DNA from: Epinephelus fuscoguttatus | Lineage: Eukaryota; Chordata; Actinopteri; Perciformes; Serranidae | NCBI RefSeq assembly: GCF_011397635.1 | Contig: NC_064771.1 | Location: 12,339,379-12,403,378 of the forward strand | DNA length: 64,000 bases | Direction of reading: 5' to 3' | Part shown: in pieces, positions 1 to 64,000 of the stretch | Layout of the letters: every line of letters starts with the position of its first letter | How positions within the stretch are numbered: position 1 is the stretch's first letter | Made by a program: the position numbers and the translations under genes | Notes under the pieces: generated by a model | Told to the model about the DNA's origin: nothing | What the model saw: the letters and a program-made list of their open reading frames with translations, nothing else | The model's database searches: none

Positions 1-320
1 AGCAGTAAATAAGAGTATACATTTCCATTACAGCAGTGTAGGTGTAATGAGCTTAAGAGGTGCTGGTAGGCATTTTTGTTACCTTTTGAATAAATCCAGG
101 CTAGCTGTGCTCATGCTAAGCTAACTGGCTCCAGCTGTATATTTCCGTACAGCCGTGAGAGTGATATCAGTTTTCTCACCTAACTCTCTGCAAGAAATTG
201 AGCAAGTGTATTTCCCAAAGTGTCCTAACTATTCTGTTAAATAGCTACAAAGAACATTCAAACACCTTTTGAAAAAGACATCTCTACACAGAATATTAAT
301 TGCTGTGTTGCACCCTGCAG

Positions 321-412
321 GAAACCTGCTGAACAGCCTGATGGGTTCGGGGGAGGAGGACGACGGAGCCGAGGAAGCCCAGGAGGACAGCAGCCCCATA
401 GAGCTGGACTGA
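321..412 (+). CDS. Last coding exon of an unidentified gene
   Basis: A pyrimidine-containing tract followed by CAG at 318-320 looks like a splice acceptor. The exon then reads open to a TGA at 410-412. It starts with two bases that finish a split codon and encodes 29 further residues, beginning NLLNSLMG, becoming strongly acidic ([13 protein letters not shown]) and ending SSPIELD. I do not recognise the protein. An acidic, probably disordered C-terminus is all that can be stated. The rest of the gene lies upstream of the window. It is transcribed towards VPS35L, so the two genes are tail-to-tail. The acidic run could be chance translation of GA-rich sequence, but the acceptor and the coding-like base composition support a real exon. 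Confidence 0.5.
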
Positions 413-2888
413 GCCTGCCCCAGGACAAAGAGAACAAATGAACACACACACACACACACAAAAAAAAGAGGAAGACCACGCAGCCTCTCTCCTTCACCTC
501 CACAACGAGGGCGGGGCGAGGTGCCGGTCCATGTTTCCAGAGGCGTGCTGTTTCCAAAAAACCCCTTTCCACCCATTCAGTCTTAAAATCCAAGCAAATA
601 TCAGGCCGCCAAAAACATCCCTCTCAGCACTGCCGGGACTGACTGCGCCAAACTGCAAACTCTTCCCGAGTTGAAATATTGTTAGATTATTATATTATTT
701 TATTTTAATCATTATTTTTTGTTAGTGTGGGACTCTCTCTCTCTGTTTAGGGTGTATGATGTTAAACAAACTGTCCTCAGTGGAGAGGATAGTTTCACAA
801 GTGCAAACCTTCTTCATGATGTCGCTGATGACATCATTATAAGAGGGTTTACACAGCTCACTACAATTACTCAAGTGTTTTCTTTGCCAGTTACACAGAG
901 CTCCATCAGAGCCACGGTGTTGCTGTTTGCATTTTTCAGCAGCTTTCTCTGTTAAAACTTGGCTTTCAGTAGATAATGAAATGTAGTTAATGCCATCTGT
1001 CATGTTCTCATCTGTTTGTCCTTTAGCAATATGGACAAAAAGACAACAGAGCTCTTTGTAAGTTATTATCAGAGGTCATCTTACACTTTGAATATCAACC
1101 AGACAAACCCTTTCTGCTCAGTGTCTCCTCCACGGGTCATTTCTATTTAAGTTACTGCAAACACACAGTTGTCTGTATACAAGTAGCTCCATTGTGGAGG
1201 TCCCGCTTTTCACTGTGCACTCGCTGAACTGCTGTTTGCATCTTCGAGAGGAATTGTGAGGAAAAGTCTAATTTTGGCATTTTTAACAGCTGCCAGGTCA
1301 TTAAAACAGTCAGGTGATGAGGTGTTTGAAGCACTTAGAGTGTGTGTTTGGCTGGTTGTTGGCTCTGGGTGCTGGTCTGCATGTCGCTGTGAAACATAAA
1401 AAGTCTAAGCTTGGGTTACCGTCCAAGTCTGTTAAGTGATCTTTATTAGAGGAGCAAAATGAGACACTGTGAAAACCTTTCTGTTGGAGTGAATTTTGCT
1501 TTTCATGTTCCAAAAGGCTAATAGCTAAAGCAGCTGGTTCCTTGACCGTGCCTGGCTCAGCCCTTCCTTTTCCTTATATTCCCTTTTTTAAGTGGCAGTC
1601 CAACATCAGTTTGGCCAGTGCACACTCAGAAGCGTGATTTCAACAATAGCTACTGTTTATCAGTGTTATCAGTCCTCAGAGAATACACTGCTTGTTCCTC
1701 TCAACTCTTTGTTCTCATCTTTCGATCTTCTTTTTGTCCTCGTAGTGACATTCGATCGGTCTAGGTCTTGTCAGTTTTAGGATTTAAAAATAAAAAAAAA
1801 GTCCTAACTTTGCTCCAGATAATCTTAAAAGAGGTCATACCCCCCCATGTGAAGACAAATTTTAATTTAATGCTAGGTTACTAGAAAAGTCCAGAGGTCT
1901 TCCAATGTAGAAGAATGTTTATTTACTTCTATGTAATTATCTGTGTGGGACTATGGAACACCAAAATGGTCAATACTAAATACAAAATGACAATAATTGT
2001 ATGAATCAGTGGAGTAAAATATTTAAAGACTGGTAAAACTCAACAGATTTTCAGGGAATATCATTTTAGGTTTATTTATATTAATGAATAATTTAAGAAG
2101 GATAAAATAATTCCGTGAAAGTTAGGTAATTTAATAAATTAATTGAAACATCACAGGTTAGTTGGGTCCCTTTTAAACATTTATTTTCATGATTACTTGT
2201 TTCATAAACTTTAATATTGGCCATTTTGGCACACCGTACGGGACCGGCTGGCTCAATGTCGTAGTGCGACAGAAGGACAGATAGAGTTGTGTCGGGTTGT
2301 GAATGTAAACATGCTCTGCTGTGATTACATCTATCTAACGTTGGTGTCGACGATACAGAGAAAGAAACCAGTGGTGTGGCAGTGGAAGGATTAACAGCAG
2401 GGTTCATCAGAGACTGAAAAATAAGAAACTACAAACAAATGTTTAAATAACTCAGCTTTAACAGTATTGTGTTCATTTCTGGTGTCGGCTCCTCCTGCTG
2501 GTCCCTCCACTACATCACTGAGGTCTGAAGGGAAATCCAGGCAAAACTGACTTTTAGGTTCCTCAACAGTTCACATTTCCTATGACATCAGTCATTTCAT
2601 GCAACATGCTCTGCTACTCATATCACACACCTTTTATTATTCAGTGTCATAACTTCTTTTTTGCCAACCTGAAAGTCAGTTTTGTTGGACTTCTCCTTTC
2701 ATTATTGGCAGTGAAAAAGGTGTGACCGAAGGCCCTTTGTCAGTGTCATCACGCTTTTGTTTTCTATTATTTTTCCTTTCAGAACTAAAGAGGAGTGTTT
2801 GCCTTTCAGATGATTCACTAATCAAGTAAATAAACTACAACTGAGAAGAGTTTGAGAATGTCTTGAAACAAACATTGTCCTGTCCACT
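413..2888. other. Probable 3' UTR and spacer, no gene seen
   Basis: This stretch follows the stop of the first gene. It has an (AC)n run near 438-458, an AT-rich block around 675-720 and AATAAA-like words near 1788. No open frame here resembles a known protein. The proximal part is probably 3' UTR and the remainder intergenic. The cleavage site cannot be placed. Confidence 0.4.
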
Positions 2889-3622
2889 TTATCGCTTTTT
2901 ATTGAGGGTATGAACAAAATTGCTGCATGTGGTGCAAGGATAGAAAACCCAAATTGCTCCTCCTGGGGGACACCAAGGCGTTCCCAGGCCAGATGAGATA
3001 TGTAATCCCTTCCAGAGTGTTCTGGGTCTGCCCCGGGGCCTCCTACCAGTGGGACGTGCCCGGAAGATGATCAGATGCCCAAACCACCTCAACTGACCCC
3101 TTTTGATGCAAAGGAGCGGCAGCTCTCCTCTGAAGTCCCTCCAGATGTCTGAGCTCCTTACCCTATCTCTAAGGCTGAGCCCAGCCACCCCACGGAGGAA
3201 ACTCATTTCAGTCGCTTGTAGCGATCTCATTCTTTCGGTCACTACCCAGTTCACGAGTTCATGACCATAGGTGAGGGTTGGGACGTAGATGGACCAGTAA
3301 ATCGCTCTTCAGCACAACAGTCCAGCGCTGCACCCGCATCACAGCAGAAGCCACACCAAACTGCCGATCCATCTCGCCCTAACCCTCGTGAACAAGACCC
3401 AGAGATACTTGAACTCTTTCACTCCCTCCCAACCCAGAGGGGGCTATTCACCGATTTCCGGCAGAGAACCATGGCCTCAGATTTGGACCACTTCACACTC
3501 GGCTGCAAACTGTCCCAGTGCATGATGGAAATCACTATGTTATGAAGCCAACAGAATCACATCATCTGCAAAGCACAGAGACGCAAGTTTGAGGTTCCCA
3601 AACCCCGCTAGGACTGTTTCAT
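2889..3622 (-). pseudogene. 5'-truncated non-LTR retrotransposon (LINE) reverse transcriptase remnant
   Basis: Read on the minus strand, this begins with the polymerase core motif FADDVILLAS (low end near 3540) and continues through a frameshifted middle. It ends in the C-terminal block of fish LINE reverse transcriptases: VVTERMRSLQATEMSFLR, GLSLRDRVRSSDI, QLRWFGHL, RPTGRRPRGRPRT. Everything upstream of the FADD motif is missing, which is the normal outcome of incomplete reverse transcription. The middle section is recognisable only by switching frame, and the tail is degraded, so it cannot encode a working enzyme. The clade was not resolved. It lies in the spacer between the first gene and VPS35L. 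The open plus-strand frame at 3261-3545 is its antisense shadow. Confidence 0.85.
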
Positions 3623-4144
3623 AAGCAAGACATGTAATATATTTGCATTGTACTTCAATCAACAGGTTAGAAATCAACTCATACTTAAGACCGGTATTTA
3701 AATATAAAGCAGAATGATTGTTTATTTCTACAAATGCATGATGAAGACACATTAAAAATACATAATGTTGCAATACAGAGAGCAGTTGTGGTATAAGTTC
3801 AGTCAAAGATAACTAACTTTGTTTGATATGCAGGGGAACACTGCAGTAACCGGTGCAAATGACAGCAAAAATACAGTTCTGACAGATGTATCACTGCTTA
3901 AAATTATTTTTTAGACTGTGGCACGTTTTTCAAAATTTGAAGCCATTTTAGTTCAACAGAAAAATTAGGCCTAATCTTTGCAGCAGATCTGATGCATATT
4001 GGCTTGTTTGCAGTGTTCTTTTTGTAGAGAAGTCAGCAGCTTGTGACTTAACAGAAGACAGGAAAACATGCAGAGGAATGTCATTTCACTTCCTTTGTAA
4101 ACTTTGAATAATTTGTTGATTCATTTAACATTTTTGTCGCATAG

Positions 4145-4150
4145 TTTATT
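4145..4150 (-). terminator. Candidate polyadenylation signal of VPS35L
   Basis: TTTATT on the plus strand reads AATAAA on the minus strand, about 350 bp beyond the VPS35L stop codon. A second candidate lies near 3720. Either would give a plausible 3' UTR; cDNA ends would decide. Confidence 0.4.
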
Positions 4151-4497
4151 TTACGTACCCCCAGATTGTGACACTGAATAGGAGCAACAAACAAAACCTC
4201 ACAGAGTTTCCTTGAAGGTTTCACTGCAGGTTAATGTTCTACGATAGTTTAATGACCTGCTATTGTACATTGAATGGAATTTTGCCGAACAAACAGCTTT
4301 CAGTTCAGTCTTAAAGTATCAATTTTGGGTCTTTCCTATTAGTCCAAACTAACTGTAAATATTTAGTGCCAAAATGTAAAGTTAAATCTTCATAAAGTGT
4401 CCTCACACAAAATACATTCAGGCCTTTTTTTCTTTTTCTTTGTGCTTCACAGAAACTTAGTGCACAGACATTTTACAGATGATGTTGAGGTTTATAT

Positions 4498-6293
4498 TCA
4501 GGTGCGGGACTGCAGTTGCAGCCTCTGGACTGTATCCAACAGGTGGTTCATGTCGGCCTGCTGAGCCTGGTGTTTGATGTACTCCAGAGTCCGAACCTGG
4601 AGCAGAGAGAAGAAACAGGCTGTGTTCACACAAAGCACGTTTGCTGAAATTAACAAGTAGAGCATCAATTTAAATAAGTCTGGGTGCAGCTGCTTGAGAA
4701 AAGTGTAAAATGTCTCCCTCACCGAAACTCGAGTCTCACAGTATCCGTGTTTGTGGCTGAGGTTCCACAGGTTGACAGCCAGCTGGCTTAGCTTGTTGTT
4801 CCTCAGGTCACCGTGAGCGAGCAGGACGCCAAACAGGGAAAAGGCCAGAGCGCCTTGACGCCGTGTGCTCTGCTGCAAGAGGGCGAGAAGAAAGCAGTGT
4901 TTTAGTTACTAGCTAGAAATTAGCTTCTGAGGAAAACATTTTAAAAGATGCACAAGAGGAGAAGAAGCGCTGTGGTCTTTTTGGTGGCAGTGAGCCGTTT
5001 TTGCCTCACCTCATCCCGACTGAGTGCCTTCAGGTGGTCCAGGATCTGTCCAATCAGAGTTTCACACAGCTTGTTGATCTCTGATAGAAACTTGGGGTCT
5101 CCTCCATAAAGTGTCTCGTTGGAGTCCACTGAGACCACGAAAGAGGAGAAAGATAACATAAAAATTCCTGTTTTTTTGAGATCTAAATATAAGTGATCAT
5201 TGATATCAATATCATTGATATTTTTACCTTTAGGGATGGAGTAGAGGTAGGTTTCTTGGCCCATGGCAGCCAGCAGGGGCAAAGCGCTGATGTAGACCCG
5301 CACCTTGGCGTCGCTGTTTTCCTCCCAGGTGTAATCTTGTACCATGTTGAGTAGACCGCGGACAAGGTAGAGCACGCCATGCTCTGGATGGTCCTGCAAG
5401 AATATTCACACATACATATTGGGAGTTTAGGGAGACCAGCATGATGGTTTGGCACTTCTCTAAGTTTTAATTGAGCTGTCTGAAGAGAAAAATGAGGAAA
5501 AGCTAAAATGTTTCAGTTTTGGGCGATATATCTCTTCTTTCTGTTTCTGGAGAGGATTGTCTTACTGGGACAACTAGTAGTGTAGCCAGGAAGTTGTTGA
5601 TAAAGTCCAGCAGGAAGCTCTCAGAAGAGCGAAGTTTTCCTTCCACGCTGATGGAGCGAGGAACCTCTGGAAGAAGACTGACTGCTGCCTTTAGGAAAGC
5701 ATCCGCTGGAGGTGCAGAAAGGATGGAGGGGGAAAAGAGGGAGGAAGGATGGAAAATAAGTAAATGATTGGGACAAAAGGAGAGAAGGGAAAAGTCAGAG
5801 GCAGATAAATAATGTTAGGAATTGCTGATACAAAGCGAAATGAATCATTACCTCAGATTTTACACACAAAATAATGACCTGCATTTTTACTCCTTGTTTA
5901 AACTGAAAGGAAACAGCTGCTCACCCTGGGAGAGACACTGGTTTGCTAACGCAACCTGACCAGACAGCAGATAGAGGCTGAGACGACTAAAGATGCTGCT
6001 GAGAGACGGGATGGTGATAAAACTGTAGGCAGCACACGCCTGGAGGAGAAAGAGGGATAAGTTTAAATAAGCATCTGACATTTGAAGCCGACGCTGGGCT
6101 CACTGTTTCTCAGGAAATGCTGAGATCTCATTCTGTAAGAAGGAACGGTGGCCTGCAGTGATCAGATGCTGCTTGTGTTGACTCACCCTGACAAAGGCCG
6201 CTGTTTTACGTGAGTGATTTCCTCTCATCACCCTGCTGGTCTCCATCGCCAGCTGGTTCACCGTCTGGAAATGACAAGGTGGACAGTGAGGAT

Positions 6294-6327
<34 letters not shown>

Positions 6328-9300
6328 GATATCACGCACAAATTGAACATACAAACAAAGATTTGTACTGACATGAATGAGCTGCACCATCACTGACTCC
6401 AGGTTACAGAAGGTGGCTCTGGCCTCCACACAGAAGCTCAACTGCTGCTCGAAGTCCCGACCAAAAGAAACCTGTACACAACAATGGACAAACAGAATAT
6501 ATGTGTAACAAGACAAGAGTACTTTTGCTAAACAATACTTACTTAAAGATGGGAAAATAAAGATTAAAGGATGCATTGGTCTAAAATCACAACTTTTTTT
6601 AAAACTGTAAAGTTCAAAAGAAATTTGAATTTGTATAATTTACTCTGCTGTACCATACCAAAGAGCTCCATTGTTGTCAAAAATATATTAAAAACACATC
6701 AACAATGTGCACTGAGTGATGTTTTTTGTATGTATGTCATAAAAAATGCAATAAAAAGCCATGGCATAGTATAGTATGTCGTCAAAATCATGACAAAATG
6801 TCATAGTATAGTATGTCATCGAAAATCATAAAAAAAAAAAAATCAAGGTATAGTACGTCGTCAAAATCATGAAAAAAAGTCATAGCACAGTATGTTGTCC
6901 AAAATCATGAAAAAACGTCATAGTACAGTATGTCGTCGAAAATCATGAAAAAACGTCATAGTATAGCATGTTGTCCAAAATCATGAAAAAACGTCATAGT
7001 ATAGCACGTCGTCCAAAATCATGAAAAAACGTCATAGTATAGTATGTCGTCCAAAATCATGAAAAAACGTCATAGTATAGTATGTCGTGAAAAGTCATGA
7101 AAAAAGTCATAGTATAGTATGTTGTCAAAAATCATGAAAAAACGTCATAGTACAGTATGTCGTCCAAAATCATGAAAAAACGTCATAGTACAGCATGTCG
7201 TCCAAAATCATGAAAAAACGTCATAGTATAGCACGTCGTCCAAAATCATGAAAAAACGTCATAGTATAGCACGTCGTCCAAAATCATGAAAAAAAGTTAT
7301 AGTACAGTATGTCGTCCAAAATCATGAAAAAACGTCACAGTACTGTATGCCGTCCAAAATCATGAAAAAACATCATAGTACAGTATGTCGTCCAAAATCA
7401 TGAAAAAACGTCACAGTATAGTATGTCATCCAAAATCATGAACAAACGTCATAGTATTGTATGTCGTCATAAATCACGACAAAATGTGATGGTACAGTAT
7501 GTCGTCCAAAATCATGAAAAAACGTCATAGTATAGTATGTCGTGAAAAGTCATGAAAAAAGTCATAGTATAGTATGTTGTCAAAAATCATGAAAAAAAGT
7601 CATAGTATAGTATGTCGTCCAAAATCATGAAAAAACGTCATAGTATAGTATGTCGTGAAAAGTCATGAAAAAAGTCATAGTATAGTATGTTGTCAAAAAT
7701 CATGAAAAAACGTCATAGTACAGTATGTCGTCCAAAATCATGAAAAAACGTCATAGTATAGCATGTTGTCCAAAATCATGAAAAAACGTCATAGTATAGC
7801 ATGTCGTCCAAAATCATGAAAAAACGTCACAGTATAGTATGTCGTCAAAAATCATGAAAAAAGTCATAGTACAGTATGTCGTCCAAAATCATGAAAAAAC
7901 GTCATAGTATAGCATGTTGTCCAAAATCATGAAAAAACGTCATAGTATAGCACGTCGTCCAAAATCATGAAAAAACGTCATAGTATAGTATGTCGTCCAA
8001 AATCATGAAAAAACGTCACAGTACTGTATGCCGTCCAAAATCATGAAAAAACATCATAGTACAGTATGTCGTCCAAAATCATGAAAAAACGTCACAGTAT
8101 AGTATGTCGTCAAAAATCATGAAAAAACGTCATAGTATAGTATGTCGTCAAAAGTCATGAAAAAAGTCATAGTATAGTATGTCGTCCAAAATCATGAAAA
8201 AACGTCATAGTATAGTATGTCGTGAAAAGTCATGAAAAAAGTCATAGTATAGTATGTCGTCAAAAATCATGAAAAAAAGTCATAGTATAGTATGTCGTCC
8301 AAAATCATGAAAAAACGTCATAGTATAGCACGTCGTCCAAAATCATGAAAAAAAGTTATAGTACAGTATGTCGTCAAAAATCATGAAAAAAGTCATAGTA
8401 CAGTATGTCGTCCAAAATCATGAAAAAACGTCATAGTACAGTATGTCGTCCAAAATCATGAAAAAACGTCATAGTATAGCATGTTGTCCAAAATCATGAA
8501 AAAACGTCATAGTATAGCACGTCGTCCAAAATCATGAAAAAACGTCATAGTATAGTATGTCGTCCAAAATCATGAAAAAACGTCACAGTACTGTATGCCG
8601 TCCAAAATCATGAAAAAACATCATAGTACAGTATGTCGTCCAAAATCATGAAAAACGCCACAGTATAGTATGTCGCCAAAATCATGAAAAACGCCATAGT
8701 ATAGTATGTCGTCCAAAAGTCATGTAAAAACGTCATAGTACAGTATGTTGTCCAAAATCATGCAAAAACGTCATAGTGTAGAATGTTGTCAGAAATGACG
8801 AAAAAACGTCATAGTATAGTATGTCGTCAGAAATCATGAAAAAACGTCATAATATAGTATGTCGTCTAAAATCATGCAAAAACATCACAGTGTAGTATGT
8901 TGTCAGAAATCATGAAAAAACGTCATAGTATAGGTCGTCCAAAATCATGAAAAAACGTCATAGTATAGTATGTCGTCCAAAATCATGAAAAAACGTCATA
9001 GTATAGCACGTCGTCCAAAATCATGAAAAGAAGTTACAGTACAGTATGTCGTCAAAAATCATGAAAAAAAGTCATAGTACAGTATGTCGTCCAAAATCAT
9101 GAAAAAAACTCATAGTACAGTATGTCGTCCAAAATCATGAAAAAACTTCATAGTATAGTATCTCGCCAAAAATCATGAAAAAACGTCATAGTATAGCACG
9201 TCGTCCAAAATCATGAAAAAAAGTTATAGTACAGTATGTCGTCCAAAATCATGAAAAAACGTCACAGTATAGTATGTCGTCAAAAATCATGAAAAAAGTC

Positions 9301-12300
9301 ATAGTACAGTATGTCGTCCAAAATCATGAAAAAACGTCATAGTATAGCATGTTGTCCAAAATCATGAAAAACGCGTCATAGTATAGCACGTCGTCAAAAT
9401 CATGAAAAACGTCATAGTATAGTATGTCGCCCAAAATCATGAAAAACGTCACAGTACTGTATGTCGCCCAAAATCATGAAAAAACATCATAGTACAGTAT
9501 GTCGTCCAAAATCATGAAAACGCTACAGTATAGTATGTCGTCAAAATCATGAAAAACGTCATAGTATAGTATGTTATCAAAAATCATAAAAAATATCATG
9601 GTAAAGTATGCCGTCCAAAACCATTTAAAACGTCATAGTATAGTATGTCGTTGAAAATCATGAAAAAATGTCATAGTATAGTATGTCAGCAGAAATCATG
9701 AAAAACGTCATAGTATAGTATGTCGTCCAAAATCATGAAAAAATGTCATAGTATAGCATGTTGTCCAAAATCATGAAAAAACGTCATAGTATAGCACGTC
9801 GTCCAAAATCATGAAAAAACGTCATAGTATAGTATGTCGTCCAAAATCATGAAAAAACGTCATAGTATGGCACGTCGTCCAAAATCATGAAAAGAAGTTA
9901 CAGTACAGTATGTCGTCAAAAATCATGAAAAAAAGTCATAGTACAGTATGTCGTCCAAAATCATGAAAAAAACTCATAGTACAGTATGTCGTCCAAAATC
10001 ATGAAAAAACTTCATAGTATAGTATCTCGCCAAAAATCATGAAAAAACGTCATAGTATAGCACGTCGTCCAAAATCATGAAAAAAAGTTATAGTACAGTA
10101 TGTCGTCCAAAATCATGAAAAAACGTCACAGTACTGTATGCCGTCAAAACCATGCAAAAACGTCATAGTATAGCATGGCGTCCAAAACCATGCAAAAACG
10201 TCATAGTATAGTATGTCGTCCAAAACCATGCAAAAACGTCATAGTATAGCATGTCATCAGAAATCATGAAAAAATGTTATAGTATGGTATGTTGTCAGAA
10301 ATCATGTAAAAACGTCATAGTATAGTATGTTGTCAGAAATCATGAAAAAACGTCATAGTATGTCGTCCACAATCATGCAAAAACGTCATAGTATAGCACG
10401 TAGTCAGAAATCATGAAAAAACGTCATAGTACAGTATGTTGTCCAAAATCATGCAAAAACGTCATAGTGTAGAATGTTGTCAGAAATGACGAAAAAACGT
10501 CATAGTATAGTATGTCGTCAGAAATCATGAAAAAACATCATAGTATAGCATGTCGTCCAAAATCATGAAAAAAACCTCATATAGCATGTCGTCCAAAATC
10601 ATGAAAAAACGTCATAGTATAGTATGTCGTCCAAAATCATGAAAAAACGTCATAGTATAGCATGTCGTCCAAAATCATGAAAAAACGTCATAGTATAGTA
10701 TGTCGTCCAAAATCATGAAAAACGCACAGTATAGTATGTCGTCAAAATCATGAAAAACGTCATAGTATAGTATGTCAAAATCATGAAAAAGTCATAGTAT
10801 TGTTTGTCGTCCAAAATCATGATAAAACGTCATAGTATAGTATGTTGTGAAAAGTCATTAAAAAAGTCATAGTATAGTATGTCGTCAAAAATCATGAAAA
10901 AAAGTCATAGTATAGTATGTCGTCCAAAATCATGAAAAAACGTCATAGTATAGCACGTCGTCCAAAATCATGAAAAAAAGTTATAGTACAGTATGTCGTC
11001 AAAAATCATGAAAAAAGTCATAGTACAGTATGTCGTCCAAAATCATGAAAAAACGTCATAGTACAGTATGTCGTCCAAAATCATGAAAAAACGTCATAGT
11101 ATAGCATGTTGTCCAAAATCATGAAAAAACGTCATAGTATAGCACGTCGTCCAAAATCATGAAAAAACGTCATAGTATAGTATGTCGTCAAAATCATGAA
11201 AAACGCATAGTACTGTATGTCGCCCAAAATCATGAAAAAACATCATAGTACAGTATGTCGTCCAAATTCATGAAAAACCCTCATAGTGTAGTATATTGTC
11301 CAAAATCATGAAAAACGTCATAGTATAGTATAGTATAGTGTCAAAATTCAGGAAAAAAGTCATAGTATAGTAGTATGTCGTCCAAATTAATGAAAAACGT
11401 CATAGTATAGTATGTCATCCAAAATCATGAAAAAAGTCATAGTATAGTATGTCGTCAAAAATCATGAAAAAAAGTCATAGTATAGTATGTCGTCCAAAAT
11501 CATGAAAAAATGTCATAGTATAGCATGTTGTCCAAAATCATGAAAAAACGTCATAGTATAGCACGTCGTCCAAAATCATGAAAAAAGTCATAGTACAGTA
11601 TGTCGTCCAAAATCATGAAAAAACGTCATAGTATAGCATGTTGTCCAAAATCATGAAAAAACGTCATAGTATAGTATGTCGTCCAAAATCATGAAAAAAA
11701 GTCATAGTATAGTATGTCGTCCAAAATCATGAAAAAACGTCATAGTATAGTATGTTGTCCAAAATCACGAACAAACGTTATAGTATTGTATGTCGTCCAA
11801 AATCATGAAAAAAAGTCATAGTATAGTATGTCGTCCAAAATCATGAAAAAACGTCATAGTATAGTATGTCGTCAAAAGTCATGAAAAAAGTCATAGTATA
11901 GTATGTCGTCCAAAATCATGAAAAAACGTCATAGTATAGTATGTCGTGAAAAGTCATGAAAAAAGTCATAGTATAGTATGTCGTCAAAAATCATGAAAAA
12001 AAGTCATAGTATAGTATGTCGTCCAAAATCATGAAAAAATGTCATAGTATAGCATGTTGTCCAAAATCATGAAAAAACGTCATAGTATAGCACGTCGTCC
12101 AAAATCATGAAAAAACGTCATAGTATAGTATGTCGTCCAAAATCATGAAAAAACGTCATAGTATGGCACGTCGTCCAAAATCATGAAAAGAAGTTACAGT
12201 ACAGTATGTCGTCAAAAATCATGAAAAAAAGTCATAGTACAGTATGTCGTCCAAAATCATGAAAAAAACTCATAGTACAGTATGTCGTCCAAAATCATGA

Positions 12301-15300
12301 AAAAACTTCATAGTATAGTATCTCGCCAAAAATCATGAAAAAACGTCATAGTATAGCACGTCGTCCAAAATCATGAAAAAAAGTTATAGTACAGTATGTC
12401 GTCCAAAATCATGAAAAAACGTCACAGTACTGTATGCCGTCCAAAATCATGAAAAAACATCATAGTACAGTATGTCGTCCAAAATCATGAAAAAACGTCA
12501 CAGTACAGTATGTCGTCAAAAATCATGAAAAAACGTCATAGTATAGTATGTCGTCAAAAGTCATGAAAAAAGTCATAGTATAGTATGTCGTCCAAAATCA
12601 TGAAAAAACGTCATAGTATAGTATGTCGTGAAAAGTCATGAAAAAAGTCATAGTATAGCATGTTGTCCAAAATCATGAAAAAACGTCATAGTATAGCACG
12701 TCGTCCAAAATCATGAAAAAACGTCATAGTATAGCATGTCGTCCAAAATCATGAAAAAACGTCACAGTATAGTATGTCGTCAAAAATCATGAAAAAAGTC
12801 ATAGTACAGTATGTCGTCCAAAATCATGAAAAAACGTCATAGTATAGCATGTTGTCCAAAATCATGAAAAAACGTCATAGTATAGCACGTCGTCCAAAAT
12901 CATGAAAAAACGTCATAGTATAGTATGTCGTCCAAAATCATGAAAAAACGTCACAGTACTGTATGCCGTCCAAAATCATGAAAAAACATCATAGTACAGT
13001 ATGTCGTCCAAAATCATGAAAAAACGTCACAGTATAGTATGTCGTCAAAAATCATGAAAAAACGTCATAGTATAGTATGTCGTCAAAAGTCATGAAAAAA
13101 GTCATAGTATAGTATGTCGTCCAAAATCATGAAAAAACGTCATAGTATAGTATGTCGTGAAAAGTCATGAAAAAGTCATAGTATAGTATGTCGTCAAAAA
13201 TCATGAAAAAGTCATAGTATAGTATGTCGCCCAAAATCATGAAAAACGCCATAGTATAGCACGTCGTCCAAAATCATGAAAAAAAGTTATAGTACAGTAT
13301 GTCGTCAAAAATCATGAAAAAAGTCATAGTACAGTATGTCGTCCAAAATCATGAAAAAACGTCATAGTACAGTATGTCGTCCAAAATCATGAAAAAACGT
13401 CATAGTATAGCATGTTGTCCAAAATCATGAAAAAACGTCATAGTATAGCACGTCGTCCAAAATCATGAAAAAACGTCATAGTATAGTATGTCGTCCAAAA
13501 TCATGAAAAAACGTCACAGTACTGTATGCCGTCCAAAATCATGAAAAAACATCATAGTACAGTATGTCGTCCAAAATCATGAAAAAACGTCACAGTATAG
13601 TATGTCGTCAAAAATCATAAAAAACTTAATAGTATAGTATGTCGTCAAAATTCATGAAAAAAGTCATAGTATAGTATGTCGTCAAAAATCATGAAAAAAC
13701 GTCATAGTATAGTATGTCGTGAAAAGTCATGAAAAAAGTCATAGTATAGTATGTCGTCAAAAATCATGAAAAAAAGTCATAGTATAGTATGTCGTCCAAA
13801 ATCATGAAAAAATGTCATAGTATAGCATGTTGTCCAAAATCATGAAAAAACGTCATAGTATAGCACGTCGTCCAAAATCATGAAAAAACGTCATAGTATA
13901 GTATGTCGTCCAAAATCATGAAAAAACGTCATAGTATGGCACGTCGTCCAAAATCATGAAAAGAAGTTACAGTACAGTATGTCGTCAAAAATCATGAAAA
14001 AAAGTCATAGTACAGTATGTCGTCCAAAATCATGAAAAAAAGTTATAGTACAGTATGTCGTCCAAAATCATGAAAAAACGTCACAGTACTGTATGCCGTC
14101 CAAAATCATGAAAAAACATCATAGTACAGTATGTCGTCCAAAATCATGAAAAAACGTCACAGTATAGTATGTCGTCAAAAATCATGAAAAAACGTCATAG
14201 TATAGTATGTCGTCAAAAGTCATGAAAAAAGTCATAGTATAGTATGTCGTCCAAAATCATGAAAAAACGTCATAGTATAGTATGTCGTGAAAAGTCATGA
14301 AAAAACTCATAGTATAGCATGTTGTCCAAAATCATGAAAAAACGTCATAGTATAGCACGTCGTCCAAAATCATGAAAAAACGTCATAGTATAGTATGTCG
14401 TCCAAAATCATGAAAAAACATCATAGTATAGCATGTCGTCCAAAATCATGAAAAAACGTCATAGTATAGCACGTCGTCCAAAATCATGAAAAGAAGTTAC
14501 AGTACAGTATGTCGTCAAAAATCATGAAAAAAAGTCATAGTACAGTATGTCGTCCAAAATCATGAAAAAAAGTCATAGTACAGTATGTCGTCCAAAATCA
14601 TGAAAAAACTTCATAGTATAGTATCTCGCCAAAAATCATGAAAAAACGTCATAGTATAGCATGTCGTCCAAAATCATGAAAAAACGTCATAGTATAGCAC
14701 GTCGTCCAAAATCATGAAAAAACGTCATAGTATAGCATGTCGTCAAAAATCATGAAAAAAGTTATAGTACAGTGTGTCGTCCAAAATCATGAAAAAAAGT
14801 CATAGTACAGTATGTCTTACAAAATCATGAAAAAACTTCATAGTATAGTATCTCGCCAAAAATCATGAAAAAAGTCATAGTGTACTTTGTTGTCAAAAAT
14901 TATGAAAATCATAGTACAGTATTTCATCACAATTTTCATGAACAATGTTAAAGTACATTATCTGGTCAAACACCATGAAAAAAACATCACCGTATAGTAT
15001 GTCACAGAAAATGCCATAAAAAAAAAAATCATACAGTCATAGCATAGTATGGAAAAAAAATAAAAAATGGCCCCCCAAAAAAACCTAGCTCTTCAGTTTC
15101 TAAAAACTTTTTGTGTGGGGAGTTCCCCCCAGAACCTCCTAGACATTTAGGTCACAGAGGGCGTACATTGAAAATGGTCTCCCCAGTGTTACACTGATGA
15201 TTATGGCCCTGCCTCAAACACACTACTCCCTCCTGACTGAGTTATGTTTTCTAAAAACTACAGTGCCAAGCTTTTTTAGTAATCATTTCGTTTTAAAATA

Positions 15301-18300
15301 TTCACATCTTCAGTAAGAATAAATGGACTTGGTGCTGAAAGCCAGAGAGAAATTATGTCTCAGAAAGTAGTGAGAGATAGAGTCCTGAATGACCATTAGA
15401 AAATATAAAATAACACCAGTCTTATTTCTTAAATGCAGAAAAAAATTCTGAGGAGTCTCACCATGCGGATGAAGCCAATGATCAGCAGAGACAAAGATCT
15501 TTTCTCATCCTCGAGAGTGAGAGCGCTGCGGTAGAGAGAGCAGACAGGCTACTGAGTGAAGGCTGTTAACAGGCAGATCAGGAAACTAAGAAGAAAAGTA
15601 GGTGTCTAAACTCACTGACATTTACTGAAATTAAAAAAAAAAATAGAGATGAAAAACTGTAATCACATAATTACAAAGACCTATTTCCCCAAGTCCCTAT
15701 AAGAGAACAGCTGAAGTAATTGTAATTGTAGAAGTAATTACAGGTATATAACACACACACACACACACACGCACACACACACACAGCCTACTTGACAGAG
15801 TCATGCATGGTCTTGCAGATGTGCAACATGGCGTTAAGGATGACCGGGTCTCTGGTGGGCTCCACCTGGTGCCTGTAGATGGAGAATAATTAGTAGTCAA
15901 AATTTTTTCTCACACTTGCCAATTTTATTTTGTTACAAAGCAAATAAATCTAATTCAACAAACTCTGAGGCAGCTCTTACTTGATGAAGACCTCCATGAT
16001 GGATCTGCACACCTCCACCCTCACACTGTCCTTCTGGAACATGTCTAGGAACGGCAGGAAACGCTCCTGGGAAAAAAAACAATTAGGGAAACTTTGTGGA
16101 CTGTTTCAGGCCTCCAGAGTGCAAACTTGTATTATGTATGTTTTGAAGTGGTGGTTGCTCACCATGGAGAAGAGGACGGAGAAGTCGTGGAAGTAGGTGA
16201 GGATCTTCCTGATCACTGACTGCAGCTGGATGCAAAACACAACAGAGTCAGTACAGAGCCGACGAAAGGATGAGGAGGAACGGCTCTGTTTTAGGAGAAC
16301 AGGGTAGATTGTCCTGTTAGGTATGATGAGCTGCTAACCTGAGGATAAGCGTCCTCAAACGCCCGGTCAGGGGTCATGTGTTTGATGATGTCAGCCAGTA
16401 CGGTGTTGACCTCACGTTTCTAATAGAAAGAGAAGACAGGTTAAATAAAGTGATAGGAACTTTAAATTCCACATGATAAAAGGTGTCAGGCAGGTACTTT
16501 ACTGACTGTGAAGTGTCGGCAGGTGAACTCCACCCAGATCTCAGCACAGTTGATGTAATCCTAAAAACACACATAAACATTCACACATACAGTCAAAACC
16601 TGAATATTTTCATGGATTAAACCCCTGTGAGAAAGCAGCATCACTCTTCAGTACCTGAGGACTGCGGACTTTGGTGACGACCTTCCAGGCTTCATTCAGG
16701 ATCGTCAGTCGCTCAGATTCTGGAGGGTCGGCACAGGCCAGACTGCGACCCAGAGATCCAAACAGCAGATGCTGGAGAACAGACAATAGTCAAGCTTCCA
16801 CTGATATTTCAAGCACATTTAGACGATGTCTTAACCTATACTTTAACAGAAGAATAAAGTGTTCTTAACTAGAACCTTCAAGCTTATATTGCCTTACATA
16901 TTTACATTTATTGGATCACTGTACTACATCTGTTCTCTTCTGACCTTTGGGAAGCCGGCCTCGTCACAGTCTTTGATCATACCGATAAAGTCAGTGGCCC
17001 TGGCTGCGACAAATTCTGGCCTGAACGCCCTCATAACTGAATTCAGCAGCAATGCACTGTGGAAAACAGGAACATGTTGGATCTTTAGGGTAAAAAACTC
17101 AACCTTTTTTTGTCCCCCAACCCCAGAAACCATTGAAACACTTGAGTAAAAGCTGTGTAAAACTTTGATTATGTACACTGTGTGTCCACCTCATTAAAAC
17201 AGTGTCTTTAAAAGCACTCACTTGTTCCCCAGCTTCTTGCATCTCTCCATCATCTCCGTTAGTAAAGGCTGAAATGGAAGCACAAATAGTCTTATAAACA
17301 CTCATGCCTCTGACAGCTGACCATTTTTTACAGCATTCAATATGTTTTAGTTTGAAAATTCATGCTAAATAAGTTGAGGTAAAACATGCCTCTGGAGCTC
17401 TGTAGGCGATGCACTGCAGGATCCAGTTGATGGCGGGTGAGTAGAGCGTCAGGTACTCGGGCACCTCCACCCTCTGCATGACCAGCTGGTTCTGGACGCT
17501 CTCCCCACTAATCTGCCGGAAGGTGCCCAGCAGGTCGAAGAAGTTGCGGTTCAGGCTGTCTTTCAGGTGGGGGGCCACTTCCACGCCCACCTGGAAGAAG
17601 AGAGCACTGTTATCTCTGGGCCCAGACCCTTTTTTCTCCCTTTAACCAGTCATTATGATACTCTGTAACTGGATCACATTTAAAGGTGAGTCAAACAAAA
17701 TTATGGATTTATTCAAAAAAGGTTTTAATTCATCCTGGAGGAACATTCAGTGGTCTTAACAGCAAAAATGGAAAACAAACAACAAACAAACAAACAAGCC
17801 CATTTCTGCCAAAAAAATCATGTGAGTCATTATAATTAGACTTTCTTGAAATGAGTTTCTACTTTTAAAGTTTCTCATTTTCTTGAGATATTAAGTCATT
17901 GTTTTGAGACAGTTTCTCATTATTTTGAGATATCAAATCAATATTTTGAGATACTAACTCATTATTCTGAGATATTGAGTCATTATGTCAAGAAACTAAC
18001 CCATTGTTTTCATTACTTCGAGATACTAAATCATTATTTTGAGATACTAAACCTTATTTTGAGATACTACGTCAATATTTTGAGAAAGTTTCTCATTATT
18101 TTGAGATACAGAATGATTATTTTGAAATACTAACTCATTATTTTGAAATATTAAGTCATTATTTGGAGAAAATTTCTCATTTTAATGACTTAAAAGATCT
18201 TTATTTTTTCGATACACTGGTGGAAATGGGCTTCCATACATCACCACCCCACTAATAGGGCAAAAATAATGACAGGAACAGGCAGTGAAAATGAGTCGAC

Positions 18301-21300
18301 AGATAAGAACTGGCTCAGAAACAGGAGACAGGAAAGGAAAATGAAGTGAGCACATCTCACCCTGCAGAGGTAAGCTCTGGTATATGCTGCCACCAGAGGG
18401 TCTCCGATCCCTCTGATCATGGCTGTCAACCGAGGGAGTGTCTCCGGGATACCACTGTGAAGGTGGAGGAGCAGAAAGGAAGCTGTGCTATGTGTCTAAA
18501 AAAACCTTATAACTAGAAAGTTCTATTTGGTAGATCAGATGTAACAAATGTATCTCAAAGAACTTTTGAACACTGTCCTCTACACTTGCAATTATGAGAG
18601 ATTAAGTGGGGACATTTTGGTACAGAGACCTTCATCAAACAACCTGATGAAGGTCAAAAATGTTGCTCCCGATAAATCTCTCATAATCGCAAGTGTAGAA
18701 TACAGCGTGTGGGAGATCTTCATTCCACTATAGTTGGCCATGGTCTTCTCCAACACACCTATGAACCTCAGGTGTGTATAAGATTTGCTTTTTAACAAAT
18801 ATATCACAAAATCTTTCACATAACCCAAAAATGTAACTCAGAGAAACAAAGCAAAGACTGACTTTTAAAGCCCATAAGAGAATCAAACTAACCTCTTGTT
18901 CAGGAAGCGGTTGCACTTCAGAATGGCAGCCTCAACGTATCTGTTCATAGAGGTCAAGGAGTTGTCAAAACGGGCCTGACATTAGTTCTGATCATCTGAG
19001 AAGCATTATTGATTTAAGCGGTGAAGCCCTGCTGATGGCAGTAAAGGATACAGTCTGGGCAGAAGCTCTCTGATGGAGGCGATCTTGAAGAACCAGTTAA
19101 GGCACGTCTCCTTGGCCGTGTCATTCACATCGTCAACTGTGAACGAGTCTGAGTAGGAAGGAAGCCAAGTGGAAAAATCAGACACTACCCAGACAATATA
19201 TCCAGTGAAATACGTCTGGATATAAGAGAGTCTGATTAGTACCTGGTAGGGGTCGTGGGTCTGAACACATGGTCCAGATTCTGTCGTATACCAGCCGTCC
19301 TACAGAGAAATGAGATTAAAGTAAGAAAACCTGCAGTGTTTTTTAACTGAGCTGAGAGAAACAAAGATTCAATACGCACCAAAAGTGTCGAGGATATCAG
19401 TAATGAGAACAAACTTGCTGGGGTAGAACTGGATCACAGAGGTGTCGGACAGAAGCTTCGAGCACTGGAACATAGATCACAGATCAGTGTTTATGTCTTT
19501 ACGCAGGAGACATTATTTTTAGGATGAGTGTTTTCAGCTGCTGGATTACCTGGATGACAATCTTCAGGGCTTTGACCTTCTGGTCCGAGGCCCAGGCTTC
19601 CTTCAGGGACTGGTTCAGCTCCTCGATGCGGTTAGCGTAATCCTGCTGGGAGAGGTTGAGCAGCTCTCTCTGGGAACCCTGCACACACACAGACAAACAA
19701 GTCGGTCCAAAACACATCCTTGCTCTTACATGAATTCACTCTGCTTTGCTAGTATGACATTAATGCCAATGAAAATCTATTTAGTTGCTGAATTTTGCAG
19801 CTTATTTAAGCACCAATGGAGGCTGTGGACATTATGTGAATACACATCAACACAAATAAAAGAGCATTTGGTGAACAATTTAATTCTTATAGTACTGGGA
19901 GTTCAAATGATTTTAAAATAAATTATGTTTGAAAGCCACTCTATGAAAGCGTACCTCCTCCAGATCGTCGAGTTCCTCCAGGCGAGTTCGAACTTTCTCT
20001 GAAACAGCTGAGGATCCTGGACTTGGAGCTTTTCCTACAGCAACAACAGGAGTCATTTGTTAACTATCGACCACAGTAAAAAAAAAAAACAGACTCTGTA
20101 GTTTTTTTAAAGATTACTTTAAGGAATACTTCAGCCACAAAATGATGATTTGTACTCACTCATCAGTTACTCATCCTATGTAATGCTGAATTAGTGAGGA
20201 AAACTTTATTTTTCTGGCATGCTTCCACAATGAACGAAGAATCCAAAAATTGAGAAAATTCTTGATGAATTGGCGTAAAAGGAGTCCATGTTAAATAACA
20301 GCAAATCATCCATTTATACAACTGTTGCAGTAAAATCCCAGTCTCATTTATCCAGGCATATGCTCAGTATTTCTCAAACGCCAACATTTTTGCTCATACA
20401 TTACTATTTCAAACATTTGTGCATAAACAGTCTCACCCACAAACGAGTAGTGTGCCTGGGCAAACGCATGCACCTGAACTCTGCCCAAAGGAATGCATAA
20501 GCAGACTCATGCCGAAGTTTTTCAGACCTAGTCCACGCAGACATGAGTATTTTCGAAAACTTCGCTTTATAAATGCATTTTAGCCTTTTGACCATACGCA
20601 AACTGCATTTATTGGTACTCTATTTTCAGTGTCGATGTGTCAAAAGATAAAACAAGAGTTTTTGGCTTCTTGTTGATATTTCATGCTAACATGACTCTTT
20701 ACAAATAAACACATAAATAAACAGCAACTCTTCAAGTGTATTGAAAAACAGAGGTGTCAGAATGTGCTACAGAGGTCACTGCTCCAGGTGTCCTTCTGGT
20801 AATGGCTTTTTTTCAGGCTGCTGATTGGCCAATATCATCTTCTTCTTTGCATGGCTTTAGGGTTAGGGTTCTATAACCGTTTGTGGGTTTGGCGTATTCT
20901 TTACAGGACTTTAAAGTGTTTTTGTGTTTTCTTTGGAAAGAGACTTTTTAAAACATTGTGTCTGGATGGGATTTTTTTGGAGAATGGAGGATGGGAAAGC
21001 CCTGTTTATAAAAGGTACTGAGCAAACAGATGTTTTGATATAGTTTTGCTGTTATTCACCGTGGACCCCAGTGACTTTAATTCATCAGTTTTTGGATTCT
21101 TCGTTCACTGTGGAGGCATGCAAGGAAAACAAAGTTTCTTCACAAAATCAGCATTAACACAGGGTGAGAAAGTGATACAACAACAGTCATTTTGTGGGTT
21201 AAAGTATTCCTTTAAAGCAGTATTGATTGATTGTTTTTGCCAATTTGGACATGACAGGCTGTCACACAACATTAATATATTATCATCTTATAAAGTTGAT

Positions 21301-23994
21301 ATTGCTTACACATCACAGCTGCCTATTTACACACGTTTCTGGACACCCAATATATTCAAGACAAATATTTACTCTCCTTTCAGCTCTGGTTTGGCCTCCA
21401 CCAACTTCTGAGAACTCCTGTTAAATACTCAACTATGTTCAGCACCTGGTTGCTAACTGTGTCTGTCAGCTGTTTGTGGCTGAGCAGATAGTACACTGCG
21501 GATTTATCAGAGCGTATTTGAGTGAGGTATTAATTAAATTATTATGACACAGATCTTACCTCGATCAGAGCCCATGCAGAGATTCTGTGAAGACAAAGAA
21601 ATTGAAATTAGGCTTCTGTGTGACAGGGCATGGCTGTTTGCAGCAGTACCAGAACACATCGTAACAGATGGATGGTTGTAATGGAGGACGACTCACAATT
21701 GAGAGTTTTTCAGTGGTGGTAAACCGGGCCAGGATCTCTCCTCGTTTTGACGACCAGGGCTCAAAGTCTGGTCCCACTGCCTCTTCTTCTTTCTCCTTCC
21801 TCTTCCTCCCCAGGTCCTGGAAGCACAACATCTGTCTTTAAAATACAAGTTTGGGTATCTCTACTTCTTTATGTGTTCAGCAGGATTCCACTAGTGTTAG
21901 TTTCTGAAGGTTAGTACCAATACTTGTATAACAAGCCTCTCAATAGCTGATGTTTCCAATTTTCCTGTGTTATTTTAATGTTTTAAATCAGAGTAGTGAA
22001 GCTTCTAGAAAAGCAAGTGTCTCAGTATGGACAGGTGTGTCTGCGGTGTTACTGACCCCTGTGGAGGCGCTGTGTGACATGGCAGGAACCTCAGTGGCCG
22101 AGGCTGCCGCAAACATGGAGAGGGGGTCGGTCCCATCCAGCATGGAGCTGAGGGGGTCCGGGGGCGCCGAGGAGGAGGAGGAGGAAGACGAGGAGGTGCT
22201 GCCTTTACGAGCCCCACGGCGGGTCTTTGTGTCTGTCACCTGGGTGGAGAGGAGAGGGGAAGATCAGAGCTGTTAAAGAGACGTCAAATTAAATGCAAGA
22301 AATGACCAAATTATGCTTTTAAAGAGACAGTTCACCTCAAAATCAAAATTATTATTTTTTTCTTATCTGTGGTGCTGTTTTTTAGTCTGGATTGTTTTGG
22401 TGTGAGCTGCAGAGTGTTGAAGATATCAGCCAAAAAGATGTCTGCCGTCTCTTGAGTATAATGGAACTAGATGCACTGGGCTTGCGGTGCTTAAAGTAAA
22501 AAAAAAAAATTGAAAAAAAAATTGGTTACTCAAGATATTCCACAGACCTTGTTGTGAGCAGTTTTATGTAGCAACTATTTTCTACCTAGCTACCTACCAG
22601 ACTACACCCACCAACTGTATCACTGGGCAGAAGGAAGCATGCATCTACTCATGAATGAGAGGCTCATGCTTATGACAGCGCGAGATGTAAACATTAATGG
22701 TGTTCTCCTGGGCTGAGCTGAAACGTTAGCTAGCTCAGTGGTGCTAGGTGAGCTAGCCGAAGATACATGCTTCCTTCTGCGTGGTGATACTGTTGGCAGG
22801 TGTAGTTCAGTAGAAAGAAAATAGTTCCTACATGAAACTGCTCACAACAAGGTCTGTGGATTATCTTGAGTAACCAGGTCATGATTTCTGGAAAGAGACA
22901 TTGCTGTTGAGTTTTCAAATGTTGCGTTGTTGGCGCTTTAACCACCACAAGCTGAGTGCCATCTAGTTCCATTATATTGGAGAGAAGGCAGACATCTCTA
23001 CGGCCAATATCTCCAACACTGTGCAGCCCACACCAAAACAACCTAGACTGATAAATAGCATTATGGGTAAGAGAAAAAAATTGCAGTTTTGATATTGGGG
23101 TGAACTGTCCCTTTAACTACATCAACAGATGAGTAACATAATAGATTTTGTTTAACTATGCTGATGGAGCAACTAATGCAGATGCTGTGATGTTGTGACA
23201 GACATCAGAACTTTATGAATCGTGTGCAGAGCTGGTGGTGGTGTTAGTGTTGAGGCTGAGCAGTAGAAAGACAGCAGATGGTTGTCTACCAAGATGGGTT
23301 TGAGGGGATGGTAGTCTCCAAATTCAATCGGAGAGGCCTCAGGATGACATCTCTGCAGCTCTGCCTCATAGTTGCGCCCTCTGGATCGCCTTGGTACACA
23401 ACAGACAGACAGGAGACCAGAGTCAGCTGTTTCTACTGACATCCTGCCAGTCACCATGTGAGCTTACAGACATATTGTTTGTTTACTTGCAGCTGAGCTC
23501 TTACTACTGATGCGGACACTCTGTTTTTAATGCTAATATATGCACTGCTTCTATCTTGCAAGAAAAAAACCCCCACTGATTAAGTCTTATTGCGATCTAA
23601 GATTTTTTTTAAAAAGATGAGTAGGCAAAAGACACCCAATTTGAAAGTGCTACAGAACCTGTGTGAGTCTTTTGACACAACCCCATAGGCTTTTTTAGAC
23701 TACAACCAAACCCTAGCCAAAAGGGCATTTATTTAACCGAAGGCCTAAATCACAATACCACATATCAATGCTGCAGCAAACTGGTAATATTTTGTTGACA
23801 ACCTGCAAAAAAGTTGACATGTCACTCGGTACGCTACATTATAACTAAGCTCGCGACACACACGGTTTTACTGCATGTACGTTCTCACACTTCACACAAT
23901 ATCAATAAATGTACAATTTAACATATGTTTGTAATGATACGGTGTTTTTTTTTTTTAATAAGAAAAGAGCTTCTTACCACTGCACCGCAGCCAT
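4498..23994 (-). CDS. vps35l: VPS35L, Retriever complex scaffold subunit
   Basis: VPS35L (C16orf62) is the VPS35-like alpha-solenoid of Retriever (with VPS26C and VPS29), which works with the CCC/Commander complex to recycle cargo from endosomes. Thirty coding exons join in phase to 2907 bp (968 aa; human 963). Exons, 5' to 3': 23994-23978, 23389-23290, 22239-22057, 21816-21697, 21584-21560, 20034-19955, 19678-19550, 19464-19380, 19299-19243, 19148-19052, 18940-18893, 18454-18361, 17590-17390, 17268-17222, 17056-16945, 16771-16655, 16560-16507, 16419-16339, 16225-16163, 16066-15981, 15872-15792, 15525-15462, 6471-6373, 6264-6187, 6039-5925, 5705-5566, 5393-5228, 5128-5010, 4872-4723, 4596-4498. 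Family landmarks are [11 protein letters not shown] near the start, the Ser-rich [16 protein letters not shown] segment, [39 protein letters not shown], and a C-terminus ending QSRT. The start ATG at 23994 gives MAAVQW, with the Trp codon completed across intron 1. Intron 13 uses a GC donor; intron 22 is about 9 kb and filled by satellite DNA. Exon 5 is a 25-bp microexon. Confidence 0.95.
6297..6324. repeat. (GT)n microsatellite
   Basis: About 13 uninterrupted GT units lie in the short VPS35L intron between exons 23 and 24, some 30 bp from the exon 24 acceptor. In the transcript it reads as a CA repeat upstream of the branch region. Confidence 0.9.
6763..15051. repeat. 8.3-kb satellite array, 38-bp unit, in VPS35L intron 22
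   Basis: About 215-220 head-to-tail copies of a 38-bp unit. Its conserved blocks are GTCATAGTATAGTATGTCGT followed by CCAAAATCATGAAAAAAC, and some copies are 36-37 bp. The array fills nearly all of the intron between VPS35L exon 22 (15525-15462) and exon 23 (6471-6373). Central units are very similar. Units at both edges (before 6900 and after 14870) are degenerate, as expected if unequal exchange homogenises the middle. Recurrent variants (TATAGCACGTCG, TATAGCATGTTG, TACTGTATGCCG, AAAGAAGTTACAG) recur in the same order in several places, giving higher-order blocks. Stops occur in every frame and no coding capacity is visible. The exact copy number could be affected by assembly. Confidence 0.97.
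15052..15461. other. VPS35L intron 22, remainder beyond the satellite
   Basis: Unique-looking AT-rich intron sequence between the decayed edge of the satellite and exon 22. It contains a short A-rich and C-run stretch (15056-15120). No other feature is seen. Confidence 0.6.
15751..15786. repeat. (AC)n microsatellite
   Basis: A run of AC units with one interruption (GC), just past the donor of VPS35L exon 21 (exon end at 15792). Confidence 0.9.
17796..18233. mobile_element. Short element with imperfect terminal inverted repeats and an internal minisatellite
   Basis: The ends AAGCCCATTTCTGCC (left) and GGTGGAAATGGGCTT (right) are imperfect inverted copies. Between them, from about 17850 to 18180, lies a degenerate tandem repeat of roughly 20-24 bp built on TCATTATTTTGAGATACTAA and variants. 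This looks like a non-autonomous DNA element whose interior has expanded. It sits in VPS35L intron 12. No coding capacity is present. Confidence 0.6.
18571..18707. repeat. Nested inverted repeat (hairpin) in VPS35L intron 11
   Basis: The outer arms (about 18571-18603 and 18673-18707) are inverted copies centred on TACACTTGCAATTATGAGAG and its near-complement, with a few mismatches. Inside is a perfect 11-bp stem, GACCTTCATCA at 18627-18637 with TGATGAAGGTC at 18645-18655, and a 7-nt loop. It could be a small foldback transposon or a structured intronic RNA. No gene is encoded. Confidence 0.7.
20117..21217. mobile_element. MITE family A, copy 1 (long terminal inverted repeats)
   Basis: The left end CTTTAAGGAATACTT is matched in inverted orientation by AAGTATTCCTTTAAAG at the right end. 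The similarity continues inward for about 150 bp, including the TGGCATGCTTCCAC and GAACGAAGAATCC blocks. The interior (GCAAATCATCCATTTATAC, CTCAGTATTTCTC) recurs at 31900-32170 and 48764-48870. No transposase frame is present, so it is a non-autonomous DNA transposon in VPS35L intron 5. Confidence 0.8.
22319..23117. mobile_element. MITE family B, copy 1 (foldback element)
   Basis: The left end (TTAAAGAGACAGTTCACC) and right end (GGTGAACTGTCCCTTTAAC) are inverted repeats. The arms stay similar for about 300 bp each, so nearly the whole element can fold on itself. Shared arm blocks include TTGTTTTGGTGTGAGCTGCA, TAATGGAACTAGATG, GTTACTCAAGATA and GCAGAAGGAAGCATG. It lies in VPS35L intron 2. A second member is at 53636-54137. 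Confidence 0.85.
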
Positions 23995-24638
23995 TTTTCT
24001 ACAATCATATGACACCTCAGAACTTCCTGGTTATGCCAAATTTTGGGAAAACACTGTTTTTGGTCTTAAATGGGCGACTTATTATGTAGTTATTATTGTC
24101 GTCGTAAGGACTACTACTGTCAATAACTAACAGGGTGTTATTTCACAATTTGTCATAACAACAGCGCGAATTGAGAGACGTTTTAATTTATGTTACAACA
24201 AAATATAACTTCATTTCCCAGGGAACATTGCGCGCTCTCAAGCGAGCTAGACCAAAGAAGCGAAAAAGAGAAAGAGGTCCCACTTTGCTGTTATTTTCAG
24301 GGACTGAACCCTTGTAGAGGAACTTTCCGTTGTATAACGGATTACCTGGGGAGAATCAACCAAACTGATATAATCTTGTTGAAAGAGCAGTTTAACCCTT
24401 CACTGCTACAATAAAATAAAAAAAAAGAAAACGACTTTTCTCTAGTGTGAAGTTTACCCGGAAGACGTATCCGCTTGCTAGTGTTGAGTGAAACATCTGT
24501 TTAATAGACAATCTTTGTGAATACCGCCGCTCTGTGTTGCGGGTCTGCTGCAGTCAGTGGAGACGATGGCTAACACTTTCACCTGACCATGACCTGATCG
24601 TAGAGCCGCAGGCTTGTCCGCCCACTTCACCTGACCAG
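23995..24638. promoter_or_regulatory. Head-to-head promoter region of VPS35L and ZDHHC16 with a probable non-coding first exon
   Basis: VPS35L starts at 23994 on the minus strand. A GC-richer plus-strand segment ends in a strong donor, CAG|GTACAC, at 24638/24639 and is a good candidate for the untranslated first exon of ZDHHC16. Promoter-type words are an ETS core CCGGAAG at 24458-24464 and TTCATTTCCCAG at about 24209, which resembles the ZNF143/Staf element. The proposed leader contains two tiny upstream ORFs (24566-24586 and 24589-24597). A spacing of about 0.5 kb is typical of bidirectional vertebrate promoters. Transcription starts are inferred, not seen. Confidence 0.55.
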
Positions 24639-25271
24639 GTACACTATGTCAATGTCACATTTGGTCCGAGTTAGTGAACTGTATTTATTAGAAATGTCTC
24701 TTAACGTGGGCGGGTTGAAGGTAGCTGGGGGCAGCTAGCAGCCAGCAGCTAGCTAACTTAACGGTAGAGCATGACATGTTGTGTTTTTTTATACTGGTTG
24801 ATAAGATGAGATATTTACAAGACAGGGCCGGTCAGTGTTAACTGCATTAATTTGGATTTTTGTTGAAGTGTTTAATCTCAGTCGTCCATTGAATTCATCA
24901 GGCCAAAGGTGATATTCTCTGTGCGACTAGAGCTAACGTAACATGATAATAACAACAGACAGACCACATCGAGATATACCTGTATGTTTGTATACGGATG
25001 TTCTGGCTGTGTCTGTTGGTGCTTTCCACAGTTTCTAATCTAAACCAAAGAGGTAGGTAATATAATCTGAGGGGGGAATAATAACTGTTAAAATGTTAAA
25101 ATGTTGTATTAATTTCACTCAGAACTGTAGGTTCAAAAATGTGCATCACTTGACTGTAATGAGGCCTTTTACACTGGGAAAATAAATCACTGGACATAAT
25201 TAAATTATAACATTAGGGTTAGAAGCAATAATTCTTCAGTATCAATGAATCTGTTGATTATTTTCTCTATC

Positions 25272-25777
25272 CTCCTGAGACCCAAACCTTTGTTTGGTAT
25301 GTATTTTTTATTTGCCCAGCTATCTGGGATCAGTAGGACCGTATAAAAAAAACCTAACATTGTCAACAATAATTAAGTCTCAATGCCCTCAAACGAGACA
25401 ATAATAAAGTCCCACTGTCCTCAAACAAGTACTTCTTAATTAACAGTGTCTTAGCTTGTTACTGTTGCTAAAATTGGTCAAACTTGTTGCCATATCAAAC
25501 TACAAACATTATTAATCATAGATAAACAAGTTTCTGCTTTTGCATGTGATCAGATTTTGTCCACTTTTGTGTCAGGATCGGCTGCAGACTGACTTGACAG
25601 AGATGGCTGCCATCTTGTTTCTACATGGATTAGTGTATTGTGCTCTTACCACCACTAGATGGCACAAAAAAAGTGTCCACGAACAAGGACAACAGGTCTA
25701 ACTTCAGTAGAATGAAGTATAAGGTCAAGTAAACCCAAAATGTGATGTCCTCATATGAGGACACAGCGTCTCAGGAG
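25272..25777. mobile_element. MITE with perfect 10-bp terminal inverted repeats
   Basis: The left end CTCCTGAGAC and right end GTCTCAGGAG are exact inverted copies about 0.5 kb apart, flanking AT-rich non-coding sequence. Size and structure fit a non-autonomous DNA transposon. The superfamily is not clear because no target-site duplication is obvious. Confidence 0.6.
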
Positions 25778-25876
25778 CATATTCAGCTATTAATATGTTC
25801 ATAAAATGAACTATTATAAGAAAAGTGAAAAATACCCATAAACTTCCCAAAGCTCAAAGTGACTTCCTCAGATGTC

Positions 25877-25919
<43 letters not shown>

Positions 25920-25921
25920 TT
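25877..25921. repeat. (TTTA)n microsatellite
   Basis: About eleven uninterrupted TTTA units in the presumed ZDHHC16 intron 1. Confidence 0.95.
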
Positions 25922-26025
25922 ACAGCAGCAGCAAACCCACAAATATTCACTGACAATGAAATAAAGCAGCAAAAAAGCAGCAAATCCACATTTTGGAGAG
26001 GCTGGAACAGGGTATTGTCTGCCAT

Positions 26026-26026
26026 G

Positions 26027-26080
<54 letters not shown>
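26026..26080. repeat. (GATT)n microsatellite
   Basis: About thirteen tandem GATT units, 100 bp from the TTTA repeat. Confidence 0.95.
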
Positions 26081-27856
26081 AACAGCCAATCATTTCAGCT
26101 CTACACAATATTCTAATAACCATAACCCCAGTCACCATATTAATATAAATTTAGTTAGCCTATCTTCACATTTTGTTGTATTTCTTCATTAATACTTACT
26201 TATTAATACCAAGTTTTAGAACTGAATAATCAGAGAAAGCAAATGCAACAGATGAGCAGATGTGGTCAGTGTCAAAGCGACTGTTGAAAGTATTAAAGCT
26301 TTGCTGGAAGTGTTAACGAATGTGTGATGAATAATTTAGTGACGAATATAATGATGAGGATTGCAAAAAAAAACTGTTTTCCAATACTTTCACCAAGAGT
26401 CAAAAATCAAAGACATTTTTATATTGTAAAAAATGTATGTATATATCCTACTTAAAAAAACAAGCATCTAAGTCTTAGTCTACTTGTGTGTTTGCATGAT
26501 TTAAGAATGTCACATGTGAACTTTATCCGCAGTTTTTTTTTTTTTTTTTTCATCAGAATGACAGTATTGAACCAGCAGCCTGTCTAAAATCCTCCTCCTC
26601 CTCCTCTTTGAATCAGACAGACTGAGACACAACAGAGGTAGAAGAAAGGGAGATCACTGCCAGTGTTTCTCACTGTAATAAGCTTTACTTTGTCCTCTAA
26701 GACCAGATTTAGGGCAGCAGGTTGCCATAGACAGCAGCGTCCGGCTGTGTGCCACTCTCTCCTGTTCCACCTGTCGCTCCCTGGTACATGCACATTTACT
26801 GTGCCTTTTTAAGGTCTTGTTTAGGCAGCCATCAGCCGGTCTGTGCAACAGGCATAGGTGCTGCTGTGTGTCTGTTCAGGTGGCGGTATGTTTGTCATAT
26901 GTTTGGACTGTGGTCATGGTCAGTCAAAACAAGCTTTTTGAGTGTGACAACTGGGAACTTGCTTTTGAATACTTTATAATATTTCACAGATCACATGATT
27001 AATTGCAAATATAATGAAAGAATTTGTCAATTAGTAAATAATAATCCATTACAGCTCTACTCTCACAATCAGAACAATATCAAATTTGATTAATTTACTT
27101 CCATTAACTCTTATTAATGCAACAGTATAAATTTCGAACATAACCATGATGCACATGTTGACATCTGTTAACACACAGACGCCCAGTCTCACACAGTTGT
27201 AACAGGCAATCATAATTTCGGGCTGTAAATATCTGATTATCGAATTTTCTTCATCAAGACATAATCTGTCGAGAGACAACAGAGGTACAGGTAAAAATTA
27301 ATGGTTTCCCTCATGCCCATCTATCAAATCATCAATTTGTCCTACTGTGCCATGAGTAGTAGCTGCTATTAGGTGATCAATAGAAAATGATCACCCATTA
27401 GTCATTTCAGTAATTTCAAGTAAGAAAGCCGAACATGGTCTTGTATTTGCCTCTTAAATGTGAGGAGTTCACTTTTTTTTTTGTCATAATGTGAATATCT
27501 GGGTTTTGGACTACAGAGCTGGAAAATTAAAACATACCATTTGAATATGTCACCTTGGGCTCTGGGAAATTGCAAAGAGCTATTAAAATATTTTCAGACA
27601 CTTTATTGACAAAGCGATTAACCATCTGTAAGAAAATGACGGGAAAATGAAACGATAATGAAAACAAACATTAGTTCCAGGCCCATCGAACTGTTTGATG
27701 GTGTTGATTGGTTCTGATTTTATTGACAAAACAATGAAATGATAGCTCACTCTGGGAAATAATCTGCAGGTTAGTAAAAAAGTGATTGTTAGTTATCAGG
27801 CTGGGTATCAGAACTCAGTACCTTTCAAATCAAATCAGATCATCTTTATTTATATA

Positions 27857-29484
27857 CAGTACAGGCCAAAAGTTTGGACACACCTTCTCATTCAATGCGT
27901 TTTCTTTATTTTCATGACTATTTACATTGTAGATTCTCACTGAAGGCATCAAAACTATGAATGAACACACGTGGAGTTATGTACTTAACAAAAAAAGGTG
28001 AAATAACTGAAAACATGTTTTATATTCTAGTTTCTTCAAAATAGCCACCCTTTGCTCTGATTACTGCTTTGCACACTCTTGGCATTCTCTCCATGAGCTT
28101 CAAGAGGTAGTCACCTGAAATGGTTTTCCAACAGTCTTGAAGGAGTTCCCAGAGGTGTTTAGCACTTGTTGGCCCCTTTGCCTTCACTCTGCGGTCCAGC
28201 TCACCCCAAACCATCTCGATTGGGTTCAGATCCGGTGACTGTGGAGGCCAGGTCATCTGCCGCAGCACTCCATCACTCTCCTTCTTGGTCAAATAGCCCT
28301 TACACAGCCTGGAGGTGTGTTTGGGGTCATTGTCCTGTTGAAAAATAAATGATCGTCCAACTAAACGCAAACCGGATGGGATGGCATGTCGCTGCAGGAT
28401 GCTGTGGTAGCCATGCTGGTTCAGTGTGCCTTCAATTTTGAATAAATCCCCAACAGTGTCACCAGCAAAACACCCCCACACCATCACACCTCCTCCTCCA
28501 TGCTTCACAGTGGGAACCAGGCATGTGGAATCCATCCGTTCACCTTTTCTGCGTCTCACAAAGACACGGCGGTTGGAACCAAAGATCTCAAATTTGGACT
28601 CATCAGACCAAAGCACAGATTTCCACTGGTCTAATGTCCATTCCTTGTGTTTCTTGGCCCAAACAAATCTCTTCTGCTTGTTGCCTCTCCTTAGCAGTGG
28701 TTTCCTAGCAGCTATTTGACCATGAAGGCCTGATTCGCGCAGTCTCCTCTTAACAGTTGTTCTAGAGATGGGTCTGCTGCTAGAACTCTGTGTGGCATTC
28801 ATCTGGTCTCTGATCTGAGCTGCTGTTAACTTGCGATTTCTGAGGCTGGTGACTCGGATGAACTTATCCTCAGAAGCAGAGGTGACTCTTGGTCTTCCTT
28901 TCCTGGGTTGGTCCTCATGTGTGCCAGTTTCGTTGTAGCGCTTGATGGTTTTTGCGACTCCACTTGGGGACACATTTAAAGTTTTTGCAATTTTCCGGAC
29001 TGACTGACCTTCATTTCTTAAAGTAATGATGGCCACTCGTTTTCTTTAGTTAGCTGATTGGTTCTTGCCATAATATGAATTTTAACAGTTGTCCAATAGG
29101 GCTGTCGGCTGTGTATTAACCTGACTTCTGCACAACACAACTGATGGTCCCAACCCCATTGATAAAGCAAGAAATTCCACTAATTAACCCTGATAAGGCA
29201 CACCTGTGAAGTGGAAACCATTTCAGGTGACTACCTCTTGAAGCTCATGGAGAGAATGCCAAGAGTGTGCAAAGCAGTAATCAGAGCAAAGGGTGGCTAT
29301 TTTGAAGAAACTAGAATATAAAACATGTTTTCAGTTATTTCACCTTTTTTTGTTAAGTACATAACTCCACATGTGTTCATTCATAGTTTTGATGCCTTCA
29401 GTGAGAATCTACAATATAAATAGTCATGAAAATAAAGAAAACGCATTGAATGAGAAGGTGTGTCCAAACTTTTGGCCTGTACTG
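27857..29484 (-). mobile_element. Tc1/mariner transposon (DD38E type), nearly intact
   Basis: A 1628-bp element starts CAGTACAGGCC and ends GGCCTGTACTG, flanked on both sides by the TA dinucleotide expected of Tc1/mariner insertion. The terminal inverted repeats are about 270 bp long and differ at only a couple of positions over the part I compared, which points to a recent insertion. The left repeat runs into the 3' end of the transposase gene. The element carries one transposase frame, on the minus strand. It sits inside an older dispersed repeat, in the presumed first intron of ZDHHC16. Confidence 0.95.
28020..29071 (-). pseudogene. Tc1-type transposase, full length except one early frameshift
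   Basis: A 338-residue frame (28020-29036) covers the paired helix-turn-helix DNA-binding region (QSVRKIAKTLNVSPSGVAKT), a GRPR-type motif (RKGRPRV, about 45-51) and the whole DDE domain. The catalytic triad is intact: D145 in WSDESKF, D235 in FQQDNDPKH, E274 in NPIEMVWGE. There are 38 residues between the second D and the E, the DD38E spacing reported for the Intruder branch of Tc1-like elements. The frame opens at a GTG that aligns with an internal Val of the family. The usual ATG start (MARTNQLTKE) is at 29071 in another frame, 35 bases upstream of the GTG, so one base is missing between them. The enzyme is probably not made in full, though a single reversion would open it. Confidence 0.9.
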
Positions 29485-29790
29485 TAGCACATTTAACAAC
29501 AACCGCAGTTGACTTAAGTGCTGTACAAAATAAAAGAATGACACACAAATATATGGCACTATAAAATGTACATAAATATAAAACAGAATAAAACCGGTAA
29601 GAACAAATACATACATAAAATGTTTATGAAATACCAAAATATTAAAACCACTACAAACAACCAAAAGCAACTGAAAACATGTATGTTTTAAGATTTATCT
29701 TCAGAATGTCACTGGAGGGGGAGCATTTGATTGAGAGCAGAACGCTATCCCAAAGCTTTGGAGCAGCTACCGCAAAGGCATGGTGTCCCT
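29485..29790. repeat. Dispersed fish repeat flanking the Tc1 insertion
   Basis: The left flank (CATCTTTATTTATA, 27841-27856) joins the right flank (TAGCACATTTAAC, from 29485) to restore a continuous repeat, interrupted by the transposon. The distal part, around 29740-29790 (CCCAAAGCTTTGGAGCAGCTACCG...AAAGGC), is related to 32560-32610. The class of this repeat was not determined. Confidence 0.6.
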
Positions 29791-30911
29791 TAACCCCTTA
29801 ACCTTTAACCAAAATAACCCAGCACCAAGTAGTATTGGCACCTCTCAAGTTAAATGATACCTGCATTTGATCCTTTTTGTACCTACATCTAGAAAAAAAT
29901 GACTGTTAGTATGGTTTTGTTTGCAGCCAGTCATGGCAAACAATCTTAATTTCAACACAGCATGTGACTGTCCCACTCCAGCAGCAGCTACCTACAACCC
30001 ATACAGTCTGTGGTGTGGTGAAGCTGAGTGCGGTGTGTGGGCTGCTCAGTGTGCAGAGAAGCCATCAAAATGCAAAATTAAACAATTTTACACAACTGGA
30101 TGCTTCTATTCAAATAACAGGTATGGCATGAACTACTGTTGATATCAGTATCATTTTAAGGCTATTGATATTGGTGCTGGTATTGTAATTTTAAAAATAT
30201 CCAGCACCAGTTAGGTGCAGACCTAAGCTTGACTTCTTGTGATTACTGCTAGCTTTTCATCATGATCTCCCTAATGTTATAGAGTTAATGTGTTCACCAT
30301 GATTTATTAATGTCGCATGTTGAACCTTTTAATGAAGACAGAATGGAAAACCTATCTGTGTCATCCTGAGTGACTCTGGCCGATGGGACATGTGTCACAC
30401 TTAGTTTTTAAGCTCAGTCACTTATTCCACTTTCATAGGCTTTTTTTTTTCCCAGCGTGTGTTTGCAGTGGTCACTGTGGACAGTCTGGTCTCAGCTCAG
30501 ACAGAGGGCAGCCTGCTGACACGCCGTACTGTTACTGTCTAAAGGTCCTGATTAGCAGCTCTCATTATTAATGCCATCCTATTTTGGAGAACCTGAACAA
30601 GCCTTATCTGTGTAACCTATACTCACTTTCATGAAATGATGCCCTGGATCAGGTGGCTACTTTATTTCCTTCTTAAGACATTCATCTCATTGCATTTCCC
30701 TCTTACAGGGTTACCTCTCTGCCTCTCCCCTGCAAGTTTCTCAGGGGTTTTTGGCCTGTGGATGTGGATTTGCTGTGAATTATTAACAGGAGAAGTTTAT
30801 TTGTAGGGGCTGACGGGCATAGCTCATTACCTGATAGCCCGTCCTTGTTTGCTTTGACGGACATGTGTCACACTGAAGATGCTGTCACAGAACTTGACCG
30901 GTGCTTTCTAG
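29791..30911. other. Intronic or spacer sequence 5' of the ZDHHC16 coding exons
   Basis: No coding exon or RNA gene is recognised. A CTTTCTAG|G acceptor-like site at 30911/30912 could start the exon carrying the ZDHHC16 start codon. The open frames near 29921-30142 and 30383-30571 have no family resemblance. Confidence 0.4.
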
Positions 30912-31128
30912 GAGTGGAGGTCCCTCGTGCTGCCTTCTTGTATCTTGGCTGTTAGTTTCAAATGTGCAAAGCGCTCCCACAGCCGAGATGACAGTGGAAA
31001 ACTCCATCAGGCTACGCTACGAAGAGCTGCTGTTTTACGCCGCCCTGGTTTGTAACTGTTGGGGTGTGTGTCTGTGTGTTTGTGTGTGTCTGGAAGGCAG
31101 AGCGTGTAGGAGAGGAGGTGGCGGTGGC

Positions 31129-34100
31129 ATGCGTATGGGCAGCAGCTGGAGGTGGCAGCTCTCCCGGGCCATGAGACTCGCGCTGCGCTGGTGCCGGCTG
31201 TGCCGCCCGCAGAGAGGAAGCCGAGGCGGGGGGACCAGCAAGCCGTGGATCAGCGGCAGGTTCTTGGAGCTGTGGAGCTACAGCAAGCTCCTGCTCAAGT
31301 CCCTTTACTCCAACAGCCTCACCAACGCAGACACTCTGCTGGACTGTGCATTCGAGCCCGTCTACTGGATTGTGGACAATGTGACCCGCTGGTTTGGCCT
31401 GGTAGGATTTCTATTCTGGGTGCTTCTCCTCTGTCTACACCCCCAAACTCTGGTCCTAACCCTCTCGTGTCTGTTCTCTTCCTCTCTCAGGTGTTTGTCT
31501 GTCTAGTCATTATGCTAACAACCTCAGTTGTGGTCATCGTCTACCTGTTCGTCCTACCCACGATCCTCAACACTTATTCTGTGTACTGGGTCGCCTGGCA
31601 CCTCTGCTGTGGCCACTGGCTCCTTGTCATGGTTGTCTTCCATTACTACAAGGCCACCACCACCGCCGCAGGACACCCGCCCAAGGTACCAAACTCCTGA
31701 TAAATGCTGACATGTTATGGCATGTCTACTGTGGCATGACATTTGTACTTTGGTATGATTTGTTACAACAGAGTACTGCAGGAATGAGTCCTGAACCTAT
31801 AAATGAGTTAACATTTTTGCACTTCCAGTTCCCTAGTCTTGAAGTTGATGGGTTTTTTTGAATAGGTTAGATGACTGAATAAAGAATAACCATTAGTACA
31901 TCAGTTACTCACCATGTGTTACCTTGAATTCATGAAGAAAGCTTTGTTTTTCTCACATGCTTCATGGGTGAACGAGGAATCCAAAAAACGCAAACATTCC
32001 TCATTGATTCAAGTAAATGGGGACTGTGTTAAACAGCAGCAAAACTATATCAAATCGTCCGTTTACAAACTCTCATACAACTTGTGCAGTGTAATCCAAG
32101 TCTCATTTCGTATGTCGTATGCTCAGTACTTCCGTAACACATGCAGTTTTGCCAAAACATGATAACTTAAAACACGTCCACCGTGCCTGAGCATGCGTGT
32201 GCTCTGCTTGAGCAGAGTTTAAGCACACACGTATGCCTAGGCGTGCTACTCTGCCGTGCATAACACTGTTTGTACTGACGTCTTTTAAACTGAAAGGTTG
32301 CTCGAAGCACTTTTCGAGTCGAAGAATATACAAAAGCGGTACTAATAAAACACAACAATATACATAAGCCTACACCAGCATATATAAACACATATATACC
32401 TTTGAGCATGCATACATACACACATGGCTGCAAAAATACATACACACCCATACACACAGCAAGTCTATCAACTGTCAGGAAAGGCCAATCTGTGGAAGTA
32501 AGTTTTGAGACGAGATGTAAAGACGTGAACAGAGTCAGCTGATCTGACGCTCAGTGGGAGGCTGTTCCAAAGCCGAGGAGCAAAAACTGAAAAGGCTCGA
32601 TCACCCTTTGTTTTTCACCTGGACTCTGAAACAGTTGGAAGACCCAGACTAGCAGACCCGCCTGTTGGGGCGGTACAAAAATGCATGCATTTGGGAAGTG
32701 TACAACTCTGTAAGTGAAATTTGGAACTTTGCCTTTTTTGGATTCGTTATTCGCCAGAGGCAGGGAAGAATTTCCACTGCCCATTATAAGCTTTTAGGGG
32801 TCTTAAAAAGACAGTGTTGTATCATTGGCATTTTTGTAGATAAATTGTCTCTGTCTTTTTCTTTGTTAGCTTGACGTCTGTCGTTCCAATAATATATCCT
32901 CTCAATTTGTGTTTCTGTGTTTATTTTAGGACAAACTTCACATTCCCTCAGTGTCCATCTGTAAGAAATGCATCACTCCAAAACCGCCCAGGACGCACCA
33001 CTGCAGCATCTGCAACGTGTAAGACAACCAAATAACAATTCATATGAACAGATTCTGCCAGTTTTGTCTTTGTAAATTTGATTTAAACAGTTTCTGTTAC
33101 ATTACAGGTGTGTTTTGAAGATGGACCACCACTGTCGTATCCTTCTGACAAGCAACACACACACGCACAAAAAAACTCAAAACTGCTCAAACTTTTTTAT
33201 CCCCATTTTGTACACATTGAACTTAACATGTTTCCAGCCTGGTTGAACAACTGTGTGGGCCATTTCAACCACCGCTACTTCTTCTCCTTCTGCCTATACA
33301 TGACCCTGGGCTGCATCTACTGCAGCATCAGCAGCAGGGACTTGTTTCTGGACGCCTACAGTGCTATAGAGGTGAGGTGAAGAATTATAATAGCCAGCAG
33401 TATCTAAGTGTAAATCAGTAGTTCCACAGGTAAAAGATAAAATGTGTGTTTTTGTCCCTTTAACCTTCAGGCTACCACTGTTGCTAATGGCACGGGTAGA
33501 GACGGTGTCCAGTTTAGACAAGGAGCTATGATGAAATGTTATGTACACTGGCACCTGCCAGACGGCAGCAAGACAGCAGAAGATGAGCTCTGATAGCAAA
33601 TGATAAGCGAAACAAGAGACACGAAAAGGATCTTTGCTCTCCGCTCTCACATTTAACTCTGATCCAGGACGGCCTTATATCCAAGGTGGCTGTGCACCAG
33701 CTGGTAAACAAACTGCTCTGGGCTTTGAATACCAATTAGTTTAAAGGTTTGGAAGTCCGTGCCACCCAAAGATCACTTGCCCAGGAACAGGATCCAGCGT
33801 GTTAGACCTGTCACGTACCCATATTGTAAACAGCCTTCTGATGCTGAGCCAAAATGACCTCAGAGCAGGGAGCTCACTGTGAGGGAAGAACTCCATATCT
33901 GACACCAGGATAAATAGTTAGCCTGACTGTTTTCTGTCCCCTTCAGAGATACTATCAGACCCCTCCTCCAACAGAGACCTACAGAGACAGCACTGCCCAC
34001 AAGAGTGTCATTTTCCTCTGGGTGCTGACCAGGTAGGAAAAACTTCCCCACATGTATTTCCCTTCTTTAAACATCTGCTAAAGGTTGATGACATCATGCA

Positions 34101-35999
34101 GACAGCTCAGGTTGTAATATGTCCTCCCTGCAGCTCGGTGGCTGTAGCTCTTGGAGGACTCACCCTGTGGCACACCATACTCATCAGCAGAGGAGAGACC
34201 AGCGTGGAGCGCCACATCAACCGCAAAGAGGCCAGAAGACTGAAGGAGAAGGGCAAGGTACACACACGCATGTACAAACCAGCACTGGACCACTGAGTGC
34301 TCTTATTGGGAACATGTAATTGTAAATTTTAAGACACAAAGCTTGAAGGTATAATATGCAACATTTCCACATCAAAATTTATAAGAACGAGCAGACCTTT
34401 GTCATATTTTTTGTTTAATTGTGTACTTCTGTTATCCCAAATGTTTACAACAATATTCAGGCCCAGAGAAATCTGTAATATTTTTAAGGTAACAGTGCAT
34501 TACATTTGCTCACCTGTCAATGGTGTCATATTCCCTTTACTCCCTGTAGTTGCTTTACCTTCTGAGGACACACCAGATGATACATCAAAGAGTGAGGAAG
34601 GAATCAGAACTTTCTCCGAGTTATACTCAGTAATGCCCCGTTTACACAGAAAGCGTTTAAGCAGCTGGAGGAGGCTTTTTGTAATTGCCCCACGTCATCT
34701 CTTTTTCGTCGTCTTCTTTCCCATTGTCCAATCGGATGATTTGAGAAGCAGGTTCTATGGTGGTCCTAACAACAAGTTTACAACTGGTAAACTGGTGGTA
34801 GCAGTTGCCCGATATCCAGAGCTATACGGCCCAACGATAGACAGCAGGTTGTCAAACTGCACCCGAGTCCTAAAATATGCCTGGAAACAGCCATCATGGA
34901 GGCGAAGCTCCTGGACCAACTGGTGGTACTCCCCTTGATCCACCCTCCTTTTTTAGGGTCTCATGTATCTTCATAGATTTTTGTTTCTCTGTGCCCGACA
35001 AACTATTTACTGACTGATGACATGGAAAGGTTAACAATAAAAAGGCGCAGCAAGCGTTTTTTTTTACTAGTGGCATTCAATTCAAAAAGGCAGTGCGATG
35101 CCTAATTTATTGATCTATTTTGACATCAATGCAGCTTACAATGATGAATGACAAGTGGCTCATGCTAGCCATCAAGCTAATGAGTATGGTAACGCTGTAA
35201 CATTAAGACAATGTTTAACATGGTCAGAGTTATTTTTTAGTATGATAGTTTTGACCACAGCTAACAGCACTGAGCAACTCTACAGTTGAATTCGCCACGT
35301 AACGTTAGCTACAGTAGCGTTAGCTACGTTAGTTGTGGCAGATTTTTTAGAATGAAATTATCTAACAGGAATAAACATGACGAAACCTTACATGAATAAA
35401 ACTTAAATAAATTTCCTCGTCAGTAAACGTGATCTCTGCCCGTCACGTCAGATAGAACAGTGGTGTTTGTTTAACAAGGACAACAACTCCCATGATCCCA
35501 CGCTGCTTCACAACGTCATCAAAGTCTACTTTTTGTTGTTTTGAGTGAGAGACCTGTAGCAGCAGAAATTGCATGCTGTGCGCTAAATAATGTTAACTGT
35601 TGTTAACCCCTTCAAAAATGGCACATTAACAGCTGTTAATACTTCTTTTGTTTCGATGCAGGTGTTCAGAAATCCATATCACCATGGTGCAGTGAACAAC
35701 TGGAGGTTACTGCTTGGTGTGGAAAGGAGGAGGTGAGTTCAGTTACCCATATTTCTAAATGCTGCCTGTTGAAATGTCACTGTTTATTTTATTTCAGTCA
35801 CTGTTTAACAATCTCTGGTTACCATGGTGAAAGCAAGTGCAGTTAAACACCACAGTTTTGTTTCCAGCCACAATTATTTGTCTTTCTGTTCCTCAGTCAC
35901 TGGTTCACACGGGTCCTGTTGCCCTCCAGCCATCTTCCCAATGGGGATGGCATCATGTGGGACTGCAGCTTCACCAGAAGAGACCCCATGGCCATCTGA
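31129..35999 (+). CDS. zdhhc16: ZDHHC16 palmitoyltransferase
   Basis: DHHC-type S-palmitoyltransferase of internal membranes. It transfers palmitate from palmitoyl-CoA to protein cysteines through an acylated DHHC cysteine. Nine coding exons join in phase to 1104 bp (367 aa; human 377): 31129-31401, 31491-31685, 32930-33018, 33108-33136, 33238-33371, 33947-34032, 34134-34257, 35662-35732, 35897-35999. Features in order: a basic N-terminus, FEPVYWIVDNVTRWFG, two membrane spans (exon 2), the Cys-rich domain CKKC...THHCSIC...DHHC (192-195)...CVGH, a third span (YFFSFCLYMTLGC), a fourth (residues around VLTSSVAVALGGL), then RGETSVERHIN and HWFTRVLLPSSHLPNG. The DHHC tetrad is in a 29-bp microexon, the fourth coding exon. 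The chosen start (MRMGSS) matches the human N-terminal length; an in-frame ATG at 30988 would add 47 residues. A longer mammalian isoform segment after the third span appears absent. Confidence 0.95.
31900..32170. mobile_element. MITE family A, partial copy
   Basis: In ZDHHC16 coding intron 2, blocks GTTACTCACCATGTGTTA, AACGAGGAATCC, AAACAGCAGCAAAAC and CATTTCGTATGTCGTATGC match the left half of the element at 20117-21217 in the same order. The right half and terminal repeat are not found. Confidence 0.65.
32460..32620. repeat. Dispersed fish repeat, second copy
   Basis: GGGAGGCTGTTCCAAAGCC, GGAGCAAAAACTG and AAAGGCTCGATCACCC parallel the sequence at 29740-29790. Both are probably members of one old interspersed family. 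No protein is encoded. Confidence 0.5.
34560..35060 (-). pseudogene. Harbinger-like transposase fragment
   Basis: On the minus strand, 34943-34755 encodes a segment beginning GEYHQLVQELRLHDG and continuing YFRTRVQFDNLLSIVGP. This resembles the N-terminal region of PIF/Harbinger (HARBI1-type) nucleases as found in fish elements. The catalytic DDE part is missing, and the upstream part is in another frame, so this is a remnant or a non-autonomous derivative. It lies in the intron between ZDHHC16 coding exons 7 and 8. Element ends are uncertain; GCCCCGTTTACAC near 34635 may be one terminus. Confidence 0.6.
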
Positions 36000-36478
36000 T
36001 CCTCACCCTTGTTTCTTTTTTAAACTCCAAACCATATCAAAAAACTCTAACCTGCATTTACACCACAGGCAGTGTGAGTGATGTTTCACGCTGCTGTGAC
36101 CAGCTCGGGACAAAGAAAAGAAGCTCCTGCTGCTACAGTCACTTGGCGAGGAAAAAGCTTTGTAGTTATATAAATACACATAACTTGCTGCATTGGTATT
36201 TGCACTGCTTTAAATGGGACCCACATGGGAATAACCACTCGTGATTCATCGTCTTAGGACGCATATCATTTCAACCTTTCTCCAGTGGACCTGTAACAGT
36301 AGGTCTTATTGTGGACATCGCCACCAGCTGATGTCACCCTGCGACTGCAGCGCTGTTGACTTACGTGATGTGTAAATGGTGCTGCTGGTCAGCATTGTTA
36401 AAAAGCCCAAACCTTTCTTAACGAAGAGTATGGTGTGTTCCCCAGTATGGGAGGCACTGATGAACACCACAGCTTGAA

Positions 36479-37374
36479 GTTAAAGGTGCTATGTGTTGCA
36501 TTTACAGATACTAATACAACACACATACTAAACAAATACTTTGACCTGTCAGAGAAGGTCTCATTTGTTGACACTGTTTAAATGTGCCAGTGTTAAAGTA
36601 ATAGTCTTGAAGATTTTCATTTAAATAAATTGTCTGTTTAGTCACTATCTATGACCATATGAGGTACACAGTGGTGATTGAGCCAACTGATGAAAGACCT
36701 TGCATTTGTAGTGTAATGAACTGGGTGTGTGTGGCGACATTCCTGGGAGAAATCGCAAGCGGAGCATCACCCAGCAGTGGTTGGTCCGCCAGAGAGTGTA
36801 GGCAGAGCTAATGTAACAGACTTGCTCTTCAACCTCAAGCTCCGAGGAGTAGTGGCCATTCTGTGGAATTACAACTTGGTCAGTCGCGTGATGTCACAGG
36901 CCCAAAAGACACCTATAAATCAGTGGCTTCATTTCTTTGAATGTCACACCCCTCACTAAATGACTCATTTCACTATCGGGATTTGATCCATTCAGTCTGG
37001 TAACGTCTCAAAAGTCCAGAAGACCTGCACAATTTATTTATTTTACCCCTTTACAAGTTAGACAAGTTAGCTTAGTGCTAAGTTAGCTACTTAGGAGGCG
37101 AAGTCCCTCGTGTGCTTGCTCTAGGGACCCAATGATTCGGTGTATCGGGTAATTTTACACCCAAGAAGCGGAACTTTTCTGGCTTTATGCGCCATTGAGC
37201 AACTTGAGAATGAAACGGGCACCACCTTCAACATTTTATCCAGTTCTCAACACACCTGCAGTCACCACTTGTCTCCATATGTGCTGCCAAAGAAAACACA
37301 ACAGATATTCAAGATTGTGACTTTAATGTGCTCATGGTTCATTGTCTATAAAATGCAACATATAGCATCTTTGA
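36479..37374. mobile_element. MITE with TTAAAGGTGCTATGTGTTGCA-type ends
   Basis: The left end (TTAAAGGTGCTATGTGTTGC) and right end (GCAACATATAGCATCTTTGA) are imperfect inverted copies about 0.9 kb apart, with no transposase between them. If the ZDHHC16 transcript ends at 38101, this MITE is part of its 3' UTR. Confidence 0.55.
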
Positions 37375-38100
37375 TAATGGACGTCCCGATGATCCCTGAC
37401 TTCATGCAGAGCCAGAGATATGAGCCTCGTCCTCGTCTACTTATTGAAGAGGTCTTGTATGTTGTCTATAATAACTGTTTATGTGTGTTGGGCTGAGGAT
37501 AAAACCAAGTGTTTCTTAATGTGATGAGGCAAGTTGTGAGGTAAAAACATATTCTCAATGTTAATCTTTGATTTTGTTCTTTAAATGTCCTGTGATTATT
37601 TAAACATTTTAAAAATGTATTTTAAGGTTTACTGCCCTGCATGTTTGCACCTGCAGTATTCTGCTGCTGTGTCTTGGGGAGTGTGTGCTAATGAGACTGA
37701 AAACAAGTCTGAACTGACTGCCGAAGAGGAGTGAGAAACCAAAAGTTTGATACACTTGTGCTTAAACTTGAATCTTTTGCTTACTTGCCAGTTTAGTTAA
37801 AAAAAAAGAAGAAAAAACCTGCACAGCAGTCATCCTGATTTTAGGTCTTTGACACTGATAAAGAAATTGTTGTGCCTTGTTTGGTTGTTCAGCCTTTACA
37901 TTGAGGCACTTTAAGTGAATCAGGCACTGTGAACTGTAATTCCACATTTTTAATTCCCTTTCATATTTTCCACCCCAAAATGTTCATACCAATAACTTAA
38001 TGATAGATTGGGTGGATTTGTAGTTGCCATAGAAACATGACGTACAGCTGTGATATCATGTATGGAGCTGTGCTCCACTTTGATTTACTTTGTCTTTTTC

Positions 38101-38106
38101 AATAAA
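38101..38106 (+). terminator. Candidate ZDHHC16 polyadenylation signal
   Basis: AATAAA preceded by a T-rich tract and followed by TG-rich sequence, 2.1 kb after the stop codon. Confidence 0.5.
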
Positions 38107-38429
38107 ACACGTGTTTCATATTTTGAGTTATAAGTGTTTCTATTTTAAATGTGAACTAGAATTACAGCCTTGTGGTTATACGCCTGTATGCACCAGTCAG
38201 GTTGCTCATAGAGTTTACATCCATGTCTGTGAAAACATGGATGCTTCACACACACATCTTCCCCCGGCAGCACAGAAGATCTATTCCAACAGCACAGTTA
38301 CAAGGTGGACACCCAAGATTAGTGTCACTAATTCAGTATCTAACCAACTGTTTCCCATCCCATCCAATTGCAGAATTTTAATCCGTGTTCCTGAGTTATG
38401 ACACTGGATAATGGCCAGAAAAGTGTTTT

Positions 38430-39020
38430 TACAAAACATGATGTCATGGTGACGTTGACCTTTGACCTTTTGGATATAAAGTGTCATCACTTTATCATTA
38501 TATCCTGTTAGACCTCTATGTGAATTATTTACATAATTAGCATATGACTTCTTGAGTTATGGCCAGCACACATTTTGTGAGGTCACAGTGACCTTGACCT
38601 TCGACCTTCACCACCAAATTATAATCAGTTTATTATTGAGTCCCAGTAGATGTTTGTGCCAAATTTGAGGAAACTCCTTCAAGGCCATCTTGAGATAATG
38701 TGTTCACGAAAATAAGACAGACACAAAGTCACAGTGACCTTGGCCTTTGACCACCAAATTATAATCAGTTCATTATTGAGTCCCAGTGGATGTTCGGCCA
38801 AATTTGAGGAAACTCCTTCAAAGCCATCTTGAGATAATGTGTTCACGAAAATAAGACAGACACAAGGTCACAGTGACCTTGGCCTTTGACCACCAAACTC
38901 TCATCAGTTGAGTCTAAATGGACATTTGTGCCAAATTTAAAAAAAAAAAAAACCTTCAAGGTGTTCTTGATAGGACGTACACACAACCCGAAAACATAAT
39001 GCCCCCGGCCACGACTGTCA
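38430..39020. repeat. Tandem repeat of about 140-146 bp with nuclear-receptor half-sites
   Basis: Three to four copies of a unit containing GTCACAGTGACCTTGGCC, ACCACCAAATTATAATCAG, GAGTCCCAGT, GCCAAATTTGAGG and CTTGAGATAATGTGTTCACG. Copies near 38580, 38726 and 38865 are spaced 146 and 139 bp. AGGTCACAGTGACCT is perfect at 38580-38594 and 38865-38879 and has one change at 38726-38740. The array lies between the converging ZDHHC16 and MMS19 genes. Confidence 0.85.
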
Positions 39021-40310
39021 CCAGCACAGAGACATAAAAAGAACATCAAATTGATTACGATTACAAAGAAATGTTTTAATGACATTTTAAGTTAGACATT
39101 TTAAATATTGTCTATTTCCTTGGCATAAGTTGATGTGAGGTCCAAAGTAGCCAACCTAGCTGCAATGACTCGACAATAACTATGACACAGCATCAATATT
39201 TCTTTAAATATTGATAGAATACAAGGCAGACATTTGACATTTTGTTCACATAACTTAAATCTTAATTAACTCAACATAGTTATTCAATTATGTAAAATGC
39301 ATCTTAAAATCTAACTCTTGTCAGCGAAGGTGTGAAACACTGATTCATGTCACCCGGTGAGTAACCAGAGGACAAATGGCACATTCTCCCAAGTCTCAGT
39401 GACCCAACCCAGCTGTTGTTAGGACATTACTGCTCAGCTACACATTCATCCACATGGGAAGATAAAGGCTATCTATCAGTGCCTGCTGGGCTCAGTGCTG
39501 CTCTCATTTGGTTGTTTACATCTTTATATGCAGGAAATGGAGATTTTTGATCTTTCCAGCAGCCAAACGTCTCAAAAATGGTCTTAAAATTTAAAAAAAG
39601 TTCATCAGGTCACTGTGGTGACGTTCCCATTCAATACATCCACATTGTTTGCTTCCTCTCTGTGTATAGGAGTTGACACATTCAAAGTGCATTCAACAAG
39701 AGCCATTTGGATTTTCAGACCTTGACTTTCTTACTAGATTTAAGTAAACATCAAAAATACTGTCCTTCATTTCATTATGATTATTATTATCATTTCTGCT
39801 GCTGATTTGACTGAGAAGGAAACCTAAAATGTGAAACTTTTGGCCCTTATGGTGGCCACTGAATCCCATTTTCCAAATCATAAAAAGCCAAAATACCTCA
39901 ATGCAATCTGATGTTACTTCTTCTCCAATACATAGTGAGAAAGACAACAACGTACATGAGGTGTGTTGCATATTAAACAAACATTTTCATTCCTTTAACT
40001 TAGACACTGCTCCAGTCAGTCCACATACTTGTACTTGTGCGTTCGTAAAGATACAGACAGTTACAACAGAAACATTTCAGTAAAAAGGGAGAGAAGATGA
40101 AGGATGGAGGGATTCTGGTAGAAAAAGACGAGAGTAAGGAGGATAGGGGGGATTCTGGAAGATCCGAAGAAAAGGGCAGGGAGCACTGGAGAATTTAAAC
40201 CAAGGAGAGAGTGCTGTTGATCCTTGGTACCTGTTCCTGGACTTTACCACATCTGGATTCTTCCAAGTTTAGGGAGGATGGGAGGCTGGGGTTGTGTTTG
40301 AGGAGCAGAA

Positions 40311-43300
40311 TCAACTTCCTCCAGGACTTCCTAACAGGAACCTGTAAGGAAAGTAATAAAGAGACAGCATGTTGTGACGAACAAACTATAAATGCATAGT
40401 GGAATTTTGGCACTTGACCATTAGAAGGTACCAGTTACTGCACCACCAGGATGTTAATGAGAGCAGGAAGTATACCACGGAAACCATGAACTAAAAGGTA
40501 AAATCTCTCCTGACAAATGTGATTTCAAATTTCCAACTCTCTTGTCTCTTAAACAGTGCTATCTGATTCTTACCACTCTCCTCTTGCCCGTACCGCCTCG
40601 CTCCTCACCAGCCTCTTCTTGTCATCCAGAGGCCGGGCCAGAGCTCGCAGCACTCGAGCCCGAAACGGTAAGACCTGAAACATTAAAAAAAAAAAAAAAA
40701 AAAAAAAAAATTGAAAGAAAAATGACGCTGTAAACTAACATTTGTCTTCCAGTGTCCATAAAAAGTAGAAGTAATACTTTCAACAAGTTGGTCAAATTGG
40801 CAGTGTTTCTATGGGTGAGGCACAGCACTATTTTATACTGCAGCCAGTCTTTATATTAATATTCTCATGAGAAAATCAGCTTTAAACTGCTCATACAATC
40901 TAAACACCAGAGATAAAGCTCTTCTTTTAGTTTAGTTTATTCTTTTAGTTTTACCTCGTGTTCAGGGAAGCGGGACAGAGCATGGATGCACCGCAGAGAG
41001 ACGATTCTCACATCCTGCAAGAAAGGTACAAAACGCTGGTTAGAGCTCTGGCTAACACTGCTGATAACAGTTTTACTTTTTACTGCTCAGAGTTTTACAA
41101 TCATGACTTTTTGGATCAGAAAAGAAAACACTCTGAGCTACGATGTCTCACTAACCATGGCTGGACTGGAGTGGAGGGCCAGCAGCCTGCTGATCAAAGC
41201 CTCCAGCTGCTGGATGAGTGCTGGTGGTGGGTCGATGAGGACGGGCTCCAGACAGGACAGGGTGGACAGCTGGACGCCCTGGTCAGGACATGACAGTGCC
41301 TCTAACAGCAGAGACAGGAGCTGGACAGGGACAAAAGACTCCACATTAATACTGACCATTATCTGGGGGTTCCAAGTTTTCTCATTAAGTTGCAGACGGT
41401 CACTGGCGACAGTCATTTTAGTACTATTTGTGATCAACTTGGAGTGACAGCAGCAGTTTGCTCCTTACTCACCGCTGGTAGTTCAGTGACTTGCACCTGC
41501 TTGGGCAGTTTATTGACGATATTAGACAGAGCCTTCAGGTAGTTGGGCTTCTTCTCTGAAGAGGACAAACAGATACATAACATTAATGTATTACCTAAAA
41601 CCTGAGACTGCTGCTTCCAGGAAAGGACCAGAGATAAAGTCTAAAACCTCCAAAACAGCAAGTCATTTGAAGATTTTATATGTTGTCTTCCAAATATTCT
41701 CGAAATGTTGAGTTTTTGTGCATCTATGGCAACTAACTATTGCCCTGTTCCCACCAAACACCTTCAGTATGGTACCTTTGGAACCAAAAGTAACCCTTCA
41801 GACATGGTACCTAGACCCTAGGTCCATTTAGTGTTTCAACTGCTCCGTCAGGCTCCCACTGTAGCTCCTTATCACCGGTGACAGAGGGGAGTCCGCACCT
41901 TGTTTATCATCCACAGAACGAGTCGGCACGCCAATATTTTCAGAACAAACGAGAACGGGCGTTTCGTCCCTCTCAGGCAAGTGCAGGGGTTTAGTGTTGC
42001 CGGAGCCCACAGGAATAACGCTTAGCAACACACCTTGCATATATACAGTTCACATAATCCGGACATTAACATAAATTAAAGCTTGAAGATCCACTCTTTA
42101 CTAAAAGTGTATGTATTAAAACTAAAGTAATGGTCAAAGTTGTCACAGTGAAACTGATCTCGTTTGGGTCTGTTAATAACCAATCTACTGGGCCATCCTG
42201 TTGCCTCGTACCTTGCGGCGCAGCGTTGAAGCCCTGGACCAACTTGGCTGAATTCTCGCTGAAGAAGCGCTGGCGGTACATGATGCGAACATCAGCGTGG
42301 CATCCACGATTCAGGATGTCGGGAGAGTCACTCATCAGCAGCGAGAAGCCATTTGCCGCCACTGGACCCAGGTCAGCATCATCGAGCAGAGAAAAGAGCT
42401 GGAAAAATACAGCGGAAGGAAAATTAAAACGAAAGACTGCACAAGTCCGGTTTACGCGAACGTGAACCTGTATTTAAGATATCATATGATAAAGGCGTGC
42501 AATGCATGCGTCTCTGTTTCTACCTTGTCAGTCAGTGTTGTGACCAGAGGGTGGTATCGGAGAAGCAGAGCCTTGGCAACCTGGAGACAAAAGCAACTTT
42601 ACTGCACTCGCTGCTTCTTACACAAACATCTGCTGCTGTGAATTTATGACTAACATGAAAACCTTTGAGTATCATCAAATACCAAATGTCTTCACTGAAA
42701 ACAGTGTGACTCTTACCCAGATCATGAGGGTGAAGGCCTGAGTGCGAACAGATGACGTCGCAGAGTCCAACTCACTACACACTCTCTTCATGGTGTTCTG
42801 AATGAGGCTGTCGAGAGAATCACCTGAGGAACAAACCAAACCATCACAGCTGATGTTAGGTAACAAAGAGAGGCTTTAAGTTTTGGAACAAAGAGTGTTA
42901 AATCACAAACTGACCCTGTGGCCTCTTGTTAACCAGGCCAGCAAAGCACTTTGCAGCTGAGGTGTATGACAGTGGGTGGGTGCAGGTGCAGCTCATCTCC
43001 TCCAGCTCTGACAGCAGGTCATCTATCTGAGGCACCTCCACCTATGAGACATTCACAACACTCAGGAAACTGCTTCAGTGACATAAAAAATACTTTGCTG
43101 TTTAAGGGTTCAAGCTGAGACTCACACTGCGAGGTAGCGAACACACACATCCCATGAGCAGACAAACCATCTGAGACTGGCTCCATGACTCCCCCTGCTG
43201 CTTCTGAGGAAACATAACATGCATCAGTGACACTGAAATTTTAAAAAAAAAAAATGCTACAAATCCAAAGAGAATTTAGGAGTTAAATTAGTGGTGGAAA

Positions 43301-46300
43301 ACATGAGTGATGCAAATTGAGATAAAAGAGTTTGTGGTGTTAACCGAATATAAAGAGACAGTATTTGAATAACTGCAGTCACTCATTTACACAAATCTGT
43401 GTGCTTATAAACCTTGAGCAGCCGGATGTTTGAAGGGAAGGAGTTGTCGGGCAAAAAGGAGACGTCACCATCCAGGAAGAGAGACACAGCCCTCGACGCC
43501 GTCTGTCCCGCCAACCTGTCGACATCAAACACCACAGAAGGAAACCACGTAAACCTCATGAAAAATGATCTTAACAAATCTGAGTCTGACAAGATGAGAA
43601 GGTGTGAGACAGACAAGAACTAAAAGCATATTTAGTTTGTTTAAATCTGATTTAGATTCTTGTTCTAAACTGAACAGTTTTACAAGTGCTCCTCTCTGCA
43701 ACAAATAATCTCACCAAGAAGCATCAGACAGGTCTCCAGGTCTGATGATCAAAATCCTCACTGCACACGGCTTAGTACATCTTTACATTTAGATGAGTTA
43801 CGACGAGTTCAGATTTTTACAAACACACAGATATCTGTATCATGGTATTTTGGTTGTCAGAACAAAGAGATTTACTATGGAGGTATGTTCACGTGTGAGT
43901 GAGAGTTTGCACTGACGTGGGCTGCAGCCTGGAGCAGGAAGTACAGATGATGGGGACCATGGCAGACAGAACCACCTCCTCCAGAAGAGGACTGCGACGA
44001 CCAGATGACTCATCGCCTGCAAAACATGAACAGGAAGTACAAAACGTCTGAATCTCAGATGAAGTAATTCACCTTTTCAACTGTCATGTTTATCTAATAT
44101 GGGTAAAGAGGAGAGTGGAAGGTCACCAATAGAGGTCTTCACAAGTCTACCCTCACACTAGGACTCGAGACCCGACCCGGCTGCCACACAGATTTGGGTC
44201 CACATTTTATTATGGTCAATCAGGTCGAGTCCCATTCAATTACCCCAGGTTCCACATGTGTTTATATAATGTGTAACACCCAACTGGAAATGAGAAGACC
44301 CGTGATCAGAGCTGACCATAACAGAAACACATAAGTGCTGTGTGTGCAACAAGTAAGGTGGAAATAACGCTGAGCAAGTTGGAGATAGAGCCCAGGAAAG
44401 ATGGCTGGTGAACATTACAGCAGATAAAATCCCAACAATAACAACAACAAAACAAGTGGCAATAGAATAAACAAAGCAAAAAACAGACATCTGGAACATT
44501 ATTAAGCATTATACAGTAAGATGGGCGAGAACAGGAAGTTGTATCCAACATGAGAAATGTCTTTAGCAGTAGACCTACATTTTTAGTAGCAATTTAAATC
44601 ATCAGGTTTGTTGGGTCCATGAAACAGACCCTAGACCCATCAGGTCTCTCCTCTCAGACATGTACCAGGCAAGATCTGTAATATCTCAGGCAAAACCAGG
44701 TCAGGTATATATATATTTAAGAAAAAAAACTATGAGTTTAAATCGGATCTCAGTATGAATTCCCGAGGTCCATTAGGGTTTGGATCCGTCATTTGTTGAC
44801 CTGTGAAGACCTCTAGTCACAGACTCAAACTCTTCTTCAGAAAATGCAAGCAATGGGGTCGCAGTTATGAAGACAGGAGGAGATTGATTTAACAGAAGGA
44901 ATCTATGGATCAGATTTAAAAATGATTTGAGAATGCTGTGGAGGGTTGTGAATAAAAAAATAACACACAGTCAGTAAAAAAGGGGGATCACTGTAGTTTT
45001 AGTTGAGGATCTGCTCACCCTGCAGTGCTGCCTGAAGTGCCAGAGACAGCAGGCGAGGGATGATGATGTCATGGAAGCATCGTCCCGTCTCCTCAGTGTC
45101 TTTAACCTGCTCTGCTATTCTCTGGAGGCTGCGACACGCCAGCACCACCTCCTCCACTGAGAAACCAACACCACCTGGAAAAAGATGACACTGGTATTCA
45201 TTAATCTGAAACTTCTTTTTTGATTCCTCCTCCTTCCTTTAGCCTGTACATGTGAGGCAACTTCTGTGAATTTAAACACCGACACACTTCACTGCATCAA
45301 TGCCTGATGATGACTGATGTCATCTGACACAAGTGCACTGCAGGTGGGAGATGTGAAGTGTCAGCGAGCAGTAGAGATGCTCACATTTCAGAAAATGATG
45401 CGTGCTGTTACTGTATCATAGCTCTAGTCCTGCTTGACCTTTAGCTTTTGTATTCAGAGACAAACTAACTAGCTATTATTGTTTGTTCCTAAGTCCTTCT
45501 GGAGAGACTGAGAATGCATCAAAGCAAATTATGAGGAAAAAGGAATCATATAGGGAAAAACTACCTGTGTGTGCTGAGCTGAGGACCTCCAACAGGACAG
45601 GTGTGCTCTCCTGGACAACACTGGGTTGGGTGGACATCGCAGCCAGGGCAGACAAACACCGCTGGCGCAGAGCATGATGGGAATGCTGCTCGGAAGCTAC
45701 TCTGTTGTTGTCTTGATCCATGGGCTCTAAGCAGAGGAGACGGGAGAGGAACAGGTTTGTAGGGTATATTAACTAAGCGTCTGTCTGCTGACTTAATGCT
45801 GAATCACAAATTCAATTAATTCGCCATGCTTCTTTTCCATAGTATCAAACGTAATATCATAAGACTCAGGAAGAACACATTTTGAAAAATAAATACATAG
45901 ATAAATAAAATAATAAAGGGAAGCAATTATTATAATAATGCATTTACAAATTAAATAAAGACGTCAAAGAAAAACTCAAGACTAAGATTCAGTTCCTCCT
46001 ACAAGATGAGACACTGAAAAGGTTGCCAGATTTTCTCAGAATCTTATAACTTGTCTTTACTAATAAATCTGATGCTCTCAAGATGCTCCTCCAGTCCAAG
46101 TGTCAAAGTATCCTTGGGCAAGATACTAAACCCCAAATTGCTACCAATGCCTATTGCATCAGTGTGTAAATGGTTACTCAATAGCAGGCGGCACCATGTC
46201 TCGGCCACCAGTGTGTGACTGTATGTGTGAATGGTTGAATGTGACGTGTAAAAAGCGCTTTGAGTGATCATAAGAATAGACAAGAGCTATACAAGTGCAG

Positions 46301-49300
46301 TCCATTTTAAGTGTGCACTTTTCACTTACCAGAAAACATCTCTGTCTTTAGTCTTGGGATCATTTTAGTGATAAAGGCTGCTGGGCGCAGCGCTGCTAAA
46401 GCTCCGGCACACTCCACCACAGCAAGACTGGAGGCAGAAAGAAGACAAAGACACATAGAGATAGTATTTATGTTTAGTCCAACTGCAAAGGAAAAAGAAG
46501 TGCTGTGTATGTGTGTGTTTAGACGAGGTAAACGCAGAGCAGCAGTACAGAAATCAAAAGGATGACAGACAAAAGTATGTTAAACATAAGCTGACCTGAC
46601 TTGAGCGTCGTCCTCCGTCAGCAACAATCTGGTCAGGTGATCTATGGCCAACTCAATGTCGGAGTCCAACAGCAGACCTAAGAGAGACGTTAGGTTTGTA
46701 ACATAAGTAACAGTGCTGACTGAATGTGCCTCTGCTGTTGGCTGTAAATGTTGCATCTCACCTGGTTGTTGTGCCAGTGAGGTGAGCACAGAGGCGGCTG
46801 TGATCTGCAGACTGGCATTAGTCTCTGTCAGAGCTGAGAACACCATGCTGCACAGAGACGGGCGGAAGGCTAAAAACACACTCTCTTCTAATGTGGAGGG
46901 ATGAAACACAGACAGAAAAAAAAAGAAAGCAATGAGTTAAAATCTGGAAGTTTAGTCTGTGTTTAGTCTCCATGGTTCTGCACAAACAGGCCCTAGACAG
47001 ACTTACAGTAACAGTGCATATCATCCTTTTGAAGTGCCTTTCTGACAAACTATCTGTATAACACACATTACCTCACAGTACATCTGGAAAATGCATGATT
47101 TAATGTCAAGAGGAGACATTTATCTGACAGAGATGAGCTGTAAACACATGAATCCCCCCCCCCCCCCACAAAAGGACAGGGGGATTAAAACCTGAACCAA
47201 ACCTATAATTTAAAGATTTGTATCATTAAGTATTTGTGTTAAAGTGGAACAAGATGCAGCTGTAAGAAATGGAAGTCACACGAGTGGCTTGGATTGAATA
47301 AGTGACCCTGATGATAAACAGCACTTGCCATTATCTGACGACTGGCAGGTTTTCACCGACTGGATAAACCGCTGCACCACCTCCAGTAATGTTCGTCTGT
47401 GGGAACACTGCACAGGGATAATAAGAAAGTTACTGATATCACCACACACTGTATCAAAATATGACTTTGGTGCCAATAACAGCACAGATTATCATAAATA
47501 TGTGAATGAAACTTAAAGAGAATACAGCTGAGACGTAAGAGCACCATTATCAAACTGTCAGTGTTCCTTACTTACCTGAGCTCTGCTGTTGTACTGCTCA
47601 ATGAGAGAAGGCATGACAGCGGCTGTAATGATGTGGCTCGCCCTGTAGGAGGCGCTGCAGGAGGCCTGTAGCAGCTTGGCGCTGGGCCACACTAGCTTCA
47701 GGTCAGGCTCACACAGGTGATGTTTGCAATCTGGAACAACATCACACTTCTGGTTAAAAACACAAAAGTCCAATGGACATGTTTCACAGTTGTAGTGACT
47801 GTCTCTTTATCTGTTACTCACCCTGTGTTATGATGAATTTGTGAAGAAAACTCTGTTTTCCTGGCATGCCTCAACAGTTTACAACGAGTAAAAAAAAACT
47901 GAGAAATTCTTCATAAACTGAAGTCATAAGCCACATTACCACCAAGCAGTCTGATTCAGTTCAGTTAAACATTGGAATGTTATTTTTTCCACTGTTTCCA
48001 CTGTGATAAGTTGTGGATGATGGTAGCAACAGAACCGTCTCCATTCTTCGTCACCCCTCTGTGGGGATCCCTAGTACACTGATCTGATACTAAAAGGTGG
48101 CACTAGACACACTGAGGTTTCTTGAATGGTCAGTACAGAACCATCACTCTTGTTCAGGGCTGAGTTGTGGCTGAATTTAATTCACTGGCAGCAGCTACTG
48201 GAAACTTTTAAGGTGGAATGTTAACTTGTAATGTTACTAAATGCATGAGCCAATCAAGACACCTTAAATGTCAATATGACTTTGACCATTCTGTTTGTTT
48301 TTATTGTCTATCTTGAATGACATACGCTTTAGTGATGCAGCATTTAAAAAATGTCTATGAGTTTCAACCAGCATATATAGCAATCATTACTTGGAGAAAG
48401 AAAAACATGGTTTAGCGTCATTCCAGTACATCCCTGCTCTTTTCTAACAACCACAAACCTGCTATTTTTAGATATCCCATTGACAGAGACTCTTACTTCA
48501 GCCTGCTGTTTTTGCCCTAATAATTTTGCTGAGCAACTCCAATATATGGACGATACGGGAGGTGCAGATATTCCTCGGTGTCACCAGTGAAGAGGAAATA
48601 CAACAAAAGCTGGACAGGGCAGTGAGTGACAGCAACCCCGCCTGTATTATATGAGTGCTGTCTGGGGTGGGAATGCTAAACGGATCTACGGTCTAGGTAG
48701 ATGCTCTTTGGTTTTAAATGTACTATACCGAAGGTTTTTGGCAGACACGGAGCTTTAAGCAGCCATGTTAAAAAACAGCAGAACATCCATTTACAAACTC
48801 TCCCGCAATGCCTGCAGTATACTTCACGTCTCATTTATGCAGTTGTATGCTCAGTGATTCCCAAACAGACAGCCCTTTCTGGCAGGAAACTGAGCTGTAG
48901 GTGATGGTCTCTTCAAATCCAGACTTCACTGAGAAAAATGGTATTTTTACTTTGCTGAACACGTACAAGACTTATGTGAGTTTGCAACCAGATGTTTTGA
49001 TAAAGTTTTACTTGTGTTAAACACACGCCCCTATGACTTCATTTCATCAACAATTTTCTCTGTTTTTGGATTCTCCATTCACCATGGAGGCATGCCAGAA
49101 AAACTAAGTTTTCTTCATGCTGTTAAAAATGTTTTGGGATATGAAATCCCAAATACCTGCCTTGTGATGAATCTTGGGAACATTAAAGGTGTTGTCATAA
49201 GAAAAGATATTTACTTGATTAAAGTCTTGTTTGCAGCAAGTAAGAAACCTATTGCCAGGCACTGGCTCAAAGACAACCCCCCAAAACAGTAACTCTGGCT

Positions 49301-52300
49301 GGAAATTGTCCAAGAAATGTTAGAGAATACATTCAAAATGAACTGGGACAAATGGAACATTTATATGAGACATGACACCAAGTAAAAGAACTTGAAGATA
49401 CCTATTTAAATACTAAAACCGTCCCAGACAACCATATATTGTTGCTGTGTATTTTTATTCGATTTGTTTATCGCACTGTATCATTTTTGTGGATATGTGT
49501 TTGTACTGTTGACATATCTGTGAAAACTCAATAAAAACGTGTGTAATAAAGTGTTAAAAAAAAAGTTTTCTTCACAAGTTAAACAGAACACGGGGTGAGT
49601 AATTGATATACAAATGGTCATGTTGTGGGTGAAGTATTCCTTTAAAGATGAGTTTAAAAACAGAAGAAGGAGAGAGGGTCTCCCTGGCATTAAGAGCAGT
49701 GAACACTAAAATATTCAGGTTTCATTTATGAGTTTGAGTGTCTCACATCACATCCTGTTTCACTGACTTTTCTACTCTAAAGAAAGAGGTCATGTCTTTT
49801 CTGGTTTTGGGGTTATGAATGATCTTTACAAACCCTCTGAATACATCAGCCAAAGTTTCAACAATTTCAGACTGAAATATTTACTGGTCGTGACCTTTAG
49901 AAATTAACTAACACTAGTCTATAAAGCTGTGACATTAGTTTGGAAGTTTCTAAGTATGTTGTTTCAGAGAGCTATTTATGATGGGAAGAATGCAACTCCA
50001 GAAAACCATTTCGACAACATGAATTCTGAGCATTGTATCATGTACAGTGTTACGTGACCTGTTAACAGTGTGAGCAGTTGGTTGAAATTAGAGCCCTGAA
50101 CAGTCTCTGTGGTATAATTTCCTGCCCATCTACTTGAGCAGAGCTGCACTGCAGTAAACCCTCCCATTACCACAGTTCTGACATATTTAGTTCAGCACTT
50201 TTTACATCTGCACACCCTCCCTTACAGTCACTCTGCCTGCGTCAGAGCAATAACTTATTTAACAAGTCTTTTACAGTTCTGTTGTTTTGTGTCTTTCAGC
50301 TTGTGTTTCAATAAAACTGACTGTAATTAGTTTGTCTGTATCACTGTCATGGCAATCCTTCTTTTCTTTCTGTATGTTTTAAACACTCCTGGAGTTTAGA
50401 CATCTTTACAACAAAATATATATTCACTTTCCAAGTGCTAATAAGCTTAATTTGACAGCATTTCACCTTTGAGAACCAGATCCAGAAAGGTGCAGAGCGA
50501 GTCCTCTGAATCAGAGTTGAGGACTGAGCGAGACAGACAGGAAGTGAGTGCGGTGAGTGCAGCGAGGCCAGCAGACTCTATCCTCTCACTAGATGTCTGA
50601 AACACCTGCAGGGAAACAACAAGAGGGGAACATTCTTCATTTGTTTGTTCTTTTGATTCACGGAGAGGTGATTACTTTAATAGCGTATTTACTTTGGTCG
50701 AAATAGTTTGACAGGAAAGGAACAGTTTATCTTGATATATTTCTGTGACGGATCTTTTAAATTTTAAATGTGTTTTCAGTGCCTGAAGCGTGCATGAGGA
50801 ATTAGTTTCTTCTCTTATTAGAAACAGAAGAAAATACTGATGAATATGAGCTTTGGTCCAGACTTGACTTTGTTTTTCTTGGTTTTACAAACATGAGAAA
50901 CTGCATTTGTTCCTTTCCTCCCACAAAGCATCGATCTCAATTACTTTCTCACTTCTAATGTATCATCCGCCAATTCTATTGTTAGTAACTGGTGACTTGA
51001 TGGTAGTGTTTGCAACTGGACAAACAACACAAACTAAAAGACAAAACAATGCAGAGGTGGATGTAAAAGCAGCCTTACAGATGCTTGTTTTTAAAGAGCA
51101 GGTGAAAATTTTTTTGTCATTCATAGCAACTAAATAAATAGAATGCCATCTCCACACAAAACACACAAAAAGGTGTTTAAATATTTCCATATAACGCTTA
51201 GAAACTACACACACACATCAATCAGTCAAAACTACAAGTACTAACACTGTTTTTGTATCTCAAACAAACCTCTCTGCGCAGGGATGCCCACAGGCCCTCT
51301 AGGAATTCCGCCAGATCCTTGTGTTCATATTGTGTCACACAGGCAGTCTGAAAAATAGAAAGTGTGGTGAGAAACCTGATAAAGCTTTTCCAGCAACAGC
51401 CTGCATCACCTTTATAAGTTAAACATCAAACCTCCTGCTCAGGGCTACTAAGCAGCACGCTGTTGTAATGAGTGACTGTGTTGCTTTAGAAAATATCAAC
51501 TGTATATCACCCACATTTACAGACTTCTTGCTTATTTTAGAAGATAAAGATTTCTCACCAGAGTCTGCAGCGAGTCCAGCTTCGCACTCTGAACATCTGA
51601 GTCCAGTTTCTCAATGATGAGAGGTAACAGGAACTGAAACAGTGAAGTAAGAGACAGAGCATGAACCTCTCTTTGGGCTCTTAAAGAAGGTCACAAGACC
51701 TCCACTGCACCAAAAAGCTAAATGTACACCGATTAGACTCAACATTAAAACAAGTGACAAATGAAGTGAATAACACTGATTGTCTTCTGAATGTTCCAGT
51801 GGGTATCCTTTGGTCCTGGCATCCATGTAGAGATCACCTGACACACTCCAACCACCCAAATACTGTTGCAGACCAAGTACACACACTCATGGCAATGGCC
51901 ATTCCTGATGGCAGTGGCTGCCCCAGCAGGACAATGCATCATGCCACACCTCAAAAAAATGCTTAGGAATCACCCAAAGAACGTGACAAAGAGCTCAGGG
52001 TGTTGTCCTGGCCTCAAAATTTGAAAAATCCCAATCTGATCCAGGTCAACGCCTTGAGCTCCTCATCACGTTCCACAAGACATGTCTGAGTAGTTTTTGC
52101 TGTGTGGCGTGGTGCATTGTGCTGCTAAGGGGGTCATCTGGACAAGCCATTGCCAGTAGGGGGGGGATACTTGGTCTACTGTGTTTGGGTGGGTGGTGTG
52201 TGTTTAGTGGCATCTACATGAATGCCAGACACAAGGTTTCCCAGCAGGAGATTGCATCGTAACAAGATGATCAGTGTTTTTCACTTCACCTGTCATAAGA

Positions 52301-55300
52301 TTAAAATGTAAATTAATTGTCCTACCTCAGCAAATTGTGGCGTACCCGTGAGAACGTCCCTCAGGGTCTGGATGAGCTCCTCTCGGGTGATGCCGTGCGG
52401 GTCATTGACAGGCTGGGGTGGGTAGGTGGGTGAAGAAGAGGTAACACACAGAAATCAGAAATGCATCTACACATGTTCACTGATGTAATGAACAGATTGT
52501 TAACGAGAGGCTCAGCAGATGTGAAAGTCAAGCACTGATGCAAGTTTTAAAAATGATTTTTGACATATTCATGTAAAACTGGCTGTGTGAACTGTTTCTG
52601 GGTTTTCAGTGGAGAGTGTTTGAGATTCAGAGACTTTTCCATGTTAAGAAGAATTTGAGCATTGAGGTTGATGATAACAGCTTTTCTTTTTCTTTTTGGT
52701 TAATTATTATCAGGTGAGACAATGCTGTGATCCTTGTGTCACATAAAACCTCACATTTTATCAGCCGCACTGTGACATTGTGCTGGTTTGCTCCAGAGTC
52801 AACAAACAGTCACAGAGCTGTGACCCTCTGTGATGTGAAGATGGGAAATGTGCGTGAGCAGATGAGACAGCAGACGCTGTATTGTTGTTCTCGACAGAGT
52901 TAGCCTGAGGTCACAGGAAGTCGGCAATGACATTTCTGTCTGCTGCCCTCTCCGCTTTCGTCAGCTCTCAGGCAAAAGCAGCTGAGTAAACAGGGACTTA
53001 CGGGGTTGAAGTCAATGGGGAAATAGCAGGATGTCACTTCAAACAGCTCCTCCGTGAATTTACCTGAGACGACAGACAGGAAATTAATGGAAGGCAAAAC
53101 AGAGCCATGCTTGAACTGTGCAGTGGATAATAACAAAGTTCAAAAAGGCTCAGAGACGGACAGAAAAAACAGGTGCTGTACATGAGTGTATGCACCTGTA
53201 TGTGTTCTCACCTAGATCATAACCTCGGAGGATGATGTTCTTAGCGATCTGGAAGGCTAACAGGAGGTTGCGAGGATCCCTCTCTCCGTCCATTGATTGG
53301 ACAAAACCAAACACGAAGTCTACCCCTAAACCCTTCAGCTCTGAAGAAAAGTCAAACAGGAGTACATGGTTTTTATTAAGTTCTGTAAGAGAGCAGGTCA
53401 TCACATAATGTTCGGAGAGCAGAGGCATACTCTTACAAGGCACACCAGCAAGGTGGTGAAATGACACCAAATACCTCTTCCATAGCATCTGAGAAAGTTG
53501 ATGTAGGCCACAAGTATGTGGAAGATTGTCTAATTTAAGCTTATTCACAACAAATGATTTTATTAGATGAAACTGAGAAAAAAAACGTGAATCTATCTCT
53601 GACAAGCAACCAGCAATTATCAGCTACCAAGAGCCTTAAAGGAACAGTTCACCCCAAATTCAAAAATACATATTATTCCTCTTACCTACGGTGCTATTTA
53701 TCAATCTAGATTGTTTTGGTGTGAGTTGCAGAGTGTTGGAGATATTGGCCGCAAAGATGTCTACCTTCTCTCCAGTATAATGGAACTAGATGGCACTCAG
53801 CTTGTGGTATGCATGCGTCTACTGCTGCTCACCTAGCACCACTGAGCTAGGTTTTGTTACAGCTCAGCTGAGGAGGACGCCATTAATGTTTACATCTTGT
53901 GCTATCACCCGCAAGAGCCTCTAGTCCATGAGTAGATGCACACTTCCTTCTGCGCAGTGATATGGTTGGTGGATGTAGTATTTCAAATGTAACTTTCTGG
54001 CTCTTTAAGCCCCATCACTCGCCATCACTATCTCCAACACTCAGCAAGTCACATCAAATGAATCGAGATGGACAAACAGCCCTACGAGTAAGAGCAAGAA
54101 TATGTATTGTTGATTTTGGGGTGAGCTTTCCCTGTAAGCCACACACAAACACTTCGTTGTCAGCCTTCCATTTGTTTCCGACACAGTACGTCTATGCAAA
54201 ACTTGCACAGCATGCAAATTATTCAACTGCCAACCAAAGCAGAAGAAGGTGTGACAACTCTGTCCTTTATTACAGGCCTGGTACAAGCTCAGTTGAGCAA
54301 TGACCACAGTGATTAGTCAGCAAACTGTTGAGATTCTGACTTTCAAAACACACTGCTCACTGCTTTGAATCACCCACATATTCACCAGAGAGGCTTGTTT
54401 TCTTCCAGCAGAGCCCTCGGTCATTGTGGGAAGCTGTTAGTGCGTTTCTCTACTAATCTGTGAATCAGACTCAAAGCTGCCATCTCTTACCAGCTTCTCT
54501 GGTCTCCATGAGGTTGATGAGCATGTTGTAGACGCAAGCTCGCTCTGTCAGCATCAAAGACTGGAAACAATAAAGACAAATAAATAGATCCTGTGAGCTT
54601 TTTACCCATGATGCCCAGATGTAAGAGCAGTTAAGATGAGTCAAGTTGACCGACAAAGCATGCTTAATAAAAGAGGAAGTGCTTCGCAGACATGGTGGAA
54701 ACAAGAACAATATTATACAAACTCTAAGCAGTGTGGTCAAATATTCATGGGTGTGTGTTTGCATATATCTAGATACGAGAGTCTGATGCATTTGGTCAGT
54801 GAATGATGCTGTTGCGCATTTCAACAGGCAGCAGATAAATATCAGACTTGAACACAAATTCATCTCAGTTTTTTCCTGTAGATCAGTTGCCTTAGTTCCT
54901 CATAAATAAATTAAACAATACTATTTACTGCAGCAATGTAGTTATGTTTTAAACTCAAATCCAATGTATACATTCCCCCGACACAAAACGCTCAGGGTCC
55001 TCTTACTATGACAGATTTCCCTGGCTGCATGATAAAATAGAATGCAGCTTGCGACAACTTTTTCACAGTGTCAAGTCTCACCTGGACGTGAACATCCTGG
55101 AACAAAGACCTCAGCATGGACACAGCCGAGCCGGGAGGCAACACTCTACATTTTGTCTGGAATAAACATCAACAGACACAAAGACCATGTTGTTTGCAGC
55201 GATCACATCTGGGACTCTGAATGATTCTAAAATCTACCAAGAAGCAACTAATTTGAAAACATGGCATTCAGTTAAACTTTGGCAGGATGTTTCAGATGTT

Positions 55301-57939
55301 GTCACTGAAAATCCATCAGAGTCAGACACTCACCAGCGCTCTGAGCCCCTGTAAAACAGGCGGTATGATGACATAATGGTCCTTTAGACGGTTTTCATAG
55401 AAGGCAATGAGCACTTCCACTGGGGAGAACAGAGACAGGGACACATGCTGATAAAATATCACTCTTTACATTAATATATTGCATGTAGCCCTGCAAAACT
55501 ACTGGATCATGCTATAGTCATTTGACATATTTGTTTGTTTTTTATTTATATATCAGCCAACAAGGCACTGAGAGGTTTGCACCCACATAACTTCTCAGTA
55601 TTTTCACAGCATCTAGAAAACAAACAAGAAAAGAGTGGGATAGATTTTCAACAAAACATACGAGAAGCTGTGTACCTTCTCTCTCTGTAAGACCTCCGTA
55701 GCACTCGTGTAAAACTTCAGAGAGAAGCTGGACTCCTCGAGCTCGTGTGTGAGGCTGAGAGCTCGTCAGACTCGGTCTGTAACAAGGAAGGAAATGAAAC
55801 TGCTAATTACCATTATCATTAAATATTAACATAAGAGCAACTCTGAGTTTCATTGTTGATTTTAAAGGTCCAGTGTGTAGGTTTTGGGGGATAGGTCGGC
55901 AGAAATGGAATATAATATAATGAGTATGTTTTCTTTAATGCAGAATCACCTGAAAATAAGAATCATGTCTTTGTTACCTCAGAATGAGCTGTTTATAACT
56001 ACATAAAGAGCGGGTCCTCGTTCATGGAGCCAGCCATGTCACATTTATACAGTAGCCCAGACTGGACAAACAAAACACTGGCTCTAGATAGGGCCATTCA
56101 CATTTTCGCATCAGCCACTGTAACTAGATGAAGCCATTGGAAAAAATGTTTTTTTTTTGTTTTTTTTTTAAACATGAAACTGCTTTATTCAGTGTTTTCA
56201 CCTAGGGACTCATTTATGAACATTGCCTACGCAGAAAACAAGGCCTGAAAGAAGTGTACACCACTTCCCATGAAAAAGTTGTGATCTATAGAAACAGACT
56301 TAATCGGAGGAATTTTGACCCATGCTTACAAACATTTTTGAGATGGGATATTGGTGACAGAGACAGAGAGGTGGAAGCCTGACTGTAGAAATTGTCAAAT
56401 ACATTTTGGCGCATGCCATATTTGGCTTTTGTCCATACTTACATTTTTTATATGGATCCCACTTGGGTGGGAATCATCAGAGGCTCCACGACACAATATT
56501 ATCACCATACTTTAGTCATGATGATACAATATTATAGCGATTTTAAATGTGTTGCAATATGCTTATTATTGCAAAGAAATATATTACACTATATTGCAAT
56601 GTATTACCTATTTTCAACTACAAATAATGTCCCCCAAAGGAAAACTTTTTCAACAACTGTTTTATCCAGTTAGATAAAGTTTTATGTTCATCTCACTTTA
56701 GTAATTTTTTTTTTTGCTATATCGATGATACGATATTGCCACACAAAAAAAAATTGGATACTATGCTGTGTCGCTAGATCCTACACACTTTTATATTTGA
56801 GACCTCTGGTCCATTTGTTTTGGAGAGAAGAAGACCTCTGTGGATAATCTGGCTCCTATTAAAAACCTGAACAATAATAATAGTAAACACTGAATGAATT
56901 CTAACCGGGGAAGTTTAAGCTGTTTTCAATCTGCAATCCTCTCTGCTAGAGACAACTAAATCCCCCTAAGTTTTACACACTGTTCCTTTAATGAGCAGAA
57001 GTCAGCAATATAGTGTGAATGTGTTTTATATGTATCATAAATTCACCAGTATTAATGGGAAAGACAACATATCTGCTTGGCTGGGTGATAATGGCAAGTT
57101 TCAATAATGTTTTGAGGGAAATCTTTTAACTTCTACCACCTCACTTGTGTAACACATCCTACAACCAAAATAAGTCAGACAAAGGAAAAAATAAAATAAT
57201 ACTATGGTAATGATTTTGCTTCGTTTATATTTTTGCCGTAATATTAGAATTTAAGTTGACAGCTTACCCCAGTGCTTCCACCAGCTGCAGTGTTGTGAAC
57301 TGTCCATCTTTGACACCTGAACAGAAAGACAACTTCAGTGAAACACTGCACAGCACTGATAAGATAACCAACTACAAATACACAGAAAACAAACACAACA
57401 ACACACGAGCTCAGCTAAGTTATCTCTCGTAGTTATCTATGGATTAACTAGCAGCACCGGCGGAGTTCAACTGTACAGAGTTCATTGACAGGATGCTCTC
57501 ATTGGGACAAAAACACAGCAGCTAGCAAGCGGCATGCGGTGACACCACAGCGGACTAGCTTCAAAATTCACATTACCGGTCGAATGACACTACATTAAAA
57601 CGGTAAAGGTACATTCAGAGTGTGCTGGTGTCGTGATAAAATAAGCAGACCAGTGTCACAACCTGTGTGTTTTAGTCTCATGAAGCTGGAACACCACACA
57701 GGATGTTGTGGCGCTAAGTTAGCTAGTTAACCTAACCATCACGCCGTGCTGCGCATCCCTGTAGCTGCAGCTAAGCAGCTTCAACGGCGTGTTCTCCGCA
57801 AAGAGTTGTGCTGGAAATGTGTCGAGGGAAATATCACGAACGTTTATTTACCTGTTGCTGTATCTTTGGCCTTGCTGTCCTGCAGTCCCGAGACAAATTC
57901 CTCCACCAGAGACAGCAGCAGGGTACTGTCCGCAGCCAT
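40311..57939 (-). CDS. mms19: MMS19, cytosolic iron-sulfur assembly adaptor
   Basis: HEAT-repeat protein that, with CIAO1 and CIAO2B, delivers Fe-S clusters to nuclear and cytosolic apoproteins such as DNA polymerases and the XPD helicase. Thirty-one exons join in phase to 3096 bp (1031 aa; human 1030): 57939-57852, 57316-57268, 55776-55676, 55419-55334, 55156-55082, 54560-54491, 53340-53212, 53063-53002, 52412-52326, 51633-51559, 51347-51270, 50605-50467, 47730-47576, 47407-47329, 46887-46762, 46677-46596, 46427-46330, 45726-45565, 45174-45019, 44016-43917, 43515-43413, 43203-43126, 43041-42915, 42823-42717, 42580-42524, 42398-42212, 41555-41473, 41320-41156, 41014-40955, 40674-40574, 40341-40311. 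Landmarks: VEVLIAFYENRLKDH, DGERDPRNLLLAF, FTEELFEVTSCYFPIDF in the N-terminal domain; HHLCEPDLKLVWPSAKLLQA; FLDGDVSFLPDNSFPS; and the C-terminal HEAT region with LLLEALSCPDQGVQLSTLSC and RPLDDKKRLVR, ending GSPGGS. The ATG at 57939 gives MAADSTLLLSLVEEF. Intron 14 has a GC donor. Confidence 0.95.
41740..42060. other. MMS19 intron 26, repeat-like sequence without a gene
   Basis: Sequence with GGTACC words (ATGGTACCTTTGG, ATGGTACCTAGACCC) in the intron between exons 26 and 27. It resembles a degraded MITE, but clear inverted ends were not found. Confidence 0.35.
44131..44814. mobile_element. MITE with AGAGGTCTTCACA ends
   Basis: The left end AGAGGTCTTCACAAGTC is matched by the inverted right end GACCTGTGAAGACCTCT, 16 of 17 positions, 0.68 kb apart. 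The interior has several GGGTCC and GACCC words and no transposase. It lies in MMS19 intron 19. Confidence 0.7.
46080..46310. repeat. Common fish dispersed repeat
   Basis: The blocks CCTTGGGCAAGATACTAAACC, GTGTGAATGGTTGAATG, AAAAGCGCTTTGAGTG and AAGTGCAGTCCATTT are a signature I recognise from many teleost introns. Its class was not resolved. It lies in MMS19 intron 17. Confidence 0.6.
47805..49647. mobile_element. MITE family A, copy 2, carrying two later insertions
   Basis: The left arm (GTTACTCACCCTGTGTTA, CCTGGCATGCCTCAAC) and right arm (CTCCATTCACCATGG, GAAGTATTCCTTTAAAG at the end) are inverted, and internal blocks at 48764-48870 match 20290-20375. Compared with copy 1, extra DNA interrupts it at roughly 47935-48750 (unidentified) and at 49118-49562 (a LINE tail). 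The outermost left terminus is degraded. It lies in the large MMS19 intron 12. Confidence 0.75.
49118..49562 (+). mobile_element. 5'-truncated LINE 3' end inserted in the MITE
   Basis: A plus-strand frame ends with a segment reading DIYLIKVLFAASKKPIARHWLKDNPP, resembling the extreme C-terminus of L1/Tx1-type fish reverse transcriptases. A short 3' UTR with AATAAA words and an A-run follow. The insertion is bracketed by a 12-bp target-site duplication, AAGTTTTCTTCA, at 49106-49117 and 49563-49574. Everything 5' of the last few dozen codons is missing, so it is inactive. Confidence 0.8.
51741..52270 (+). pseudogene. Degenerate Tc1/mariner transposase remnant
   Basis: One frame gives MAMAIPDGSG, followed after a frameshift by QQDNASCHT, the second catalytic-aspartate block of Tc1-like transposases. 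Downstream bases still resemble the WPP...PDLNPIE region but are broken by stops. No inverted repeats were located. It lies in MMS19 intron 9, between exons 10 and 9. Confidence 0.55.
53636..54137. mobile_element. MITE family B, copy 2
   Basis: The left end TTAAAGGAACAGTTCACCCC and the decayed right end (GGGGTGAGCTTTCCCTGTAA) are inverted. Shared internal blocks with 22319-23117 include TTGTTTTGGTGTGAGTTGCA, TAATGGAACTAGATGGCA and ACTTCCTTCTGCGCAGTGAT. It lies in MMS19 intron 6. Confidence 0.8.
55862..56992. mobile_element. MITE with TTAAAGGTCCAGTGTGTAG ends, containing extra DNA
   Basis: The left end TTAAAGGTCCAGTGTGTAGG and right end ACACACTGTTCCTTTAA are inverted copies, a terminal signature I recognise from spiny-rayed fish. 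The element is long for the family. The 56140-56790 part, with ATATTGCAATGTATT and TATCGATGATACGATATTG, looks like a separate repeat inside it. It lies in MMS19 intron 2. Confidence 0.7.
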
Positions 57940-58600
57940 CGTGCCCGTGTAACCCAACTGAGACTGCGCATGCGCCAAAAGTTAGGGCGAAGCGCAAAAG
58001 TAAATAATTTTACGTTAACTTTTATATAATGGGACTGTTCGTGAACAATACAATGTACGCGTGAGGCCACTTGTATTAAGTTCAAGTTGTTAAAAATGTA
58101 AACGTTTTCTAAATGTGTAAATATAAAACCAAACATTTAGTTTTTGGTGTTGCCTTCATGTGCTGTCCGAATTCCAAAATACTACGTACAACCTAGTGTG
58201 GACCTCTCTGTGACAGATGTCCCATTTCACTGATGCAACGTGCTTTTGTACTGACTTGAATAACTTACTACCAGTCTAAATAAGGATAATAAACTAAAAA
58301 CAAGAAGCATAATGGCTGCGCGTGATAGTTATGTGATACTTCCGGCGGTGTCGCCTTTATTTTCAGAGTCCTCCATTCATAATTGTTTTTCATCCTGACG
58401 TCAGAGAATCCAACACCTGCCTGCGTGCTTACGCGCAGGCGTAAAAAAGTTCGGTGGCGCAAGCTCCGCCGCCAGTCAGTCACCTTTTACCAGCAGAGAG
58501 GGAAGTATCGTTTTGGGGGTTTTAGGAAAACAAATCTGAAGACAGCGGCACAGAATTGAAGCAGTACACCGAGGTCAGCGGGAGACGGTAACTATCCACT
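57940..58600. promoter_or_regulatory. Head-to-head promoter of MMS19 and UBTD1
   Basis: MMS19 starts at 57939 (-) and the UBTD1 leader begins somewhere after about 58.5 kb (+). A perfect NRF1-type palindrome TGCGCATGCGC is at 57965-57975, some 26 bp from the MMS19 ATG. An ETS-type ACTTCCGG is at 58338-58345, and a short GC-rich palindrome (TTACGC/GCGTAA) flanks 58428-58443. NRF1 and ETS sites are typical of TATA-less housekeeping promoters. Exact start sites are unknown. Confidence 0.65.
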
Positions 58601-59139
58601 GCATCTGGAGGAAAGTCAACGTGCAGGGAAACGGTCACGGGTGCGCGGAAGTTTGTGTTTACTGATGTAGTAGTAGCTAGCTGGTTGGCCCTGTTAGCTT
58701 GTTAGCGAGGAAGGTGCGCGCTGCTCAGACTGCTGGACTTCAACATTTACAACTAGCCCAACTTAACAGCCAAGTTAGACAACTGTCCTGTTTGTGGTTA
58801 TAACATTTAAAAACGGTTTGGCAGATGTTGCGGCGGCTTGTAGGTTTGGCAAACTCTTGTAACGTCAGTGCGGGCCACGAGCTTTGAATCTTGTGGGGTC
58901 GTGTCACACACAGACAGCACTGACACATAAAGAGAGAAAACGCATTTAAAGCCACGATCTTTAAAGTGAAGATCACTGCAGTCAAACATCCAAGCGTCCC
59001 TGTCTCTGCTGATACGGATGAGGTTTGCATTGGAGCTGCGACCCGTCCTCCTCTTCGGACCTAGTTCATCGTCTTCGCCCGTGATGGGCCCCCTGCTCAG
59101 CTAGTACGACGCGTGGAAACAATCCGCAGCCCTCTAACC

Positions 59140-59221
59140 ATGGGAGGATGTGTGGGGAGATACTGGGAAGGCTGGGAGGACACACAGAGCCGAGGCTCGT
59201 CCAGGAACGGTGGACGAGGAG
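59140..59221 (+). CDS. ubtd1: UBTD1 first coding exon (partial gene)
   Basis: The ATG at 59140 in good context opens MGGCVGRYWEGWEDTQSRG, and the exon ends at a strong AG|GTAAGA donor (59221/59222) after 27 codons plus one base. The MG-x-CVG start is shared with UBTD1 and UBTD2; Gly2 fits N-myristoylation and Cys4 fits palmitoylation, so membrane anchoring is likely. UBTD1 is preferred over UBTD2 because MMS19 and ZDHHC16 are its neighbours in other vertebrates. Fish MGG rather than human MGN is the reason to keep some doubt. The conserved NEPLKK region and the ubiquitin-like domain lie beyond the window. Confidence 0.85.
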
Positions 59222-62200
59222 GTAAGACTACAGTGTGTGTGTATATATATGTGTGAGGTCCTTCACTAAATCATAACATGTTTCACATTTTTACTCTTGC
59301 AAAACTACTACTTACACCTTCCGCCTGTCAGCTTCTCGTGATGGCATTGCAAATACATGGTAGTTCCCTCTGTTTTTGCCAGTTCCCTGTGTTAACCCCT
59401 GCTGTGTGACAAATGATGGCGTTTGGCCAGTGGCGCCCCAAGGGGTGTCCAGGAGGGCAATGCCCCCTTTAACAATTGCTTGAAGGGCAATTTTTATGCC
59501 TTTAAGAGGCTGTGCCATACTAATTTTTAAATTAGTGTGAAGACAGTGGTATTTTGTGAAACCAGACAACTTAAGACATCCGTTGGTGCCAGCCATGTTG
59601 GCGTAGCTTGTTGGAAAGGGGGCTAAATAATGCTCCAGATTTAGGCAAAATTTTGGCAAGGGAACAACTAGTATGGCCATTTTCAGAGGGATCTCTTGAA
59701 CCTTCACTTCAAGATACCTGAATGGAAATCGGTTGTATGGGTACCCACAAGTCCCTTGAACTTGAGAGGGCTTGTTCCCAGAAATGTTCTGCTTCTAATG
59801 ATCAATGTACTCCTTCATATTAAAGTTGTATATTTGTCCTTTGAAGAAGGACAATTAATCATCTATCACATATACAAATACATAACACATTACAACAGGA
59901 TTTTTGTGGAACTCAAAATGTTAACTGTACCAGTATTAGTCTGTGCATCCTCCGCAAGATCGTCAGTGGTCTCATCTGGCAACCCTTTTGAAAAATGTCT
60001 GGGGGCACCACTGTTTTGGTATCTGACAACTGTCCAGTTTTGCTTAGTTGCATGTATGTAAAGTACACACCCAATACATATTAAAGTGCAGAAAATGCTC
60101 ATAACACCACTAGAGGTGGTTGAGACTCCTTGTATCCAGGTGTATTTCACTCCTGCGTCAGATTCAAACGCATCTCAAGTGACCACTTGTGATTGGGTTT
60201 CACCTCCTTGCACATCTTTTGTTTTTCTGTGGACAAACTGACTGCTGCTAAATAGAAGAACAAGAAGACTAGTTGGTACGTCACTCTGGATGGTCTTCCT
60301 CCATGCTCAGGGATTCAGTTGCGTTCACAATGCACTACAAATCTTCTCTATATAAACTTGCACATTGGCATGCTTGGATCATTGTGTATGCTAATGTTGG
60401 TTGATTAGATAGAGATCATATTGGACAATGGCAAATGCTGAAGTTCCTGATAATTTACATAACGGCAAGTAAAGCGGAAGGACATTGAAGGGCACCAGTA
60501 GAGATTTGGGGATTTTGGACGAATAGTCTTTTCTTTGATTGCTGGAGACACATTTGTAGCTGTAGGTGTAAGTGCATTACAATTCACCTGGATGCCGGCC
60601 TCACCTCACATGACCAATGTAGAGAGCGCATGTCCCCTCTGCAGGACAACACACAAGTCACCAGTTCTGTCTTGCTGCTTTTTACCAGTCACTTCACGGA
60701 GAAAGGTCTTTGCTCATGTAGCCAGCACACAGACTGTGGTGTTAAGGCAAACTCTACTACGCCAGACCCACTCTCAGTAGTGATTACAACTGCACCCACG
60801 CAACACCTACATTTGTCTGACATTGCACCCATGACAAGGCTGACGATTTTCTCACCCAACAATTTCCAGCCTCACACTTAATCCCACAACGGTGAGCTTG
60901 TTGGGCCAACAGCTATCTAAAAATGATAGTATGGCAGCCCTGTGAGCACCATTTCACACTGCACTCCTAATGCATATGCAGAGACCAAGCAGGAGGCTGC
61001 TGTTGGCTGAAGCAAAGGGTTACATTGATTCCTGAAGTTGCTGATATATGTCGATTATTCACATCAGGGGCTGGAGTTCATGTCCATTAGTTACTTACCT
61101 TCCCGGAAGATAACATTCTTCTGAAGATAAACACTGGCTCACTGCCATGTTTTGTTCTCCTACACTTGTCTTTGATAGTGACAGATGGAATTTGGATTGC
61201 TGCTTCAGCACTTAGTGAGAGTAAATGTTATATTTACGACCAGACTAAACTGAATGACGCAGGCGCCGCACAGCCGAATTGGCAGACGTTTTGAATTTCT
61301 GCATAGTTTGGACCCCAGAAAACAATGTCAATGATATTAGTGCAAGGTTTTATGATATATGGTGTGATTATTAGAGGCTCTACACATCTGTCAGGTTATG
61401 AATGTTGTTATTACCCCACTTAGGATGGTAAACAACCTTTAGGCTCCTTCAGAGATGTGGTGAAACCTCCACTGAGGTCATTCCATTACTGTCACATTCA
61501 GCATATCCGGAGCTAAGAAGTTTCCTTTATAGTGACTGTTTAGGAATCTAAGTGTCTGTTATTCATTTGGATGCAGGTTCTGTCCCCTTTGTTTCCTCAA
61601 ACTTTGCTGATGGAAAGTTTTTCAGTTTTTTTCCAACAGGAATTGTCTCCAGTTTACATCAGAAAGACAGAACATTTTTAAGAATGATTCCAGCTCTGTG
61701 CGTTCGTATCAGAAGTGGACTTTTCTGAACCCCGGCCACATGGCTGTGTTCCAGTTTGAACATCTGATACAGATTTTTAGAGCAGCAGAATATGACCTTC
61801 AAAATAATTTGTCTTTCTTTGTTTCCTGCCAAAGTGGCTGATGAATAGACTTTTTGAAGTTAAAGCCTTCACAGCCAAGATTCTCTGGGCTTTGGTCGTG
61901 GCTCGTGGTAATTTCCCATCCTAAATTGGTATCAACATACCCTACGCACATGATACTCCCTATTAGACCGGGCTTCGATCAAACAAGTCACATCATGTCC
62001 TGTTGCGTCATTGACTGGCTTCTTTGATGGGACTGACTCTACGCTGCTGACACACCCTCATACAGACAGACAGCCATGTCAGAAGAAGAGAACAAGTACA
62101 ACAGAAGATTCATGTGGTATTTCTAGATTTTTTTCATAGTGTGACTTAATAGATTTTAGTTCTTCTAAAGCCGTAAAGTTTTTGCCCTTATTTACTTTGG

Positions 62201-64000
62201 ATGAAATGTATCTGTCATTTATGTTTTTTCTCTGCATCTCATGCCCTAAGGGATAAAAAACCCAATTTGCATGCCAAAGGTTGGAATATATATACCCTGG
62301 TAGAGCAGGGTTGGACAACATGTCCACTGTGTCTAAATAGCTAAGATTTATCGTCTTTTGAAGATCGCATGAGACGCTAGGCTGATTATAAAGTGGAAGT
62401 GTTTGTTGGCTTTAATTAGCAGTGTACAGAAAATAAAATATTGCACTTACAGGTAAAGCTCGGGTAGCGGAAATGTGTGCGTTAATGATTGCATTTTTTT
62501 TAATGTATTGTCTGGTTTCCTAGTCTCTTTACAACAGTTAATTTATATAGTTTCATTTTGGTTTGGTGGCTGGACAGAATAGACATTTCAAGTGGGGCTA
62601 GGTAGTGGATTGACAATATCGATATATACTGGTATCAGCTAGATATAATCTTAGATTTTGGCTATCATAACACCGTAAGTGTTGTCTTTTCCTTGTTTTA
62701 AAGGCTGCATTACAATAAAGTGATGCCATTTTCTGAACTTACCAGACTATTCTAGGTGTTCTGTAGTTTGCCTTTACCCACTTAGTCCAGGGGTTGGCAA
62801 CCTGTGGCTCTGGAGCCCTTCTTTATTTAGTTATTTTTTTTCAACATTTTAATTCTCATGTATCTTTGTTGTCCTCCGAAAGAAATTCTTACATTCTTCA
62901 AATGTAAAACTGTGTAGCATATCCACCAAATTAAGTTTAAACATTTAATCAACTAAAATGTGCATCACTGGTGTATAGCGTGGCCTCTTTTCCCTTCAAA
63001 TTTTGCTGACCCTCAATAGCGTTGGCTAGTCTTTAGTCTCTGAGCAAAGCTGCCTATGGATTCCAAATCCAAAAAGTAAGTCTTTGAGGAAAATAGAGAA
63101 TTTAATAGTGCCAGGACAGATCCGTTTACTTTCACCGCAAACGCTACATAGTCGGAAGTACCAAAAATAACAAAAAGCCAACGGCAAAGTAGCCACCTTG
63201 TGGTACAACATATTGATGAATGCCCATTTAGGCATATTAGTAATCATAAGACTCAAATATGTTTTCTGGCTCCAGACAGATTTTTTTTATGTCAAAAATC
63301 GCTCTTTTGATAATGAACGTTGCTAACCCCTGACTCATAAATGATAACCACTTTACTGATGATTATTTATCAGAAATCTCATTTTGTAAATATTTTGTGA
63401 AAGGAGCAATAGTAATTATATTGATATTAAGTATTTGGTCAAAAATATTATGATATTTTACTTTCTTCACATCACCTGGCCCTAATTTCAAAGCATTAGC
63501 ACTAGGTTTTCAAGCTAGTGTTGTATCAGTAATTAAAATCAGTCAGAAAATTGAGCTTAGCGCATGACTGCTCAATTTGGCCGGGCCGATGTGAGCCAAT
63601 ATGAGATTATTGCAGATATATAGGTATTAGTGTAAGTGTTGTCCATTAAGTAATAAAGTAAGTCAAGTTATGGTGCCATAATTACAAAGTTGAATGACAC
63701 CAGAGAGTAAGCACGGACAAGTTAATTTTTCTACTGTAGTTACCCACTCAATACTGATTCGATCCCAATTTGGTAAAAAATGTTTGTTAGCCAATCAGTA
63801 CCAATGTATCTTAGCAAGTCATTTTTTGAGTTCTCATGAATTTGCCTCAAAAATGCAGTATAGATGAATTCGGCGAGCGATTTGTGTATGCCGCCATCTT
63901 GCGGCAGTGCCATTACTGCGGTGACATGCGTCAGTCATCAGTTCATTATGCTGTCATTGTAAACTTACTCTTTGCAATGACAGCATCATGAATAGATGGA
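59222..64000 (+). other. UBTD1 intron 1 (incomplete)
   Basis: No further exon with the expected RNEPLKKE or [22 protein letters not shown] type sequence is found before the window ends. Apart from the hAT-like element at 59428-60013, the open frames seen (for example 60535-60881) have no recognisable family and are likely chance or decayed repeats. Confidence 0.7.
59428..60013. mobile_element. hAT-like non-autonomous element
   Basis: The left end CAGTGGCGCCCC and right end GGGGGCACCACTG are imperfect inverted repeats of the CAGTGG type used by hAT elements. The 8-bp flanks (59420-59427 and 60014-60021) share TTTGG, which could be a decayed target duplication. No transposase is present. Confidence 0.5.

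Follow-up and report, generated by a model that had tools for sequence, protein, structure and literature searches.

The 8.1-kb tandem array of a 38-bp unit in intron 22 of VPS35L of Epinephelus fuscoguttatus is very probably a dispersed satellite or minisatellite of the Lca_38 kind, which would have grown in place by the copying of blocks, been tolerated for its near-absence of splice sites and been removed together with the intron. The window analysed is a stretch of 64,000 nucleotides (contig NC_064771.1 of assembly GCF_011397635.1) corresponding to C20:12,339,379-12,403,378 of the assembly searched, which comprises 1,046,998,120 bp in 26 contigs.

The 38-bp array lies in intron 22 of VPS35L

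The host gene was identified by its translated exon pieces, which matched the VPS35L chain of entry 8p0v, over residues 30-86, 111-596 and 611-963 of 963, and five other entries with E = 0. Its reconstruction gave a complete coding region (Table 1) with GT donors in 28 of the 29 introns and a GC donor in the remaining one, the exon with the ATG being counted as exon 1. Intron 22 measures 8,990 bp compared with a median of 137 bp for all 29 introns, and both the end of exon 22 and the start of exon 23 are in phase 0. The 30-exon model therefore agrees with the first-pass annotation, in which the exons flanking the array were described as intact and in phase and the intron was numbered 22. From these intact flanking exons, VPS35L would be spliced across the array. 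The complex is called essential for human development in a human-disease paper (PMC10086474).

Table 1. Coordinates in the window of the VPS35L model and of the array in its intron 22
Feature	Position	Strand	Description
VPS35L coding region	4498..23994	-	30 exons, open frame of 968 residues and stop
VPS35L intron 22	6472..15461	-	8,990 bp; GTGAGA donor at the 15461 end, CAG acceptor at the 6472 end
VPS35L exon 22	15462..15525	-	21 residues; protein match and gene model
VPS35L exon 23	6373..6471	-	33 residues; protein match and gene model
Core 38-bp tandem array	6765..14908	+	~216 units; Tandem Repeats Finder and unit alignment
Degenerate edge unit	6728..6764	+	68% to consensus (unit alignment)
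Degenerate edge units	14909..15024	+	74-79% to consensus; mean of last four units 0.75

Tandem Repeats Finder reported 215.9 copies in the core of the array, with period 38 and 88% matches, and a wrap-around unit alignment placed 220 units over 6728-15024, the outermost of them strongly diverged. Both agree with the 215-220 copies in intron 22 announced earlier; the extent then proposed, 6763..15051, is confirmed as an array but is slightly generous at its right end, as the units reach only to about 15024. The array covers approximately 91% of the intron, leaving about 256 bp on the acceptor side and about 437 bp on the donor side. The consensus unit on the + strand, antisense to VPS35L, is CATAGTATAGTATGTCGTCCAAAATCATGAAAAAACGT, and the mean pairwise identity among units is 0.88. 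A 23-base core of the unit, searched with up to 3 mismatches, gave 192 matches in the window against a mean of 0 in 100 shuffles. The G+C content of the array is 32%. It was rejected as coding sequence, its longest stop-free stretches being only 54 codons (+) and 52 codons (-). No RNA families were found in the window at gathering thresholds, and no exact copies of the array patterns in viral contigs or prokaryote genomes (two patterns each).

Block structure and growth of the array

Successions of as many as 11 units are repeated unchanged elsewhere in the array, 15 to 161 units apart; the longest such run in 200 shuffles of the unit order was 3, and 109 of the 215 core units belong to recurring runs of at least 4. 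Adjacent units have a slightly higher mean identity than random pairs (0.889 vs 0.881). Block copying nevertheless seems to dominate over unit-by-unit copying, because the share of identical pairs is no higher among neighbours than among units paired at random (1.4% vs 2.9%). The worn units at the edges of the array also fit growth of this kind. A short repeat stretch would have been seeded in intron 22 and would have lengthened there as blocks of several units were duplicated again and again, presumably through slippage-type repair or unequal exchange.

Assemblies often give tandem arrays the wrong length, and the array could in principle have been misplaced, inflated or collapsed at the VPS35L locus. 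This assembly artefact is barely credible: the longest exact internal repeat is only 472 bp (lag 4,935 bp), so that no large false duplication is visible, the 215 core units, 160 of them exactly 38 bp long, comprise 92 distinct sequences, the array passes into worn units within the intron on both sides, and the contig is chromosome-sized (39.7 Mb).

As regards its class, a classical heterochromatic satellite extends over hundreds of kilobases per array in DNA devoid of genes, to which an 8.1-kb array inside a gene does not correspond. A minisatellite or VNTR is an interstitial array, kilobases long, with a unit of approximately 10-100 bp, and the 38-bp unit and 8.1-kb length, as seen in one assembly, agree in size with this class. 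Minisatellites with variable copy number have likewise been reported from introns of growth genes in fish, among them GH of gilthead seabream (PMC3045353); the gene is different from VPS35L, and the likeness is one of repeat type and intronic position.

Relatives of the array in Asian seabass and in the assembly

Lca_38 is a tandem repeat of Asian seabass (Lates calcarifer) for which a probe sequence has been published and which is pericentromeric by fluorescence in situ hybridization (FISH) (PMC4833346). It has in common with the VPS35L array the 38-bp unit and the CATAGTATAGTATG core. The array unit is identical to the FISH probe at 34 of 38 bases over the whole unit, with 4 differences, while the best of 2,000 shuffled units reached 24 of 38 (14 mismatches). 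As to location, Lca_38 is reported as pericentromeric from FISH (PMC4833346), and the VPS35L array is inside a gene, at approximately 12.35 Mb of its 39.7-Mb contig. In the article texts searched for other reports of the 38-bp unit or of Lca_38, PMC4833346 alone seemed relevant by title, and a search for 38-bp pericentromeric satellites in teleosts found nothing.

The first-pass annotation had proposed to search the unit across the assembly, and the family proved to be dispersed. With a 401-bp piece of the array as query, at least 269 scored matches were obtained, those listed falling in at least 34 places, VPS35L included, on at least 14 contigs (counted by hand). A strict 35-mer of the unit gave 1,867 exact matches (1,067 forward and 800 reverse), 32 of them in the window, and its reversed control gave 0 in the assembly; the strict matches listed, which extend only into contig C4, already represent at least 19 separated places. 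One array on contig C1, with 235.7 copies, is longer than that of VPS35L. When an Lca_38 trimer was used as query, the best copies among the matches listed were approximately 91% identical over the full length and mostly at other places, although some of the matches listed coincide with places found by the VPS35L array; the top cluster, C23:20.979-21.002 Mb (about 23 kb), is the longest cluster of the family among the matches listed. The period, the unit match and the presence of arrays on many chromosomes all fit, and by these sequence features the VPS35L array would be assigned to the Lca_38 satellite family as one of its loci. It is a new locus of an already known kind of sequence.

Arrays with a unit of about 26 bp and a CATACTATACTATG core were also seen adjoining 38-bp arrays at C6:36.914-36.917 Mb (L012 6914-10000) and C17:35.772-35.775 Mb (L028), and are possibly a shortened derivative of the 38-bp family.

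Arrays in and beside other genes

Flanking sequence was read at 18 of the other 33 places listed, which contain 19 arrays, over approximately 10 kb on each side (ten places), 2.5 kb (four) or 6 kb (four). Likely exons were picked by a filter that scores codons and was trained on VPS35L, the score limits not being the same in every run; on its own training gene, the filter recovered 23 of 30 exons together with 18 other segments in 30 kb. Six of the 19 arrays are intronic, five lie downstream of coding exons, one lies upstream and seven were not placed relative to genes. Four of the intronic assignments are firm, as parts of a single protein are encoded on either side of the array: CERT1, GTPBP10, alanine aminotransferase and PDIA4. 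The other two are less sure and concern an EF-hand gene, which we take to be TESC, whose exon to the right of the array is hardly covered by matches, and a tau-like gene, in which the exon encoding tau residues 370-437 has the array on its 5' side and earlier exons were not seen. The five downstream arrays lie approximately 2-5 kb past the last visible coding piece; three follow an NR1D2-like gene, an NCK2-like gene and a kinase gene recognized by its kinase domain match alone and presumably SGK, while the other two follow genes assumed to be KCNAB and ROPN1L, whose candidate pieces beside the arrays gave no Pfam match. The upstream array lies about 0.3 kb before a candidate coding piece, likewise without Pfam match, which is presumably SMYD2. 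The five other intronic arrays measured, the tau-like case being left out, are 5.1, 2.4, 5.5, 1.0 and 1.0 kb long, that of VPS35L being larger (8.1 kb).

Intronic position is consequently recurrent for the 38-bp family, because 6 of the 19 other arrays lie in introns. It had been remarked earlier that satellites of this size usually sit in heterochromatin; this finds support in the pericentromeric location of Lca_38 in Asian seabass (PMC4833346), but the implied notion of an oddity of one gene finds no support in that form, the family being dispersed and intronic in 6 of 19 further cases, four of them firm.

The same FISH result (PMC4833346) is what speaks for a putative seeding of local heterochromatin by the array, in the manner of a pericentromeric satellite, with a dampening of VPS35L as its outcome. 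Such an effect is highly unlikely, given the comparable 38-bp arrays in introns of other genes and a CpG observed/expected ratio of 1.59 in the array as compared with 0.40 outside it, CpG thus not being depleted as it is in old methylated repeats. In stepped stretches of 8,144 bp, the ratio to the right of the array peaks at 0.50; in the five other intronic arrays it ranges from 0.62 to 1.18.

The orientation that gives a U-rich transcript was found in 5 of 7 intronic arrays, VPS35L included (p = 0.45), and in 10 of 12 arrays that lie within genes or downstream of them (p = 0.039 in an unplanned test), the count becoming 10 of 13 when the upstream array is added. An orientation bias of arrays in genes is not established by these counts. 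One may picture a single satellite family with two modes of existence, as a pericentromeric repeat in one fish and as a repeat established many times within genes, or just downstream of them, in another, where it would prefer the orientation with a U-rich and nearly AG-free transcript; we hold this to be rather unlikely. If it were true, the missing AG and the U-tracts would be the property that lets a satellite spread through transcribed DNA. The repeated occurrence, in introns and beside genes of a fish genome, of a satellite family whose relative is pericentromeric opens the genome-wide question of which sequence properties allow satellites to survive inside genes.

Splice sites and tolerance of the array

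The sense strand of the array contains 31 AG dinucleotides against approximately 328 expected from base composition, and neither AATAAA nor ATTAAA (0 each). Splice sites were scored with matrices built from 28-29 sites of VPS35L alone. None of the array sites, whether acceptors or donors, reached the lower quartile of the VPS35L sites; at the same limit, 6.8 kb of other VPS35L introns gave 20 acceptors and 29 donors, 50 shuffles gave means of 19.8 acceptors and 21.1 donors, and the flipped array gave 0 acceptors and 1 donor. One array AG outscores the weakest real VPS35L acceptor, and 276 of the 281 GT in the array outscore the weakest real donor, which is itself an outlier. Since the array offers hardly any splice sites or polyadenylation signals that could be used, VPS35L would tolerate it: it would be transcribed with intron 22 and then spliced out.

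Selection against AG within the array was considered and rejected. Among distinct transversion variants, 5 of 32 create a sense AG, compared with 15 of 76 possible (about 6 expected), and among transition variants 1 of 28 does so, compared with 1 of 38 possible. The AG poverty of the array is therefore a property of the consensus, with no sign of selection at the VPS35L locus, because AG-creating variants are not depleted.

Candidate effects on VPS35L

A different role for the array would be to tune VPS35L transcription or splicing, in dependence on copy number, by binding of proteins to the U-rich transcript, to ACGTCA half-sites or to foldable units. This candidate activity is consistent with the 237 runs of at least five T on the sense strand of the array, against 29 in 15026-24000, with the 116 ACGTCA motifs on its + strand, and with the folding of six consensus units, at least as good as that of 399 of 400 tandem shuffles for the sense strand and of 400 of 400 for the other. 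The VNTR in intron 18 of ABCA7, reportedly with a minisatellite-sized unit, is an intronic tandem array like that of VPS35L. The fly protein Heph is a homologue of the polypyrimidine-tract-binding protein. There are two precedents: the ABCA7 VNTR is reported to affect splicing, whereas the VPS35L array has no known effect (PMC5954066), and the transcripts of fly satellite introns require Heph for their processing (PMC6508621). The latter concern the Drosophila Y genes kl-3 and kl-5, in whose gigantic introns the satellite DNA is transcribed and which illustrate that intronic repeat arrays can be a burden requiring helpers (PMC6508621); those introns span megabases of simple satellites, are Y-linked and belong to a germline programme, as opposed to the 8 kb of the VPS35L array.

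The relative from Asian seabass lacks part of this equipment. The ACGT core of the half-site is missing from the Lca_38 probe, which has ATGT, and the Lca_38 strand that matches the sense strand folds no better than its shuffles, 155 of 400 of which equal or surpass it, although its other strand does fold better than its shuffles (0 of 400). In absolute energy, 35 stretches of the array have a mean of -45.6, weaker than the -51.2 of 241 other stretches of the window. Taking both sides together, an action of the array on VPS35L by protein binding is considered unlikely, and tolerance of a nearly splice-site-free repeat is the preferred reading. The fold z of the array is approximately -8 against ordinary shuffles, and -3.7 (sense) and -4.6 (other strand) against tandemised shuffles. 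A strong RNA fold was rejected as a functional signal, given that the sense strand of Lca_38 shows none and that the absolute energy is unremarkable, and is kept as a mere property; full self-complementarity of the unit (18 of 38) was likewise discarded, being equalled by 235 of 400 shuffles. Since its length could be typed, the VPS35L array offers a simple marker locus, but nothing yet suggests a phenotype.

Other features of the window

Three further introns of VPS35L hold repeats or folds. Intron 12 contains a second tandem array (17869-18181) with 21-bp/42-bp units around TCATTATTTTGAGATATTAA, as given by Tandem Repeats Finder, and intron 11 a hairpin (18570-18708) with 41-nt arms, 83% complementary, and a 57-nt loop. 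Intron 2 carries an inverted-repeat element (22319-23116) with arms of up to 119 nt at 81%; related copies stand near 53.6-54.0 kb (53636-53979), and the element is likely a non-autonomous transposon. On the - strand, a frame at 53150-53605 has an MMS19 N-terminal Pfam match, and 2950-3700 resembles, as an impression from reading, a decayed reverse transcriptase of a non-LTR retrotransposon. A Tc1/mariner-like element occupies 27855-29486, with an open transposase frame at 28020-29036 (-) that has Tc3-type HTH and DDE_3 Pfam matches; its 272-bp inverted repeat (27855-28126 and 29215-29486), the first arm of which overlaps the end of the frame, is 99.3% identical, and the element is suggested to be a young copy.
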